From: Thalassospira lucentensis
GTDB lineage: Bacteria; Pseudomonadota; Alphaproteobacteria; Rhodospirillales; Thalassospiraceae
Assembly (NCBI RefSeq): GCF_011806425.1
Contig: NZ_JAATOV010000004.1
Coordinates: 248,001-312,000, forward strand
Direction of reading: 5' to 3'
Length of the DNA stretch: 64,000 nucleotides
Shown: one piece after another, positions 1 through 64,000 of the stretch
How positions within the stretch are numbered: the first letter of the stretch is position 1
Layout of the letters: every line of letters starts with the position of its first letter
Translations under genes and position numbers: made by a program
The notes under the pieces: generated by a model
Seen by the model: the letters and a program-made list of their open reading frames with translations, nothing else
The model's database searches: none
Told to the model about the DNA's origin: nothing

Positions 1-84
1 TGTCAGGACGTGTTCTGGCATACGTGGCAAAGGGAAGGTCACGCAGATCTTTAAGCTCTAAAGCGCGGAGAGGAAGAGCAAACA
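1..84 (+). promoter_or_regulatory. ftsZ leader with ribosome binding site
   Basis: No confident coding tail is seen here. ftsA often precedes ftsZ in this cluster, but no frame gives a recognisable FtsA C-terminal peptide. A purine-rich ribosome binding site (GGAGAGGAAGAG, about 68-79) lies just before the ftsZ ATG. Confidence 0.5.
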
Positions 85-1752
85 ATGAGTACAATTAGTT
101 TTTCCGTACCTGAAACGGAAGAAAACCTAAAACCAAAGATTACCGTTATCGGTGTCGGCGGTGCCGGCGGGAACGCCGTTAACAATATGATCGCATCCGA
201 ACTTGAAGGATGTGATTTTGTTGTTGCCAATACCGATTCTCAGGCCCTGTCACAAAGCAAAGCCACGCGCAAAATGCAGCTTGGCCGCAAAATCACCCAG
301 GGCCTGGGTGCAGGCGCACGTCCTGATGCCGGGGGTGCCGCCGCAGAAGAATCCATCGAAGAAATTCAAGCACAGCTTGAAGGTTGCCACATGGTATTCA
401 TCACCGCCGGTATGGGCGGTGGTACGGGTACCGGTGCAGCCCCGGTCATTGCACGTGCCGCAAAAGAAGCAGGCATTCTGACCGTTGGTGTTGTTACCAA
501 GCCGTTCCATTTTGAAGGCACGCGCCGTATGCGCACTGCTGAACAGGGAATAGAGCAGCTTCAACAGTATGTTGACACCCTGATTATCATTCCGAACCAG
601 AATTTGTTCCGGGTCGCGAATGAAAAAACCACCTTTGCAGATGCCTTCCAAATGGCAGACGATGTTCTGCGCAATGGTGTGCGGTCGATTACTGACCTTA
701 TGATGGTTCCGGGCCTTGTGAACCTTGACTTTGCTGATATTCGCACTGTTATGAGCGAAATGGGCAAAGCCATGATGGGCACAGGCGAAGCATCCGGCGA
801 GAAACGTGCCCTTGAGGCCGCCGAAGCCGCCATTGCTAATCCGCTGCTTGAAGATGCTTCGATGAAGGGTGCACGTGCAGTCCTCATCAACATCACAGGC
901 GGCATGGATATGGCTCTGTACGAGGTCGACGAAGCCGCGAACCGTATTCGCGAAGAAGTCGCATCCGAAGCCAACATCATCTTTGGTTCCACCTTCGATC
1001 CGACCATCGAAGGCGCGCTTCGCGTTTCTGTAGTAGCAACCGGCATCGATGCCGAAGACGTTCGTCGTCCGCAGCCGAAAACTGTTTCCGTCGCACAGCC
1101 AAAAGCAGCTGAGCCGGCAGAACAGCCTGCCCCTGCGCCGTCATTTGGTCAGCATGGTGCCGGCAATGCCGCTGCCAGCGCACCGGCCGCCAATGTCGCA
1201 CAGGATGACTACACCGGTGGTGCATCGATCGATCAGATCCCGGCAGACCGCTTTGCCGCAACCGGCAGCGCACATCAGCCAGAGCTGAACCAACAGGCTG
1301 ATTCTCAGCAGACCGGTTCGATTGAAATGGGCCAGACGGTCTTGAAACCGAAACCTGTTTTGCGTGCGACTGAAAAAGCAAACAGCAACGGCGATATGGC
1401 ATTCATTCCGCCGCGCGCTGTTTCCCCAAGCGAAGCCGCCCCGGTCAGTAAACACAGCCCGGATGTCTTCGAAGCCGCCGATGCGCAGAACGCAACGTCA
1501 CCGCGTTCGGTGCTCAGCAGCTTGTTTGGTAAGAACAAAGGCGCCAAGGACCATCATCAGGGTCAGCCGCAACAAAATGCAGTCCCTAAGGCTGCGCAGC
1601 CGCAGGCACCTGCACCGCGTCAGACCGAGATGCCCCTTGACGAAAACGGATCACAGATCACCACCAACGAGCCCTCTTCCCGGGGCAAAACGTCTGGTGC
1701 ATCTGACGACCTGCTCGAGATCCCGGCCTTTCTACGTCGTCAGGCTAACTAA
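85..1752 (+). CDS. ftsZ: Cell division GTPase FtsZ
   Basis: FtsZ is the tubulin-like GTPase that polymerises into the cytoplasmic division ring at mid-cell. The glycine-rich nucleotide-binding start ([10 protein letters not shown], residues 21-30), the tubulin signature GGGTGTG (111-117) and the T7 synergy loop NLDFAD (213-218) are all present. The GTPase core ends near residue 330. A long Ala/Pro/Gln-rich linker follows (about 331-540), and then the conserved C-terminal peptide ending [11 protein letters not shown], which docks FtsA and other membrane tethers. At 555 residues it is longer than E. coli FtsZ (383), as is usual for alphaproteobacteria with extended linkers. The ATG has a strong ribosome binding site and an intrinsic terminator follows. 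The next gene, lpxC, is in the usual end-of-cluster order. Confidence 0.98.
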
Positions 1753-1770
1753 CGACGTTTCTCCGCGCGA

Positions 1771-1803
1771 AAAAGGGAAGGCACTTTGCCTTCCCTTTTT
1801 TTA
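1771..1803 (+). terminator. Intrinsic terminator after ftsZ
   Basis: An inverted repeat AAGGGAAGGCA / TGCCTTCCCTT with a 3-base loop is followed by a T run. It lies 18 bases after the ftsZ stop and closes the division-gene transcript. Confidence 0.9.
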
Positions 1804-2089
1804 TAGCAACGCATTCAGAACATGACGCAAAGCAACGCGTCCTGTGACGAAAAATTGCCGGAATATGTTCATTGCACGTGTTACGACATACTGCGTTGAT
1901 CAGCCAATATAGATACAAATACGTTTATTTTCAGTGACTTATTTTAGTTACAAAGCGTAACAAAGAGTGATTTGTTAGATTGTTATTCAGTGGGTAGTGT
2001 CTGAAGCTAACGAAGCAATATTTACGACATGCCATACTGCTTCACGCGACCTGAGATAGAAAACTGACGGACCTGATTTGGGGGCTACC
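1804..2089 (+). promoter_or_regulatory. lpxC upstream region
   Basis: About 285 AT-rich bases without a credible ORF lie between the ftsZ terminator and lpxC, so lpxC needs its own promoter here. A small inverted repeat GTTAC-AAAGC-GTAAC lies at 1947-1961. A GGGGG tract at 2080-2084 lies five bases before the TTG at 2090 and probably acts as the ribosome binding site. Confidence 0.4.
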
Positions 2090-3061
2090 TTGAACAATAT
2101 TTCTGACCTAAGCGCCGCACTGACGCAGTCAAGCGGATCGGATAACGATATCGTTTGTCAGCGCACGCTTAAAGCGTCCATCGGCTGTGCCGGTGTCGGG
2201 CTGCATTCCGGTCAGAAAATCCGTATCACGCTTCATCCAGCTGAAATTGATCATGGCATCGTCTTCCGCCGCACAGATCTGGCAGATCAGCCACTTTATC
2301 CTGCACGTTACGATGGCGTTATTGATACCCGCCTTTGCACCTGCCTTGGCGATGCATCCAAGGGCATTAAAATCGGCACCATCGAACATTTGATGGCGGC
2401 CTTGGCTGGTGCGCGCATTGATAATGTCTTGATTGATATTGATGCCGACGAAGTTCCGGTCATGGATGGCAGCTCCGCACCGTTTAACTTCCTGATCGAC
2501 TGTGTTGGGATCGACGAACAGGATGCGCCGCGTCAGGTCATTGAAGTTTTGAAACCGGTTGAAGTCGAATTTAAAGGGTGCACCGCACGCGTCGAGCCGG
2601 GTCATGGATTTGAAATTGATTTCGAAATCGATTTTGAAAGCAAGGCCATCGCCAATCAACGCATGTCAGTGAAATTTGACGACGGCATTTTCGTTTCCAA
2701 CATTTCACGCGCACGCACATTTGGTTTCCTTCACGAAGTCGAAGCCATGCGCTCTGCCGGTCTTGCTCGCGGTGGTTCACTTGATAATGCCGTTGTCCTG
2801 TCGGGCGACGAAGTGATGAATGAAGAAGGCCTGCGCTACGAAGATGAATTTGTTCGCCACAAAATCCTTGATGCATTGGGCGATCTTTATACCGCTGGCT
2901 TGCAGCTTCAAGGCAAGGTAACCGCGTATAAATCGGGTCATCATGTGAACAATCTGCTGCTCAAAGCGCTGCTTGCTGATGAAAGCGCATATCGGGTTGT
3001 CCCCATGCGCAAAACGGCCCTTCGTGCGATGAATGCGGAACGGGTTCTGGCAACGGCCTAA
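2090..3061 (+). CDS. lpxC: UDP-3-O-acyl-GlcNAc deacetylase LpxC
   Basis: LpxC is the zinc-dependent deacetylase that commits UDP-3-O-acyl-GlcNAc to lipid A synthesis in the cytoplasm. Counting from the upstream in-frame TTG at 2078, the zinc ligands are visible as H104 (in TIEHLMAAL) and H261/D265 (in HKILDALGD). The conserved MDGSSAPF segment is at 129-136, and the N-terminal GVGLHSG motif is intact. Length, about 323 residues, is slightly above E. coli LpxC (305). No ATG lies near the N-terminus. I chose the TTG at 2090 because GGGGG lies five bases before it; TTG at 2078 would add four residues. A non-ATG start may lower translation. The position between ftsZ and bamD is typical of the group. 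Confidence 0.95.
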   Translation: MNNISDLSAALTQSSGSDNDIVCQRTLKASIGCAGVGLHSGQKIRITLHPAEIDHGIVFRRTDLADQPLYPARYDGVIDTRLCTCLGDASKGIKIGTIEHLMAALAGARIDNVLIDIDADEVPVMDGSSAPFNFLIDCVGIDEQDAPRQVIEVLKPVEVEFKGCTARVEPGHGFEIDFEIDFESKAIANQRMSVKFDDGIFVSNISRARTFGFLHEVEAMRSAGLARGGSLDNAVVLSGDEVMNEEGLRYEDEFVRHKILDALGDLYTAGLQLQGKVTAYKSGHHVNNLLLKALLADESAYRVVPMRKTALRAMNAERVLATA

Positions 3062-3114
3062 GCCATGTGATGCGCGGCAACTCACGTACCAAGATGGACA
3101 TATTCCAATTGATT

Positions 3115-3141
3115 AAGGCGACCATCGCGGTCGCCTTTTTT
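3115..3141 (+). terminator. Intrinsic terminator after lpxC
   Basis: The stem GGCGACC / GGTCGCC with a short loop is followed by TTTTTT, 54 bases beyond the lpxC stop. Confidence 0.85.
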
Positions 3142-3305
3142 CATGCTTTGGGACAATTTTTACAATGTATCCTTGCTCGACAAAACCGGATGTCCGATAA
3201 AAGTACCGATTGGACACACAACTACTTGCCCAATCCCGCCATGCCCATGATATAGTCCGGCGGATTTTTTAAAACGTGCCTCACGAAGTTCAAGGATAGG
3301 TCACA

Positions 3306-4136
3306 GTGCTGAGTACCGTTCGCGCCAAAAACATCATTGCAATTTGTGGTATGGCCATTGTGCTTGCTGCCTGCTCAAGCAACGAGGCGCCAGAATATGT
3401 CGAACGCCCTGTGTCCGAGCTATATAACAGCGCGCAAGATTTGCTCGACGAAAAAGAATACCAAAAAGCCGCCGAGGCCTTTGATGAAGTCGAACGTCAG
3501 CACCCTTATTCTGTCTGGGCGACCAAGGCGACCTTGATGTCGGCTTATGCCTATTACCAAGACAATAAATACGACGATGCGATCAGTGCGATTGACCGGT
3601 TTATCTCTCTCCATCCGGCCAACCCGGATGTGCCATATGCCTACTATTTAAAAGCATTGTCCTATTACGAGCAGATTTCCGACGTTGGCCGCGATCAGCA
3701 GATGACCCAAGATGCAATGCAAGCACTTGATGACATCATTCGTCGTTTCCCCGACAGCAAATATGCCCGTGACGCCAAGCTTAAAAAAGACCTGACGGTT
3801 GACCACCTTGCCGGCAAGGAAATGAGCGTTGGCCGCTATTATCAGGATCGCGACGAATTCCTTGCGGCGATCAACCGTTTCAAATCGGTCATTGATAACT
3901 ATCAAACCACAACGCATGTTCCAGAAGCCTTGGCACGCCTGACCGAATGCTACCTTGCGCTTGGTTTGGAAGGTGAAGCGAAACGTACGGCTTCTGTTCT
4001 TGGTTACAACTTCCCAGGCAGTGAATATTACACGGAATCATATGCCCTTCTGGTCGATGATGATTCGATCAAGGTGCCTGAAAGTGACAAAAGCTGGTGG
4101 GATTCTGTAACCCAGTCGATCAAGGGAATCTTCTAA
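3306..4136 (+). CDS. bamD: Outer membrane assembly lipoprotein BamD
   Basis: BamD is the essential lipoprotein of the BAM complex that inserts beta-barrel proteins into the outer membrane. The N-terminus is a lipoprotein signal with lipobox LAAC, lipidated at C23. Tetratricopeptide-like helices follow through most of the protein, as shown by YxxAxxxLDEKEYQKAAEAF, YDDAISAIDRF and the paired AYYLKALSYYEQ segment that is characteristic of the ComL/YfiO family. Length is 276 residues, close to the family norm. The start is GTG with AAGGATAGG upstream. It sits between lpxC and recN, as in many alphaproteobacteria. Confidence 0.95.
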   Translation: MLSTVRAKNIIAICGMAIVLAACSSNEAPEYVERPVSELYNSAQDLLDEKEYQKAAEAFDEVERQHPYSVWATKATLMSAYAYYQDNKYDDAISAIDRFISLHPANPDVPYAYYLKALSYYEQISDVGRDQQMTQDAMQALDDIIRRFPDSKYARDAKLKKDLTVDHLAGKEMSVGRYYQDRDEFLAAINRFKSVIDNYQTTTHVPEALARLTECYLALGLEGEAKRTASVLGYNFPGSEYYTESYALLVDDDSIKVPESDKSWWDSVTQSIKGIF

Positions 4137-4417
4137 GATAGTGTTTCCTTGAACACCGGGTTTAAGACTCCGGCGGCATTTGCTTGACATCCGCAGCTAA
4201 AGCAACCTAGAACACAACAAGAACAAATTGATCTTGCGTACTGTTTTAAAACATTTTTCGCAGAAGACTGCGGATTGGGTGTTTTTGCCCGGATACAGGC
4301 ATGCGCAACGCTTGCAAGCCGCACCACTATTGGGCACTGTGCAAGTCGCAGCAACGTTTGCCTGAGACGCTTGGCGATACCTGTCTGCTGCCCCGTTAAC
4401 AACATCAGTACCCAGCG

Positions 4418-8250
<3,833 letters not shown>

Positions 8251-8282
8251 ACCCTTGTCATAGCGCGAAGGAAAGAGAACCG

Positions 8283-8675
8283 ATGGAAGATCTGGGAAGT
8301 TTTTTTCGCCGTTATGCAGACGCCCATCTTAAGCTTGAGAAATCAGCCCTTGATGAGTTTTATCATTATCCAAGCTTGATTAATGATCTTGCGGGCGTAC
8401 ATGCGATTGGTTCGGTCGACGAACTACATACCTATCATCAGTCGTTCTTTGATGAGCTGAAGAATGCGGATCTATCCGTTGCGAAATCTATTTTGATTGA
8501 GCAGCATTCTAGCCTTCCGGGCGGGGCACGCGCGATTGTGTCTTTCCGGTTTGGAAATTCAGAAAACAATCTGATTTTTGACTGCGATTACGCGTTTGCA
8601 CTTCTTAAACTGGACGATAAATGGAAAATCGTTTTCGCCCAGCTCGATGAAATACGCTATAGCGATCTGTATTGA
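8283..8675 (+). CDS. Small NTF2/SnoaL-like protein, function unknown
   Basis: This is a 130-residue soluble protein of unknown role. Its layout suggests an NTF2-like alpha+beta cone fold of the SnoaL/DUF4440 type. An N-terminal helix (FFRRYADAHLKLEKSALDEFY) is followed by a short loop, a second helix (HTYHQSFFDELK), and strands that end with WKIVFAQLDEIRY, a common last strand of the fold. There is no signal peptide and no membrane segment. AAGGAAAGAG lies ahead of the ATG and the gene follows ligA closely, so cotranscription is likely. The fold call is by eye and no enzymatic role is claimed. Confidence 0.75.
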   Translation: MEDLGSFFRRYADAHLKLEKSALDEFYHYPSLINDLAGVHAIGSVDELHTYHQSFFDELKNADLSVAKSILIEQHSSLPGGARAIVSFRFGNSENNLIFDCDYAFALLKLDDKWKIVFAQLDEIRYSDLY

Positions 8676-8702
8676 CGTATAGCCTTGCTTGCAAAAAAAG
8701 GC

Positions 8703-9920
8703 TTAACGCCGGGCAACAAGCTGTAATCGGGTCAAATCATCGCCTGTACCGGAACCAAGCACATGTGCGACTTGGCTCGGTTTATTGATGAATTCGGCCA
8801 GGCCATAGCCTTGGAAATACATCACCCCGGCCTTCACACCCGCTTCAATCTGTTCGGGCGTTTCACACCGACATAGCACGACCTGACGAATGACGTCTGG
8901 CGATAAATTTGCCAAGTTTTTCGTAATCATATCGGGTTCGGCAGTCGCGACATAAATCTTAATGAAACTGGCGACTTCCAGCTCTTTTTCTGACAAGCTG
9001 CCGACACCATCTATCGGCACCGCGTCAAGGGCAAGACCAATCCCCAAACGCTGAAAACGACTAAGAATAGACGCAGCAACAGCCGCGTTGCTCCGCCACA
9101 CTGGTAGGGCAAATTCGACAATCAGTTGGCGGATCTGAACCATGGGGAGCGTTTTAATCATCCGATCAAAATTCACGCTCACTGCGGCAACGGGGTTGAG
9201 GTTCAAGAACTGTCGACCACGCGGCTTGCTGCGTTCCTTTGTGATATGCGACAGAACCCGGCTATCAAGCAACTCGGTAAAACGCGAAAACATCCAGGCG
9301 TCGCGCATAATCGACTTGCCTGTGATTTCTTCCATCGCGGCCATGGAAACCCACATTTCTTCGCCGTAAAGACTTGGCTTCGTCCCGTAAGCCAGTCTCC
9401 ATATCGACTGGAAACGGACATGCATCGACATATCTGCCTGTCCGACGATGCGTTCAAGCTCAATCAACTCGCCCAGTTGCGCCGTCGTACATGGGCAATC
9501 AGCCTGAAAATCAAGGAACTCTTGCACAAGCTCGGGCGAAGACATCCGCAAATAATCAATACACCGCATCGCAAATTCTGGCGTTTGCTCATCAAGGTCA
9601 AAAACGCGGACATCCATCGTGCCGTAACGTCGCGACATAAGAAACGCGTTTAAATCCTCAACGCATTCTTGCATGGCCAAGCATTGTTCACCGGGCACCA
9701 AGAGCGATATTGCGTTTCTTGATAACAGCTTCGCCCGAAGTCCCGAAACAAAGCGTTGCTCGACATATCGAACAATTGCGCAAAATACCGTCAAATTACG
9801 CGCAGCAGGGATGCCGGAAAAATCAATCACATAGGCGAAGTGTCCCGGCTTATGCAGGCCAGACTGACCGATAGCGTCCAGAACTTCCCTGGGAATTGAT
9901 CTTCGCACAACACACCCCAA
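8703..9920 (-). CDS. Degenerate EAL-domain protein
   Basis: The C-terminal half (about 165-378) has the skeleton of an EAL cyclic-di-GMP phosphodiesterase domain. FQSIWRLA matches the usual start, FLNLNP the NLSP-like strand, LIVEFAL the LEITE strand, LGIGLALD the core strand, and FQGYGLAEF the QGY end. The catalytic residues are gone. EAL reads GEE, the DDFG aspartate pair reads DAVP, and EGVE reads CRCE. FIKIY keeps one lysine. A phosphodiesterase-inactive role, such as a protein- or nucleotide-binding regulator, is therefore likely. The N-terminal 160 residues match nothing I recognise. The start is TTG at 9920, and a GTG four codons in with GGGG upstream is an alternative. It converges on the gene at 8283. 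Confidence 0.8.
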   Translation of the reverse strand: MGCVVRRSIPREVLDAIGQSGLHKPGHFAYVIDFSGIPAARNLTVFCAIVRYVEQRFVSGLRAKLLSRNAISLLVPGEQCLAMQECVEDLNAFLMSRRYGTMDVRVFDLDEQTPEFAMRCIDYLRMSSPELVQEFLDFQADCPCTTAQLGELIELERIVGQADMSMHVRFQSIWRLAYGTKPSLYGEEMWVSMAAMEEITGKSIMRDAWMFSRFTELLDSRVLSHITKERSKPRGRQFLNLNPVAAVSVNFDRMIKTLPMVQIRQLIVEFALPVWRSNAAVAASILSRFQRLGIGLALDAVPIDGVGSLSEKELEVASFIKIYVATAEPDMITKNLANLSPDVIRQVVLCRCETPEQIEAGVKAGVMYFQGYGLAEFINKPSQVAHVLGSGTGDDLTRLQLVARR

Positions 9921-10229
9921 TTAAGACATCGAGCCAAAAAAGATACCGATGTATGCGCCGCTTTCATTAGAAACTGTCACTGCGCAGCGGCAGACGCCGT
10001 CATTGAATTTTCGTTATTTAGTTTTATATCAATTAAGTACGCCAAAAATCTTGAGCCCGGTCAACTCTTTAAGCTTAAAATACCCACTCTTAGGGATAGA
10101 AACTACTCTTAATAGACATCAAATAACGGCAGAAAACCTGCACCCAGTCGGCCGACACCACCTTAAAGAGCATAAACAAAGAGACTCTGGGCATTAAAAA
10201 TTTAAGAAACACTCACTGAAAGTGCATTG
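9921..10229. promoter_or_regulatory. Divergent intergenic region
   Basis: About 300 AT-rich bases separate the EAL-like gene (minus) and the nuclease-like gene (plus). Promoters for both should lie here. I see no strong palindrome, RNA gene or convincing ORF; an 82-codon open frame at 9949-10197 lacks a ribosome binding site and any recognisable similarity. Confidence 0.35.
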
Positions 10230-10781
10230 ATGGGATGTTCTCGCGACCAAAAACTTTGGGCTACTTTGCTTATAACGGGTTGCTTAATGGCCGTGTCATC
10301 GGCACATGCGGATCCTGACTATGAAAGGCTTTCGGGACCGGCCCGTGCGATCGACCCAGACACCTTGGAATTTGGGTTTCGTCGTATTGACCTTTGGGGT
10401 GCAGACGCATTTGAGCGGTTTCAAAAATGCCTTTTAAACGGTCAAAGCACAGCCTGTGGTGCCGAAGCATGGCAAATCACAACCAATCTTTTGGTCGCGA
10501 CACCGATCACATGCGTTGTCCGGGGTAAAAACCGATATCACCGCAATATGGCTGTGTGCCGTAATGCTAATGGTGTCGATATTGGACAAAGCTTGATCAT
10601 GCGTGGCATGGCAGTCGCCCGTACGGACGAAATGCCTGAATACGGCGCAATAGAAAACCGCACCCGCCAATCACGCAGCGGTGCTTGGGCAGGTCAATTT
10701 GTCGACCCTAGGGAATGGCGCTACGGGGAACGCCTTCCTGAACATGAAACCCACGTCTACCGCTGGCAGCGCGACGATTAG
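10230..10781 (+). CDS. Secreted thermonuclease-like (SNase fold) protein
   Basis: An N-terminal signal peptide (hydrophobic LLITGCLMAVSSAHA) precedes a staphylococcal-nuclease-like domain. RRIDLWGADAFE corresponds to the SNase segment holding the first catalytic arginine, the calcium aspartate and the catalytic glutamate. YHRNMAVC corresponds to the segment with the second catalytic arginine, and LIMRGMAVA to the usual LVxxGxA helix. By this alignment the main catalytic residues could be retained, although the segments are divergent. Two extra cysteines may pair in the periplasm. I chose ATG at 10230; the frame also opens with a TTG one codon earlier. Substrate and true activity are unknown. 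Confidence 0.75.
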   Translation: MGCSRDQKLWATLLITGCLMAVSSAHADPDYERLSGPARAIDPDTLEFGFRRIDLWGADAFERFQKCLLNGQSTACGAEAWQITTNLLVATPITCVVRGKNRYHRNMAVCRNANGVDIGQSLIMRGMAVARTDEMPEYGAIENRTRQSRSGAWAGQFVDPREWRYGERLPEHETHVYRWQRDD

Positions 10782-10859
10782 TCGTCGTTTGTTCGCGACC
10801 TTCGCCGCGTCTTGAGGCCACCTACCCCGATTGATGAGAATGAATTAGCGGGTCAAACC

Positions 10860-11828
10860 TTATGATTTTCGGGTCGAAAAGAAGGGGCGCGCCAGTAATC
10901 TGCCAACACCTGCCAATGTCACGCCATTTTTAAGTGATGCGATCCCAATAGTGACAACCGCAAAGCCAGCGATCTGTGGCAATGTCAGCACTTCCCCGAG
11001 CAGAAGCCACGCAGCAAAGAATGTCATGGCGGGCCCAGACAGCGAAATCAAAGCCGCCTGCGTTGCGCCAATGCGACGAATACCTTCATAAAGCAGGAAG
11101 AACGGAATGACCGTACAAAAGATGGATATTGCGGCGGTCCACAAAACACCATCAACATTCAAATTAAGCGGATTTTGCACAACCAGTTCGTACAGAATCA
11201 TCGATAGACCGGCCATTGTGTTGACCAAGGCGGCAAAATGCATCGAACCGATCACCTGGATCATGCGCTGGCCAAAATAAAGGTAAGCAGCATAGGTCAG
11301 CGCCGATGCAAAGGCCCAAAACGCCCCCAACCACAACGTACCAGATACCGCCCCCAAACCGTCCGGCGCCAATACCAGCACCAGGCCGAGATAGGTCACG
11401 ATAAAACAAAATATCTGACGCAAGGGTGGCAACCGCCATTTATGCAGGCATTCAAGAATCAGAACAATGGCAGGAAAGGTGAACAGAACAATCCGCGATA
11501 CGGTCACTTCGATGATCGATACTGCCGTAAAATCAAACAGAGCAGCGGCAAAGAACAAACCGCCATATAAGCCCCCCCACGCCAGATCAACTGGCTTCAT
11601 CGCGCGTTCGCCTGGGCGGTTCTTGCCGAAAAAATATACCCCAATCCAGAAAAAGGGCATCGCGATCATAAATCGCAACAGCAAAAGCCCATCCACCGTC
11701 ATCCCGGTCGCATAAACAAACTTTGCCAGAAGTCCCTTCATGGCAAAGGCAGCTGTTGAAAGCAGCACAAGTGTCAGCGCGGAACCGACGGGTTTCGCAG
11801 CAGCTTGCGACGGGGCGGGTGATGTCAT
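10860..11828 (-). CDS. EamA/DMT-family inner-membrane permease
   Basis: This is a ten-helix drug/metabolite transporter superfamily protein with the two-repeat EamA layout. Hydrophobic helices run from SALTLVLLSTAAFAMKGLLA to the last one near PQIAGFAVVTIGIASL. Members export amino acids, metabolites or drugs, and the substrate cannot be read from sequence. The frame opens with a GTG at 11858, but ATG at 11828 has GGAGACC directly upstream and gives 322 residues, so I chose it. It is divergent from a LysR regulator whose product probably controls it. Confidence 0.88.
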   Translation of the reverse strand: MTSPAPSQAAAKPVGSALTLVLLSTAAFAMKGLLAKFVYATGMTVDGLLLLRFMIAMPFFWIGVYFFGKNRPGERAMKPVDLAWGGLYGGLFFAAALFDFTAVSIIEVTVSRIVLFTFPAIVLILECLHKWRLPPLRQIFCFIVTYLGLVLVLAPDGLGAVSGTLWLGAFWAFASALTYAAYLYFGQRMIQVIGSMHFAALVNTMAGLSMILYELVVQNPLNLNVDGVLWTAAISIFCTVIPFFLLYEGIRRIGATQAALISLSGPAMTFFAAWLLLGEVLTLPQIAGFAVVTIGIASLKNGVTLAGVGRLLARPFFSTRKS

Positions 11829-11981
11829 GGTGGTCTCCGATCCTGAATTGGTCGCCACTATCTAAGACATAATCCCATTATTCAATTCGAATTAATTGCT
11901 ATCAGATATCAGTTTTGGCTATACCTGTACCCAACACATAGCGGTTTTGCGGAAAGCTCGCGCACATAAGGACCCATTTCC
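11829..11981. promoter_or_regulatory. LysR/EamA divergent promoter region
   Basis: This 153-base divergent gap carries a perfect palindrome AATTCGAATT (11884-11893) within a broader CAATT...AATTG dyad (11883-11898). A CTATCAGATATCAG repeat lies nearby. Such AT-rich dyads are usual LysR targets, but the operator role is inferred. Confidence 0.4.
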
Positions 11982-12890
11982 ATGGATATCAAACAACTTC
12001 GAAGTTTCGTCCATATTGCCGAACTGGGCAGCCTTTCACGCGCGGCCGAGCGACTGAACCTTTCCCAACCCGCGCTGAGCCGCCAGCTTAATTTGCTGGA
12101 AGAAGCGCTTGATACAAAACTGCTGGAACGGACGGGACGCGGGGTCAAACTGACCGAAGCCGGCCAGATGCTGGTTGAACGCGCACGGGTTATTCTGGGC
12201 GATCTTGCCAGATTAGAGGCAGATCTATCTGCCCAGCGCAGCCAAGTTACCGGGCATGTGCATGTTGGTGTTCCGCCAAGTGCCGGGATCGTGATAACCG
12301 GCGCCCTGGTCGAAGCCCTGCGCGAGAGGTTCCCCGATTTAAACATCTCAATCGCCGAAGACCTTACCGGCGATGTGCAAGAAGGTTTGTTGTCGGGGCG
12401 TCTTGATATCGGCATTTTGCACGACGGGATGATATCGCGCAGCCTGCATGCGGAGCCACTGTGGCGTGAAGACCTTTATCTGATTTCCCATCCATCCAAA
12501 GTCGGCGAGCAGGAAACGGAAATCGCGTTCGAGGATGTCTTGTCCTTGCCACTCATCATGCCAACCAACAAACACGGTTTGCGCGCAAAGATGCAAGAAA
12601 CCGCCTTTCGCGCGGGCCGTCCGTTATCCCCAGTGGTTGAGGCAGATGCACTTCGGGTTCTTGTCGATCTGGTGCATCGTGATTTGGGCCATACCGTGTT
12701 ACCGCGAAGCTCGCTTGTGATGGAGCTTTCCACCGGGCGCCTACGCGCACGACGCATTATAAATCCGGAACTGTCGCGCAAAGTCATGCTTTCATGGCTG
12801 CATGACCGTCCACTTAGCACCGGCGGCAAGGCCGTTGTCGATACACTTCGCGAACTTGCCGGAACCATGCCGATTGCCGCAACGGATTAA
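11982..12890 (+). CDS. LysR-family transcriptional regulator
   Basis: The N-terminal winged helix-turn-helix is typical (MDIKQLRSFVHIAELGSLSR, then SQPALSRQL as recognition helix, then LLERTGRGVKLTEAG). It is followed by a linker helix and a periplasmic-binding-like effector domain from about residue 90 (VTGHVHVGVPPSAG onward). At 302 residues it has normal length. The effector-domain segments LSLPLIMPTNKHGLR and PVVEADALRVLVDLV resemble LysR regulators of the nac/cbl and tricarballylate groups, but no ligand can be assigned. AAGGACCC precedes the ATG. The divergent EamA permease is the likely target. Confidence 0.93.
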   Translation: MDIKQLRSFVHIAELGSLSRAAERLNLSQPALSRQLNLLEEALDTKLLERTGRGVKLTEAGQMLVERARVILGDLARLEADLSAQRSQVTGHVHVGVPPSAGIVITGALVEALRERFPDLNISIAEDLTGDVQEGLLSGRLDIGILHDGMISRSLHAEPLWREDLYLISHPSKVGEQETEIAFEDVLSLPLIMPTNKHGLRAKMQETAFRAGRPLSPVVEADALRVLVDLVHRDLGHTVLPRSSLVMELSTGRLRARRIINPELSRKVMLSWLHDRPLSTGGKAVVDTLRELAGTMPIAATD

Positions 12891-12909
12891 GCCAGAAAGC
12901 ATATATATA

Positions 12910-12940
12910 AAACCCCGGCAGATTAATTCTGCCGGGGTTT
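12910..12940. terminator. Bidirectional terminator between LysR and AKR genes
   Basis: The perfect 13-base stem AAACCCCGGCAGA / TCTGCCGGGGTTT with a 5-base loop lies between two convergent genes. Confidence 0.9.
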
Positions 12941-12972
12941 GTCGTTTAATATAGCCAAAGCATGAAAGCTAA

Positions 12973-14028
12973 TTAGACAGGGGCCTCTGAGTCAGATGAC
13001 TTCTGCCACAGGTTCAAGCCACCCTCGGCAGCGTATTTATCGATCTCAGCTAGATCTTCAGCGCTAAATTCAAGGTTATCAAGCGCATCAAGACTGTTAT
13101 CAAGCTGCTCCACATGGCGCGCACCGATTAGGGCCGAGGTAATTTCCGGGCGCCGCAGGACCCAGGCAATCGCCATCTGTGCCAATGACTGGCCACGGCG
13201 GGTTGCGATCTCGTTTAATGCCCGTACACGGTTTAAGTTTTCTTCGGTCAGCATTCTGGTCTGGAATGATCCTTCAAGGGCCGCACGGGAATCTTCGGGC
13301 ACGCCGTTAAGATACTTGTTGGTCAACAGCCCCTGCGCCAAGGGTGAAAACGCAATACACCCCATGCCAAGGTCCGATAACGTATCAAGCAACCCTTCAT
13401 TTTCGACCCAGCGGTTCAGCATCGAATAGGATGGCTGGTGAATAACGCAAGGTGTGCCAAGATCGGCAAGGATCGCATGTGCTTCGCGGGTCATCTGCGG
13501 CGAATAGGACGAAATCCCAACATAAAGCGCCTTGCCAGATCGCACGATCTGATCAAGTGCGCCCATGGTTTCGGCTAATGGCGTATTGGGATCAACACGA
13601 TGTGAATAGAAGATATCAACATAATCAAGCCCCATCCGCTTAAGGCTTTGATCCAGGCTTGAAATCAAATATTTGCGTGATCCCCACTCGCCAAACGGCC
13701 CCGGCCACATGCGATAGCCCGCCTTGGTCGAGATAATCAATTCATCTCGATGTTTACCAAGATCTTGGGCAAGCGCTTTGCCAAAGTTTTCTTCGGCAGA
13801 TCCGGGCGGCGGGCCATAGTTGTTGGCCAAATCAAAATGAAATACACCGCGATCAAAAGCACGGCGGATCATGGCGCGTTGCGTTTCATAAACATCTACG
13901 CCGCCAAAATTTTGCCAAAGGCCCAAGGTGATTTTCGGCAGCATCAAACCGCTATTGCCGCAGCGATTATAGGTCTCGGCGTCGTAGCGGTTGGGGTTTA
14001 CCATCCACTGGTTTTCGACTTCAGCCAT
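12973..14028 (-). CDS. Aldo/keto reductase, YghZ (glyceraldehyde-3-phosphate reductase) type
   Basis: This is an NADPH-dependent aldo/keto reductase with a TIM-barrel fold. The catalytic tetrad segments are visible: the aspartate and tyrosine in HFDLANNYGPPPGSAE, the lysine in ISTKAGY and the histidine in FYSHRVD. The PPPGSAEENFG segment and the overall sequence match E. coli YghZ/Gpr, which reduces L-glyceraldehyde 3-phosphate and detoxifies methylglyoxal. They also match the Kv-beta-like AKR6/14 group. At 351 residues it is a usual size. The start is fixed by an excellent ribosome binding site (CAGGAGGAAGAC). It appears monocistronic. Physiological substrate is not certain. Confidence 0.92.
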   Translation of the reverse strand: MAEVENQWMVNPNRYDAETYNRCGNSGLMLPKITLGLWQNFGGVDVYETQRAMIRRAFDRGVFHFDLANNYGPPPGSAEENFGKALAQDLGKHRDELIISTKAGYRMWPGPFGEWGSRKYLISSLDQSLKRMGLDYVDIFYSHRVDPNTPLAETMGALDQIVRSGKALYVGISSYSPQMTREAHAILADLGTPCVIHQPSYSMLNRWVENEGLLDTLSDLGMGCIAFSPLAQGLLTNKYLNGVPEDSRAALEGSFQTRMLTEENLNRVRALNEIATRRGQSLAQMAIAWVLRRPEITSALIGARHVEQLDNSLDALDNLEFSAEDLAEIDKYAAEGGLNLWQKSSDSEAPV

Positions 14029-14130
14029 GTCTTCCTCCTGTTATCAGAAGCGGTTTTCCGCCTTCATTTGAATCGATACAATATTCTATTTTTAGGCTAT
14101 TTAGCGCGCCCTGTCATTCACCCGCATATG

Positions 14131-14168
14131 AAAAAGCCGCCCCACAGATCGGAGCGGCCTTTGTTTTT
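14131..14168. terminator. Terminator downstream of the aminopeptidase gene
   Basis: A GCCGC-rich imperfect stem is flanked by A and T runs, which gives a U-tract in either direction. It ends the minus-strand peptidase transcript before the AKR gene. Confidence 0.8.
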
Positions 14169-14193
14169 CACAATGTGGGAAGATGCAAAGCTA

Positions 14194-16218
14194 TCATACA
14201 CGTTTTTTCTTAATTGGTGCCGTTGCCTTTTGCAGCCATTCAAGATGATCTTCGTCCAACTCGTCGGCATAAATGGCATAAACCTGCGCGTGGTAATCAT
14301 TTAGCCACTGCAGTTCATCCGCACTCATCAACTCCGGATCAATCAATTTACGCTCAATCGGCGAGAAGGTCAGGGTTTCAAACCCCAGCATTTTACGATC
14401 CGCCCCAACCGGTCCATCAATCTCGATGACGGCAATCAGATTCTCAATGCGAATACCGTATTCGCCTTCTTTGTAAAAGCCCGGCTCGTTCGACAGCACC
14501 ATTCCCGGCTTAAGCGCGATTGTATTGGCTGCCTTTGAAATACGTTGCGGGCCTTCGTGAACGCCAAGGTAACTGCCAACGCCGTGGCCCGTCCCGTGAT
14601 CAAAATCAAGACCAACTTCCCAAAGCGGCATTCGCGCAAGCGTATCAAGCTGGTTACCCGTCGTACCGACCGGGAAGATCGCACGTGCAAGGGCAATGTG
14701 CCCCTTAAGAACCCGCGTGAAACGATCACGGTGTTCCTGACTTGGCTGCCCAATCACCGTGGTACGGGTAATGTCGGTTGTGCCATCGACATATTGACCG
14801 CCGGAATCAATCAGGAAAATCTCACCCGGTGTCAGGTTCCGATTGCTTTCGGGTGTGTTGCGATAATGGCAAAGCGCGCCATTGGGGCCACTTCCCGGAA
14901 TGGTTTCAAAGCTTGAATCGCGAAACAGCGGATCTTCAGCACGTAGTGACAAAAGTTTATCCGCAGCAACCCGTTCATCAATACTGCCATCGGATGCCGT
15001 TTCATCAAGCCACTTGAAATAACGAATGATCTTTTCGCCGTCACGCTTATGCGCCTTACGAGATCCTTCAAGCTCAACATCATTTTTGCAAGCCTTGGGA
15101 ATGGCAACCGGGTCACGCCCCACCCGCACGGTCGCCCCTGCTTCGCTTAGCTTCATGCGCAACCAATCGGCCGCGGTTGCTTCATCCAACCGGACAGACT
15201 GGTTCCCCATCCCGGCAAGGGCATCAGACAATTCACCAGGGGCACGCAAGGTTGCCTCATTTTCCAGCCACGTAATCGTCTCAGCAGCCAGTTTACGTTG
15301 ATCCATAAACAGTTCGACCGAGGCATCGCTGTGAATGATGGCATAGCCAAGCGCAAGCGGGGTTTGCGGTACGTCGGCACCGCGAATATTCAAAAGCCAC
15401 GCAATGCTGTCCGGGGCCGATAAGATTGCGCTATCGCACGAAATACGCGACAGGGCATCGGCAATTTGTGCCCGTTTATCCGCAGCTGATTTACCGGCAT
15501 ATTCCAACGGATGTGGGCGGACGGGGCCAAGGGGCATGGCCGGTTGGGAATACCAAATCGCATCAATCGGGTTGGTTTCAAGCGCGACCAGCTCGGCCCC
15601 AACACCTTCGCAAGCGGCGCGTAAATGCTTTGCCTGCTGCACCGTATGCACCCACGGGTCATAAGCCATTTTCTGGCCGGCTCTCAGATTATCATGCAAC
15701 CAGCCAACAACCGGTTCTTCGACCAAATGGCGATATTCAAACAAATCAGCATTAACCTGCTGACGCACCTGAATGGTGTAGCGGCCATCCACAAAGACGG
15801 CGGCCTTATCAGCAAGTACCACCGCCGCACCAGCCGATCCTGTAAAGCCGGTCAACCATGCCAGCCGTTCGGCACGAGCGGGGACGTTTTCGCCCTGATG
15901 CTCATCGGCACGCGGCACAAGAAAACCGTCAATCCCCTTGGCAGACAGATATTCACGCAGCGATGCAACCCGCTCTTTCGGGTCAAATCCATCCTTTGCC
16001 ACCTTAAACAAGCCTTTGCGTTCGTCTCGAAGCGTCAGCAAAGCAGATTTAAGCGTGTCACTTGGCGATTGTGCGATCAGGTCAATCCAATCGGTGCGCG
16101 TTGCACCATCCGCCGCCGCAAGCACCCCATCAACGAGGTCGATGATCGCGCTAACATCCTTGCCAACATTTTCCTGTTCGAGCAGGGCTGCAAGTTTTTG
16201 GTCGCCGGAAATGGTCAT
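14194..16218 (-). CDS. Xaa-Pro aminopeptidase (M24B, long form)
   Basis: This enzyme removes N-terminal residues preceding proline, using two metal ions in a pita-bread fold. The metal ligands are seen in FLIDSGGQYVDGTTDITRT (two aspartates), GTGHGVGSYLGVHEGP (histidine) and LSNEPGFYKEGEYGIRIEN (two glutamates). Two creatinase-like N-terminal domains precede the catalytic domain, as in the three-domain eukaryotic and alphaproteobacterial form. About 80 further residues lie at the N-terminus before the first creatinase segment (VASLREYLSAKGIDGFLVP); these are not explained by the usual roughly 600-residue family layout. Start ATG at 16218 has AGAGGA upstream; an in-frame extension to 16251 is less likely. 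Confidence 0.92.
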   Translation of the reverse strand: MTISGDQKLAALLEQENVGKDVSAIIDLVDGVLAAADGATRTDWIDLIAQSPSDTLKSALLTLRDERKGLFKVAKDGFDPKERVASLREYLSAKGIDGFLVPRADEHQGENVPARAERLAWLTGFTGSAGAAVVLADKAAVFVDGRYTIQVRQQVNADLFEYRHLVEEPVVGWLHDNLRAGQKMAYDPWVHTVQQAKHLRAACEGVGAELVALETNPIDAIWYSQPAMPLGPVRPHPLEYAGKSAADKRAQIADALSRISCDSAILSAPDSIAWLLNIRGADVPQTPLALGYAIIHSDASVELFMDQRKLAAETITWLENEATLRAPGELSDALAGMGNQSVRLDEATAADWLRMKLSEAGATVRVGRDPVAIPKACKNDVELEGSRKAHKRDGEKIIRYFKWLDETASDGSIDERVAADKLLSLRAEDPLFRDSSFETIPGSGPNGALCHYRNTPESNRNLTPGEIFLIDSGGQYVDGTTDITRTTVIGQPSQEHRDRFTRVLKGHIALARAIFPVGTTGNQLDTLARMPLWEVGLDFDHGTGHGVGSYLGVHEGPQRISKAANTIALKPGMVLSNEPGFYKEGEYGIRIENLIAVIEIDGPVGADRKMLGFETLTFSPIERKLIDPELMSADELQWLNDYHAQVYAIYADELDEDHLEWLQKATAPIKKKRV

Positions 16219-16458
16219 GAATATCCTCTTTTCGCTACATGGGGCAGACACCTATGTAAGGGGTGTTGCCAACGCGGTGCAAGCTTCAAACAAACTTTGA
16301 ATATTTTACATTATTCGTATTGGTAATCACTTCACATGCGTCAGAGGTATGAATGCCCTGCAAGCTTCGCAATGCAAATTAGATAAAGATTAACTTATTA
16401 CATCTCTGTGACAAAAAGATGCCCTGTCGGGACGTCAATTTGCAGGAGACCACGAACG

Positions 16459-16650
16459 GTGATCCGTTTTCCTATTACTGCCCTAAGTGTCGTACAATCT
16501 CGTCGTCGTCAGACGGCCTATGACGGTCTTGAGCGCCTGACCCTTGGTCAAAGAGCAGCACTTGGCCTTGATATTGGCCCTGCCCATCTGGCTGATGATG
16601 AAGGATACCGGTCGCCAATCGGTAAAAACGACACCTTGGACAAGGATTAA
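16459..16650 (+). CDS. Small 63-residue protein, unknown
   Basis: A GTG at 16459 is preceded by AGGAGA at good spacing, and the frame runs 63 codons to a strong terminator at 16744. The product is basic at the N-terminus (SRRRQTAYDGLERL) and acidic at the C-terminus. It contains a GLERLTLGQRAALGLDIG stretch that loosely resembles the short helical motif of DUF1127-type small proteins. I do not recognise it with confidence. Signal, ORF and terminator together support a real small gene. Confidence 0.5.
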   Translation: MIRFPITALSVVQSRRRQTAYDGLERLTLGQRAALGLDIGPAHLADDEGYRSPIGKNDTLDKD

Positions 16651-16743
16651 AGGATCTTCCCGCCCGGACTGGTCGGATGCCCAAGGACGCCACGCAGGAT
16701 CAAGGTTCATGATCCTAGCGGTAATTTTTGTTTCTTCCCTCTG

Positions 16744-16782
16744 AAACGGCCCTGCCTCTCCACGGCGGGGCCGTTTCTTTTT
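16744..16782 (+). terminator. Intrinsic terminator after small ORF
   Basis: AAACGGCCC(T)GCC pairs with GGCGGGGCCGTTT and is followed by CTTTTTG. It lies 94 bases after the 63-codon ORF and before the SDR gene. Confidence 0.85.
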
Positions 16783-16845
16783 GACCAAGCCCATTCATCA
16801 GCGCCATAGTGTTCAAAACAAAGACTATTTTTGTGTGGGGGAACC

Positions 16846-17583
16846 ATGACCAAAACAATCCTAATCACTGGTGGATCGCGCGGCATTGGCCGTGCAACAG
16901 CCGTTCTTTTTGCCCAAAAGGGATGGAACGTCGCCATCAGCTTTGTCGGCAATCAAGAAAGTGCTGATCAAACCTGTGCCAAGTGCGAAAGAGTCGGTTT
17001 TACCGGCAACGCCTTTGCGCGCAAATGTGATGTCCGTGACGAAGACAGCGTTGTGGCGTTTTTTGCCGCTACCCGCGAACGGTTTGGTGCGATTGATGCT
17101 GTTGTCAATAATGCCGGAATCGTTGCCCCACAAAGCACATTGGCCGAAATGACCGTTGTTCGCATGAAGGCGGTCTTTGATACCAACGTTCTTGGCGCCT
17201 ATCTTGTCGCACGCGAAGCCGCACGCACGGTTTCGCCGGGCGGTACGATTGTCAATGTATCGTCAGTAGCTGCCAAACTAGGATCCCCCGGCGAATATGT
17301 CGATTACGCCGGATCAAAGGGTGCGGTTGATAGCCTGACAATTGGTTTATCAAAGGAACTTGGCCCGAAGGGCATTCGCGTTAACGCGGTCCGACCAGGC
17401 ATCATTGACACCGATATTCACGGCAGTGTCGGCCGCCCAGAACGGGTTACAGAAATCGGCCCCGCCTGCCCGCTGGGGCGCCCGGGTCAAGCAGACGAAG
17501 TCGCCCAAAGCATCTATTGGCTGATCTCCGATGATGCATCCTATGTCACAGGAAGCCTTTTGGATGTTTCTGGCGGGCGGTAG
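16846..17583 (+). CDS. SDR-family oxidoreductase (YgfF-like)
   Basis: This is a classical short-chain dehydrogenase/reductase of 245 residues. The NAD(P)-binding motif TGGSRGIG is near the N-terminus, with the NNAG motif, a serine in VNVSSVAAKLGS, and the catalytic YxxxK (YAGSK). PGIIDTDIH and GSLLDVSGGR are typical C-terminal markers. The opening is close to the E. coli YgfF/glucose-dehydrogenase-like group, but the substrate cannot be predicted. The ATG follows GGGGGAACC; the frame extends five codons upstream to a TTG. No operon partner is evident. Confidence 0.9.
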   Translation: MTKTILITGGSRGIGRATAVLFAQKGWNVAISFVGNQESADQTCAKCERVGFTGNAFARKCDVRDEDSVVAFFAATRERFGAIDAVVNNAGIVAPQSTLAEMTVVRMKAVFDTNVLGAYLVAREAARTVSPGGTIVNVSSVAAKLGSPGEYVDYAGSKGAVDSLTIGLSKELGPKGIRVNAVRPGIIDTDIHGSVGRPERVTEIGPACPLGRPGQADEVAQSIYWLISDDASYVTGSLLDVSGGR

Positions 17584-17646
17584 TCGCGCTGTTAATGACG
17601 TGATGCGTTCTAGACCAAAGACATCACTTTGGTATGAAACGAAAAA

Positions 17647-17675
17647 GGCCACGCAGTTTGATTGCGTGGCGTTTC
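17647..17675. terminator. Terminator of the uvrD-prmA transcript
   Basis: GCCACGCA / TGCGTGGC is followed on the minus strand by CTTTTTC, which fits termination after prmA. On the plus strand the T run is weak, so it would serve the SDR gene less well. Confidence 0.8.
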
Positions 17676-17696
17676 GAATTTTGATGGTGACGCGAC

Positions 17697-18578
17697 TTAG
17701 CCAACCAAAAGCGTCGTCCAATTTTCGACTTTAAACCGTTTGATCAGCGACAAGCCAACTTCGCGATACGCCGACAGGACAAACTGTTCTTGATGTGACA
17801 ACAACCCGGACAGGATCACAACACCGTCCTCAGACAAGGTGCTGGTCAGATCACGCGCCATTGACCGCAATGGCCGGGCAAGAATGTTGGCACAGATAAT
17901 GTCGTAATATCCGGCATCCCGAATGCGGGTATCCTGAAAACCATTTGAATGAATGGCCGTTACCAGATCGGCGATCTTGTTGATTTTGGCATTTTCGCGC
18001 GCGACACGCACCGATGCCGGATCAATATCGGCCATCATGACGGGGCTGCGCCAGGTTTTGGCACAGGCCATGCCCAAAATGCCGGACCCACAGCCCATAT
18101 CAAGGGCGTTTTGGCGTGCGCCTCGTTTGGCGACCCAATCAATGGCGGCCAAGCACCCCTTGGTGGTCTGGTGTTCACCCGATCCAAATGCCAACCCGGC
18201 ATCCACCTGCAAACCGGTTTTGGCCACAGGAACACCTTCGCCCCAATGCGATCCATGAACATAAAAACGTCCGACTGAAATCGGCTTAAAGCTGCGCAGG
18301 TTTTCAGTGACCCAGTCTTTGGGTTCATAGGTGCCAAAAGTCACATTTGGGGCGTCGATCCCAACAGCTGTTGCCATGATCGACACCGCCGTCTCGACAG
18401 CCGCCTTATCAAACAACTCGCCAGAAAAACCTTCAATGCGCCATGGCCCATCCGGATCGCCATCGCGTTCGAAATGAGACAGCGCGTCACAATATTCATA
18501 CAATGCTTCGGCGAACGCCGCAGCATAGGCGCCATCAACTTCGAACTGGAAGTTATAGCAAAGAACGGGTTCGGTCAT
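17697..18578 (-). CDS. prmA: Ribosomal protein L11 methyltransferase PrmA
   Basis: PrmA methylates ribosomal protein L11 using S-adenosylmethionine. The diagnostic segment LAFGSGEHQTT links the substrate-recognition and catalytic domains. The SAM-binding motif I DMGCGSGILGMA follows, and the NILARPL motif corresponds to the NPPY-like substrate pocket. Length, 293 residues, is normal. It is transcribed with the upstream helicase gene, 74 bases away. Confidence 0.95.
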   Translation of the reverse strand: MTEPVLCYNFQFEVDGAYAAAFAEALYEYCDALSHFERDGDPDGPWRIEGFSGELFDKAAVETAVSIMATAVGIDAPNVTFGTYEPKDWVTENLRSFKPISVGRFYVHGSHWGEGVPVAKTGLQVDAGLAFGSGEHQTTKGCLAAIDWVAKRGARQNALDMGCGSGILGMACAKTWRSPVMMADIDPASVRVARENAKINKIADLVTAIHSNGFQDTRIRDAGYYDIICANILARPLRSMARDLTSTLSEDGVVILSGLLSHQEQFVLSAYREVGLSLIKRFKVENWTTLLVG

Positions 18579-18652
18579 ATCGCTTCTCGCTTATCAGGGC
18601 AGCGCGCAATCGCCGCCCGGTTAGATCTAAACGCCAAATATTGCTTCGGGGC

Positions 18653-21007
18653 TTACCCCGGCAGGATGAAGCTGTCGACCACTTTCTTGGTGCCGACACC
18701 TTCGAAATGGATCTCGAGCTTGCTGCCTTCAACCGCGCGTACGGTTCCGGAACCGAATTTGCGGTGACGCACGGTATCGCCAACCTTGTATTTTGATAAT
18801 TTCGACGAGGTCGAATAACTAACGTCGCCATCGGGCTTTACATCAATGACGTTCTTGCGCACCCGATCCTGCCAGCCGCTTGACGCAAACTTGCGTTCGC
18901 CAGCACCAAGGACCTTATTGCGGTTTGAACTGTCGTCGGCCCAGCTTGGCATTTTCATCCAATCATCCGATCCCCATGCACCGGGCGAATGATTGCCACC
19001 ATGCCCACCAAGGCCGGTATCACTGATCCGTTCGATATGCTCGTCAGGCAATTCATCGACAAAGCGCGATGGCAATGCCGATTGCCATTGATTATAAATC
19101 CGCCGGTTTGCCGCATACAGCACCGTTGCACGTTTGCGTGCGCGCGTGATCCCGACATAGGCCAGACGGCGTTCTTCCTCGAGGCCCTTAACGCCACTTT
19201 CATCCATGGCGCGCTGATGGGGGAATACGCCCTCTTCCCAACCGGGCAAGAAGACATAATTAAACTCGAGCCCCTTGGCCGCATGCAGGGTCATGATCGT
19301 GACTTTTTCTTCATGATCATTCTGCGCGTTTTCCATTACCAGTGACACATGCTCAAGGAAGCTGGTCAGGTTTTCAAACTCGCCAATCGCGGACACCAGT
19401 TCCTTAAGGTTTTCCAGACGGCCGGGAGCGTCAATTTCCTTGGATGTCCGCCACATGTCGGTATAGCCGCTTTCATCAAGGACGGTTTCGACCACCTCAA
19501 CATGGGACTTTTCAGCCAGCATCTTGCCCCAGCGTTCAAAATCACCAAGCAACCCACCAATGCTTTGACGCATTTTGGGTTTAAGTTCTTCGGTATCAAT
19601 CAAATCGCGGGCCGCTGCGGGCAGCGGGATTTCCTTATCACGCGAATATTGATGCAGGGTTTGAAGGGTAGCCTTGCCAACGCCGCGTTTCGGGACGTTT
19701 ACAATACGTTCAAATGCCAAACTGTCATTGGGCTGGGCCACCATGCGGATATAGGCCAGCGCATCGCGGATTTCCTGACGCTCGTAAAAACGCGGGCCGC
19801 CGACAACCCGGTACGGAATACCAAGTGTAATCAGGCGTTCTTCAAATTCGCGGGTCTGAAAACCTGCACGAACAAGGATCGCCATCTGGGCGGCACCAAT
19901 GCCATCTCTTTGCAGCGCCTCGATGTCTTCGCCGACCAAACGTGCCTCGGCTTCGCCATCCCACACACCTTTGACAAAGACCTTCTCGCCGGTGTCGATT
20001 TCCGTCCAAAGCTGTTTGCCCAAACGGCCATCGTTAAACGTGATCAATTTGGACGCAGCGGCCAAAATATGCGGCGTAGAACGATAATTCTGTTCCAGCT
20101 TAACAACTTTGGCGCCGGGGAAATCAGACTCAAACCGCAGGATGTTGCCAACCTCTGCCCCGCGCCAGCTATAGATCGCCTGATCATCATCACCGACACA
20201 GCAAATATTGCGGTGGACCATCGCCATTGCGCGCAGCCAAAGATACTGCGCGACGTTGGTATCTTGATACTCATCGACCAAAATATAGCGGAAGGTATTT
20301 TGATACTGCTTGAGAACTTCGGGATGCTTTTGAAACAGTGTGAGACAATGCAGTAGCAAGTCACCAAAATCGCAGGCATTTAGAACCTTCAGGCGATCTT
20401 GATAAATCTGATACAGGTGCTTGGCCCCACCATTGGCGAACTCGACACTTTCATTGACGCGATCCGGCGTAAGCCCCTTATCCTTCCAGCGCTGAATAAT
20501 ACCCATCAGCTGCTTGGCGGGCCATTTTTTCGGATCGATCTGTTCGGCATCCATAATCTGCTTAAGCAGACGGACCTGATCATCACTATCCAGAATGGTG
20601 AAATTCGATTGCAGGCCGATCAAATCAGCATGACGGCGTAACAAACGCGCCGACAGCGAGTGGAACGTGCCAAGCCACCATCCTTCGACAGGACGGCCAA
20701 GAGCCTCTGCCACGCGTTCCTGCATTTCCTTTGCCGCACGGTTGGTAAAGGTCACGGCAAGAATTTGCTGAGGATGCAAGCGTTCGGTTTGCGATTTGGT
20801 TTCAAGCAAATGCGCAAGCCGCGTCGTCAGAACACGGGTTTTCCCGGTTCCCGCACCGGCCAAAACCAGCAAGGGGCCGTCCAATGTGTCGACAGCGTCG
20901 CGTTGCTCGGCATTCAGGTTATTGAGATATGCCGGGGTCGGTGCATCGGCCAGACGCATTTCGGGACTGGCGGCGAATTCATCAATTTCGAAGGGATCAT
21001 CCATCAT
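18653..21007 (-). CDS. uvrD: ATP-dependent DNA helicase UvrD/PcrA
   Basis: This is an SF1A 3'-5' helicase used in nucleotide-excision and mismatch repair. Motifs appear in order: the Q motif LNAEQRDAV, Walker A LAGAGTGKT, motif Ib GTFHSLSARLLRRH, motif II VDEYQDTN, motif III GDDDQAIYSWRGA, motif IV LEQNYRST, and motif V MTLHAAKGLEF with GWEEGVFPH. The C-terminal tail ends in a Tudor-like segment (YKVGDTVRHRKFGSGTV), typical of PcrA/UvrD and used for RNA polymerase contact. The start is uncertain. ATG at 21007 gives about 784 residues and lacks a strong ribosome binding site; GTG at 21058 would add 17. Confidence 0.95.
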   Translation of the reverse strand: MMDDPFEIDEFAASPEMRLADAPTPAYLNNLNAEQRDAVDTLDGPLLVLAGAGTGKTRVLTTRLAHLLETKSQTERLHPQQILAVTFTNRAAKEMQERVAEALGRPVEGWWLGTFHSLSARLLRRHADLIGLQSNFTILDSDDQVRLLKQIMDAEQIDPKKWPAKQLMGIIQRWKDKGLTPDRVNESVEFANGGAKHLYQIYQDRLKVLNACDFGDLLLHCLTLFQKHPEVLKQYQNTFRYILVDEYQDTNVAQYLWLRAMAMVHRNICCVGDDDQAIYSWRGAEVGNILRFESDFPGAKVVKLEQNYRSTPHILAAASKLITFNDGRLGKQLWTEIDTGEKVFVKGVWDGEAEARLVGEDIEALQRDGIGAAQMAILVRAGFQTREFEERLITLGIPYRVVGGPRFYERQEIRDALAYIRMVAQPNDSLAFERIVNVPKRGVGKATLQTLHQYSRDKEIPLPAAARDLIDTEELKPKMRQSIGGLLGDFERWGKMLAEKSHVEVVETVLDESGYTDMWRTSKEIDAPGRLENLKELVSAIGEFENLTSFLEHVSLVMENAQNDHEEKVTIMTLHAAKGLEFNYVFLPGWEEGVFPHQRAMDESGVKGLEEERRLAYVGITRARKRATVLYAANRRIYNQWQSALPSRFVDELPDEHIERISDTGLGGHGGNHSPGAWGSDDWMKMPSWADDSSNRNKVLGAGERKFASSGWQDRVRKNVIDVKPDGDVSYSTSSKLSKYKVGDTVRHRKFGSGTVRAVEGSKLEIHFEGVGTKKVVDSFILPG

Positions 21008-21132
21008 GACTGCATATATATCACGCTGCGATTTCAGAACCAGCCCCATAGAGGTCACGCACTGAAATTTTCACGATTTACGCACCATCTCAAACGGATC
21101 GAACACCTAATCGCCGTTGACCGGCCCACGCA

Positions 21133-22257
21133 CTAAACCGTGCGTTTTCTGGCACCCTTCGGCCTTTGGGTTTTTGGATCAAAACACATTTCTTCAATGG
21201 CTTGGACAACGCGGTTTGCGGTGTTTCCATCCCAATAGGGAACCGCTGGTCTTGCCTGTTTGCGTGGGGTTTCCAACGTCTTTTGCACTTTCGCAACCAA
21301 TTGATCGATCTGAACCAACGTATTGGTCCCATGTGTGATGGTCACCGGCCTTTCCGTGCTGTTGCGAAGGGTAAAGCAGGGCACATTCAAAAAAGTGGTT
21401 TCTTCTTGTACGCCCCCCGAATCCGTTATCACCCCAGCCGCCCCAGCCATGAGCCCCATAAAATCCGCATAGGCCATCGGAGGGAGAACCATCACCCGCC
21501 CATCGCAAAGCTTCGCCATCAATCCCATGTCATTCAATCTGTTACGGGTGCGCGGATGAACCGGAAAGCACACCGGCCTGTCTCGGGCGAGCTCAACCAG
21601 TACGTCGCATAGTTTTCTCAGGCGATGCGCATCATCGACATTTTCCTGACGGTGCAATGTCACAAGCAAAAAGGACTGAGCGACAAGCTTTAAGCGTTCG
21701 GCCGATGCCGCAGCATTCATCAGCGGCCTTGTCATGACCAGACTATCGATCATGACATTCCCAACCAGCCTGATCCGATCGGGTGACGTCCCCTCTGCCC
21801 GTAAGTTATCGACAGCATCTTGGGATGGGGCGAGCAACAAGTCAGCCATCCCATCAATCGCGATGCGATTTCTTTCTTCCACCATATCCGGATCAAAACA
21901 GCGCAATCCGGCTTCTAAATGAATTAAGGGGATACCGAGGTCGTTGGCCGCAGATGCGGCGGCAAGTGACGACGTCACATCACCAACAACAAGGGTCACA
22001 TCCGGTCGATCCCGTTCGCAAAGATCACGATACGCCGCCTGAATATCACCATATGTGTTGGTTGCCGGTGTCGATAAGACATGAGCTGGCTGCGGAAGGC
22101 CAAGGTCACGCCAGATATCGTCGGTCATATTGATGTCACGGTGCTGCCCGGTATGAACGAACATCGGCCGGATGCGCCGATGCCCGCACAACGCATGCCA
22201 CAGCGGCGCGATTTTCATGAAATTGGGACGTGCGCCCCCAACCAAATGAAGATGCAT
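21133..22257 (-). CDS. wecB: UDP-N-acetylglucosamine 2-epimerase (non-hydrolysing)
   Basis: This enzyme interconverts UDP-GlcNAc and UDP-ManNAc for surface polysaccharide synthesis. Family landmarks are GARPNFMKIAPL near the start, HTGQH, GDVTSSLAAA, HLEAGLRCFD, the ERNRxxxD segment, LLVTLHRQENV, PVHPRTR, and the UDP-binding DSGGVQEE. At 374 residues it matches WecB/MnaA. The basic tail (KTQRPKGARKR) is slightly unusual. No glycosyltransferase, ManNAc dehydrogenase or other polysaccharide gene lies beside it, so it is an orphan in this window. Confidence 0.93.
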   Translation of the reverse strand: MHLHLVGGARPNFMKIAPLWHALCGHRRIRPMFVHTGQHRDINMTDDIWRDLGLPQPAHVLSTPATNTYGDIQAAYRDLCERDRPDVTLVVGDVTSSLAAASAANDLGIPLIHLEAGLRCFDPDMVEERNRIAIDGMADLLLAPSQDAVDNLRAEGTSPDRIRLVGNVMIDSLVMTRPLMNAAASAERLKLVAQSFLLVTLHRQENVDDAHRLRKLCDVLVELARDRPVCFPVHPRTRNRLNDMGLMAKLCDGRVMVLPPMAYADFMGLMAGAAGVITDSGGVQEETTFLNVPCFTLRNSTERPVTITHGTNTLVQIDQLVAKVQKTLETPRKQARPAVPYWDGNTANRVVQAIEEMCFDPKTQRPKGARKRTV

Positions 22258-22581
22258 TTACGGTCTCCGCGCCGTGTATTGGGGATCGCTTGTAAGCATC
22301 ATAGGCCCACTGAACTTTGCCAAACACCTATCCAATAGTGCGAATTATCTCGTTTCGCATAACCCATTGGTTAATCGGCAAAATATTCCGCCCAACGTTC
22401 TAAAAAAACGATCACAGCGCATATTCAGATCAAAACAATTCTTATGCGGTCTTGTGGGCTTTGGAAAACCGCCAATGGTATTGATATTGCATAAGTTTTC
22501 CCGGTTTGCATCACACCCGACAAAAGCTTGCTTTTTGTTCGGGGTGCGATGCTCGGTACACCCGTTAAGAAGGGTATTTTC
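22258..22581 (+). promoter_or_regulatory. Leader of unknown gene with candidate sigma-54 promoter
   Basis: The gap upstream of the gene at 22582 contains TGGTATTGATATTGC at 22476-22490. It has the exact GG-N10-GC spacing of a -24/-12 sigma-54 promoter, although only part of the consensus is matched. An imperfect hairpin at about 22512-22548 (CACCCGACAAAAGC / GCTTTTTGTTCGGGGTG) lies in the expected leader. No enhancer site was identified. Confidence 0.4.
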
Positions 22582-23190
22582 ATGAACAGTCTTCTTGGAT
22601 TGGGGTTTGGCCTTCCGGTTAAGTCGGCCAATACCGAAATATCTAAGGATGGTGGAAACGAAGGTATCGGACGTTACGGCGCATTTAGCGTAACACCACA
22701 AAGCACTACTTCCGCGCAACCGACACTTTATGGAACGAAGTTCAATGATCTTTCGGATTCCATGCAGGCGGTTATGCTTGAAATGCAAGCAGTCGGAAGC
22801 GGATCAGCAACATTTGCCGATGCGATGGCCAATGTGGTCGAGCAAGGCAAAGATGCCAAATCCAACGCTAATGGCAGCGGTTTGGAGGTGGCATCCGCGA
22901 AAGATGGCTCGGGCAACTCGCTTGGGGCACCTTCGCCCGAAGACGATTTTGAAAAGTCTTTGGAAGAAGCGCTTAAAAAGCCATCAAAAATTGATTCAAA
23001 AGAACAACAAGCTGATCGCGAACAAGCCCAAGCAGCACGTCAATATAGCGACAATCAATTCGATGCAGGTCTGGCCGATCCTGACATGCAATCGAGTGTC
23101 GCTGGCCTTGACAGCCGTCTCTCAACACAAGTTATGGCTTCTGCACGGCCACGGTCTGTAAATGCGATGACAGGAAGTCTCGCAGCGTGA
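22582..23190 (+). CDS. Low-complexity protein of unknown function
   Basis: I do not recognise this 202-residue protein. It begins MNSLLGLGFGLPVKSAN, has a helix-like segment FNDLSDSMQAVMLEMQAVGSG, and then a Ser/Gly/Asp/Lys/Gln-rich, probably disordered region (about 90-175). There is no clear signal peptide and no membrane helix. AAGAAGGG precedes the ATG, which is why I start here and not at the upstream in-frame codon at 22528. It has its own terminator and possibly a sigma-54 promoter, so it is a stand-alone regulated gene. A motility-associated role is conceivable but unproven. Confidence 0.7.
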   Translation: MNSLLGLGFGLPVKSANTEISKDGGNEGIGRYGAFSVTPQSTTSAQPTLYGTKFNDLSDSMQAVMLEMQAVGSGSATFADAMANVVEQGKDAKSNANGSGLEVASAKDGSGNSLGAPSPEDDFEKSLEEALKKPSKIDSKEQQADREQAQAARQYSDNQFDAGLADPDMQSSVAGLDSRLSTQVMASARPRSVNAMTGSLAA

Positions 23191-23215
23191 TTGAGCATAT
23201 CACTGTCTAAACTTG

Positions 23216-23251
23216 AAGATGAGCAACAGTGTAACTGTTGCTCATCTTTTT
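23216..23251 (+). terminator. Intrinsic terminator, perfect 15-base stem
   Basis: AAGATGAGCAACAGT pairs with ACTGTTGCTCATCTT around a GTA loop and is followed by a T run. It separates the unknown gene from the convergent CLC gene. Confidence 0.95.
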
Positions 23252-23264
23252 ATGACTGTGCCAC

Positions 23265-25058
23265 CTAGAACAGTTTGGGTGGCGCGTCGCCGCGTTCTTC
23301 GCTTTGCAGTTCCAAAAGCGCATTGTTATAGGCCATCATCGCGTCCTTCTCATGGACGAAGCCAACCATCAACCTAGCTTCATCATTATCAAGAACCGGC
23401 AAGTGTTCTTCGCCGGTTTGCTCCATCAAACGAACTGCCTTTTCAATACTATCGGTACGATACAGGACCGGTGGTTTGGACCGTGCAACCTCGCCTGCTG
23501 TAACCTCATTCCCCAGATTCGGGTCGAACGCCGCTTGACGCAAATCGGTCAGCGTAATCGTGCCGTGCAGTTTGCCGTTTTCATCGACAACAAACAGTTC
23601 TGAATACGGCGCATTGATCAGCTTTTCACGCACATCTGGCAGGCCTTCGGTCAGGGGAACCGTTTCGTATTCCCGCTTCATGATATCGGCCACCTTCATC
23701 ATGCGCAGAAGGTTGACCTCCTTCCCCCACATCGTCGACAGACCACGACATTTAAGCTGCCACTGGAAGAACGACCCACCATTAAGCTGATCCATAATCA
23801 CCGATGCCAAAACCGATGCCAGCATCACCGCAATCGTCAATTCATAGTCGCCGGTAAGTTCAAAAATGATCAAGGTTGTCGAAATGGGCGCACCAAGAAC
23901 CGCGGCGGCCACCGCCCCCATCCCCACAAGGGTATAAGCGCCATGCCCAGATGACAGATCCGGAAACGCATGGGTCGCGATAATCCCATACGCCCCGCCC
24001 AACATAGCCCCCAAGAACAAGGCCGGACTGAACATCCCCCCGCCAAAGCCAAGCCCGGTACAGATCGCAACCACAAACGCCTTGGCAAACAAAAGACCGA
24101 TCAGAAATGCCAAGCTATAGGCTTCGTACAGCGCATCATTCATCGCGCCGTAGCCCACGCCAAACACCTGCGGAAAACCAAGCCCAACAACGCCAACAAC
24201 CAATCCCGCAATTGCCGGACGCAGCCACAGCGGCGCTTTACCGGTATCGGCGACCTTTTGTACAACCGGGATGGCACGAACGGTTAAAATCGCGGCAACA
24301 CCGGCCAGAATCCCCAACAAGGCAAAAGCAGGAAATTCCCAAAATGACTGGATTTCGTGGGATGGGATTAAAAACGCCACGTCAGACCCGTAATAAAGCC
24401 GCGTAATCACCGTCCCCATCACCGATGACATAACGATTGGCGCAAATGCTGTCCGCGCATAGTGCCCAAGAACAACTTCGTGGGCGAAAAACATCCCGGC
24501 CAAGGGCGCATTAAAAGATGCTGCCACCGCAGATGCCACACCACATCCCAAAAGGGTCCGCGCAGCACTGCGGCGTAGATGCAATATCCGCGCAAGCCAC
24601 GCGCCAAACGACGCCCCCATATGGACAACCGGTCCTTCACGGCCAAGTGACGCGCCACTGCCCAACGACACCGCACTGGCAATTGCACTTTTCAGCCCAC
24701 AGCGTGTCGACATACGGGCATCGTTAAAAGACACCGCATCAATCACATCAACAACACCGTGCGGGCGCTTTTCCGGAAGGAATTTGTAAATAAATACACC
24801 AACCAAAAGACCCCCGACCGTCGGTCCAAGGATCAGATGCCAGTTCGATAATCCCCTCATATGTTCATGAAGGGATTCTTCACCCCAACCATAAAACAAA
24901 GATTGAACAATCAAAATACCGTCGCGGAATACGATGGTGCCACCACCGGCCATGGCACCAACCATCAATGCCAATATCGATAATATAAATTGCTCGCCTT
25001 TGACCATGCGGCGCATGCGGCTCAGAAGGATGTTCGACTTGATAAGATTTTCGGCCAT
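23265..25058 (-). CDS. CLC-family chloride channel/transporter with CBS domains
   Basis: This is a CLC anion transport protein with about 18 membrane helices followed by two CBS domains (from about residue 455), which usually sense adenine nucleotides. The gating-glutamate motif GREGP is intact (E141 in the ATG form), as is the GGGMFSP segment of the selectivity filter. The first filter motif, normally GSGIP, reads PHGVV. The intracellular proton glutamate is replaced: the helix reads FFAHEVV where E. coli ClcA has FIIEEM, giving valine as in animal CLC channels. The inner-gate tyrosine position appears to be phenylalanine. Channel-like or uncoupled chloride transport is therefore possible. 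The start is ambiguous: ATG at 25058 or TTG at 25091. Confidence 0.9.
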   Translation of the reverse strand: MAENLIKSNILLSRMRRMVKGEQFILSILALMVGAMAGGGTIVFRDGILIVQSLFYGWGEESLHEHMRGLSNWHLILGPTVGGLLVGVFIYKFLPEKRPHGVVDVIDAVSFNDARMSTRCGLKSAIASAVSLGSGASLGREGPVVHMGASFGAWLARILHLRRSAARTLLGCGVASAVAASFNAPLAGMFFAHEVVLGHYARTAFAPIVMSSVMGTVITRLYYGSDVAFLIPSHEIQSFWEFPAFALLGILAGVAAILTVRAIPVVQKVADTGKAPLWLRPAIAGLVVGVVGLGFPQVFGVGYGAMNDALYEAYSLAFLIGLLFAKAFVVAICTGLGFGGGMFSPALFLGAMLGGAYGIIATHAFPDLSSGHGAYTLVGMGAVAAAVLGAPISTTLIIFELTGDYELTIAVMLASVLASVIMDQLNGGSFFQWQLKCRGLSTMWGKEVNLLRMMKVADIMKREYETVPLTEGLPDVREKLINAPYSELFVVDENGKLHGTITLTDLRQAAFDPNLGNEVTAGEVARSKPPVLYRTDSIEKAVRLMEQTGEEHLPVLDNDEARLMVGFVHEKDAMMAYNNALLELQSEERGDAPPKLF

Positions 25059-25299
25059 TTCCGCAACACCGGCGTGCAAATATTTGAACAATATCGATCA
25101 TAGGGTCAGTGATTGCTGCAAATAAAGGGTAAAGACCATAAACACCATGGGTATTTTCAACTTACCCAATAAAGACCGCGATTTTGTTTTTCCCAAAAAC
25201 GATCATTGCCATTCATACGTGAAATACCGCATGCTTTGACTTTGAAACGCGGATATAACACCGCGATCCTAAACCGTTTTTTTTACGGAATTTCGAATT

Positions 25300-26544
25300 A
25301 TGAATAAGACTGGACAAACGGGTGCTCCTGCGGTGCGTCCGCTCCCCGGGTTTGCTGAATTTGTGTGCTTGATGGCGATCACCATCGGGCTGGTCGCACT
25401 TTCAATTGATAACCTTTTGCCTGCGTTTGGGCCGATTGCTGCTGATTACGGCATCGAAGACGGCAATCGCATGCAAATGATGATTTATGTTTTTATGTCA
25501 GCCTTTGGGCTGATGCAGATTGTCTATGGCCCGCTTGCCGACAGTTTTGGCCGCAAAAGCGTTCTAATGGGCGGTTTGGCGGTTTATGCTGTTGGCACGA
25601 TCATGGCAATCTTTGCCGACAGTTATGAACATCTTTTGATCGCCCGGTTCGTTCAGGGTCTTGGCGCCGCTGCACCGCGTGTTTTGACCATCGCGATCAC
25701 GCGTGATTGCTTTGAAGGCCGCGAAATGGCGCGCGTCATGTCCTTTGTCATGATGATCTTTATCGTGGTTCCGGTCTTTGCCCCGGCATCCGGCAGCCTG
25801 ATCTTGATGCTGGCCAACTGGCACATGATTTTTGTCAGCACGCTGGTTTTGGCAATCATTATTGCCATGTGGTACACGCTGCGCATGCCCGAAACGCTTA
25901 AACCCGAATACCGGCATAAGCTTTCACTTCGACGGATTGCCCGCGACATCAAGACAACCGTGACAACGCGCCAAACCGTTGGTTATTCCACCGCGATGGG
26001 GCTTAGCTTTGCGTTTCTGATGGCTTATATCGGATCCGCTCAGCAAATCTTTGAAGGCGAGGTTTATGGACTCGGCGTGTGGTTCCCACTTGTCTTTGGC
26101 ATGATTGCGGCCTGCATGAGTGTATCGTCCTTCACCAATGCGCGCCTTGTCCGCAAACTCGGTATGCACAAAATGTCACAAGGCGGCCTTGTCGTGATGC
26201 TGATCAGCAGCGCAATCAATCTTTGCATCGCGATTGCCTATGACGGCGTCCCACCATTGCCCGTCTTTGCTGTCGGACTGACCATCACGCTGTTTTGTTT
26301 TTCGATGACCATGCCGAACTTCAATTCACTGGCCATGGAACCGCTTGGCGCGATTGCCGGCACCGCATCATCAATGATCGGCGTTTCAAGCACCCTGATT
26401 GGCGTATTGGCTGGCGGCATTATCGGCCAGCAATTTAACGGCACTGTCACCCCGCTCATCACAGGTTATTTGGTGCTCTCGGTCCTAACACTTACGGTCG
26501 TTGCGATCACAGAACGCGGCAAGATGTTCAAACCCACTCACTAG
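25300..26544 (+). CDS. Bcr/CflA-type MFS efflux transporter
   Basis: This is a twelve-helix major facilitator of 414 residues. The loop 2-3 motif is GPLADSFGRKSVL, and the RFVQGLGAAAPRVLTIAITRD segment is the hallmark of the Bcr/CflA drug-resistance group (DHA1 family). PVFAPASGSLIL matches motif C of drug/H+ antiporters. It probably exports toxic compounds by proton antiport, and the substrate is unknown. It is monocistronic, ending at a bidirectional terminator shared with the methionine synthase gene. Confidence 0.9.
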   Translation: MNKTGQTGAPAVRPLPGFAEFVCLMAITIGLVALSIDNLLPAFGPIAADYGIEDGNRMQMMIYVFMSAFGLMQIVYGPLADSFGRKSVLMGGLAVYAVGTIMAIFADSYEHLLIARFVQGLGAAAPRVLTIAITRDCFEGREMARVMSFVMMIFIVVPVFAPASGSLILMLANWHMIFVSTLVLAIIIAMWYTLRMPETLKPEYRHKLSLRRIARDIKTTVTTRQTVGYSTAMGLSFAFLMAYIGSAQQIFEGEVYGLGVWFPLVFGMIAACMSVSSFTNARLVRKLGMHKMSQGGLVVMLISSAINLCIAIAYDGVPPLPVFAVGLTITLFCFSMTMPNFNSLAMEPLGAIAGTASSMIGVSSTLIGVLAGGIIGQQFNGTVTPLITGYLVLSVLTLTVVAITERGKMFKPTH

Positions 26545-26570
26545 TTTGGGCATTGCCAAACATCACAAAT

Positions 26571-26607
26571 AAAAAAGCCCCACAGACTTTAATCTGTGGG
26601 GCTTTTT
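26571..26607. terminator. Bidirectional terminator
   Basis: GCCCCACAGA / TCTGTGGGGC has an A run on one side and a T run on the other. It serves the MFS gene (plus) and the methionine synthase gene (minus). Confidence 0.95.
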
Positions 26608-26626
26608 CGTTCGTCCAACGATAATC

Positions 26627-29272
26627 TTACGCTTGGCGCGGATCATAATTAAGGTTCGGCGCCAGCCACCGTTCTGCCTCGGCCAAGGTCATGCCTTTAC
26701 GTTCAGCATAACTTTCAACCTGATCGCGTTCGATCTTGCCAAGGCCGAAATATTTGGCTTCTGGATGGGCGAAATAGAACCCACTTACCGACGATGCCGG
26801 GGTCATGGCACAGCTTTCTGTCAGTTCAACGCCGACATTTTTCACCGCATCAAGCAACTGCCAAAGGGTTCTTTTCTCGGTGTGTTCTGGGCACGCTGGA
26901 TAGCCAGGTGCTGGACGGATACCGCGATATTTTTCCGAAATCAGATCTTCGTTGGCAAGCGTTTCATCAGACGCATAGCCCCAAAGCTCTTTGCGGACAT
27001 GTTCATGCATACGCTCGGCAAAGGCTTCGGCAAAACGATCACCGAGTGCCTTCACCAAAATCGCGTTGTAGTCATCATGCTCGGCTTCAAGCTTGCTTGC
27101 GATGGCTTCGACCTGCGGGCCGGCTGTTACAACGAAACCACCGATATAATCGGTTTTGCCGCTTTCTTTTGGTGCGATGTAATCGGCAAGTGCCCGGTTC
27201 GGGCGCTTGTTGTTTTCGCGGAACATCTGTTGGCGCAAAGTACGCACCATGACCGGCTCGTTATGATCCGGCGCAGGCGTCACTTCGATATCATCACCAA
27301 CCGAATTGGCCGGCCAAATTCCGACAACCGCACGCGGCTTGAACCATTTTTCATCAACAATGCGTTTGAGCATTTCCTGCGCATCAGCATAAAGGTTCCG
27401 CGCGGTTTCACCGACTTTTTCGTCTTTGAGAATATCGGGGAAACGACCATGCAATTCCCAGGTTTCAAAGAACGGCTTCCAGTCAAAACGCGATACTAAT
27501 TCTTCAAGATCGAAATCTTCAAAAACGGTCAAACCGGTTTTTGTCGGAACAGGGACGTCATAAGCATCCCAATCAAGCTGAACCTTGTTTGCACGTGCAT
27601 CTTCGATCGCAAACCGCTTTTTCTGCAGCTGCTGATTTGCGTGCTTATCGGCCATTGCCACATATTCAGCACGAAGATCGGCGGTAAACTGTTCACGACG
27701 GGTTTCAGATACAAGGTTACTGGCAACGCCCACCGCACGCGACGCATCAATCACATAGACCACTGCATTATTATAATTTGGTGCGATCTTAACGGCTGTA
27801 TGGACCTTGGACGTGGTCGCGCCACCAATCAAAAGCGGGATATTAAGCCCTTCGCGTTGCATCTCGGCGGCGACATAGGTCATTTCTTCCAGCGACGGCG
27901 TAATCAAACCGGAAAGCCCGATCATATCAACGTTTTCGGCCTTCGCCGTTTCGATGATTTTCTGAGTCGGGACCATCACGCCCAGGTCAAGGACCTCAAA
28001 GTTATTACATTGCAGGACCACGCCAACGATGTTTTTGCCAATGTCATGCACGTCACCCTTCACCGTCGCCAACAGGATTTTGCCGTTGGTTTCACGGACA
28101 CCGTCTTTTTCCGCTTCGATAAACGGAATCAGGTACGCCACCGATTTTTTCATCACGCGTGCGGATTTAACCACCTGTGGCAAGAACATCTTACCGGCAC
28201 CAAACAGGTCACCGACGATGTTCATGCCGTCCATCAACGGCCCTTCAATCACATGCAGCGGTTTGTCTGCCTGTTGGCGGGCTTCCTCGGTGTCTTCTTC
28301 GACAAATTCGGCAATCCCGTTAATCAGTGCATGCGCCAAACGTTCATTGACCGGCTTTTTACGCCATTCAAGGTCGGCCTTTTTCTCTGGCCCGCCCGTC
28401 CCTTTGTATTTGTCCGCAACTTCAAGCAAACGGTCCGTCGCGTCCGAGCGACGGTTCAAAATGACATCTTCAACCCGTTCGCGCAGCTCTTCTGGGATTT
28501 GTTCATAAACAACAAGCTGACCGGCATTAACAATGCCCATATCCATGCCCGCCTGAGTGGCATAATACAGGAACACAGAATGCATCGCCTCACGCACCGG
28601 GTTATTGCCCCGGAACGAGAATGAAACGTTCGATACCCCGCCAGAAATCTTGGCATAGGGCAAACGTTCCTTGATCAGTTTGCAGGCTTCGATGAAATCG
28701 ACGGCGTAGTTGTCATGTTCTTCGATGCCGGTCGCGACTGCAAAGATATTGGGATCAAAAATGATGTCTTCTGGTGGGAAGCCAACCTGATCTACCAGAA
28801 CCCGGTAACTACGTTCGCAAATCTCGATCTTGCGATCAACCGTATCGGCCTGACCTTTTTCGTCAAACGCCATCACCACCACCGCCGCGCCATAGCGACG
28901 CAACATTTTGGCTTGCTTGATAAAGGGCTCTTCACCCTCTTTCAGACTGATAGAGTTCACAATGCCCTTGCCCTGAAGACATTTCAGCCCGGCCTCAATG
29001 ACATTCCATTTCGAACTGTCGACCATAATCGGCACACGCGCGATGTCTGGCTCGGCGGCAAGCAGATTGATGAATTTGACCATCGCCGTTTCGGCATCAA
29101 GCATGGCGTCATCCATGTTGATGTCGATGATCTGCGCACCGTTTTCGACCTGCTGACGCGCCACTTCAAGGGCGGCGTCATAGTCTTCGTCGATAATCAG
29201 TTTTTTAAACTTGATTGAGCCCGCAACGTTTGTGCGCTCGCCGATATTGATGAATCTTGAAATGTCACTCAT
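26627..29272 (-). CDS. metH: Methionine synthase, folate/cobalamin/activation subunit (split MetH)
   Basis: This polypeptide carries the C-terminal three modules of cobalamin-dependent methionine synthase. First is the methyltetrahydrofolate (pterin-binding) barrel, starting [11 protein letters not shown]. The cobalamin cap and B12-binding domain follows, with the axial histidine in [12 protein letters not shown]. Last is the AdoMet-binding activation domain, with [15 protein letters not shown]. The homocysteine-binding module is absent and is encoded by the gene immediately upstream (29311-30384). At 881 residues plus 357 it equals a full MetH (about 1230). I chose ATG at 29272; a TTG at 29302 would add ten residues. 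Split MetH is known in several alphaproteobacteria, so this is probably functional and not a frameshift. Confidence 0.95.
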
Positions 29273-29310
29273 GGGTCTGTTCGATCTCTTTTCAGCACAC
29301 AATATCAGTT

Positions 29311-30384
29311 TCAGGCAGCGTCAAACGGCTCAAGGCCAGACAAACGCATTTTCGTTTCAATCTTGGGCAATTCACGTGGCTTGGAATCATGGACCGCGTC
29401 GGCAATTGCCTTAATGTGCGGCGGGGTCGTGCCACAGCATCCACCCAACAGATTGATCATGCCACTATCGGCCCATTCTTTGACCAGTTCGGCCATTTCC
29501 GCGTCGGTCTGATCATATTCACCAAACTCGTTCGGAAGCCCTGCATTGGGATAAACCGAAACGCGGCATTCAGCAATGCGCGATAGCTCCAACACATAAG
29601 GACGAAGCTGTTCTGCGCCCAGTGCGCAGTTCAAACCAATCGAGAATGGCTTGGCGTGACGCACCGAATTATAAAATGCCTCGGTCGTCTGCCCCGACAG
29701 GGTTCGGCCCGACGCATCGGTAATCGTTCCCGAAATCATCACCGGAACGTCTTCGCCGCGTTCTTCCAAAACTTCGTCAATTGCAAACAAGGCGGCCTTG
29801 GCGTTCAAGGTATCGAAAATAGTTTCGACCAACAGCGTATCGGCCCCACCATCGAGCAATCCATTTACGGCCTGCTTATAGGCTTCGCGTAACTGATCAA
29901 AACTGACCGCGCGAAAACCGGGATTATTCACATCTGGTGAAATGGACGCGGTGCGGTTGGTTGGGCCGATAGCACCATTAACAAACCGAACATCGCCAGG
30001 ATGTTTGGCTTCCCATTCGTCACAGGCAGCGCGGGCAATCTTGGCACTTTCGAAATTGATCTCGTAGGCCAGCTCCTCCATCCCGTAATCGGCCTGCGCA
30101 ATTGTCGTCGCACTAAAGGTGTTGGTCCCGTTCAGGTCGGCACCGGCTGCAATATATTGTAGATGGATGTCTTTAATGATGTCGGGCTGGGTCAATGACA
30201 AAAGATCGTTATTGCCTTTGACGTCCTGCTTCCAATCCGCAAACCGATCACCTCGGTAGTCCGCTTCGCTAAGCGTATGCTTCTGGATCATGGTGCCCAT
30301 GGCGCCATCAAGGATCAAAATCTTGTTTTCTGCCCGTTTGCGTAACAGGGCAATGCGTTCCTTGCGATCATTCATCATTTTCAT
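29311..30384 (-). CDS. Methionine synthase, homocysteine-binding subunit (split MetH)
   Basis: This is the homocysteine S-methyltransferase barrel of MetH on its own gene. The start [11 protein letters not shown] is typical. Zinc ligands are seen as the cysteine in GLNCALG and the cysteine pair in GGCCGTTP, which activate homocysteine thiolate. The protein ends soon after the barrel (357 residues), exactly where full-length MetH would continue into the pterin domain. The next gene starts 38 bases later. It lies in an operon with metF and the SahR-like regulator. Confidence 0.95.
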
Positions 30385-30423
30385 CCAGTCATTTTAATCA
30401 TGCATGCGATTGGCGCGTAGAAT

Positions 30424-32344
<1,921 letters not shown>

Positions 32345-32651
32345 ACCAACGCCTCCCGTTCACGAAAGACAGATATAAAGATATATTTATATCTACTCAA
32401 GACCTATTTTCCTATCCAAAAGGGGCGTTGCATAAAAGTCACAAGCAAAAAGGGGTAGGCACGTTTCTATTTTTTGTACGCTAGCGTTTAAATTCACCCT
32501 ATGCTAACCACATGATATTGGAGACGAACACGATGCACGATATGCCTTCTTGAGCAGGAAGGTTGCGCGCAACGTTTTTCTGTGTGACACACTCGAAAAC
32601 GTCTTCCAATTGGGGACAGTTTACGTATCGAACATCGGTTGGCTAAAAATA
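32345..32651. promoter_or_regulatory. sahR/mlaA divergent intergenic region
   Basis: This roughly 300-base gap holds divergent promoters for the methionine operon (minus) and mlaA (plus). The candidate SahR operator is listed separately. The remainder is AT-rich with no recognisable RNA motif, and mlaA has no clear Shine-Dalgarno sequence. Confidence 0.4.
32371..32394. promoter_or_regulatory. Candidate SahR operator (perfect palindrome)
   Basis: AGATATAAA-GATATA-TTTATATCT is a perfect 9-base inverted repeat around a 6-base centre, 27 bases upstream of the sahR-like ATG. The centre AAGATAT(A/C)TT resembles the AT-rich AAGATATCTT core that I recall for SahR sites. A function as autoregulatory operator is inferred. 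Confidence 0.6.
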
Positions 32652-33440
32652 ATGAAGCTTAGAACTCTTCTTTCACTCTGTGCTGTTGGTTCACTGTCAT
32701 TTTTGACAGCTTGCGCGTCCACCCAACCAGCACAAGACACGAGTGTCTTTGACCCGATTGAACCAGTAAACCGCTTTGTTCATAACGCGAACGGTGCTGT
32801 TGATTTCATGGTTCTGTATCCGGCAGCGATGTGGTACCGCGACATTGCACCGCAGCCAGTTAAAACAGCTGTTGGAAGCTTCGTACGCAACCTGAATGAA
32901 CCGTTGAACTCGCTGAATGCTTTGCTGCAAGGCGATCCGGATCAGGCTGCGGCATCATTCCAGCGTTTCATCGTAAACTCCACAATCGGTCTTCTTGGCT
33001 TTAACGATGTTGCGACGGACTTTGGCATTCCTTACCGCCGCGAAGATTTCGGTCAGACCCTTGGCCATTATGGCATTGGTGGTGGCCCATACATCGTTCT
33101 GCCGCTGCTTGGCCCGTCGAACCTGCGTGACACCACCGGCCTTGCTGTCGATTACATGACGAACCCATTGACCTGGGGTGCGCGTAACAGCGAATCGCTC
33201 GAGGCGCTTTATTGGACGGGTGTCGGCGCAACCGCATTGCACACACGCTACTCCACGCTTGATCAGCTGAACGAACTGCAGAAATCATCGATTGATTACT
33301 ATGCAGCTTTGCGCAGCCTGTACCGCCAGCAGCGTAACGCCGCCATTCGTAACGGCACACCATCGCCTGTGGCCGAAGTCGAAGATGAAAGTGCATCTTA
33401 CGACTTTGACGACGCGGTTGATGGTTCGGCGAACCAGTGA
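32652..33440 (+). CDS. mlaA: Outer-membrane lipid asymmetry lipoprotein MlaA (VacJ)
   Basis: MlaA removes misplaced phospholipids from the outer leaflet of the outer membrane and passes them to MlaC. The lipobox LTAC gives lipidation at C21. Family signatures include DPIEPVNRFVHNANGAVD, NLNEPLNSLNALLQGD, the DFGIPYRREDFGQTLG segment and GPYIVLPLLGPSNLRD. Length from the chosen ATG is 262 residues, with an acidic, probably flexible tail. An in-frame extension upstream to 32550 lacks signal features. The stop overlaps the possible GTG start of mlaC, so the two are coupled. Confidence 0.95.
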   Translation: MKLRTLLSLCAVGSLSFLTACASTQPAQDTSVFDPIEPVNRFVHNANGAVDFMVLYPAAMWYRDIAPQPVKTAVGSFVRNLNEPLNSLNALLQGDPDQAAASFQRFIVNSTIGLLGFNDVATDFGIPYRREDFGQTLGHYGIGGGPYIVLPLLGPSNLRDTTGLAVDYMTNPLTWGARNSESLEALYWTGVGATALHTRYSTLDQLNELQKSSIDYYAALRSLYRQQRNAAIRNGTPSPVAEVEDESASYDFDDAVDGSANQ

Positions 33441-33445
33441 TCGCC

Positions 33446-34087
33446 ATGAGCAAATCAAAAATCACCATCCCTGTCGCAGCAGCAGTTATTGCTGTTGCGG
33501 CAGCTTGGCCTCTGACCACTTTTGCCGCCAACACAACGGCAACTCAGGTGGTTGAGGTCGCCGCAGAACAATCTGCGAAAGAAGTTATCCAATCGCTTGC
33601 CGGTCAGGCCCTGACCGAGTTGACCGATAAGTCCATCCCGGACGAAGTTCGCCGTAAGAAGTTTACCTCTCTTATGGACCAATACTTCGAAATGGATGTG
33701 GTTTCTCGCTTTGTCCTGGGCCGCTACTGGCGGTCGATCTCCAAAGAAGAGATCAGCGAATTTTCCAAGCTGCTGCAAAACTATCTCGCCTTGAACTATG
33801 CCAACCAGTTCAAGGAACTCAACGGTGATGAGTTTGTTGTCGGCAACGAAACAGAAAATAACAAAGACACGTTTGTTAGTTCGCAGTTTGTACGCCCTGA
33901 TGGTCCGCCCGTGAACATTTCTTGGCGCATGCGTGAATTTAACAATCAGTACAAAATCATTGATGTGTCGATCGAAGGTCTGAGCATGGGAATTACCCAG
34001 CGCGACGAATTTACATCTGTCATCCAGAAAAACGGTGGCGATGTCAGCGCATTGACCAAGGCACTGAAAGATAAGACCGGTCTCTGA
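33446..34087 (+). CDS. mlaC: Periplasmic phospholipid shuttle MlaC
   Basis: MlaC carries phospholipids across the periplasm between MlaA and the inner-membrane MlaFEDB ABC complex. A signal peptide (ITIPVAAAVIAVAAAWPLTTFA) precedes the Ttg2D/MlaC fold, with FTSLMDQYFEMDVVSRFVLG, SKLLQNYLALNYA and YKIIDVSIEGLSMGITQR as recognisable segments. ATG at 33446 gives 213 residues; GTG at 33437, overlapping the mlaA stop, is an alternative. The mlaFED genes are not in this window and must lie elsewhere. Confidence 0.93.
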   Translation: MSKSKITIPVAAAVIAVAAAWPLTTFAANTTATQVVEVAAEQSAKEVIQSLAGQALTELTDKSIPDEVRRKKFTSLMDQYFEMDVVSRFVLGRYWRSISKEEISEFSKLLQNYLALNYANQFKELNGDEFVVGNETENNKDTFVSSQFVRPDGPPVNISWRMREFNNQYKIIDVSIEGLSMGITQRDEFTSVIQKNGGDVSALTKALKDKTGL

Positions 34088-34118
34088 TCCTTTTAAAGGC
34101 AAACCGGTAACAAGAATA

Positions 34119-34148
34119 AAGCCACCACCTTCGGGTTGGTGGCTTTTT
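34119..34148 (+). terminator. Terminator after mlaC
   Basis: GCCACCA(CC) / (GG)TTGGTGGC with a TTCG-type loop is followed by TTTTTC. Confidence 0.9.
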
Positions 34149-34234
34149 CTTTAGCCAAACAGCCCCATACCCCGCATCCAATCATCTTGGATACCTTGGG
34201 TATAGCAGACGATCCCGCAGGCTTTGTTCAAACA

Positions 34235-34262
34235 AAAAGGCCACCCGAAGGTGGCCTTTTGC
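34235..34262 (-). terminator. Terminator after ettA
   Basis: AAAAGGCCACC and GGTGGCCTTTT pair around a CGAA loop. Read on the minus strand the stem ends in a T run, 24 bases beyond the ettA stop. Confidence 0.9.
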
Positions 34263-34285
34263 TTTTCAAACCGATTATTCGCGAA

Positions 34286-35965
34286 TTAGCGGGTAAGCGG
34301 CTTGTATTTGATGCGATGCGGGCGGTCTGCCTGATCACCATAGCGGCGCTTATAATCCGCTTCATATTCCTGATAGTTACCTTCAAACCATTCGACGTGC
34401 GAATTGCCTTCGTAGGCCAGGATGTGGGTCGCGATACGGTCAAGGAAGAAACGATCGTGCGAGATAACCACGGCACAACCAGCAAATTCCAGCAAACCTT
34501 CTTCAAGCGCACGGAGCGTATCAACGTCAAGATCGTTGGTCGGCTCATCGAGCAGCAGCACGTTCGAGCCAGATTTCAGCATCTTGGCAAGGTGAACACG
34601 GTTACGTTCACCACCTGAGAGCTGACCGACCTTTTTCTGCTGGTCGCTGCCTTTGAACGCAAACTGCGACACATAAGCACGCGAGCTCATCGGGCGTTTT
34701 GCCAAAAGGATCTCGTCAAGGCCGTCAGAGACTTCTTCCCAAACGGTTTTGTTCGGATCAAGCGAGTCACGTGACTGATCGACATAACCCATCTTAACGG
34801 TCTCGCCGATTTTCAGCGTGCCGGAGTCTGGGGTATCATTGCCGGTCAGCATCTGGAACAGGGTGGTTTTACCCGCGCCGTTCGGACCGATCACACCAAC
34901 GATGCCACCTGGTGGCAGACGGAAGTGCAGGTCATCAAACAGAAGCTTATCCCCAAATGCCTTGGTCAGGCCTTCGGCGGTGATAACTTCGGTACCAAGA
35001 CGTTCTGCAATCGGAATAACGATCTTGGTAGAATCCGGCACAGCTTTGGCTGCTTCGGCGACGAGATCGTCATAAGCACGGACACGGGCCTTGGATTTTG
35101 CCTGACGCCCTTTCGGGTTCTGACGAATCCAGTCAAGCTCGGTCGCCAGCTGTTTCTGACGGCTACCTTCCTGACGGGCTTCCTGCGCAAGGCGTTTTTC
35201 TTTCTGTTCCAGCCACGAAGAATAGTTTCCTTCGTAAGGGATGCCCTGACCACGGTCGAGCTCAAGAATCCAGCCAGTAACGTTATCAAGGAAGTAACGA
35301 TCGTGGGTAACCAGAACGACAGTACCTTGGTAATCTTCCAAGTGACGCTCAAGCCATGCAACCGATTCCGCATCAAGGTGGTTGGTCGGCTCATCAAGCA
35401 GAAGAATGTCAGGCTTGTCCAAAAGGAGACGGCAAAGCGCAACGCGGCGGCGTTCACCACCCGAAAGCTTGGTCACGTCTGCGTCTTTCGGCGGGCAGCG
35501 CAATGCGTCCATGGCGATGTCGAGCGTCCGCTCAAGATCCCAACCATTGGCCGCATCGATGCGTTCTTGAAGTTCGCCCTGCTCTGCAAGGAGATCATTC
35601 ATCTCGTCGTCGGTCATCGGCTCGGCAAATTTGGCGCTGATCTCGTTAAAGCGCGCCAGATCATCAACGATCTGGCCACAGCCTTCCATCACATTGCCAA
35701 GAACATCTTTCTCAGGATTAAGTTGCGGTTCCTGTTCAAGATAGCCAACACGCACACCTTCGGCAGGCCATGCTTCACCGGCGTAATCCTTTTCGATGCC
35801 GGCCATGATTTTCAGCAGCGTCGATTTACCCGCGCCGTTGTTACCAAGAACACCGATTTTAACGCCCGGCAAGAAGGACAGCGTAATGCCCTTGAAAAGT
35901 TCGCGACCGCCCGGAAGGATCTTGGTCAGGTCCTTCATGACGTAAATATACTGGTAGGATGCCAT
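34286..35965 (-). CDS. ettA: Energy-dependent translational throttle EttA (ABC-F)
   Basis: EttA is an ABC-F ATPase that binds the ribosomal E site and gates entry into elongation according to the ATP/ADP ratio. Two ABC cassettes are present. The first has [25 protein letters not shown] and [11 protein letters not shown]; the second has [24 protein letters not shown] and [11 protein letters not shown]. The EttA-type linker (P-site tRNA interaction motif, [18 protein letters not shown]) lies between them. The start [13 protein letters not shown] has GGGG upstream and gives 559 residues, against 555 in E. coli. The frame is open further upstream but without family similarity. Confidence 0.97.
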
Positions 35966-36369
35966 TAAATTCCCCATCCAAATGTCGTTGGGTCCGACCA
36001 TCGGGGGTCGGAAAACTACAGCACGCGACGTTCGCGCACCTGAAATACTTTGCCCGTTTGTAACCGACCGGCACTCTACAAACAACTTCAAACCGTCACT
36101 GCGATCAACCAATCAATGTCCCACGACGAGCATAGGCAATACTAAGCCTTCTCACGCGCCGCGATGGCGCCCGAAAACCGGAACCAAAAGCGCGAAACCA
36201 ACAAGGTTAAGACATTAAAAAGCTTCCAAAAACCTTCCGGTCACATCCGATTTTACCCATGAAAAACGGATCGTCGTCGCCATATGATCTTTCGGGGGCT
36301 TTTCTTTTAGTATTTTGTCAGGCAACAATAAATCCCAGCACTTCTTGCGCGACGGGGAAACAGTCGACC
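35966..36369. promoter_or_regulatory. ettA / DUF294-protein divergent intergenic region
   Basis: About 400 bases without a gene separate ettA (minus) and the DUF294 protein (plus). A 7-base hairpin TCCGACC / GGTCGGA (35993-36012) lies in the probable ettA leader. The frame upstream of 36370 is open, but the sequence there lacks family features. Confidence 0.35.
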
Positions 36370-38238
36370 ATGAGCATCGAACTTGAAGAAATTGCGGACT
36401 TCCTCAAACAGCATCATCCGTTTGATCTGTTACCGGATGACGTGATTGAAAGCCTGCCCAAACGCCTGACCGCCCGCTATTTCCGCGCCGGCACCAAGGT
36501 TTTGTCGCCAGAAGAGCAATGCTTGAACCTGTATATTATTCGTACCGGCGGCACCGAAACGCGTGACCCTGACGGCCAATTGCTGGGGCGCCTGTCTGAA
36601 GGCGAATGCTTTGGGGTTCGCGCAATGTTTCGCAATGGACGTGCGGCGAACAATATCACCACCCTTGAAGACAGCCTGTGCTACTTGCTTCCGGAAAAAG
36701 ATTTCCACGATCTGGCTGGGAAATATCCGCAGTTTAATTACTTTTTCGCCCAGATGGGTGGGGATCGCCTGCGCAGCGGCATGCAGATGATCGAAAGCCG
36801 CGATGACGACCAACTCAAACTGATGAGTGTTAAGGTCGAAGAGCTGATCGCGCGCGATCTTGTCAGCATTGATGCAAATGCCACCATCCTTGATGCTGGT
36901 AGATTGATGTGCGCCGAACAGGTTTCCTGCCTGTTGGTGACCCAGAATGGTGACGAAATCGCAGGCATCATCACCGACCGTGATTTGCGCAATCGCGTAA
37001 TCGCAGAGGCACGCAGTTATGATGCCCCGGTGACGTCAATCATGACAGCCAACCCGATTTCCATTCATCCAGACGATTATGCGTTCGATGCGCTTTTGAC
37101 CATGACGCGCAACAACATTCGGCATCTGCCTGTGCTTAAAGACGGCAAGGCCGTCGGCATGATCACAACCAACAACTTGCTGGCACGTCAATCGCTGTCG
37201 GCGGTTTATATGGCAGGCAAAATCAGCAAGCTGAACGACCCTGGCGATATCGCAACCGTCATTGCACAGGTGCCCGAGCTTCTTAGCCACTTGATCGAAG
37301 CCGGGGCAACGTCACAAAATGCCGGTCATATCGTAACAACCCTCGCGGACGCGACAACCACGCGCCTTCTTCAGCTGGCTGAGGCAAAATTGGGCCCACC
37401 GCCTGTACCATATGTGTGGATGGCTGGCGGATCGCAGGGTCGTCAGGAACAAACAGCCATTTCCGTTCAGAATAACTGTTTGATGTTTGATGATGCCTAT
37501 AGCCCGGATGCGCATGGCGCGTACTTTAAGGCACTGGCAGATTTCGTCTGCGATGGCTTAAACGAAATTGGCTATGTTTTTGGTTCTGGCGACATGACGG
37601 CCAAAAACGATCAATGGCGCCAATCAGCGGAAAACTGGTTGAACGATTTCAACAAATGGATCGAACAGCCCGACCCAACGTCATTGATGCAATGCTGTGT
37701 CTGGTTTGATCTTCGCCCGGTCCACGGAACCACACCGCTATTTGATGACCTCCAACGCATTATCGTATCCAGGGCCAAGGATAACCGGGTTTTCCAGGCC
37801 GTGCTGGTCAACAATGCCATGAGCCATCATGTCCCACTGGGCTTTTTCAAAAACTTTGTCATGATCCGCGGCGGCGAACATGACAGCAAACTTGACCTGA
37901 AAAACAATGGCGTACTGCCCATTGTCGATCTGGCGCGTATTCACGCCCTTGCCAATGGGGTCAACGAGGTCAACACGTTTGAGCGCCTGCGCGCTGTCAA
38001 AGCATTCCCATCGATCAGCAAACAAGGTGCGTCTGATCTTTTGGATGCATTTGAATTCATCAGCATCACACGGCTTAAACATCAAGTTCGCCAAATCCGC
38101 CAAGGCAATAGTCCTGATAACTTCCTGCAGCCTGAAAGCCTGTCTGCTTTTGAACGTACGCACCTTAAAGATGCGTTTTCGGTGGTCAAAAACCTTCAAA
38201 GTGCGCTTGAAGGCGCCTTTGGCAAAAGCGGGACCTGA
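36370..38238 (+). CDS. cNMP-binding / CBS / DUF294 protein, nucleotidyltransferase degenerate
   Basis: Domain order is a cyclic-nucleotide-binding fold (about 20-135), a CBS pair (about 160-275), a DUF294 nucleotidyltransferase-like domain (about 340-480) and the DUF294 C-terminal helical domain (about 500-622). The transferase core keeps GS..GR.EQ (GGSQGRQEQT). The two metal-binding acids expected just after it (TDQDN in the family) read SVQNN, so catalysis is doubtful. ATG at 36370 follows GGGGAAA. A DnaQ-like gene starts five bases after the stop, a pairing seen in many proteobacteria, often near acetate genes. The likely role is ligand sensing; targets are unknown. Confidence 0.9.
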   Translation: MSIELEEIADFLKQHHPFDLLPDDVIESLPKRLTARYFRAGTKVLSPEEQCLNLYIIRTGGTETRDPDGQLLGRLSEGECFGVRAMFRNGRAANNITTLEDSLCYLLPEKDFHDLAGKYPQFNYFFAQMGGDRLRSGMQMIESRDDDQLKLMSVKVEELIARDLVSIDANATILDAGRLMCAEQVSCLLVTQNGDEIAGIITDRDLRNRVIAEARSYDAPVTSIMTANPISIHPDDYAFDALLTMTRNNIRHLPVLKDGKAVGMITTNNLLARQSLSAVYMAGKISKLNDPGDIATVIAQVPELLSHLIEAGATSQNAGHIVTTLADATTTRLLQLAEAKLGPPPVPYVWMAGGSQGRQEQTAISVQNNCLMFDDAYSPDAHGAYFKALADFVCDGLNEIGYVFGSGDMTAKNDQWRQSAENWLNDFNKWIEQPDPTSLMQCCVWFDLRPVHGTTPLFDDLQRIIVSRAKDNRVFQAVLVNNAMSHHVPLGFFKNFVMIRGGEHDSKLDLKNNGVLPIVDLARIHALANGVNEVNTFERLRAVKAFPSISKQGASDLLDAFEFISITRLKHQVRQIRQGNSPDNFLQPESLSAFERTHLKDAFSVVKNLQSALEGAFGKSGT

Positions 38239-38243
38239 TCATT

Positions 38244-38933
38244 ATGGGCCTGCGCGAAAAAATAGCCGACAGCCAGTTTTACCGCGACTTTGTTCAACGC
38301 CGGGCCACCGGTGCGCTTAGATCGTATTATGACGTCCCGGCGGCGGATCCTGCCCGCCCGATCATGGATACCGAGTTTATTGTCCTTGATCTGGAAACCA
38401 CCGGCCTTGACCCAAAACGCGATGAAATCGTCAGTCTGGGCTGGGTAATCATTCGCCAACTGGGCGTCGATTTTTCCAGTTGCGAACATATTCTGGTCCG
38501 CCCAACCAAGCAGCTTAAGGAAAGCTCGGTGATTGTGCATCGGATTTTTGATAGCGACGTCGCAGATGCGCCCAACATCAAAGTCGCCTTGGAGCACCTT
38601 TTGCCGCAAATGGCCGGGCGGGTGTTGGTCGCCCATCATGCCCCCATCGAACTTGGGTTCCTTGGCCAAGCCTGTAAACAGGCGTTTGGTGCACGGTTAC
38701 AAATACCGACCGTTGATACGCTTGTTTTGGGGTTACGGGCGCTGCATCGTCAGGGAAAGCCGTTTAAATCCGGTGCCCTGAAACTTGATAGCCTGCGTCG
38801 GTCTCACAACCTTCCGCCATTTCGGGCCCATAATGCCTTGTCAAATGCGATTGCCGCATCCGGTCTGTTTCTGGCACAGGTGTCGAAACGCGATCCGAAA
38901 GGCACGCTCGAGCTGCGCCGCGTCCTTCGATAG
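38244..38933 (+). CDS. DnaQ-like 3'-5' exonuclease homologue, catalytic residues altered
   Basis: This is a DEDDh exonuclease-fold protein of 229 residues. The first motif is intact (LDLETTG, D49 and E51), the ExoII region reads AHHAPIELGFL with E136 where aspartate is normal, and the ExoIII region reads HNALSNA with H196 kept but N201 in place of aspartate. Two of four metal-binding acids are therefore changed, so activity may be weak or lost. It is coupled to the preceding DUF294 gene (5-base gap). It is not the replicative epsilon subunit. Confidence 0.88.
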   Translation: MGLREKIADSQFYRDFVQRRATGALRSYYDVPAADPARPIMDTEFIVLDLETTGLDPKRDEIVSLGWVIIRQLGVDFSSCEHILVRPTKQLKESSVIVHRIFDSDVADAPNIKVALEHLLPQMAGRVLVAHHAPIELGFLGQACKQAFGARLQIPTVDTLVLGLRALHRQGKPFKSGALKLDSLRRSHNLPPFRAHNALSNAIAASGLFLAQVSKRDPKGTLELRRVLR

Positions 38934-39169
38934 GTCGGTATCGGGACGCACCAACGAAACTGATCATCCGCTTCGTGGCAGTGGGCTATGAAACGGTGCG
39001 CTTTCGTTTTACGTTCTGCCATTAGCAAGCAGTCAACGCATTGTTTCCTGAATGCGTCCTTGGCAAAAAGCATCAAAAAGAATGCTCATTTCTTCCATCC
39101 GCACTATGATCTAGACACCGCTGATTTCGCGCAGCTATTTGTTTTATCGCACTTTTAAAAGGCTTTGGA

Positions 39170-39994
39170 ATGCGCCGCCTGCTTGGAAAAGTCTTATCAG
39201 CTTTAATACTTCTTCTGATCGGTGTGGGAACGCTTCCGGCTTCCGCGTGGTCGAAAGACATTACTGTTTTCGCCGCGGCTAGTCTGACCAACGCCATTCA
39301 AACCGCGGCAAACCGATACAAAGAAGAAACCGGCGCGCATATTCGTCTTTCGCTTGCCAGTTCTTCCACGCTTGCGCGCCAAATTGCTGCCGGTGCGCCA
39401 GCCGATATCTATATTTCCGCCAACCAAAAATGGATGGACTGGCTCAGTGATCAAGACCTGATCATGGCCAACAGCCGCCATGATATTCTGGCCAACAACC
39501 TTGTTCTAATAGCGCCAACAAACAGCACAGTTGCGCCCCTGACGGATATCACCAAAGACACCAGTCTCCTTGGCCTGATTGATGCTGATGATCGCATTGC
39601 GCTCGGCGATCCTGACCATGTCCCGGCGGGCATATACGCCAAGCAGGCCTTGACCACACTGGGCCAGTGGGAAAATCTCGCCCCAAGGCTAGCGCGGGCC
39701 GATAACGTACGCGCAGCACTAAGCCTTGTTGAACGGGGCGAGGCACCGCTTGGCATTGTATATCGCACCGATGCGATGATTTCTGACGGGGTTAAAATCA
39801 TCGGCACGTTCCCCGAAAACACCTACACGCCCATCACCTATCCGATTGCCATGATGAAACCACAGGCCGACAACGGGGCGCTAAAATTCCTTGTTTGGCT
39901 TTTGGGGGATGACGCGGCCGCAATTTTTGCAGACTATGGATTTAACGCCGTCGCAAATAAGGCAACCATCATCCCGGATACCGCGGCACAATGA
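39170..39994 (+). CDS. modA: Molybdate ABC transporter binding protein ModA
   Basis: ModA captures molybdate or tungstate in the periplasm. A signal peptide (LLGKVLSALILLLIGVGTLPASA) precedes the mature protein starting ITVFAAASLTNAIQ. The oxyanion-binding serines lie in ASLTNAI and SSSTLARQI, and PADIYISANQKWMDWL is a strong family marker. Length, 274 residues, is normal. The stop overlaps the modB start (ATGA), the first of two such overlaps in modABC. No ModE gene or obvious ModE site was found. Confidence 0.96.
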   Translation: MRRLLGKVLSALILLLIGVGTLPASAWSKDITVFAAASLTNAIQTAANRYKEETGAHIRLSLASSSTLARQIAAGAPADIYISANQKWMDWLSDQDLIMANSRHDILANNLVLIAPTNSTVAPLTDITKDTSLLGLIDADDRIALGDPDHVPAGIYAKQALTTLGQWENLAPRLARADNVRAALSLVERGEAPLGIVYRTDAMISDGVKIIGTFPENTYTPITYPIAMMKPQADNGALKFLVWLLGDDAAAIFADYGFNAVANKATIIPDTAAQ

Positions 39995-40683
39995 TCAGTT
40001 TGACGCCCGCCGAAATAGACGCCCTTTTACTTAGCCTGCGCATATCTGGCGTTGCGGTTGCCTGTGCGCTGCCCATTGCGGTTTTAACGGCCACCGCCTT
40101 GGCGCTTGGTCGATTTCCCGGGCGGTTTATTTTGGATGCCATTGTGCATCTTCCCCTGATTTTGCCCCCTGTTGTGATGGGCTATTTGCTATTGATCGGA
40201 TTTGGTACGCGTGCCCCGCTTGGCGCGTGGCTTTATGAAACCTTTGATATCCGCTTTGTCTTTAGCTGGACCGGTGCCGCACTGGCATCGGCTATTGTCA
40301 GCTTCCCATTTCAAGTCCGCGCCATCAGACTGAGTTTGGAAAATATCAACCACGGCCTGTATCAAGCCGCCGAAAGCTTGGGCGCGGGTCCCATTGATCG
40401 TTTCTTTTCTTTGACCTTACCGTTGGCTTGGCCGGGCATTATCGCCGGTGCCATTACCGCCTTTGCCGCAAGTCTGGGCGAATTTGGTGCGATCATTACC
40501 TTTGTGTCCAACGTCCCGGGTGAAACGCGCACATTGCCGCTGGCGATCTATACCGCCATTCAAACCCCGGGCGGCGAATTGGCGGCTGCGCGATTGGCCG
40601 CCCTCTCCATCGGATTGGCCTTTGCTGGTCTAATGCTGTCCGAACTTGCCATGCGCCGCATCCGTAAAAGGGCCGCGTCATGA
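39991..40683 (+). CDS. modB: Molybdate ABC transporter permease ModB
   Basis: ModB is the inner-membrane permease of the molybdate importer, with about five to six helices in 230 residues. PLILPPVVMGYLLLIGFG and the cytoplasmic EAA coupling loop (YQAAESLGAGPIDRFFSLTLP) are typical, as is GEFGAIITFVSNVPGETRTLP. It overlaps modA and modC by four bases each, which indicates translational coupling. Confidence 0.96.
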   Translation: MISLTPAEIDALLLSLRISGVAVACALPIAVLTATALALGRFPGRFILDAIVHLPLILPPVVMGYLLLIGFGTRAPLGAWLYETFDIRFVFSWTGAALASAIVSFPFQVRAIRLSLENINHGLYQAAESLGAGPIDRFFSLTLPLAWPGIIAGAITAFAASLGEFGAIITFVSNVPGETRTLPLAIYTAIQTPGGELAAARLAALSIGLAFAGLMLSELAMRRIRKRAAS

Positions 40684-41810
40684 GCATCACCATCAACGTT
40701 TCACACAACATCGGAAAATTCAGTCTTGATGCAGATTTCAGTATCGCTGGACCGGGTATTACCGCCCTGTTCGGGCCGTCTGGCAGCGGCAAGACAACGA
40801 TCATTAACATCATTGCAGGCCTAACGCGGCCACAGCGCGGTCACGTGCAACTCAATGAACATGTATTGTTTGATCATGCGCGCAGCATCAATGTTCCGGT
40901 CCGCAAACGCCGGGTGGGATACGTGTTTCAGGATGCCCGTTTGTTTCCGCATTTGTCGGTGCGTGACAACCTCTATTACGGCGCAAAGCGTAACCCGGTA
41001 AAACTATCCGCCCCCGATCAGCAAGAAATTATCGACATGCTCGGTATCAGGGAACTTCTTGATCGGCTGCCAAGCAACCTTTCGGGCGGGGAAAAGCAAC
41101 GGATCGCCCTTGGCCGGGCACTTTTGGCCAATCCGGATGTATTGTTGCTTGACGAACCGCTTTCGGCCCTTGATCAGGCGCGAAAGGAAGAAATTCTTCC
41201 GTATTTTGAAAACCTGCGTGATCAACGAAAACTGCCCATTTTATATGTCAGTCACGCGATTGACGAAGTGGCCCGCTTGGCCGATCAGATGGTGGTGATT
41301 GAAAACGGTCAAACCTTGGCCAGTGGATCGGTGTTTGACATGTTGGGTCGAACCGATTTGGCTCCACTGGCCGGACAATTTGATACCGGAACCGTTCTTC
41401 CCGCCCGGATCGCCAGCCGCGATCCAAAGGCACAGGTCAGTTTCCTTGAAACTGCCGGGCAGCGCATTGTCGTGCCCTATCTGGGCCAGCCAGTAAATAC
41501 ACAGGTCCGCATCCATATCCGCGCCCGCGATGTTTTAATTTCGCGCACACCACCAGAAGGGCTCAGTGCCAACAACATCATTCCCGTGACCATCATTCGA
41601 ATGACGGAAAGCACAGAAAATACTGTTGATGTCAGTTTGGCCTTTGGGCATGACACAGACGCCCTTCACGCAGGCACGGCACCTGATCGTCCGATCCTTC
41701 ATGCTCGCATCACAAGCTGGTCTTCGGGCCGCTTAAACCTGGGCCTGCACCAAAAGGTATTTGCCGTGATTAAATCCGTCACGGTCAATGGTAACTTGCG
41801 TGATCACTAA
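40680..41810 (+). CDS. modC: Molybdate ABC transporter ATPase ModC
   Basis: ModC powers molybdate import. Walker A GPSGSGKTT, the signature LSGGEKQRIALGRALL and Walker B LLLDEPLSALD are present, followed by the switch histidine in YVSHAIDEVARLAD. The C-terminal third (about 290-370) is a Mop/TOBE molybdate-binding regulatory domain, seen as VQIHIRARDVLISRTPPEGLS-type sequence. At 376 residues it is slightly longer than E. coli ModC (352). Confidence 0.96.
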   Translation: MSITINVSHNIGKFSLDADFSIAGPGITALFGPSGSGKTTIINIIAGLTRPQRGHVQLNEHVLFDHARSINVPVRKRRVGYVFQDARLFPHLSVRDNLYYGAKRNPVKLSAPDQQEIIDMLGIRELLDRLPSNLSGGEKQRIALGRALLANPDVLLLDEPLSALDQARKEEILPYFENLRDQRKLPILYVSHAIDEVARLADQMVVIENGQTLASGSVFDMLGRTDLAPLAGQFDTGTVLPARIASRDPKAQVSFLETAGQRIVVPYLGQPVNTQVRIHIRARDVLISRTPPEGLSANNIIPVTIIRMTESTENTVDVSLAFGHDTDALHAGTAPDRPILHARITSWSSGRLNLGLHQKVFAVIKSVTVNGNLRDH

Positions 41811-41845
41811 GCTGCCTTCAAATCGCCGCCGTACAGGTGCCTGAC

Positions 41846-42784
41846 TTAGATCACCGGTGTTACCAACTCACCGCGCTGATCCCACGCATCAAGGTTATCG
41901 ACAACCAGCTGCGCCATGGCATTACGGGTTTCAACCGTGCCGCTTGCTCCGTGGGGGTACAACACCACATTCTCAAATTCGGCAAAGGCAGGGTCCATAT
42001 TCGGTTCGTTGTAAAACACGTCCAAACCAGCACCGGCGATGACCTTGTCGCGCAGCGCGTTGATCAAGGCCGGCTCATCCATCACCGACCCACGGGCGAT
42101 GTTTACAACATACCCATCCGGGCCCAAGGCGGATAAAACGTCTGCGTTGACAATGCCCTTGGTCGCTTCCCCACCCGGGCAGGCGGCAATCAAAATATCC
42201 GACCATTGCGCAAGTGCGACCAAATCATCGAAATAGTGATAATCGACTTGTTTTTTGCTGCGACCGAAATAGCCGACCTCAACCCCGCTTGGTTCGGCCC
42301 TTGACGCAATTGCCTGTCCAATCCGGCCCAGCCCAAGGATGCCAAGCTTTTTGCCCCGCACGGACCGGGTCAATGGCATAGCGCCATTTGCCGCCCACTG
42401 ACCACTGCGGGCCCAATCATCGCCAACCACCAAACGGCGCAAGGTGGCATGCATCAACATGATGGCCGTATCGGCAACATCATCGGTCAATACATCGGGG
42501 GTGTTGGATAAACGGATGCCGCGTGTACGACACGCGTCGAGGTCAAATACGTCATAGCCAACCCCAAAACTTGTAATCACTTCAAGGTTCGGAAGCTTAT
42601 CGAGCAACCCGTCAGGCACCCCAACCCCAGCCGAGGTTACAAGCGCTGTAATCTTTGACCCAACCTGATCCAAAAACGCCTGTTTATCATCGACCTCATC
42701 CCACCGATGCAGATCATATTTTTCGGCCAGCATCGCGGTGTAGGTCGGACGAAAGTCCATAAGGGTCAGAACAGATCGTGACAT
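41846..42784 (-). CDS. D-isomer-specific 2-hydroxyacid dehydrogenase
   Basis: This is an NAD(P)H-dependent 2-hydroxyacid dehydrogenase of the glyoxylate/hydroxypyruvate reductase type. The nucleotide-binding motif GILGLGRIGQAIA and the catalytic triad are visible: arginine in NIARGSVMDE, glutamate in AGAGLDVFYNEP and histidine in YPHGASGT. The 312-residue length and TSFGVGYDVFD segment match the hydroxypyruvate/hydroxyphenylpyruvate reductase group. It converges on modC with 35 bases between, and it is transcribed in the same direction as the downstream end of the iron locus, but across a 100-base gap. Exact substrate is uncertain. Confidence 0.9.
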   Translation of the reverse strand: MSRSVLTLMDFRPTYTAMLAEKYDLHRWDEVDDKQAFLDQVGSKITALVTSAGVGVPDGLLDKLPNLEVITSFGVGYDVFDLDACRTRGIRLSNTPDVLTDDVADTAIMLMHATLRRLVVGDDWARSGQWAANGAMPLTRSVRGKKLGILGLGRIGQAIASRAEPSGVEVGYFGRSKKQVDYHYFDDLVALAQWSDILIAACPGGEATKGIVNADVLSALGPDGYVVNIARGSVMDEPALINALRDKVIAGAGLDVFYNEPNMDPAFAEFENVVLYPHGASGTVETRNAMAQLVVDNLDAWDQRGELVTPVI

Positions 42785-42884
42785 GAAAGGTTACTCCGTT
42801 GGGGCAAGACCGTCAGGCTAGACAACGTTATGTTGTAAAACAAGGCCTTAAACGTAATTCCACGAAGTACTACTCATCTATATC

Positions 42885-44009
42885 TTAAAGACTGCCGAAA
42901 TAGCCTGGCTGATAGTCAATCGGCAGGAAATCGTCATGAAGCTTGCGGAAGGTCGCGTCAGGATCAAGATTTTCAAACAGGTCCGGATGGAACCATTTGG
43001 CCAGTTGCTGAATCGCCACAAACTGATACGGGCTGTTGTAAAATTGGTGCCAAACCGCGTGAAACGCTTGCGTCTTTTGCGCAGCAATACCGATATAGGC
43101 CGGGCGAGTTGGATAGTATTGCAGTTTTTCTTTCACCAAATCCATATCTGCGCCGGGGCCAACCGGCACCCATTTTCCACCGGGCACATAGGCATCCCAC
43201 TGGGCACTGGTGACAATGATATGGTCCGGGCTTGAAACAATGACCTGTTCCGCATTGATTTGCCCAAAGGTCCCCGGAATGAGTTTTTTGGCAACGTTAA
43301 TGCCCCCGGCCATTTCAACCATGGCACCGAAGTTTCCCGCGCCAAACGAATGACAGCAATCCTCATAAAAGCCGCCAGCACGATCAATAAACACCTTTGG
43401 CCTGACGCCTGAAAACTGGGAAAGTTTGTCGCTTACCTTGGCTATTTCCTTTGATCGAAAGGCAATAAAATCCTCGGCGCGATCTTCCTGATGAAACAAC
43501 TTGCCAAATAACCGAATGGATGGCTCGGTATTGTGTTCCGGGTCATTGCGGAAATCGACATAGATCACCGGAATATCAAGCGCCCCCAATTTTTCGACGT
43601 AATTGGCTTCTTCGACCGCCTTTTTGATACCGATATTCAAAAACACCACGTCAGGTTTTTGCGCGATGGTTTTTTCAATATCAATCAAGCTTTGTTCAAG
43701 CCCGTCAAAAACCGGGATATCCGCAAATTCCGGAAATTTTGCAAGATATGCCTGATAGGTTGCCGGATCGGCTTCGATCAAATCCTTGCGCCAACCGACA
43801 ATGCGTTTGGCCGGGTTTTCGCGGTCCAGTGCCGCGACGATATAAAGCTGCCGACCTTCACCCAGAACGGCACGCTGCACAGGTACATTCACCGCGACCT
43901 CGCGACCTGAGATGTCCGTAACGGTTATCGTTTCTGCCTGCAAAATGGTGCCCGACATCAGCAACACACCCATCGCAAAGACAGCCTTTAGAGCCGTTTT
44001 AAAGGTCAC
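42885..44009 (-). CDS. Periplasmic iron/siderophore-type binding protein
   Basis: The product has a signal peptide (LKAVFAMGVLLMSGTILQA) and a class III periplasmic binding protein fold of the FepB/BtuF group. It begins ITVTDISGREVAVNVPVQR and includes GLEQSLIDIEKTIAQKPDVVFLN. A cysteine-rich FYEDCCHSFGAGNFGAMVEMAGG segment is family-like. It should bind a ferric siderophore or similar chelate. The start is GTG at 44009 with AGGAG inside the end of the MFS gene, so the two genes are coupled. No ABC permease or ATPase follows, which is unusual for this class. Confidence 0.88.
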   Translation of the reverse strand: MTFKTALKAVFAMGVLLMSGTILQAETITVTDISGREVAVNVPVQRAVLGEGRQLYIVAALDRENPAKRIVGWRKDLIEADPATYQAYLAKFPEFADIPVFDGLEQSLIDIEKTIAQKPDVVFLNIGIKKAVEEANYVEKLGALDIPVIYVDFRNDPEHNTEPSIRLFGKLFHQEDRAEDFIAFRSKEIAKVSDKLSQFSGVRPKVFIDRAGGFYEDCCHSFGAGNFGAMVEMAGGINVAKKLIPGTFGQINAEQVIVSSPDHIIVTSAQWDAYVPGGKWVPVGPGADMDLVKEKLQYYPTRPAYIGIAAQKTQAFHAVWHQFYNSPYQFVAIQQLAKWFHPDLFENLDPDATFRKLHDDFLPIDYQPGYFGSL

Positions 44010-44011
44010 TT

Positions 44012-45241
44012 TTATTCTCCTAATTGATGAGTTGGTCGCGCAACATCGTCCGCCCTGTAGCGCGCAAAAGCGGCCAGCACCAAGGCGCAGAGATAGACAG
44101 ACGCAACAAGGAAATAGACATTTGAAAGCCCGGCCGACTGACTAAACCAGCCGCCCAGCGCAATGCCCGCAATTGATGAAAACTGCGCAGTGCTTTGCGT
44201 TAGACCAAGCACATGCCCCTGCTTCTGATCATTGACGCTGCGCGATACCAACGATGTCAGGATTGGTGTTGTCGCCCCAAGCAATGCCCCCCAAACAAAA
44301 TACATCGCCGTAAAGACAAAGATGGAACGGGTCGCACCAGCCACGAGGGTAACGACAACGCAGCCAGCGATGACGGCACATACCCCCAGCAAGACATCGC
44401 GCGCGGCACGTCCTTCGAAATAACGTGCCCAAAGGGACGCTGACGAAATAAAGCCGAGTGCAAGAACCCCGTAACAAAGCCCAACCATCCAGTTTTCCGC
44501 GCCCAAGATGGTTAAGACATACATCGAAAATGGCGCCTGTGTGATCAACCGCGCCAGCAACAACGCACCAAGAACGGCAAGGATTAAAATCACCTGTGGG
44601 GAGCGGAAAATATCCTTGGCTTTCGCCTTCTTTGCGCTGCGCGCACGCTTGGAACCTCTTTCCCCACGGGGCGTGGGCGAGACGGACGGCAAAAGCATCC
44701 AAACAGCTGCAAAACTGCCGCTGCATAGGATGGCAGCGGAAAAATTGATCCAAAAGAACGTCGCATGATCAAGAATGACCCCGCCAACAAGCGCACCGAT
44801 CAAAGATCCAAAATTCGTTGATACTTGCAAAAAGGCAAAGAGCTTGGCACGTCTGGCCGGATTTTCGATGCAAACCCCATACGCTTGGGCCGGGGCGATA
44901 TATCCGGCACACGCACCTTGCAGAAATCGTAAAACCAGCACCAGCCAAACGTCACCCGCAAACGCCAACGCAAACTGGGTTATCCCAAGACCCAATAGCG
45001 CGCGCATCATCATTGCCTTATGCCCGAACCGATCCCCCATGCGCCCCCAGAAAGTACTGGTTAGCATGATGCCCAACATCGGCCCGACATAGACCGCAAT
45101 GCTGGCAAATGTGAAAAGGTCGTCAGACGGCGTTAAAACGCGCAAATGAACGGGCCAAAATGGCCCGCTCATTTCCATTGCACCCATTGATATGAGTTGA
45201 ATGGCAAACAGAAGGTTGATCTGCCTGCGTGGATTGGTCAC
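44012..45241 (-). CDS. MFS transporter of the iron-uptake locus
   Basis: This is a twelve-helix major facilitator (409 residues) with the loop motif GRMGDRFGHKAMMM and the central basic loop RGERGSKRARSAKKAKAKD. It starts with GTG one base after the stop of the TonB receptor gene, which implies translational coupling in a siderophore operon. It could export a siderophore (EntS-like) or import one across the inner membrane (RhtX/FptX-like). The absence of an ABC permease next to the binding protein gene makes an importer role worth testing. Confidence 0.88.
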   Translation of the reverse strand: MTNPRRQINLLFAIQLISMGAMEMSGPFWPVHLRVLTPSDDLFTFASIAVYVGPMLGIMLTSTFWGRMGDRFGHKAMMMRALLGLGITQFALAFAGDVWLVLVLRFLQGACAGYIAPAQAYGVCIENPARRAKLFAFLQVSTNFGSLIGALVGGVILDHATFFWINFSAAILCSGSFAAVWMLLPSVSPTPRGERGSKRARSAKKAKAKDIFRSPQVILILAVLGALLLARLITQAPFSMYVLTILGAENWMVGLCYGVLALGFISSASLWARYFEGRAARDVLLGVCAVIAGCVVVTLVAGATRSIFVFTAMYFVWGALLGATTPILTSLVSRSVNDQKQGHVLGLTQSTAQFSSIAGIALGGWFSQSAGLSNVYFLVASVYLCALVLAAFARYRADDVARPTHQLGE

Positions 45242-45242
45242 G

Positions 45243-47681
45243 TCAGAAATCCGCGGTCACAGAAACAAACGCCGTCCGCGGTGCCCCCAGCGATATAAAC
45301 CGCCACTGGTTCACACCCGACCAGTATTTTTCATCCGTAACGTTCTGAACCGTCGCGCGAAGGGTAATCGGGGTGTTATCGATACTCGTTTTGTAGCGCA
45401 GCCCCAGATCAAGCGTTGTCCAATCGGGTATATCCTGCGTATTGGCAGCATCGACAAATTGCTGCGAGGTATGTGTCAGCGTACTGCTTAAGGTTAGGCC
45501 CTTGGCAAACGGTGTATCCCATTCACCGGTCAGATTGATCTGCATGTCTGGGGTTCCAACCGGACGCTTTCCCTTTTTCGTGGGATCAGCGGACTTGTTG
45601 ATCTCGGAATCAAGGAACATAACGCCGCCCAACAGTCGAACACTTGGTGTCACTTCGCCGAACACATTGATCTCAAGGCCCCGGTTACGTTGTTCGTTAT
45701 CTGCACTAAAGACATTTGTATCGGGATCAGTGTCGCCGCTCTGCTGGGTAATCTGGAAGACAGAAAGCGATCCCCCAATCGACCCAAAGTCCAGTTTGAC
45801 ACCGGTTTCAAGTTGTTTAGCAACGTATGGCGAGGTCGCTTCGCCGGAATTTGCCGCCGACGCTGGGGCGATTTCCCCCGGGCTCAGCCCCTCAATATAG
45901 TTGGCATAAAGCGATACGTTCTCGTTTGGCTTAACAACGACCCCCGCCATGGGTGTGATAACGCTGTCGTCATAACTGCTGCTGATCGCACCATTTCTAA
46001 AACTATCAACCGCGATGCTTTGATGACGTGCACCGAGGGTCACCAACACCTGATCATCCCAAAATGCCATGGTGTCTGACAGGGCAAAGCCGGTCAGTTC
46101 GGTTTCGGACGTCTTGGGTTTTGTTGCCGGCGCACTCACAGAAACGGGTGCAATATCACCCGCCGCATAGATATTGGATGACGGTATGACAGTCGCACTG
46201 GAAATCCCCTGTCGCAGAACATCTTCGTAGCGCGTGGCTTCAAAAGTCGCCTTATGCTTTATCTCTGCTGTTTCGAATTCGCCACGAACACCGCCGCTGA
46301 CCGACCAACGATCTGTTTGGAAACGACGATAGGACAGACCTACGTCATTATAATCGCCAGCACTGTTTGTAATTGTCGGCGTGCCGAAAAGACGGTCAAC
46401 TTCGGTTCGACCGCCGCCAAAACTGCCAAAAACGGTTACAGTGTCAAACGCATCATATTCAGCCTGGACCAAACCCGAACGATCAACGGCATCAGACCAT
46501 TCCCATGTCTGGATTAAATTCGTTGAACCATCCGGGGCGCCCGGCATCGTAATGCCCGAGGCAACTCGCACCTCACGCGCCGGTGCATCAAGGTTTTCTC
46601 GCTGATCAATCAAATCGATAGATGCTCTAAGCCGCTCCCCTTTATAATCAAGGGCAAGCGCACCCAGCGATGTCTCCTTGGTCTGACGATCCAAATAGGT
46701 GTCGCCATTATGGTACCCGCCATTAAAGCGGACGCCGAATTGGTCTTCGTCTCCAAATCGACGACTGATATCAACGTTACCGCCAACCTGTTCGCCGCGC
46801 CCGTAATCTGCACTAACACGATTAAGGTCTTCGTCGCCCGCACGCTTGGGCACGATATTAATCGCCCCGCCGACGGCACCGGTTGGCGACATCCCATTTA
46901 GCAACGCATTTGGCCCTTTGACTACTTCAATACGTTCAGCCATTCCCGACAGAACCCGGTATGTCGGGGCCACACCGTATGAGCCGTTGAACGATACTTC
47001 ACCGGTATTGAACAGGTTCACGCCGAACCCACGGATCTGATAGGTATCAATATTCGCCGTTTCAGCATTCGGGGCACGTACCGACGGATCATTTTGCAAA
47101 ACATCCGCAATGGTTTCGGCCTGCTGATCGGCAATTTTCTGGCTGGTGTAGCTCGTGATGCTTACGGGGGCATCCATGATATCGGTATTGCCCAACATGC
47201 CAAGACGGCCACCTGTTGCGACCTGCCCGCCTGCGTAAACTGACGGAAGATCAGATTGCACAACGGACGTTTCAATTAAAACGGGGTCTGTTACCGCATT
47301 TTCGCTTTGGCTGCCTTGTGCTGATGGGTCAATCAGGATGAGGGAATTTTCCCCGGTCACGCGATAGGTCAATCCAGTCCCACGCAGCAACATATCAACG
47401 GCGGCCGGAACCGTCATACGGCCCTGAATGATCCGCGAACCTTCAATCGCGGGCAACTCGATTGCGTACGCAATCCGCCATCCAGTCACCCCACCAATTT
47501 CCGAAACCCCATCGGCAATTGAACGCGCTGAAATATCAAATACATATGTGGATTGGGTAATTTCCGTTTGGGCCGCCGCAGCCGCATTCACGCCCAGCGC
47601 CCCAGGCAGAACCATCGTGGTCGAAACCAGAAATGCCGAAATAAGTGAATTCTTTTTTGGATTTATCTTTGTGGGTTTCAA
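45243..47681 (-). CDS. TonB-dependent siderophore receptor with signalling domain (FecA/FpvA type)
   Basis: This is an outer-membrane ferric-siderophore receptor. After a signal peptide there is an STN signalling domain (YVFDISARSIADGVSEIGG, about 45-120). The plug follows, with IADVLQNDPSVRAPN and the RGFGVN motif, then a 22-strand barrel ending in the aromatic residue of FVSVTADF for BAM recognition. The STN domain lets it signal to FecR and the sigma factor encoded upstream. The start is TTG with GGAGCGGGAAA ahead of it; no better ATG exists. Total length is 812 residues. Ligand identity cannot be read from sequence. Confidence 0.93.
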   Translation of the reverse strand: MKPTKINPKKNSLISAFLVSTTMVLPGALGVNAAAAAQTEITQSTYVFDISARSIADGVSEIGGVTGWRIAYAIELPAIEGSRIIQGRMTVPAAVDMLLRGTGLTYRVTGENSLILIDPSAQGSQSENAVTDPVLIETSVVQSDLPSVYAGGQVATGGRLGMLGNTDIMDAPVSITSYTSQKIADQQAETIADVLQNDPSVRAPNAETANIDTYQIRGFGVNLFNTGEVSFNGSYGVAPTYRVLSGMAERIEVVKGPNALLNGMSPTGAVGGAINIVPKRAGDEDLNRVSADYGRGEQVGGNVDISRRFGDEDQFGVRFNGGYHNGDTYLDRQTKETSLGALALDYKGERLRASIDLIDQRENLDAPAREVRVASGITMPGAPDGSTNLIQTWEWSDAVDRSGLVQAEYDAFDTVTVFGSFGGGRTEVDRLFGTPTITNSAGDYNDVGLSYRRFQTDRWSVSGGVRGEFETAEIKHKATFEATRYEDVLRQGISSATVIPSSNIYAAGDIAPVSVSAPATKPKTSETELTGFALSDTMAFWDDQVLVTLGARHQSIAVDSFRNGAISSSYDDSVITPMAGVVVKPNENVSLYANYIEGLSPGEIAPASAANSGEATSPYVAKQLETGVKLDFGSIGGSLSVFQITQQSGDTDPDTNVFSADNEQRNRGLEINVFGEVTPSVRLLGGVMFLDSEINKSADPTKKGKRPVGTPDMQINLTGEWDTPFAKGLTLSSTLTHTSQQFVDAANTQDIPDWTTLDLGLRYKTSIDNTPITLRATVQNVTDEKYWSGVNQWRFISLGAPRTAFVSVTADF

Positions 47682-47698
47682 TTTCCCGCTCCGTATAT

Positions 47699-47714
47699 GT
47701 CTGATTTTTCAGAC
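47699..47714 (-). promoter_or_regulatory. Small hairpin in receptor leader
   Basis: GTCTGA-TTTT-TCAGAC is a perfect 6-base inverted repeat in the 119-base gap between fecR and the receptor. A sigma-factor-dependent promoter for the receptor is expected in this gap, but I could not place it. Confidence 0.35.
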
Positions 47715-47800
47715 AGGTTCCCCTGCTTCTAGAAGAACAAACGTGCGGGAAATAAGAGTCCTCACATCGCAAAGTCATTTTTTGCGAATTTTTCTCAGTC

Positions 47801-48769
47801 TCAATAAATAACAGTCAGCCACGGTAAGGTATGAACAACTGTTCCGTCGACAGCCGCCGCCACTGTTTCAACGGATCCTGAAACATCCGTTGTTGGGAAA
47901 CTTCCCGATATCGTTCGGTTGGCAACATCCCCCAAAACCACAACCCGGCTTTCAGAAAAGTTATTAAGTCGGGTGATCAGGTCATCAACCCGAACATTGC
48001 GCACACTCAAACGCCCCTGCATCCAGCTCAGTACAGGCGTTACATCACCTATATCGGTTGCTTCCAACTTTCTGGTGCTGTTGCCAATCGCGACCTGCTG
48101 CCCCGGCCCCAGAAGAACACCATCATTCATCTGTGCTGGCGATGAAACCCGAACAGCACCTTCTTGCACGGCAACGATGGTACTTCCCGAAAGGTAATCA
48201 ACGTTAAACCGCGTTCCAACCACGCGGATATTGGCATCTTTGGTATGAACATCGAATGGATCGCCATGGCGATGGGCAACATCGAAAAATGCCTGTCCGC
48301 GCAAAAGTTTGACCACGCGATGACCAGATGCAAAATCGGTCGCCAGCGCACTATTCGCCGCCAGACGCACAACTGAACCATCCGGTAAATTTACATCCGT
48401 GACTGTGGCGTTATCGGAAACGATATCAGCACGGGCGTTAACAACAATATCTGGGTTGATCACAAAAACGCCCAAGGCAATTGTCGCTGCACAAGCCAGT
48501 GCCGCAACTGTTCTTTTTGGGGTAAAGATTGCTAGGAACTTTAGCAGCCCGATCTTCGCCTGCGCTTTCGATGCCCGACGCGCCGGCGCTTCAACCTGCG
48601 CCCAGAGCACCCGCATCTGATCAAATGCCAACCGATTGCCCCGATCTGAATTCAACCACTTATCAAATGCAATTTCGTCAGCAACCGACATAGATCCACC
48701 CGCGCGCTTGGCATGCCATAGCGCGGCTTGATCTTTTTGCTGTTCCGTTGGACCGTTATGATCTTGCAT
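47801..48769 (-). CDS. fecR: FecR-family anti-sigma/sigma-regulator
   Basis: FecR is a single-pass inner-membrane protein that relays the receptor signal to the FecI-type sigma factor. The cytoplasmic N-terminal domain carries the tryptophan motif (AALWHAKRAGG and EIAFDKWLNSDRGNRLAFDQM). A membrane helix lies at about 87-107 (TVAALACAATIALGVFVINP). The periplasmic FecR domain (VNLPDGSVVRLAANSALATDF; VVGTRFNVDYL) and a C-terminal STN-like domain follow. Length, 322 residues, is normal. The order sigma-fecR-receptor on the minus strand is the classical surface-signalling layout. Confidence 0.94.
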   Translation of the reverse strand: MQDHNGPTEQQKDQAALWHAKRAGGSMSVADEIAFDKWLNSDRGNRLAFDQMRVLWAQVEAPARRASKAQAKIGLLKFLAIFTPKRTVAALACAATIALGVFVINPDIVVNARADIVSDNATVTDVNLPDGSVVRLAANSALATDFASGHRVVKLLRGQAFFDVAHRHGDPFDVHTKDANIRVVGTRFNVDYLSGSTIVAVQEGAVRVSSPAQMNDGVLLGPGQQVAIGNSTRKLEATDIGDVTPVLSWMQGRLSVRNVRVDDLITRLNNFSESRVVVLGDVANRTISGSFPTTDVSGSVETVAAAVDGTVVHTLPWLTVIY

Positions 48770-48891
48770 CGATTTCTGACTGGCTCGCTTGAATAGGGCG
48801 TTCGAAGAACGTTTGCTCTGACCGCTCAGTTACTCTCTATAATCAATAACGAATGATGGGGAAACATCCTCAGCGGCGATACGAACTTTAA

Positions 48892-49410
48892 TCAGCTTGG
48901 GTCTCGATAATCGGCAAGACGTTCCTGACAATGGCGCATTGTACGTGCAAGCTGTTTTTCCACGGCACTAACCGAAATACCGTACTTTTTCGCAAGCTTG
49001 GCGTTCGAAATGCCCTCCACACGATGCAGGATAAACATTTCCCGTGCCTTTGGCGTCAGTTCCTGCAAGGCGCGATCAAGGGCGGATAAAGTTTGTCGGG
49101 CCTGCGCATGATCTTGTGGCGACATCGTTTCACACGGCCAAAGTTGTTCGGGCAAAAGACCGTCCATGACCCGGCTGCGCCCCGCATTACTGCGATAGTG
49201 ATCCACCACCGCATTGCGGACAGACGCATAAAGCATCTTGGTATTGGCATCATCTGGCCCGCGGTCGCCCGCCTGCATCAGTCGGGCGTAAACATCTTGC
49301 ACTAGCTCAGCAGCGATTTCGCGATCACGTATGCGTCGGAACACCATCGACAAAAGTTGCCTTCGATGATCTTCGAACAGTTTGGCCAGTGTTTGCTGCC
49401 AGAACTTCAT
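48892..49410 (-). CDS. fecI: FecI-type ECF sigma factor
   Basis: This is an extracytoplasmic-function sigma factor of the iron-starvation (FecI) group. The region 2 segment ELVQDVYARLMQA precedes NTKMLYASVRNAVVDHYRS. Region 4 reads LQELTPKAREMFILHRVEGISNAKLA with the helix-turn-helix KKYGISVSAVEKQLARTMRHC. ATG at 49410 gives 173 residues; the frame extends upstream to 49515 but that stretch lacks sigma similarity and contains a cysteine-rich translation typical of leader DNA. A Fur box lies about 100 bases upstream. Confidence 0.94.
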   Translation of the reverse strand: MKFWQQTLAKLFEDHRRQLLSMVFRRIRDREIAAELVQDVYARLMQAGDRGPDDANTKMLYASVRNAVVDHYRSNAGRSRVMDGLLPEQLWPCETMSPQDHAQARQTLSALDRALQELTPKAREMFILHRVEGISNAKLAKKYGISVSAVEKQLARTMRHCQERLADYRDPS

Positions 49411-49510
49411 ACGTGATTTAAACCGATATTTATGAGGCGCTTTGCGCTGTCGCGACGCGGCGAAACCGCAAAGACACTTGTTGCATGGCTGTATCGCGCA
49501 GCAAGCTAGC

Positions 49511-49529
49511 AACAATGATAATCATTTTC
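49511..49529. promoter_or_regulatory. Fur box upstream of fecI
   Basis: AACAATGATAATCATTTTC matches the 19-base Fur consensus GATAATGATAATCATTATC at 16 positions, with a perfect ATGATAATCAT core. It lies about 100 bases upstream of the sigma-factor ATG, so iron-dependent repression is expected. Confidence 0.85.
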
Positions 49530-49635
49530 AATTGCAAATTAAGATTAGAACAAAGACGGCGCACCCACGGCTTAATCGGCGTGAAACATTTTCACGAATA
49601 GTGTGCCGCAGCACTTATGTCCGCCACAGCAGAAT

Positions 49636-49659
49636 GCGCAGACTATCGTTAGTCTGCGC
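49636..49659 (-). terminator. Strong hairpin at IclR 3' end
   Basis: GCGCAGACTA and TAGTCTGCGC pair around a TCGT loop and overlap the last codons of the IclR gene. There is no T run, so it could protect the transcript end or act with Rho and is not a classical terminator. Confidence 0.5.
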
Positions 49660-50443
49660 CTGCGCCTGCGCCAAGACGCCGGGATATGTCCGCACATAGC
49701 GCAACCAACCGTTCGCGGCACTCCTCAACCGACACAATAGACGTTCCCGAAAGACGTTGAATGAACGGGATTGTCAGTGCCGCGACCACCTTGCCGGAAA
49801 AATCAAAAATCGGGGCCGACAGGTTCCAAACACCGGCGATGGTCAATGACGTCGCCTCGCAATAGCCCGCGTCATGAACTGCGGGCAAATCGGCGATAAA
49901 TTCCTGATAGGTTTCATCCGATACATCACCAGCCCCCTTCAGCATCGCATCACGGGCATCGGGATCCATCCACGCCGCAAGCACACGACCAGATGCCGTG
50001 TCATAGATATTGATCTGCGCGCCAAGGCGCACCGCGGTGATGTTGTTGTCCTGGCAGTCGACCTGCGCAATCACAAGAACCTTGCCCGAATGAATGATCG
50101 CAAGATGCATTGACTGGTTTACCTCGTCGGCAAGACGTTGCATTGCCTCGCCAGCGATTGATGTCAGTCGGCGAATTGGTGGATGACGATGGGCCACTTC
50201 AAACATCTTCGTAGTCAGATGATAGCGTTCGTCTTCTTCACGAAGTTCCACATAACCGCGCTGACACAACACCATCAGCATCCGGAAGATTTCTGACGTA
50301 TTGCGATTAAGCTGCTTGGCGATGGCAATCTGTGACAATCCATCTGCCTCTGAGGCAAGAAGCTCAAGAATATCAAGTCCCTTGGACAATGCCGGGGCAC
50401 GGTACTTTTCCTGATCCGTTTGGTCTTCTGCCTTGCCGCTCAT
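49649..50443 (-). CDS. IclR-family transcriptional regulator
   Basis: The N-terminal winged helix (ALSKGLDILELLASEADGLSQIAIAKQLNRNTSEIFRMLMVL) is followed by the IclR effector domain, with LADEVNQSMHLAIIHSGKVLVIAQ and LSAPIFDFSGKVVAALTI. Length is 264 residues; AGGACAT precedes the ATG. It is divergent from the solute-binding-like/CoA-transferase pair and lies at the edge of the sugar-acid operon, so it probably controls one or both. IclR regulators often respond to sugar acids or aromatic acids. The C-terminus ends in a GAGAG repeat from a short GCGCCT tandem repeat. Confidence 0.92.
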   Translation of the reverse strand: MSGKAEDQTDQEKYRAPALSKGLDILELLASEADGLSQIAIAKQLNRNTSEIFRMLMVLCQRGYVELREEDERYHLTTKMFEVAHRHPPIRRLTSIAGEAMQRLADEVNQSMHLAIIHSGKVLVIAQVDCQDNNITAVRLGAQINIYDTASGRVLAAWMDPDARDAMLKGAGDVSDETYQEFIADLPAVHDAGYCEATSLTIAGVWNLSAPIFDFSGKVVAALTIPFIQRLSGTSIVSVEECRERLVALCADISRRLGAGAGAD

Positions 50444-50622
50444 ATGTCCTCGCAGGGGGATAAATACCAGTCAATTTAAGGTCGCCGAGTATAGGCGGGC
50501 ACATACCATTGTGGCAACCAACCGCGCGCGAACTCGAGCCGCAAAATCAATATATCAAATATAAAACAGACTTTCATTTATAAATTTTCATCGGTAGACT
50601 GGCCTTGGGAGGAAACCTATCC
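50444..50622. promoter_or_regulatory. IclR/binding-protein divergent promoter region
   Basis: This is a 179-base AT-rich divergent gap with a perfect palindrome ATTTATAAAT around 50576-50585. GGGAGG just upstream of the GTG at 50623 is the ribosome binding site of the plus-strand gene. IclR probably binds here, but no consensus was verified. Confidence 0.4.
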
Positions 50623-51762
50623 GTGGCCAAACAAAAACACCTCAAAGGCATGACCTGGTCCGATCCACGCGGCTATGATCCGCTGGTTGCGGCAAGCGTG
50701 GCGTTTAGTACTGACCATCCAGACGTCGACATTACGTGGGATAAACGATCGCTTCAGGAATTTGAAAGCACCCCGGTCGAAGACCTTGCTCGCCGCTATG
50801 ACCTGATCATCATTGATCACCCGCATGTGGGTGCAATAGTTGAAAAGAACTGCTTGCTTCCACTGGATCAGTTTGCGGCCCAAGATGCCCTTACGCGACT
50901 ATCTGCCGAAACCATTGGCAAAAGCTATCAAAGCTATTTCTATCAGGGGCATCAATGGGCATTGCCGGTCGATGCGGCGTGTCAGGTACAAGCCATCCGC
51001 CCTGATCTTTTGCCCGCCCCGGTCACACAATTTGAATATGTTCTGGGCGAAGCAAAGTATGGACGTGTTGTGTGGCCATTACGCGCCCCACATATCCTGA
51101 TGTCGTTTTTCACCCTTATGGCCAATTGTGGTGCGCCCTTCCCGATCACGGCCCAAACACCCATAAATCAAAAGGCCGCGTTTGAGGTCATTGGTGCCAT
51201 GAAGGCCCTGTATGATCTGATTGATCCGACTTGCCTGGAAATGGATCCGATTGCCGCCCTTGATACGCTGTCGGAAGGCAACTGTTTCTCGTTATGTCCA
51301 TTTGTCTATCTCTACGCGCCTTATGGGCGGGCTGAATATCGCAAACACCGTGTTGCCTTTCATGACATGCCATCATTTGGTGCCTCTGGCCCATTGGGCT
51401 CGGCACTTGGCGGTACGGGACTGGCTGTTTCAGCCCACACCAGCTATCCCGACTTATGCGCGGAATTTGCCCTGTGGGTGGCATCGGCCGATATACAGCG
51501 TGGTCTGTACGCCAAACATAACGGCCAACCCGGAAACGCCGTCGCCTGGGGCGATCCATCCGTAAATCAGCCGGTTGGAAATGCGTACAACAATACCCGC
51601 ATGACCCACGAAGCTGCTTGGCTGCGTCCGCGTCACGCTGGGTACATGGGCTTTCAGGAACAGGGGTCAGAAATCCTTCTCGATACCATTAGGCGAAAAA
51701 CACATGTGGATACAGCCATCTCCACCCTTCAAAAATGTTTTGACGAAAGCTTCTCCCAATGA
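50623..51762 (+). CDS. Solute-binding-protein homologue lacking a signal peptide
   Basis: The product resembles family 1 extracellular sugar-binding proteins. It has two-lobe features such as YDLIIIDHPHVGAIVEKNCLLPLDQF, GHQWALPVDAACQVQAIRPDLL and LAVSAHTSYPDLCAEFALWVAS. It starts MAKQKHLKGMTWSDPRGYDP with no hydrophobic leader, so it should stay in the cytoplasm. GGGAGG nine bases before the GTG fixes this start, and no upstream in-frame leader exists. The stop overlaps the CoA-transferase start (ATGA). No transporter permease is adjacent on this strand. A cytoplasmic ligand-sensing or substrate-presenting role for the CoA-transferase is possible; none is established. Confidence 0.85.
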   Translation: MAKQKHLKGMTWSDPRGYDPLVAASVAFSTDHPDVDITWDKRSLQEFESTPVEDLARRYDLIIIDHPHVGAIVEKNCLLPLDQFAAQDALTRLSAETIGKSYQSYFYQGHQWALPVDAACQVQAIRPDLLPAPVTQFEYVLGEAKYGRVVWPLRAPHILMSFFTLMANCGAPFPITAQTPINQKAAFEVIGAMKALYDLIDPTCLEMDPIAALDTLSEGNCFSLCPFVYLYAPYGRAEYRKHRVAFHDMPSFGASGPLGSALGGTGLAVSAHTSYPDLCAEFALWVASADIQRGLYAKHNGQPGNAVAWGDPSVNQPVGNAYNNTRMTHEAAWLRPRHAGYMGFQEQGSEILLDTIRRKTHVDTAISTLQKCFDESFSQ

Positions 51763-52892
51763 CCGATTTATTGCCGCTTGATGGACTTAAGGTCCTCGAT
51801 TTCTCGCAGTTTCTGGCGGGTCCGTATTGCGCCTTAAAATTGGCGGACCTTGGCGCAGACGTGGTGAAGGTTGAGCGCGCCGGACTGGGGGATTTATCCC
51901 GCTACCTGTATCTGACAGACACCAAAATCGCTGGCGAAAGCACGATTTTTCACGCGATCAACCGCAACAAACGATCTGTTGCTGTCGATCTGAAATCTGA
52001 CGAAGACAAAGAAAAACTGCGCAAACTGGTCGCCGAGGCCGACGTCATTTTGCAAAACTTTCGCCCCGGAGTAATGGAACGGCTTGGTTTCGGATATGAC
52101 GCCGTCAAAAAGATCAACCCAACCGTGGTTTATGGAACAGTCACAGGCTATGGGTCGGATGGGCCGTGGGTCGATCTGCCGGGGCAGGATTTGCTCGCAC
52201 AGGCACGATCAGGGGTGATGTGGCTATCCGGTGGGCAGGATCATGGTCCTGTGGCGATGGGTCTTCCCGTTGCCGATGTGCTTGCCGGATCGGCGCTGGC
52301 CCATGGGGTATTGGCCCTTCTGTATCGCCGGGCGACCAAAAACATTGGCGGATTTGTTGAAACATCCCTGATCGAAGTTCTGGCGGATTTGCAGTTTGAA
52401 TTGCTGACCACGTGGTTTAACGACGGCAACCGCACGCCGAAAAGATCAAAAAACAATCCAGCCCACGCATATCTTGCGGCACCCTATGGCGTTTATGAAA
52501 CATCAGATGGGTATATTGCCATTGCCATGGGTAAACTGCCCCTATTGGCAGAAATTACCGGTCTTTCTGCCGACATTTCCGAACTGGACGCGTTTACCAA
52601 GCGCGACGACATCAAAGCCGGCCTTGCCGCCAAATTAAAAATCCGCACCAGCGATGACTGGATGGAACAGTTTGTCAAAAATGACATCTGGGCCGCCCCG
52701 GTCATGGATTGGGATGGTGTCGTCAAAAGTGGCGTTTTGCAAACCCTTGATATGATCCAAGATATCCATCGCGGCGATGTGGACATGAAAACCACAAAGC
52801 TACCCATGCGCATTGATGGTATCCGCCCGTCTTCGACCCGCGCGGCCCCAGAACTGGGGGATGCCAATAGTTTGCTTGATACCGGTTGGTGA
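51759..52892 (+). CDS. Class III CoA-transferase (CaiB/BaiF family)
   Basis: This enzyme transfers CoA between organic acids, or activates a carboxylic acid as a CoA thioester. The N-terminal segment LDGLKVLDFSQFLAGPYC and VVKVERAGLGDLSRY are typical. The catalytic aspartate is D144 in LPGQDLLAQA, and GFVETSLIEVLADLQ and NPAHAYLAAPYGVYETSDGY follow in the large domain. Length, 377 residues, is at the short end of the family. It is coupled to the leaderless binding protein. Its acid substrate is probably a product of the neighbouring operon. Confidence 0.92.
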   Translation: MTDLLPLDGLKVLDFSQFLAGPYCALKLADLGADVVKVERAGLGDLSRYLYLTDTKIAGESTIFHAINRNKRSVAVDLKSDEDKEKLRKLVAEADVILQNFRPGVMERLGFGYDAVKKINPTVVYGTVTGYGSDGPWVDLPGQDLLAQARSGVMWLSGGQDHGPVAMGLPVADVLAGSALAHGVLALLYRRATKNIGGFVETSLIEVLADLQFELLTTWFNDGNRTPKRSKNNPAHAYLAAPYGVYETSDGYIAIAMGKLPLLAEITGLSADISELDAFTKRDDIKAGLAAKLKIRTSDDWMEQFVKNDIWAAPVMDWDGVVKSGVLQTLDMIQDIHRGDVDMKTTKLPMRIDGIRPSSTRAAPELGDANSLLDTGW

Positions 52893-52919
52893 AACCTATT
52901 TAGACACCACCCAAAAATC

Positions 52920-52954
52920 AAAAAGCGCGACACCAATTGGGCCGCGCTTTTTTC
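52920..52954. terminator. Terminator between convergent operons
   Basis: AAAAGCGCG pairs with CGCGCTTTT around an internal CCAATTGG dyad, with T and A runs on both sides. It ends the CoA-transferase transcript and the long minus-strand operon. Confidence 0.8.
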
Positions 52955-52980
52955 GTTTCTGTATGCTCAATCGCGTTGGA

Positions 52981-53820
52981 TTAGTCGTCTTTCACGCAGA
53001 CCTGACGCTGGGTACCGAGTTTGTCGATGCCAAGTTCAACAACGTCGCCTTCCTTAAGATAACGCGGCGGATTGAAACCAAGACCAACACCCGGGGGCGT
53101 ACCCGTCGAAATGATGTCGCCCGGATGCAGGGTAAAGAACTGCGACAGATAGGAAATCAGATGCGGCACACGATAAACCATTGTTGCAGTCGATCCGTCC
53201 TGAACGCGTTCACCGTTCACATCAAGCCACATGCCGAGTTTGTCAAAATCACCAACTTCATCAGGTGTCACCAACCACGGGCCGGTCGGGCCGAAATTGT
53301 CTGATGATTTGCCTTTGGACCACTGGCCCGCACGTTCGATCTGATACGCACGTTCGGACACGTCATTAATCAGGCAGAAACCGGCAACGTGATCCATGGC
53401 GTTTTCTTCGGAAACGTATTTAGCCGTTTTGCCAATGACAAAACCAAGCTCAACTTCCCAATCGGTTTTTTCCGAACCGCGCGGAATAATGATCGGATCA
53501 TTCGGACCACAAATCGCCGATGTATATTTGGCAAAAATAACCGGCTCTGGCGGAACTTCCATACCCGATTCAGCAGCGTGGTCGGCATAGTTCAGACCAA
53601 TACAAATGAACTTCCCGGTTTGACCAACGCATGCGCCAAGACGCGGATCACCATCCACAAGCGGCAGGGTTTCCGGATCAATGGATTTCAAGCTATCAAG
53701 GCGGGTCAGGATATCCCCGGCAATATCATCAACGTGCCCTGACAAATCGCGCAATTTACCATTGGCATCAACAAGGGCCGGCTTTTCTGAACCGCGTTCG
53801 CCATAACGTGCAAATTTCAT
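52981..53820 (-). CDS. FAH-family hydrolase, probable 2,4-diketo-3-deoxy-sugar-acid hydrolase
   Basis: This is a fumarylacetoacetate-hydrolase-fold enzyme of 279 residues. IGLNYADHAAESGMEVP, the metal-binding pair in DWEVELGFVIGK, and ISTGTPPGVGLGFNPPRYLKEGD are family signatures. Homologues next to a 2-keto-3-deoxy-sugar-acid dehydrogenase cleave the 2,4-diketo acid to pyruvate plus a hydroxy acid (lactate from fuconate or rhamnonate, glycolate from pentonates). AAAGGAA precedes the ATG. It is the last gene of the minus-strand operon, 30 bases after the SDR, which supports sequential reactions. Confidence 0.9.
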   Translation of the reverse strand: MKFARYGERGSEKPALVDANGKLRDLSGHVDDIAGDILTRLDSLKSIDPETLPLVDGDPRLGACVGQTGKFICIGLNYADHAAESGMEVPPEPVIFAKYTSAICGPNDPIIIPRGSEKTDWEVELGFVIGKTAKYVSEENAMDHVAGFCLINDVSERAYQIERAGQWSKGKSSDNFGPTGPWLVTPDEVGDFDKLGMWLDVNGERVQDGSTATMVYRVPHLISYLSQFFTLHPGDIISTGTPPGVGLGFNPPRYLKEGDVVELGIDKLGTQRQVCVKDD

Positions 53821-53850
53821 GTGACTTTTATTCCTTTGTTAAAATTACGA

Positions 53851-54588
53851 TCAAGCGGTCCAACCGCCATCAACAACATGAACAACCCCGGTGGTAAAGC
53901 CACTCTCGTCCGATGCGAGATAGGCAACCAAAGCTGCAATTTCATCAGGTTTGCCGATCCGGCCCATTGGCTGGCGTTCGGCAAAGGCTTTAAGGGCACC
54001 TTCATAATCCCCGGTCGCACGCAGGCGGTCATGAAGGCTTGGGCTATCAACGGTGCCTGGCGCAATGGCATTGCACCGGATGCCCTGTTTGACATGATCA
54101 TTTGCAATCGCCCGCGTCATACCGGCAACGGCCGCCTTTGACGCGGAATAAACCAAACGGTTTACCGGGCCTGTGACCGGCCCTGCGACGGATGACATGT
54201 TAATAATCGAACCGTGCCCCTTTTCTAGCATCCCCGGAAGAACCGCGCGGATCATCCGAAACTGTGATTTTGCATTAAGTTCAAATGCGAAGTCCCATTC
54301 TTCTTCTGTTGCTTCAAGGATCGTTCCATTGTGAACGATGCCTGCACAGTTAAACAACACATCAACCGTGCCGATTTCATTAACCAAGGCCGTGATTGCC
54401 GATTTGTCGGTAACATCAAGCTTCTTGGCCTCAATACCGTCAATCGCATCAAGCTCAGCCAATGCGGCTTCATTAACGTCAGTCGCGATGACCCGCCCGC
54501 CTTCTTTGGCAAGTCGTTCGGCCGATGCACGTCCGATGCCTTGCCCTGCTGCTGTGACCAAACACAGTTTTCCTTCAAGTCGCTTCAT
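53851..54588 (-). CDS. SDR dehydrogenase, probable 2-keto-3-deoxy-L-fuconate type
   Basis: This is a classical short-chain dehydrogenase (245 residues) with TAAGQGIG nucleotide motif, NCAG, and catalytic YSASK. GIRCNAIAPGTVDSPSLHDRL and FAERQPMGRIGKPDEIA closely resemble the BDH2/2-keto-3-deoxy-L-fuconate dehydrogenase group, which oxidises the C4 hydroxyl of a 2-keto-3-deoxy sugar acid. With the downstream FAH hydrolase this gives a diketo-acid cleavage route. GGAGGAACT precedes the ATG. Substrate stereochemistry is not determined. Confidence 0.92.
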   Translation of the reverse strand: MKRLEGKLCLVTAAGQGIGRASAERLAKEGGRVIATDVNEAALAELDAIDGIEAKKLDVTDKSAITALVNEIGTVDVLFNCAGIVHNGTILEATEEEWDFAFELNAKSQFRMIRAVLPGMLEKGHGSIINMSSVAGPVTGPVNRLVYSASKAAVAGMTRAIANDHVKQGIRCNAIAPGTVDSPSLHDRLRATGDYEGALKAFAERQPMGRIGKPDEIAALVAYLASDESGFTTGVVHVVDGGWTA

Positions 54589-54597
54589 AGTTCCTCC

Positions 54598-55800
54598 TTA
54601 AACAGCTGGCAGGCACGACGGCCCAATGGGTTCAAATGTTTTGTAGGTCAGAATGAATTCCCGATGGCCAAGCGCCTCGGACTTGGTTTCGGCCCCCTTG
54701 GCAACAGAAACCACCAAATCGCGAATTTCCTGTCCGACTTCATCAATCGTGCGTCGGCCTTCGATGATGTCGCCAGCATTAACGTCCATATCGCCCGAAA
54801 GCGCGCGGTACGTATCGGGATTGGCGCAAATTTTAATGACGGGCGATATCGCCGATCCGACAACAGATCCGCGCCCAGTGACAAACAAGGTCAGATGCGC
54901 GCCACTGGCGATCATTTCGACAATCTCAGCATTGTCGGAAATGTTGGGGAAGCCAAACCGCACTTCGCCATCGGGCACCACATCCATCAGATAAAGCCCC
55001 CCTTTTGGCGGTACATCACCCGGTTTGATCAGCCCGGAAATACGGCTATCACCTGATTTGACATAGGCGCCCAGGCTTTTTTCCTCGATCGTGGAAAGCC
55101 CGCCTGCCGCATTGCCAGCGGCAAATGATCCATAGCCAAGCGTATCGTAATAGCGTTCCGCCTTTTGCACCGCGGCGCGCAGTTCTTCGCCCAGTTCCGG
55201 GGTGACCGCACGTTCGGCCATGATGTCTTCGCAACTGATCATTTCGCCAGTTTCTTCAAATATACAGGCAGCCCCCTCGCCGATCAGAAGATCAAAGGCC
55301 CTACCGGCGGCCGGGTTTCCCGAAATGCCCGACGTGCCGTCGGACCCACCGCAGATCGTGCCAATGACGAGCTCATGAACACCCATCGGGACACGATCAA
55401 CCTTGGCAACTTGATCAAGCGCGTTTTGAACCCAATCCCGGCCAGATTGTACCGTACTTGCCGTACCGCCCGATTTTTGGATCACCAAGGTTTCGACCGG
55501 ACGACCGGAATTTTTGACAGCGGTCGATACCCGTACCTTGTCGAAACTTTCACACCCAAGCGACACAAAAAGCACCGCCCCGACATTTGGGTGCGTGCAG
55601 AGTTGTTCCATCACGCGTGCGGCGTATTCATTGGGAAAACAGCCGGGAAAACCAATCAGTTGAACGTCTTCACCATCAAAACCGGCGACAATTTTTGACG
55701 CGACGAAATGCGCACATTCCACAAGATAAGCCACAACAACCGAGTTACGGATACCTTTGCGCCCATCAGAACGGAGGTAACCTGTGATTTCTTCTGTCAT
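54598..55800 (-). CDS. UxaA-family dehydratase, large subunit
   Basis: This is a 400-residue member of the altronate/galactarate dehydratase (UxaA) large-domain family. GYLRSDGRKGIRNSVVVAYLVECAH begins the domain, and GTICGGSDGTSGISGNPAAGRA and FEETGEMISCEDIMAERA hold conserved residues. Conserved cysteines, including in GFPGCFPNEYA, LGCESFDKV and GTICGG, could hold iron or form the active site. The family also contains (R)-sulfolactate sulfo-lyase large subunit SuyB, so sugar-acid dehydration and C-S cleavage are both possible. Its start overlaps the stop of the small subunit gene (ATGA). Confidence 0.88.
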   Translation of the reverse strand: MTEEITGYLRSDGRKGIRNSVVVAYLVECAHFVASKIVAGFDGEDVQLIGFPGCFPNEYAARVMEQLCTHPNVGAVLFVSLGCESFDKVRVSTAVKNSGRPVETLVIQKSGGTASTVQSGRDWVQNALDQVAKVDRVPMGVHELVIGTICGGSDGTSGISGNPAAGRAFDLLIGEGAACIFEETGEMISCEDIMAERAVTPELGEELRAAVQKAERYYDTLGYGSFAAGNAAGGLSTIEEKSLGAYVKSGDSRISGLIKPGDVPPKGGLYLMDVVPDGEVRFGFPNISDNAEIVEMIASGAHLTLFVTGRGSVVGSAISPVIKICANPDTYRALSGDMDVNAGDIIEGRRTIDEVGQEIRDLVVSVAKGAETKSEALGHREFILTYKTFEPIGPSCLPAV

Positions 55801-56111
55801 TTCGTTTCCCCCTGGTTAAGCCCGTTTGCGTCATCAAGCGCGTAAGTCGCCGTATAGGCCGACCGGATATTGTGAATATGAACATGTGCACCCGCTGGAA
55901 TGTCTTGGGTCGCGATCCCGATTGGCATGCCGTATTTCAAAATGCGTTCCCCCGCCGCGATATCGCGATAGGCGATCTTATGGGCAAGTGGGATTGGCTG
56001 CGTCAGGACAAAGGGACCACCTTCAAGCACCACCTTGGCACCTTCGGGTGCGGTGCTTCGCGCGACAAGGACATTGTCATTTGGATGCAAATGAAGAAAA
56101 GGTGCACTCAT
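55797..56111 (-). CDS. UxaA-family dehydratase, small (SAF-domain) subunit
   Basis: This 104-residue SAF-domain protein is the N-terminal module of UxaA-type enzymes as a separate subunit. [20 protein letters not shown] and [20 protein letters not shown] are typical, as is the [21 protein letters not shown] end, which carries histidines near the active site. A split small/large arrangement also occurs in SuyAB. Its start overlaps the MaoC stop by four bases, so translation is chained. Confidence 0.9.
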
Positions 56112-56554
56112 GGTTTCATCTCCACCATATAGATATGATCGGCAACCAGAGCGACTTCATCCTTCTGGTTTGTGACGGTCAAACGTTCTGTCACCCGGCC
56201 AAAGCCCGGACGCTTTTCCATCACTTCCTTTGCCGTAATTTCGACATCCGATTTGATCGTATCGCCAATAAAAACCGGCTTAATGAATCGTAGGCGGTCA
56301 TAGCCGTATGAAAAGGCCACCGGATTAATGACGGTGGCGGTCAAGCCAACCCCAATGGTGAACACCATCGTGCCATGGGCAATCCGCTGCCCAAATGGCA
56401 GGGTTTTGCAAAATTCCGCGTCCAGATGATGCGGAAAAAAATCGCCCGAATGTCCGGCGTGAACGACAAAATCGGTTTCAGTAATCGTACGCCCCACCGT
56501 CTGGCGATGTTCACCGATCTCGTAGTCCTCGTAATATTTGGTTTGCTCAAACAT
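56108..56554 (-). CDS. MaoC-family (hot-dog) hydratase/dehydratase
   Basis: This is a 148-residue single hot-dog protein. [21 protein letters not shown] is the usual start, and the catalytic hydratase-2 aspartate/histidine pair appears in [35 protein letters not shown] and [17 protein letters not shown] follow. Members act on enoyl-CoA or hydroxyacyl-CoA, so with the CoA-transferase gene it implies a CoA-thioester step not needed in known fucose pathways. ATG at 56554 gives a normal length; the open frame extends to 56779 through the overlapping Gfo gene. It overlaps that gene by eight bases. Confidence 0.88.
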
Positions 56555-57602
56555 CCGCTGCCTCCTTGATCGGGTGCATCGGCTTGGCGGAGCTTTGATA
56601 GGCGGCCTCAACCAACGCCATGGTGTGCCACGCGTCCTCAGCCGCCCCCTCAAGGTCGGCATCAAGACCGGCAGCAAATCTTTGCACTTGGGCAAAACGA
56701 CCGCGGAATGCGGCGATAAACCAGTTCCCGACAAGCGGCACCTGTCGCCATTCCCCATCGGTGTTGAGCCAAAGTTCATCCGGCTCGCCTTTGGGGTAAT
56801 CCAAATTCACCCCAAGTTTCAGATAAGCAGCCCCCTTGGTCCCGCAAATACGAAACTCGCAAGCCTGGAATTTGCGGCCAAATGCGTGGTTATGATTGAT
56901 CGATAAATTGCACCGAACGTCGTCGCCGTAATCAAGCATTATGGCACTGCGGGTATTCGACACCGTTGACGTGGGATGCCCGACCGTGCGCGCATGAACG
57001 CCTTTGGGATTGCCAAAAAGATCGCGAACGAAATCAAGGTAGTGGATCGAATGCAAAAGAATTTCGACCCGTGGCAGCTTCAACAAAAATTCCCAAAGAT
57101 GCCACGGCGTATCCAATGCAAGCCACGCATCAAAATCAACAAGATCACCCAAAATCCCCTGTGAAACGGCATCTTTAAGCGCAAGCGACATCGGCGCAAA
57201 ACGAAGCTGGAAATTCACTGCGGCCTTAAGCCCCTTGCGCCGGATCACCGAGATAATCCGGTCTGCCTCGGCCAAGTCGGAACCAAGCGGCTTTTGAATG
57301 ATCGCAATCGCACCATCAGGCAAAGCTTCAAGCAACTGGGCAATGGCCGTTGGCGGCACCGCAAGATCGTAAATCGTCCCGTCTTGGCCGGTTGCGTCTT
57401 CAAGCGTCTCAAACGCCTGCGTGCCCCAAGCGGTTGCAACCTTTTGCGCCTTGGCAAGATCGGGGTCATAAATCCCCGCCACCGGCACCCCCAAATCACG
57501 ATAAGCCGGAAGGTGCGCGTCCGTCACGATGGACCCCGCACCGAAAATCACAACTGGGGTTGGCGTTTCTGGCATCTCAATGGTTTGGCGCAACTCAGTC
57601 AT
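56547..57602 (-). CDS. Gfo/Idh/MocA-family oxidoreductase
   Basis: This is an NAD(P)-dependent sugar dehydrogenase family member of 351 residues. The N-terminal Rossmann fold begins [19 protein letters not shown]. The usual EKP catalytic-lysine motif reads QKP ([11 protein letters not shown]), and [14 protein letters not shown] is the substrate-side helix with conserved histidines. It may oxidise the free sugar to its lactone or act at another carbon. It is coupled at both ends (8-base overlaps with neighbours). Confidence 0.9.
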
Positions 57603-57924
57603 GGTGGAACACCTCGTTCATCTCAGCCCACCATTCGCCGTCACCGCGAGTTTCAAGCGGTCGCTGAAGCGGTTCACATACCGACCACCATCGTTGGGTT
57701 TCGGGGTCGGCAGCCATTTTCGCCATATCTGCCGCAAAATCATCGCCGACATATTCGAAATAGGCAAAAAGCAGGTTTTCCGGCTGTTTGAGGAAAATCG
57801 AATAATTGCGGATGTTGCAGTCCGATATCTTGGCCAAAACACCCGGCCATGCATCTGCGTGCAGGGTTTTGTATTGTGCAATCGCATCTTCGCCGATGCC
57901 AATCACTTGTCCATGCCTGACCAT
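57595..57924 (-). CDS. RhaM-type sugar mutarotase
   Basis: This is a 109-residue L-rhamnose mutarotase (YiiL/RhaM) family protein that interconverts anomers of a sugar. The catalytic histidine lies in TLHADAWPGVLAKI. NYSIFLKQPENLLFAYFEYVG and TQRWWSVCEPLQRP match the family core. Related proteins act on L-rhamnose or L-fucose, which supports a 6-deoxy or similar hexose as pathway substrate. The start overlaps the TAA stop of the enolase gene (TAATG). Confidence 0.9.
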   Translation of the reverse strand: MVRHGQVIGIGEDAIAQYKTLHADAWPGVLAKISDCNIRNYSIFLKQPENLLFAYFEYVGDDFAADMAKMAADPETQRWWSVCEPLQRPLETRGDGEWWAEMNEVFHHD

Positions 57925-59039
57925 TATGTGTCCTCCCTTATCTCAAACGAACTTCCCGAAACAGTCAGCGCTTTGAGTTTTTCGTGATCCCAATCAATGC
58001 CAAGTCCGGGGGTATCCGGCGCGATTGCGGTCCCCGCCTTACACGCCATCGGGGCTGCGATGTCTTCAAGTTGCGGGATATATTCAAGCCACGGTGCATT
58101 GGGCACGGCACACACCAAACTGACATGCAACTCCATCAGGAAATGCGGGCAGATTGCGATGTTATGCGCCTCCGCCAGATGGGCGACTTTTAGCCACGGC
58201 GTAATCCCGCCAACCCGCGCCACATCTGCCTGAACAATGGTGCACGCATCTGCTGCGATATAATCGGCAAACTGTCCCGGGCTATACAGGCTTTCACCCA
58301 CGGCCACAGGAACGCGCGAATGCGCCTGCAACCGCCGATGGCCTGCGATATCGTCCGATGGCAACGGTTCTTCGAACCACGCAATGTTTAGGCGTTCAAG
58401 CATCGGGACGCGCCTTTGTGCCTCGGCGGCGGTCATGGACTGATTGGCATCGGTCATGATTTCATAGTCATCGCCAAGGGCAGATCTCACCGCCTCAAGC
58501 CGTGCAACATCCCCGGAAACAGACGGCGTTCCGATTTTAACTTTTGACCCTAAAAACCCTTTGGCCTTGGCGTTTTGCGCGTCCTCGACCAACGCTTTTG
58601 GGGGTAAATGCAGCCACCCGCCTTCGGTGGTGTACATGGGAACGGTTTTCTTTGCCCCACCCGCCAACACATGAAGCGGAAGTCCCGTCTTTTGCCCGCG
58701 CATATCCCAAAGGGCGGTATCGATTGCCGCAAGCGCAAGCGACATAATCGGCCCCACGGCCGTGGCATGCGAACAAAACAAAAGATCGCGCCAGATTGCC
58801 TCAATCCGATCCGCGTCCTGCCCCATCAACCGTGGCAGCAACGTTTCGCGCAACAGCATCAAAATGGACGGGCCCCCATCGCCGATGGTGTAGCTATAGC
58901 CCATGCCGCCCGCGCCATCCGCATCGTGTAAAACAACAAAGATTGTTTCTTGCGACTTAAACGACTGGATCGCGTCGGTACGGACAACCTTGGGCGCAAG
59001 ATCGACCATAAACGCATTTGCACTGGTAATTCGTGCCAT
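57924..59039 (-). CDS. Enolase-superfamily sugar-acid dehydratase (mandelate racemase subgroup)
   Basis: This is a mandelate-racemase/muconate-lactonising-type enzyme of 371 residues. K166 and K168 (SKVKIG), the metal ligands D197 (TDANQS), E223 (FEEPL) and E249 (GESLY), and the D272/H299 dyad (CPHF) line up within two residues of mandelate racemase numbering. It should dehydrate an aldonic acid such as L-fuconate or L-rhamnonate to its 2-keto-3-deoxy acid. It is shorter than known L-fuconate dehydratases (about 430), so the substrate may differ. GTGAGG precedes the ATG at 59039; a GTG at 59051 is less likely. Confidence 0.92.
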   Translation of the reverse strand: MARITSANAFMVDLAPKVVRTDAIQSFKSQETIFVVLHDADGAGGMGYSYTIGDGGPSILMLLRETLLPRLMGQDADRIEAIWRDLLFCSHATAVGPIMSLALAAIDTALWDMRGQKTGLPLHVLAGGAKKTVPMYTTEGGWLHLPPKALVEDAQNAKAKGFLGSKVKIGTPSVSGDVARLEAVRSALGDDYEIMTDANQSMTAAEAQRRVPMLERLNIAWFEEPLPSDDIAGHRRLQAHSRVPVAVGESLYSPGQFADYIAADACTIVQADVARVGGITPWLKVAHLAEAHNIAICPHFLMELHVSLVCAVPNAPWLEYIPQLEDIAAPMACKAGTAIAPDTPGLGIDWDHEKLKALTVSGSSFEIREDT

Positions 59040-59047
59040 TTGCGGCC

Positions 59048-60133
59048 TCACTTTTTCTGGGTATCGCCAGTCTCGGCATCAAACAGATGGCATTTATCGA
59101 GCATGATCTGGAACGTCATGCGCTCGCCACGGTGTACCGGACGGGGATTAAGCATCTTGGCCTGAACTTCTGTCCCGGCCAAAACCGCAAACAACAGGGT
59201 TTCCGTGCCAAGTGGCTCTGTCAGGTCCACCGTCATTTCAACCTCGGCCATGTGCTCGCCACGTGGCAAAGCATGCCCCACCGGCATGATGTTATCGGCG
59301 CGCACCCCGAATGTAATCGCCTGCCCTTCATCGGTGAAATAGCCCGGCGGCACGGGCAAACGGGTGCCATCGGCAAATTCGATCTGACCGTCTTTGACGA
59401 CACCATCAAGCAAGTTCATCGGCGGTGACCCGATAAAGGTCGCAACAAAGGTGTTGATCGGATTTTCAAACACCTCAAGCGGCGTTCCGACTTGCTCTAT
59501 ATGGCCATCGCGCATGATGACAATCCGATCAGCAAGGGTCATGGCCTCGATCTGATCATGGGTGACATAAATGATGGTCGAGCCAAGCTTTTGATGCAGC
59601 TTTTTGATTTCAACCCGCATCTGGGTACGCAATTTCGCATCAAGGTTCGATAGCGGTTCATCGAACAAAAATACTTCCGGATCGCGCACAATCGCACGGC
59701 CCATGGCAACGCGTTGGCGTTGCCCACCCGAAAGGGCGCCGGGCTTACGATCCAAAAGGGGTGTCAGCGACAAAATATCGGCAGCTTCATTCACGGCCTT
59801 GTCGATGTCAGCCTGTGAATGTTTGGCAATATGAAGCGAAAACCCAAGGTTTTCGCGCACCGTCATATGCGGATAAAGCGCATAGTTCTGAAACACCATA
59901 GAGATGTTGCGATCACGTGGCGGCAAATCGTTGACCACGCGCCCGCCGATTTGCACGTCGCCGCCCGAAATTGCTTCGAGGCCTGCGACCATACGCAGCG
60001 TTGTCGATTTCCCGCACCCTGACGGGCCAACCAGCACGACAAACTCACCATCGGCGATATCCAGATTGATCGCATGGACGACCTCAAGCGGGCCGTATTT
60101 CTTGACCACATTGCGAAGGTGGACCTGAGCCAT
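59048..60133 (-). CDS. Sugar ABC transporter ATPase (UgpC/MsmK type)
   Basis: This is the ATPase of a CUT1-type carbohydrate importer. Walker A GPSGCGKST, signature LSGGQRQRVAMGRAI, Walker B VFLFDEPLSNLD and the switch histidine in YVTHDQIEAM are present. The C-terminal TOBE/OB domain includes FIGSPPMNLLDG. At 361 residues it matches UgpC. It sits downstream of the two permeases (5-base gap) and just before the dehydratase. Confidence 0.95.
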   Translation of the reverse strand: MAQVHLRNVVKKYGPLEVVHAINLDIADGEFVVLVGPSGCGKSTTLRMVAGLEAISGGDVQIGGRVVNDLPPRDRNISMVFQNYALYPHMTVRENLGFSLHIAKHSQADIDKAVNEAADILSLTPLLDRKPGALSGGQRQRVAMGRAIVRDPEVFLFDEPLSNLDAKLRTQMRVEIKKLHQKLGSTIIYVTHDQIEAMTLADRIVIMRDGHIEQVGTPLEVFENPINTFVATFIGSPPMNLLDGVVKDGQIEFADGTRLPVPPGYFTDEGQAITFGVRADNIMPVGHALPRGEHMAEVEMTVDLTEPLGTETLLFAVLAGTEVQAKMLNPRPVHRGERMTFQIMLDKCHLFDAETGDTQKK

Positions 60134-60137
60134 TTTA

Positions 60138-61004
60138 TTATCCTTTCACGCCGCCAAAAGTAAGGCCGGCAATGAGGTGTTTCTGCACGAGGAACGTCAA
60201 AATAAGCGCGGGGATAATCATCAACACCGCAAGCGCACACATCCCCCCCCAATTGAGGGTAAATTCAGACGTAAAATCGAGAAGCCCGACCGGCATGGTC
60301 TTTGACGTGGTGGACCGCGTGAGCTGAGACGCCAACGCATATTCATTCCACGATGTCAGAAAGGCAAAGATACCCGCCGATGCGATGCCAGACCGCGCCA
60401 CGGGAAACTCAACACGCCAAAATGCCTGCCAGCGTGTGCAGCCATCAATTTCGGCGGCTTCGGCCAGTTCAGGCGGCACCTGACGGAAGAAACCGTCGAT
60501 CAGCCAAATCGTGAACGGCACGTTTAAGGCCACATAGGCAATAATCATCCCAAAATGCGTATCGATAATCCCGACACGGGCAAACAGGATGAATAACGGC
60601 AAGGATAACGCCACCCCCGGCACAGCACGCGTCACCATCAGGCCAACAAAAATACCGCCCTTAAATTTGAATTTATAACGTGCAAAGGCATACCCACCGG
60701 CCATCCCGATCAAAATCGCAATAACGGTTGAGGTCACCGAAATCACCAATGAGTTTGCGAAATAGGTCAGGACAGGCACCCCGCCCTCGCCGATCCCGCC
60801 GAACATGGCGCGGTAATGATCGAAATTCAGCTCGTTAGGGATCCAGACTGGTGGTTTCGCCATGATTTCCACCGTCGGGCGGAAAGAGTTCAAAACGATC
60901 CATAAGCCCGGCACACACAGCACCATCATGGCAAAAAACAAGCCAAGAGAATGGGCAACTTTGAGCATCTGACGGCGAAGATTATGATTTGAATTGGTCG
61001 CCAT
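60138..61004 (-). CDS. Sugar ABC transporter permease (MalG type)
   Basis: This is a six-helix CUT1 permease of 288 residues. The EAA coupling loop reads ELAEAAEIDGCTRWQAFWRVEFP. NSFRPTVEIMAKPPVWIP near the N-terminus is the usual first periplasmic loop of MalG-like subunits. It pairs with the MalF-type permease encoded three bases upstream. Confidence 0.95.
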   Translation of the reverse strand: MATNSNHNLRRQMLKVAHSLGLFFAMMVLCVPGLWIVLNSFRPTVEIMAKPPVWIPNELNFDHYRAMFGGIGEGGVPVLTYFANSLVISVTSTVIAILIGMAGGYAFARYKFKFKGGIFVGLMVTRAVPGVALSLPLFILFARVGIIDTHFGMIIAYVALNVPFTIWLIDGFFRQVPPELAEAAEIDGCTRWQAFWRVEFPVARSGIASAGIFAFLTSWNEYALASQLTRSTTSKTMPVGLLDFTSEFTLNWGGMCALAVLMIIPALILTFLVQKHLIAGLTFGGVKG

Positions 61005-61007
61005 GCG

Positions 61008-61904
61008 TTACATCCCCATCCCGAGTTCTTGGCGAGATTTGGTCAGTTTCTTAAAGAAATAGACGGTAAAGAAAATCGCGAGGAAGATAGAGATATAGCC
61101 CATCGCATTGGCATACCCCATGCGCGCATCCACATAGCCCGTCCGCCCAATCAGCGTCCAAAGAAGCTCTGTCCGGCGTGCTGGCCCACCATTGGTCATG
61201 ATCTGAACGATGTCATAGGCACGTGCCACATCAAGCGACCGGATCGCCATCGCGATATAGATAAAGGGCATCAAAAACGGCAAGGTGACATAACGGAACG
61301 ACTGCAAAGCCGTGCAACCGTCAACCTTTGCTGCCTCAAGCGGATCACGCGGGATCGCGTACAGCCCTGCTAGAATGAGAATTCCAAACACCGATGTCGA
61401 TGTCCAAACCTCTGCAAAGATGATTGAAAACATCGCAAGGTTACCGTCAACCAACCATGGAATGGCGGTATCGGTAATGCCAAGTGACTGCAGTGCGTTG
61501 TTCACCAGTCCCACATTATCATTAAAGATAAACTTGAACTGAAAACCGACCAGGATCGGCGAAAACATCATGGGAAACATCATCATCGTGCGCAAAAGAC
61601 GCTGACCACGGGTGACCTTTGACACCATGATCGCAATGCCAAGCCCCAGCAACATTTCAAGGTTAAGCGCAACCGTCAGCAAAAGAACCGTGCGCCCAAA
61701 GGCCGCCCAAAACTTGGCATCGGTGATGGCTTTTTCGTAATTGAACAACCCGACCCAGTTAAAAATACTGTCTGGCCGCGTCAGTCGGTAGGACGTGAAA
61801 CTTGAATAAAGTGACAGAACAAGCGGGATCAGCACGACGGCCGATAAAATGATGATGGCTGGTAAAAGCAGAACCAACCACTGAGGGAGCTTCAAGCGCT
61901 TCAT
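61008..61904 (-). CDS. Sugar ABC transporter permease (MalF type)
   Basis: This is a CUT1 permease of 299 residues with six helices. The first is LVLLLPAIIILSAVVLIPLVLSLYSSF, and the EAA loop reads PLEAAKVDGCTALQSFRYVTLP. I chose ATG at 61904; the open frame runs to 62012, but that stretch lacks membrane sequence. A strong hairpin lies between the binding protein gene and this one. Confidence 0.94.
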   Translation of the reverse strand: MKRLKLPQWLVLLLPAIIILSAVVLIPLVLSLYSSFTSYRLTRPDSIFNWVGLFNYEKAITDAKFWAAFGRTVLLLTVALNLEMLLGLGIAIMVSKVTRGQRLLRTMMMFPMMFSPILVGFQFKFIFNDNVGLVNNALQSLGITDTAIPWLVDGNLAMFSIIFAEVWTSTSVFGILILAGLYAIPRDPLEAAKVDGCTALQSFRYVTLPFLMPFIYIAMAIRSLDVARAYDIVQIMTNGGPARRTELLWTLIGRTGYVDARMGYANAMGYISIFLAIFFTVYFFKKLTKSRQELGMGM

Positions 61905-62001
61905 CGGGATGTCCCATAAGTCGGCACGGATGGCTTCGTGCGTTTGGGTCTGAGGATGGTCGAAAGACGGATGGCAGATTGCAGACGGCAGATGGAAAAT
62001 T

Positions 62002-62029
62002 GGGCGGCGCACTTAACGCTGCGCCGCCC
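62002..62029 (-). terminator. Hairpin between binding-protein and permease genes
   Basis: GGGCGGCGCA pairs perfectly with TGCGCCGCCC around an 8-base loop, 13 bases after the binding-protein stop. With no T run it may stabilise the binding-protein message or attenuate downstream expression, giving excess binding protein over permease. Confidence 0.7.
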
Positions 62030-62041
62030 AACCGATCCGGC

Positions 62042-63367
62042 TTAGTAAACGCCTTCTTCTTGCATCAACTCATCAACTGCTTCGGACGCATCAGCCAGCG
62101 CCTCGTCCACGGTCTTGTCCCCAACAATCGCCGCCTGAAGTTCCGGATAAATCAAGTTGGTCGATTCAATCCAAAGGGCAGTCGGCGGAACGGCAAATGC
62201 GGTTGCCGCAGTTTCCTTAAAGGCGGCCAAAACTTCGCTGCGATACGGATCGTCTTTGGCCTGTTCGGAAACATAATCCCAAACAGCTGTGCGTGACGGC
62301 AACGGCCCGGCAGCACTTTCAAGTTTCTGGCTGTCTTCGTTGGTCAGGAACTCAACCAATGACGCCGCGGCTTCTTTGTTTTCACAATCGTCAGTGACGG
62401 AAAATCCGTGGAAACCCGACCAACCGGTGCGCACACCAGCCGATCCTTTGGGTGCGGGCGCAACGCCAACATTCCCGGCAACTTTGGACGAGGACGGATC
62501 ATTAAAGAACGCCGCCCAGCCCGGCCAATCAAGGTTAAGCGCAATCGTTCCCGAGGCAAATCCGTTGCCCAAATCGTCCCACAGATAGTTGGTTGTACCC
62601 GCCGGAACAGCTCCCGCCTTATACAAATCAACAAACCACTGCAGGGCACGTTTGCCTTCTTCGGAATCAAATGCCGGCGAAAAATCATCGTTAAACAGCT
62701 TACCGCCTTCGGCAACGACCATCTCGTAGTAACGCCCAACGATGGCTTCGTCTTTACCGGCATATTGCGTGCCATAGAAATTCGGCGGATCGGCAAAGAA
62801 AATAGCCTGATCTTTTACCTGCGCCCAGGTTTCGGGCACGGCAAGTTTATAGCCATATTCCTCTTCAAACGCCTTGGCGCGCGCCGCATCGTCATAAAGG
62901 TCTTTTTGGTAATACAGTGCCGACACATCAAACTGTGCGCGCGGCAACATGACCAGTTCGCCATCAAACGTCGCGGCTTTGATATTGGCCGGGACAAATT
63001 CGGCAACCACGTCTTTACTGATCAGGTCAGTCAGATCGGTATAAAGGCTGGAATACTGAGACGCGAAGGACGAATGGTTCGACCCAACGCACCAATCGGT
63101 TGTCCCTGCGGCGATATCGGATTTGAACTCTTTATCCAGCTCGAAATGGTTTTTCTTGGAAATAATCTCGACTTTGGCACCTGTTGCCGCTTCCCATTCA
63201 GGGATGCGCGCATAAAGAGCCTCATATTGCTGACCACCGATAAGTTTGGCTTCGATGGTGACACCATCAAATTCGCCGGCTTGTGCGTTGCCGGTTTGGG
63301 CAACAAAGGCAGTCGCCGCAAAGGCGGCAAGCACGGCGCAGGATGCACCGCTCAAATACTTGTTCAT
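62042..63367 (-). CDS. Sugar ABC transporter periplasmic binding protein
   Basis: This is a family 1 extracellular solute-binding protein of 441 residues and the first gene of the operon. A signal peptide (SGASCAVLAAFAATAFVAQTG) precedes the mature start near GEFDGVTIEAKLIGG. YLWDDLGNGFASGTIALNLDWPGW and WSGFHGFSVTDDCENKEAAASL are characteristic segments. Two cysteines may form a disulfide. GGGAGGATAAA precedes the ATG at 63367; the frame extends to 63448 without a ribosome binding site. Confidence 0.95.
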   Translation of the reverse strand: MNKYLSGASCAVLAAFAATAFVAQTGNAQAGEFDGVTIEAKLIGGQQYEALYARIPEWEAATGAKVEIISKKNHFELDKEFKSDIAAGTTDWCVGSNHSSFASQYSSLYTDLTDLISKDVVAEFVPANIKAATFDGELVMLPRAQFDVSALYYQKDLYDDAARAKAFEEEYGYKLAVPETWAQVKDQAIFFADPPNFYGTQYAGKDEAIVGRYYEMVVAEGGKLFNDDFSPAFDSEEGKRALQWFVDLYKAGAVPAGTTNYLWDDLGNGFASGTIALNLDWPGWAAFFNDPSSSKVAGNVGVAPAPKGSAGVRTGWSGFHGFSVTDDCENKEAAASLVEFLTNEDSQKLESAAGPLPSRTAVWDYVSEQAKDDPYRSEVLAAFKETAATAFAVPPTALWIESTNLIYPELQAAIVGDKTVDEALADASEAVDELMQEEGVY

Positions 63368-63460
63368 TTTATCCTCCCTAATGGATCGGCCTCTCGACCG
63401 GCTGATGATCCTGCTGTCTTTTGATGCAGCTTTCATATTCGGAATCATCTTTTATATTTA

Positions 63461-63487
63461 AACTTGACTTGATTGGAGAGTCAAGTT
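63461..63487. promoter_or_regulatory. Candidate operator, 9-base inverted repeat
   Basis: AACTTGACT-TGATTGGAG-AGTCAAGTT is a perfect inverted repeat in the divergent gap between the sugar operon (minus) and the amidohydrolase gene (plus), about 95 bases before the binding-protein ATG. It is a likely site for the pathway regulator. Confidence 0.65.
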
Positions 63488-63598
63488 GAACTCCCCAAAG
63501 AATTCACCCTCTGCGCGAAAAAAGTTACCCTTACGCAAGCGTGTCAGATAACCACTGTCAAAAGCGCGGGAAACCGGGCGAAAAAGGAAGAAAGCATC

Positions 63599-64000
63599 AT
63601 GTTCATCGATACCCATCTTCACCTCGTTGCACGTGACCGCATTTCCTATCCGTGGCTAAAAGACGTGCCGCAACTCGATCAAGACTGGACCTATGACGCC
63701 TATGAAAAGACGGCCAAACGCATTGGCATTGATCGGGTTTTACACATGGAAGTCGATTGCGCCCCCAATTGCATCCAAACCGAAAATGCCTTTGTTGCGG
63801 AATTGATGGCACGGCCCGGAAGTCTTGTTTGCGGTGCCATTTCGTCTGCCCGACCGGAATCGGCTGGCTTTGACGCGTTTCTTGATGAACTCGACCCAAA
63901 GGTAATTAAAGGCATTCGCCGCGTCCTGCATGTGGTGCCCGATGACGTGTCGCAAAGCGATACCTTTCGCGCGAACGTGAAGCGTCTTGGCGACAAGGGC
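63599..64000 (+). CDS. Amidohydrolase_2 family sugar lactonase (partial, runs off the window)
   Basis: An ATG with AAGGAAG upstream opens a frame of 134 codons that is still open at the window end. The product begins MFIDTHLHL, holding the HxH metal motif (H6, H8) of amidohydrolase family 2. GIRRVLHVVPDDVSQSDTFRANVKRLGDKG-type sequence matches the L-fucono-1,5-lactonase/COG3618 group. It would open a sugar lactone to the aldonic acid consumed by the dehydratase. It is divergent from the operon and shares the candidate operator. The C-terminal half, with remaining active-site residues, is outside the window. Confidence 0.88.
   Translation, partial: MFIDTHLHLVARDRISYPWLKDVPQLDQDWTYDAYEKTAKRIGIDRVLHMEVDCAPNCIQTENAFVAELMARPGSLVCGAISSARPESAGFDAFLDELDPKVIKGIRRVLHVVPDDVSQSDTFRANVKRLGDKG

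Follow-up and report, generated by a model that had tools for sequence, protein, structure and literature searches.

The last part of the window (the whole stretch of 64,000 nucleotides of DNA from the marine bacterium Thalassospira lucentensis that was analysed, to whose positions all coordinates refer) raises the question of what a family III CoA-transferase and a MaoC-type hydratase are doing among the genes of a sugar-acid pathway. The protein families named in the original prediction for this locus are all present, with highly significant Pfam matches that include both permeases, the ATPase, the enolase, RhaM, Gfo and IclR proteins.

Organisation and regulation of the locus

The features are, in order of position:

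49649..50443, minus strand: IclR-family regulator (Pfam HTH_IclR and IclR_C)
50623..51762, plus strand: SBP8, cytosolic protein of MBP fold, presumed partner of CaiB (Pfam SBP_bac_8)
51759..52892, plus strand: CaiB, family III CoA-transferase (Pfam CoA_transf_3, 1e-96)
52981..53820, minus strand: FAH-family hydrolase, FucG-like (2,4-diketo-3-deoxy sugar acid hydrolase; Pfam FAA_hydrolase, 5e-72)
53851..54588, minus strand: SDR, L-2-keto-3-deoxyfuconate 4-dehydrogenase (L-KDFDH; FucF, type 1), from PDB matches and the R-T-R-R signature
54598..55800, minus strand: UxaA/GarD-family large subunit, predicted L-fuconate dehydratase (FucC-equivalent; Pfam GD_AH_C, 5e-78, and FucD swap)
55797..56111, minus strand: UxaA-family small (SAF) subunit of the same predicted enzyme (Pfam SAF; 4 bp overlap with the large subunit)
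56108..56554, minus strand: MaoC1, hot-dog hydratase with Asp38/His43 (Pfam MaoC, 7e-23)
56547..57602, minus strand: Gfo/Idh/MocA dehydrogenase, probable sugar 1-dehydrogenase (FucA-equivalent; Pfam)
57595..57924, minus strand: RhaM-family mutarotase, FucM-like (Pfam rhaM, 2e-31)
57924..59051 (start possibly 59039), minus strand: MR/MLE enolase-superfamily enzyme, similar to talarate/galactarate dehydratase or anhydrogalactonate cycloisomerase (Pfam)
59048..60133, minus strand: ABC ATPase of MalK/UgpC type (Pfam)
60138..61004, minus strand: ABC permease (Pfam BPD_transp_1)
61008..61904, minus strand: ABC permease (Pfam; start 61904 preferred over 62012 after comparison of the candidates)
62042..63367, minus strand: SBP1, periplasmic sugar-binding protein with signal peptide (Pfam SBP_bac_1; start 63367, from the N-terminus)
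63461..63487, no strand: perfect 9-bp inverted repeat AACTTGACT-n9-AGTCAAGTT in the divergent promoter, operator candidate
63599..64000, plus strand, continuing to L002:1429: amidohydrolase lactonase (COG3618-type), FucB-like (Pfam Amidohydro_2, 5e-49)

The genes had been predicted to be chained by short overlaps, and upon recomputation this holds from the ATPase through the large UxaA subunit (4 bp for ATPase/enolase, 1 bp for enolase/RhaM, 8 bp for both RhaM/Gfo and Gfo/MaoC, 4 bp for both MaoC/UxaA-small and UxaA-small/large), but not for the remaining genes. The SDR and FAH genes follow after gaps of 9 and 30 bp, CaiB is on the opposite strand, convergent with FAH and overlapping SBP8 by 4 bp, and the lactonase gene is divergent and leaves the window, its sequence being completed in L002. 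The MaoC start is at 56554, as orthologue alignments indicate that the longer reading frame from 56779 is spurious. This arrangement recurs across tens of alphaproteobacterial genomes and is conserved far beyond chance.

The IclR gene is conserved beside either SBP8/CaiB or SBP1 in relatives, and the locus is probably under IclR control. Of seven further Thalassospira loci, five have both arms of the inverted repeat intact, as does one rhodobacteral locus, and a single arm is kept in the remaining loci checked. In several loci, an element resembling AAATATAAAA also lies upstream of SBP8 at a constant distance; since its significance differs from locus to locus, it is only suggestive of an operator common to both operons.

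The core route and its dehydratase

The original prediction of a fucose-type diketo pathway (route 3) is supported. Around their active site, type-1 L-KDFDH enzymes have Arg-Thr-Arg-Arg ligands and a C-terminal Trp (PMC11199699). The window SDR carries this signature (R144, T179, R188, R205 and W243), has L-KDFDH structures as its best PDB matches (8XWK/8Y4J/8Y11), and shares the R-T-R-R residues with 69 of the 73 matches collected. The FAH protein scores 412 bits against the NCBIfam model for 2,4-didehydro-3-deoxy-L-rhamnonate hydrolase, below that model's cut-off of 500, and the lactonase 80 bits against that for L-fucono-1,5-lactonase (cut-off 400), which belongs to the same Amidohydro_2 family. 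An L-fucose mutarotase is part of the route-3 pathway (cited in PMC11199699). Gfo is found near MaoC1 in all 16 MaoC1-anchored loci; in one other locus (L163) an aldo/keto reductase occupies its position. That locus also holds a fuconolactonase-like protein and an alpha-L-fucosidase (2.9e-84), both adjoining orthologues of the window FAH, SDR, RhaM and enolase, plus FucD.

The assignment of the dehydratases was, on the other hand, reversed in the original prediction, which took the enolase as the core enzyme and the UxaA pair as a superfluous second one. In the operons of four genera (Shinella, S. meliloti, Roseibium and Nitratireductor) the pair is replaced by FucD, which scores 575 bits against the L-fuconate dehydratase of X. 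campestris, and FucD is present in none of the 58 UxaA loci that have SDR plus FAH/enolase (a single odd locus, L110, has both). Because FucD takes its place in sister operons, the UxaA pair would fill the fuconate dehydratase slot, and genomic context makes it very probable that this pair dehydrates L-fuconate in the non-phosphorylative L-fucose route. There is precedent for L-fuconate dehydratases of the UxaA family, one of them heteromeric and assigned from its context (PMC6336799), and the locus adds support for the two-subunit UxaA type being a widespread alternative for this step, which bears on the prediction of fucose use by marine bacteria.

Two other readings of the locus were considered at this point. 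That the pair is a SuyAB sulfo-lyase acting on a sulfo-sugar was rejected, since FucD replaces it and the operon has no sulfonate genes, and a uronate or aldarate substrate is disfavoured because the SDR and mutarotase indicate fucose, although the enolase is talarate/galactarate-like. The core route leaves the enolase, MaoC, CaiB and SBP8 of the window unaccounted for. The prediction that MaoC and the CoA-transferase are surplus to the described route thus stands, and both co-occur with that route far beyond chance.

A conserved CoA-transferase, hydratase and binding-protein module

The catalytic residues of both enzymes are intact. The catalytic Asp144 of CaiB is conserved in 71 of 71 sequences, and MaoC1, which matches PDB entry 4ffu at 237 bits, has conserved D38 and H43, spaced five residues apart as in MaoC (R)-hydratase. 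Many relatives also have a second protein, MaoC2, in which the catalytic His is lost to Val; no orthologue of it was found in the genome of the window, where its best match is MaoC1 itself (44%). The best NCBIfam match of CaiB is of the succinyl-CoA:mesaconate type, and MaoC shows weak similarity to RipB/Ich and to beta-methylmalyl-CoA dehydratase, all with scores far below the cut-offs. Neither a thioesterase nor a CoA-lyase was found in the window operon, and a carboxylic-acid CoA-lyase pathway of the itaconate/mesaconate type was rejected for want of the lyase. In other CaiB-SBP8 operons, such as those of Sinorhizobium plasmid pB and Variovorax, a crotonase stands in for MaoC, as expected given the CaiB/CaiD-like chemistry proposed below.

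SBP8, which the original prediction did not pick out, is the key third partner. It has a bilobal MBP-type fold (Foldseek TM 0.81-0.83 to maltose/trehalose-binding proteins) without a signal peptide, its predicted structure being ordered from residue 5 (pLDDT 93, pTM 0.91), and the N-termini of complete orthologues begin directly with the fold. It is adjacent to CaiB in 69 of 78 cases, in both gene orders and mostly with a 4 bp overlap, and our best guess is that it is a recognition partner of CaiB. SBP8-like proteins with 36-38% identity also occur without an adjacent CaiB (L188, L190 and L191), so it may also have an independent function.

MaoC, Gfo, CaiB and SBP8 form one conserved module. 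Amongst Rhodobacteraceae, SBP8 is present in 15 of 16 genomes with MaoC1 and in 0 of 20 without it (Fisher test ignoring relatedness, 2.9e-9). Among 387 genomes, the five with SBP8 (a match above 300 bits) all carry the enolase, unlinked in two of them (p=1.6e-7, relatedness again ignored; p=3.4e-6 after dropping one congener). The original prediction had named, as evidence against it, homologous clusters where UxaA, MaoC and the CoA-transferase are absent or belong to a separate, characterised pathway, and here the outcome is mixed: UxaA can be missing and the CoA module can stand apart (L187, L219), and no characterised pathway was found for it. Compact lactonase-RhaM-Gfo-CaiB-SBP8-MaoC operons are seen at L186 and L219, and the module also occurs unlinked, with other sugar systems and, in the Bacteroidota (Rufibacter, as SBP8-CaiB-Gfo-MaoC), with no ABC permease nearby. 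At some loci (L056, L057, L060, L163 and L164) the core genes have no module beside them. MaoC1 and CaiB are retained in the absence of both UxaA and FucD in three near-complete genomes, two of which (Qingshengfaniella G535, and G472) also retain the ABC, enolase and Gfo genes; a family search around G396 found MaoC1 in just one genome.

The set is widely conserved and apparently undescribed. A search of a limited collection of papers returned nothing on CaiB/MaoC/SBP in sugar operons, no biochemical or mutant study of the module, and nothing directly on the S. meliloti genes SMb21103-21113. The S. meliloti operon on pSymB is reportedly linked to growth on L-fucose (Fitness Browser); the species has another fucose-annotated cluster, SMc02773-5.

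Possible functions and comparison with known systems

The explanation we favour, with roughly even confidence, is an ABC-fed route-3 pathway whose sugar is L-fucose or a near relative of the 6-deoxy-L-galactose type, joined to a CoA-cycling sugar-acid dehydratase module. The computation itself shows the protein families, the FucD/UxaA swap, the L-KDFDH signature, the conservation and coupling of the module, its intact catalytic residues and an SBP fold lacking an export signal, whereas the identity of the sugar, the role of Gfo and all of the module's chemistry are our inference. The RhaM/FucM mutarotase, the Gfo 1-dehydrogenase and the amidohydrolase lactonase would successively yield the aldonate, which the two-subunit UxaA enzyme would dehydrate in FucD's place, and the L-KDF 4-dehydrogenase and FAH diketo hydrolase would then lead to pyruvate and L-lactate. 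Since a UxaA or FucD core already dehydrates fuconate, a second dehydration system looks redundant, and the module may serve a substrate that the UxaA enzyme handles poorly. Our best guess, by analogy, is that the CoA-transferase and hydratase form a carnitine-type pair whose substrate is a sugar acid: CaiB, with SBP8 as an SBP-derived recognition subunit, would move CoA onto the aldonate from Gfo and the lactonase, MaoC would take the 3-OH off the aldonyl-CoA, and the CoA would be handed to the next substrate, as by CaiB/CaiD with carnitine.

It is possible, though unlikely, that the module instead works before the fucose route on a modified (methylated or acylated) 6-deoxy sugar such as 2-O-methyl-L-fucose, with CaiB and MaoC converting either the aldonate in its modified form or the acyl group on it. 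The module does sit with fucose genes that can also lack it (L056, L163 and L164), a sulfatase adjoins the stand-alone module at L187, and the Rufibacter module belongs to a polysaccharide locus that also has genes of the SusC/D type, an acetylxylan esterase and a sialate O-acetylesterase. The window operon, however, has no O-demethylase, esterase or ether-cleaving enzyme, and the modification itself is a guess. We give similarly little weight to another sugar (L-galactose, D-arabinose or 3,6-anhydro-L-galactose) entering at 2-keto-3-deoxy-L-galacto-type intermediates, with the enolase as first-line dehydratase or cycloisomerase. The enolase is equally close to 3,6-anhydro-L-galactonate cycloisomerase and talarate/galactarate dehydratase (about 215 bits each), and the three genomes with neither UxaA nor FucD would fit, but the type-1 signature of the SDR, the fucosidase at L163 and the presence of the same enolase in soil rhizobia, which are unlikely to meet agar sugars, argue for fucose.

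Small carboxylic acids are common substrates of family III CoA-transferases, and the module could dispose of the route's products (L-lactate/pyruvate) or balance acyl-CoA pools. This is improbable, as L-lactate lacks the 3-OH on which a MaoC hydratase would act, and the partners of the module are a sugar-binding fold and, at L186 and L219, a mutarotase, a sugar dehydrogenase and a lactonase rather than lactate genes. That MaoC, CaiB and SBP8 are unrelated chance neighbours, as the opposite strand of CaiB and SBP8 might suggest, is in effect refuted by their co-occurrence (p ~1e-6 to 1e-9, including unlinked copies and ignoring relatedness) and by several independent rearrangements that keep the module.

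Returning to the CoA-cycling module, its conservation points to CoA esters as the form in which some sugar acids may be processed. To our knowledge, acid-sugar dehydratases all act on free acids. Breakdown through CoA esters would be a novel strategy for sugar acids, spread over marine and soil bacteria and found also on the pSymB megaplasmid of Sinorhizobium. More tentatively, a transporter-derived cytosolic SBP may be the recognition subunit of a family III CoA-transferase which, with MaoC or crotonase, dehydrates sugar-acid CoA esters. The hydratase fold would then depend on how C3 of the sugar acid is configured, a MaoC serving for 3R and a crotonase for 3S. Such a subunit would give a function to orphan cytosolic binding proteins now annotated as transporter subunits.

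Amongst known systems, itaconate/mesaconate modules (CoA-transferase, MaoC-type hydratase and CoA-lyase) share with the window the curated family closest to CaiB, succinyl-CoA:mesaconate CoA-transferase, and the weakly RipB/Ich-like MaoC, but these scores are far below the cut-offs and the operon has no CoA-lyase. Carnitine CaiB/CaiD resembles it in combining a family III CoA-transferase with an enoyl-CoA hydratase, the crotonase of some SBP8 operons corresponding to CaiD; the present, putatively CoA-cycling module differs in its sugar context, its MaoC fold in fucose operons and its MBP-fold partner. Another close system is the route-3 L-fucose pathway of Herbaspirillum huttiense and Paraburkholderia, formed by FucM, FucA, FucB, FucC, FucF and FucG (PMC11199699, PMC6336799). 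The window likewise has a mutarotase, a probable 1-dehydrogenase, a candidate lactonase, a predicted dehydratase, a type-1 L-KDFDH and an FAH-family candidate for the hydrolase, but its dehydrogenase is of the Gfo type, its lactonase is distant, its predicted dehydratase is a two-subunit UxaA protein, and it adds the MR/MLE enolase and the MaoC/CaiB/SBP8 module.

The operon and its core route

The window (G000:C7:248001-312000) lies within a 4.5-Mb genome, and the genes considered here are arranged as follows:

63367 -> 52981, minus strand: SBP1 (periplasmic ABC sugar-binding protein), two permeases, ATPase, enolase, RhaM, Gfo/Idh/MocA protein (Gfo), MaoC1, UxaA-small, UxaA-large, SDR and FAH hydrolase, in this order
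56554: start of MaoC
50623-52892, plus strand: SBP8 (a second binding-protein-like gene) and CaiB (CoA-transferase)
divergent from SBP8/CaiB: IclR
from 63599, running past the window end, plus strand: amidohydrolase

The genes from the ATPase through UxaA-large are chained by overlaps of 1–8 bp. Judged by sequence, the core of the operon is probably an L-fucose-type route. The top PDB matches of the SDR (8XWK, 8Y4J and 8Y11; 302 bits) are the L-2-keto-3-deoxyfuconate 4-dehydrogenase of H. huttiense, in which the substrate carboxylate is bound by Arg148, Thr183, Arg192 and Arg214, and which belongs to a pathway that includes an L-fucose mutarotase step (PMC11199699). All four residues, together with the adjacent Phe, Gln and Trp, are present in the window SDR, as they are in 69 of the 73 hits collected. 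The RhaM-family protein fits the mutarotase step, the described enzyme for which we take to be a RhaM homologue. FAH and the lactonase belong to the right families, yet score under the curated equivalog cut-offs. An independent locus (L163) encodes orthologues of FAH (60%), SDR (58%), RhaM (58%) and the enolase (61%) along with the L-fuconate dehydratase FucD, a fuconolactonase-like protein, an aldo/keto reductase and an alpha-L-fucosidase (Pfam 2.9e-84); since the reductase occupies the place of Gfo, this suggests that Gfo is a sugar 1-dehydrogenase. The pSymB operon of S. meliloti is presumably an L-fucose operon in fitness data, for which our literature search found no confirming paper. Three loci (L056, L057, L060) hold a minimal RhaM-UxaA-small-UxaA-large-SDR-FAH cluster, with enolase, Gfo, MaoC, CaiB and ABC genes absent nearby.

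The distribution of the operon is patchy, with the UxaA large subunit found in 8 of 28 congeners and 15 of 387 alphaproteobacteria sampled (E < 1e-90); judged by the operon, the closest relatives are Thalassospira species. In the relatives, genes were identified by similarity searching together with a simple ORF caller. The divergent SBP1/lactonase promoter holds a perfect 9-bp inverted repeat. Most other Thalassospira loci preserve its two arms, and the rhodobacteral loci checked preserve one or both. A related AT-rich element lies upstream of SBP8 in several loci, and co-regulation of the SBP8 side with this promoter is plausible. The IclR gene is adjoined by a FecIRA-type uptake row (TonB-dependent receptor, FecR-like regulator, ECF sigma factor; 45243-49515). 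Directly past the window (L002:1520-12179) lie two SDRs, a sugar-binding regulator (PF04198), a CUT1-type ABC importer, a Zn-alcohol dehydrogenase, a HAD phosphatase and an FGGY kinase, probably a polyol operon.

UxaA, FucD and the enolase

The original prediction treated the UxaA pair as an extra dehydratase, which was not borne out. The pair is very probably the L-fuconate dehydratase of the core route, because it is replaced by FucD in the same operon of Shinella, Sinorhizobium meliloti, Roseibium and Nitratireductor, and because there is a precedent: a UxaA/GarD-family enzyme dehydrates D-arabinonate and is weak on L-fuconate, and a heteromeric L-fuconate dehydratase was inferred from gene context in Paraburkholderia mimosarum (Watanabe et al. 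2019, PMC6336799). These sister operons otherwise share the ABC genes, enolase, RhaM, Gfo, MaoC, SDR, CaiB and SBP8, as well as FAH (except in the Shinella locus), and their FucD scores 575 bits against the X. campestris L-fuconate dehydratase. None of the 58 UxaA loci having SDR and FAH or enolase contains FucD; one odd locus (L110) has UxaA and FucD together. Among 19 genomes (the window's own and 18 MaoC1-bearing relatives), 12 have UxaA only and 2 FucD only; 2 carry the two enzymes at separate sites, and 3 lack both.

The dehydratase-like enzyme that the core route does not account for is the MR/MLE enolase, which is kept even alongside FucD (L163, L164) and retains the KxK, metal-ligand and His motifs in an alignment inspected by eye. 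Three near-complete genomes (G535, G472 and G567; loci L218, L221 and L222) carry MaoC1 and CaiB (or SBP8) with neither UxaA nor FucD. These genomes show that both can be done without, as would be expected were the enolase or the CoA module able to substitute for them. A second group of loci (L083, L087, L112, L116; about 8700-9700) differs from the window in the segment that separates RhaM from the UxaA pair: the position of Gfo and MaoC is filled there by an RraA-like protein of the HMG-aldolase family, sometimes with a second enolase added.

The CoA module

MaoC1, Gfo, CaiB and SBP8 stay together as one module. The co-occurrence of MaoC and the CoA-transferase with the route, as originally predicted, was upheld. 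In Rhodobacteraceae, SBP8 (>310 bits) is present in 15 of 16 MaoC1-positive and 0 of 20 MaoC1-negative genomes, the latter being the first ones listed and not a designed sample (Fisher 2.9e-9, kinship ignored). Gfo is near MaoC1 in all 16 MaoC1 loci, each of which also has CaiB or SBP8; where one of these two is absent, it is usually lost to the stretch end. Of 78 SBP8 genes, 69 adjoin CaiB, 50 in one order and 19 in the other, usually with a 4-bp overlap; of the nine exceptions, four lie at a stretch end, one has an intervening crotonase gene and four are distant SBP8 homologues. The enolase occurs in 5/5 SBP8-positive genomes (>300 bits) among 387 (p=1.6e-7, or 3.4e-6 minus one congener). 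In two genomes the module is unlinked from the fucose operon or enolase (G396, L187 vs L035; G406, L186 vs L162). Distant SBP8 homologues with no CaiB beside them (L188, L190, L191) have an SDR gene in their vicinity together with enolase or FAH genes, and in L190 and L191 sulfatase-like genes as well.

In Sinorhizobium, Variovorax and Azospirillum a crotonase takes the place of MaoC; in the first two it is accompanied by a TIM-barrel isomerase, a DUF4432 protein and another Gfo. Rufibacter (Bacteroidota) has SBP8-CaiB-CaiB-SBP'-Gfo-MaoC-RhaT and no ABC permease nearby, so no ABC transporter genes accompany SBP8 there. A second binding-protein-like gene, whose SBP_bac_1 product has no obvious signal peptide, lies with Gfo/MaoC in Rufibacter (L155:15541-16788) and at L187:6822-8120.

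SBP8 is very probably a cytosolic MBP-fold protein, since the fold begins at the N-terminus both in the AlphaFold model (pLDDT 93, pTM 0.91; first strand from residue 5) and in complete orthologues (LRGMTWSDPRGYDP...); SBP1, by contrast, has a normal signal peptide. Foldseek matches of SBP8 are maltose- and trehalose-binding proteins (TM 0.81-0.83).

The catalytic Asp of CaiB is present in 71/71 sequences. MaoC1 retains Asp and His. MaoC2, a second hot-dog protein adjoining SBP8/CaiB in many relatives (L112:401-982; copies in L213-L228) and absent from the window genome, retains Asp and has Val for His, and could be a partner for MaoC1 that lacks catalytic activity. The raw counts mix both paralogues (8 Val in MaoC1 rows, 11 His in MaoC2 rows), which we read as best-hit mis-assignment.

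A possible role for the module

The gene order of the compact operons L186 and L219 (lactonase, RhaM, Gfo, (MaoC2), CaiB, SBP8, MaoC1) would place the module right after the aldonate-forming step. The transferase would put CoA on the aldonate, the hydratase would take water off, and the CoA would be handed on. The 3-OH of L-fuconate is 3R by our own assignment, which suits an R-specific MaoC hydratase; crotonase-type modules would act on 3S acids. A second dehydration beside UxaA/FucD may reflect either a different substrate (an epimer, or a methylated or acylated sugar acid) or a different product. No description of a CaiB/MaoC/SBP module in sugar operons was found in a full-text search limited to open-access papers. 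The nearest logic is proposed to be that of the carnitine CaiB/CaiD pair, in which the transferase loads CoA on a hydroxy acid, the hydratase dehydrates it and the transferase hands the CoA on, the acid here being an aldonate.

Follow-up and report, generated by a model that had tools for sequence, protein, structure and literature searches.

A leaderless solute-binding-fold protein encoded in overlap with a type III CoA-transferase in Thalassospira lucentensis

Gene content of the locus

The stretch of DNA analysed here (the window, 64,000 nucleotides of Thalassospira lucentensis) encodes a solute-binding-fold protein of 379 amino acids, hereafter SBPc, on the forward strand (50623..51762). 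The gene begins with GTG and is preceded by a Shine-Dalgarno region (GGGAGGA, 50606..50614, forward strand), with GGAGG-like sites similarly placed in relatives of the same genus. The reading frame opens just 13 codons 5' of the GTG, where it is bounded by an in-frame stop. These codons encode IFIGRLALGGNLS with a maximum KD of about 1.3, so a hidden leader there is impossible. The sole alternative upstream start, a TTG at 50605, would add six residues. The start without leader peptide that the initial annotation placed at this ribosome binding site and GTG is thus borne out.

The stop codon of SBPc shares the tetranucleotide ATGA (51759..51762, forward strand) with the start codon of a type III (CaiB/BaiF) CoA-transferase gene, and this overlap is kept in homologues. 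The transferase (51759..52892, forward strand; 377 amino acids) matches PF02515 (CoA_transf_3, E 1e-96), in agreement with the CaiB-type overlapping partner proposed at the outset, and displays an aspartate (Asp173) at the catalytic position that is invariant in the family alignment. Like the formyl-CoA transferase Frc, the succinyl-CoA:glutarate/HMG transferase and the benzylsuccinate CoA-transferase BbsEF, it is a full-length type III enzyme with the Asp at this position retained. It falls well short of each named NCBIfam equivalog, the best score being 194 bits where the cut-off is 700. To our knowledge, characterized type III CoA-transferases pair like folds, as homodimers or heterodimers, with no solute-binding-fold partner.

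The pair is closed by an intrinsic-terminator-like hairpin with a T-run (52919..52954, forward strand). Folding of 52905-52965 gave -16.2 kcal/mol (z -2.7), and a terminator consensus scan gave no entry for the hairpin. The hairpin and T-run suggest that SBPc and the CoA-transferase are probably transcribed as a separate unit, with an IclR-family gene diverging from it and the main sugar operon converging on it.

The divergent gene (49649..50443, reverse strand; PF01614/PF09339) encodes the probable regulator of the locus; it also adjoins SBPc in relatives of the genus and is present in most homologous loci. The sugar operon, entirely on the reverse strand, includes an FAA hydrolase (52981..53820; below the cut-off of its nearest NCBIfam model, 2,4-didehydro-3-deoxy-L-rhamnonate hydrolase), an SDR dehydrogenase (53851..54588), a UxaA-type (altronate/galactarate) dehydratase in two split subunits (54598..56111; PF20629/PF04295 and a SAF domain), a MaoC-type (enoyl-CoA hydratase-like) protein as a second CoA-thioester enzyme (56108..56560; PF01575; start inferred from homologues of like length in L011 and L026), a Gfo/Idh/MocA dehydrogenase (56547..57602), an L-rhamnose-mutarotase family protein followed by an enolase-superfamily sugar-acid dehydratase (57595..59051), and a CUT1 sugar ABC importer composed of an ATPase, two permeases and a binding protein with a leader (59048..63448). 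The locus also holds an amidohydrolase that is L-fuconolactonase-like in relatives. Elsewhere in the window, the translations at 44012-49515 (an MFS protein, a TonB receptor with N-terminal signalling domain, a FecR-like anti-sigma factor and an ECF sigma factor) point to a probable iron-uptake cluster.

All enzyme types of the non-phosphorylating L-fucose/L-rhamnose pathway are represented in the window: mutarotase, dehydrogenase, L-fuconolactonase, enolase-type dehydratase, SDR and FAH hydrolase. None of these pathway enzymes passes its NCBIfam equivalog cut-off, and the sugar is thus not fixed. Alpha-L-fucosidase genes sit in related loci which, taken with the enzyme set of the window, makes a 6-deoxyhexose such as L-fucose a likely source sugar. 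Other related loci carry different sugar-acid enzymes, one of them a mannonate dehydratase-type gene, and several sugars may therefore feed into the module. As far as we know, the non-phosphorylating pathway needs no CoA steps, whereas the window adds the CoA-transferase, the MaoC-type protein and SBPc to this enzyme set.

Fold, binding cleft and absence of a leader in the SBPc family

SBPc matches PF13416 (SBP_bac_8) with E 5e-9 and 36.7 bits, above the Pfam gathering cut-off of 27. Its AlphaFold model, built from an alignment of 89 sequences, has a mean pLDDT of 95.6 and a pTM of 0.93, and places the first strand at residues 5-12, with four residues preceding it. The nearest structures found by Foldseek in the PDB are sugar-binding ABC proteins and MBP fusions (TM 0.72-0.82, probability 1.00). 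The ABC sugar-binding fold first read from the letters alone is therefore upheld by profile, model and structure comparison.

The two-lobed fold is common to SBPc and the CUT1/cluster-D sugar-binding proteins LpqY (7ape), TMBP (1eu8), Arad_9887 (5iai) and SmoF (7ofy), with TM scores of 0.75-0.82 and identities of only 14-18%. They also have in common the Asp, Gly-Gly and hinge-Arg ligand contacts. In a sequence-profile alignment, the invariant D65, G264 and R335 of SBPc align with Asp80, Gly334 and Arg404 of LpqY, which contact trehalose, and an Arg404Ala substitution abolishes binding by LpqY (PMC7949145). SBPc has A119 where LpqY has Asn134, and the alignment leaves out the region of LpqY Glu241/Trp259. 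Since three invariant residues fall on trehalose contacts, the sugar-binding cleft of SBPc, as placed by this alignment, appears intact. Unlike these sugar-binding proteins, SBPc is leaderless, tied to no permease and paired with a CoA-transferase, and it displays extra invariant basic residues. Additional invariant residues are R16, H66, D117 and R337, and the invariant set may favour an acidic ligand.

A genome scan revealed at least 554 stretches that encode relatives of SBPc, and an even draw of Pseudomonadota contained the gene in 20 of 398 genomes (about 5%). Members occur in Alphaproteobacteria, Betaproteobacteria, other Pseudomonadota, Bacteroidota and Streptomyces, and the family is a widespread one without a name. 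One record labelled Enemella evansiae, an actinobacterium (L099:10001-11131), closely resembles Ponticoccus/Rhodobacterales loci in layout and sequence, a probable case of contamination or mislabelling.

Neither the window gene nor the homologues examined have a signal peptide or lipobox. In 101 aligned homologues, from Rhizobiales-rich, non-independent sets, just 1-13 residues separate the start from the conserved TW-x-H-P-R motif of the first strand. A leader was sought in the homologues examined, and none has one. As a control, 63 of the 64 importer binding proteins encoded in the same loci possess a hydrophobic leader segment. A second control came from the genome of the window, in which nearly all of the 27 listed PF13416 matches, a list that does not include the SBPc gene itself, show a recognisable leader; a few are over-long called ORFs, and one iron-type protein (L151) has no leader. 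The latter is a leaderless binding protein of another kind (G000:C10 near 44558-45508; L184:6559-7509, reverse strand; also L151), a 316-aa iron-type SBP_bac_8 protein that begins MTHRKLTIYSTRHREF within an open frame of 319 codons and sits in a siderophore-type ABC operon having its own leader-bearing binding protein.

These data bear on the explanation that a leader was overlooked because of a misassigned start or sequencing error, which the initial annotation had named as what an upstream leader in close relatives would indicate. We found no evidence in support of it. Stop codons lie close upstream of SBPc in many independent genomes, and the 101 homologues begin just ahead of the first-strand motif; we regard a missed leader as ruled out, its probability being negligible. 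Judging from the absence of any signal, SBPc is almost certainly a cytoplasmic protein. The observation of a leaderless solute-binding fold whose gene overlaps that of a CoA-transferase is thereby confirmed. Cytoplasmic proteins with periplasmic-binding-protein folds are known, among them the THI5/NMT1 pyrimidine synthase and the effector domains of LysR proteins. These are a precedent for the intracellular reuse of such folds, but they belong to other subfamilies and pathways and have no CoA-transferase partner.

Linkage to the CoA-transferase across genomes

The prediction that homologues stay paired with the transferase held for most of them. In 94 of 104 SBPc loci, a CoA-transferase gene adjoins SBPc or lies near it in the same orientation; it is within 150 nt in 92 of these and farther away in the other two, at 194 nt (L077) and 2.7 kb (L018). 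In the six Rhizobium loci that were re-examined (a set without L074, which is of similar type), the transferase belongs to the divergent arm of the SBPc locus. Two Hoeflea genomes have the genes on different contigs, with the transferase in a sugar locus, while Brucella gallinifaecis has a lone SBPc gene with one TAG inside along with a second, complete CoA-transferase-MaoC-SBPc set. No CoA-transferase lies within about 9 kb of the divergent member G235/L116, and another divergent one (G291) sits too close to a contig end for its neighbourhood to be read. The linkage is therefore not absolute, as G235/L116 and the Hoeflea genomes demonstrate. In the even draw of Pseudomonadota, the transferase was within 1.5 kb of 20 of the 24 SBPc genes; three genes of a divergent branch had it 6-7.5 kb off in the same cluster, together with ECH, SDR and CUT2 genes, and one displayed the Rhizobium arrangement. 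Within the genus, SBPc, the CoA-transferase and the Gfo/Idh gene have an identical distribution, occurring in 10 of 29 genomes. Chance neighbourhood in the genome of the window is ruled out by this recurrence across loci and genomes.

The order CoA-transferase-SBPc is found in most Rhizobiales, and SBPc-CoA-transferase in most members of the genus of the window, Rhodobacterales relatives and Bacteroidota. Of the 94 pairs scored, 77 retain the 4-nt overlap, whichever gene comes first (64/74 and 13/20); these figures come mostly from Rhizobiales and lack phylogenetic independence. For comparison, the importer permease genes of these loci overlap in 49% of cases and other neighbouring pairs mostly in 0-22%, so the overlap of the SBPc pair exceeds chance; the two permeases of such importers form an obligate heterodimer. 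Genome searches for a Rosetta-stone fusion of SBPc and CoA-transferase returned none, and in the open full-text literature (subscription papers being outside its scope) no paper on the pair was found.

Two further observations concern the transferases. Some Rhizobium loci (L122:7671-8798 and L123:6708-7835) encode a second CoA-transferase, 55-56% identical to that of the window, which adjoins an enolase-superfamily gene and has no SBPc gene beside it. In Sinorhizobium meliloti 1021 (L013:6851-7983), unlike strain ml21, the partner matches in two frames, which may reflect a frameshift or a sequencing difference.

In Rufibacter and Persicobacter the gene order is SBPc-CoA-transferase-CoA-transferase-SBP2-Gfo/Idh, where SBP2 is a separate branch of solute-binding proteins (15-16% identity to SBPc) that is likewise leaderless. 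SBP2 also occurs in the erythrobacter Croceibacterium and the haloarchaeon Halostagnicola, near genes for CoA-transferase, MaoC, Gfo/Idh and alpha-L-fucosidase. SBP2 genes lie at L016:9661-10788, L017:9451-10683, L110:7992-9179 and L111:7992-9227. The annotated start of the L016 gene is internal, and its reading frame continues upstream.

The remaining content of the loci is less constant. A hydratase of MaoC or crotonase/ECH type recurs with the CoA-transferase and is present in most loci with full flanks. Meanwhile, the transporter class differs (CUT1 ABC, CUT2/Rbs ABC, RhaT symporter, TRAP, MFS), as does the regulator class (IclR, LacI, GntR, MarR, FCD). This variation is relevant to whether SBPc could be an importer component after all, either exported non-classically or acting as an inside partner of an ABC transporter, as its fold and the sugar ABC importers of many loci might suggest. 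Relatives that lie next to permeases and are secreted had been foreseen as evidence against a cytoplasmic pair. Permeases do often lie in these loci, but the ABC importers there carry their own secreted binding protein, and the stretches read from Bacteroidota contain no ABC permease, with RhaT or TonB/SusD genes instead. Together with the varying transporters, this argues against any importer role, which we exclude as highly improbable.

Possible role of SBPc in CoA-dependent sugar-acid catabolism

Based on these findings, we postulate, with a probability of roughly 0.5, that SBPc binds sugar acids in the cytoplasm as a subunit of, or carrier for, the CoA-transferase, within a locus for the catabolism of a deoxyhexose-type sugar; both the complex and its ligand are what we infer from the genes. 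The cytoplasmic pair suggested by the initial annotation draws support from the leaderless homologues and the retained pairing. Being leaderless, with its pocket kept, and co-inherited with a transferase that retains its catalytic residue, SBPc is most economically read as a substrate-holding partner. It would derive from the binding protein of a sugar importer, now retained in the cytoplasm, and would act together with the co-translated type III CoA-transferase. Its canonical cleft would probably close on a sugar acid (or lactone) originating from a 6-deoxyhexose-type sugar and present it to the transferase, which may form a sugar-acyl-CoA through the catalytic Asp173. The MaoC- or crotonase-type hydratase of the same locus would act next. 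The lack of any fusion, the unlinked genes of G235/L116 and Hoeflea and the second Rhizobium transferase without SBPc count against such a partner.

We rank a substrate-holding partner ahead of two other roles. The first, that SBPc is itself a cytoplasmic enzyme (an isomerase, lactonase or dehydratase on this fold) merely co-transcribed with the transferase, seems rather unlikely. More than 35 columns, charged and hydroxyl residues included, are invariant even where sequence identity falls to about 30%, as an enzyme might display, and G235 keeps its linkage to sugar-acid enzymes with no CoA-transferase near. However, the overlap with the transferase far exceeds that of most other gene pairs of the locus, and the canonical ligand-contact residues are retained, as expected of a binder. 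The second, a cytoplasmic sugar sensor or buffer that signals, for instance, to IclR or sequesters an intermediate, we consider improbable: an IclR gene does adjoin SBPc in many loci, but the regulator class varies while the CoA-transferase is constant, and IclR proteins normally bind their effectors by themselves.

A bolder version of the substrate-holding partner is conceivable, and we offer it tentatively. The type III CoA-transferase might be a two-component enzyme in which SBPc is an obligate cytoplasmic subunit that delivers the substrate. It would serve a CoA-thioester route for sugar acids for which two lineages of solute-binding proteins were recruited. The order SBPc-CoA-transferase-CoA-transferase-SBP2 of Bacteroidota would then put one such protein beside each transferase.

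Public records call members of this family "extracellular solute-binding protein" or "ABC transporter substrate-binding protein", and hundreds of genomes, those of rhizobia among them, thus likely carry a wrong location and function for these proteins. If SBPc and the CoA-transferase do form a complex, parts of an importer would have been turned into enzyme subunits, and the pair would indicate that the catabolism of deoxysugars includes a CoA-dependent step not described so far.
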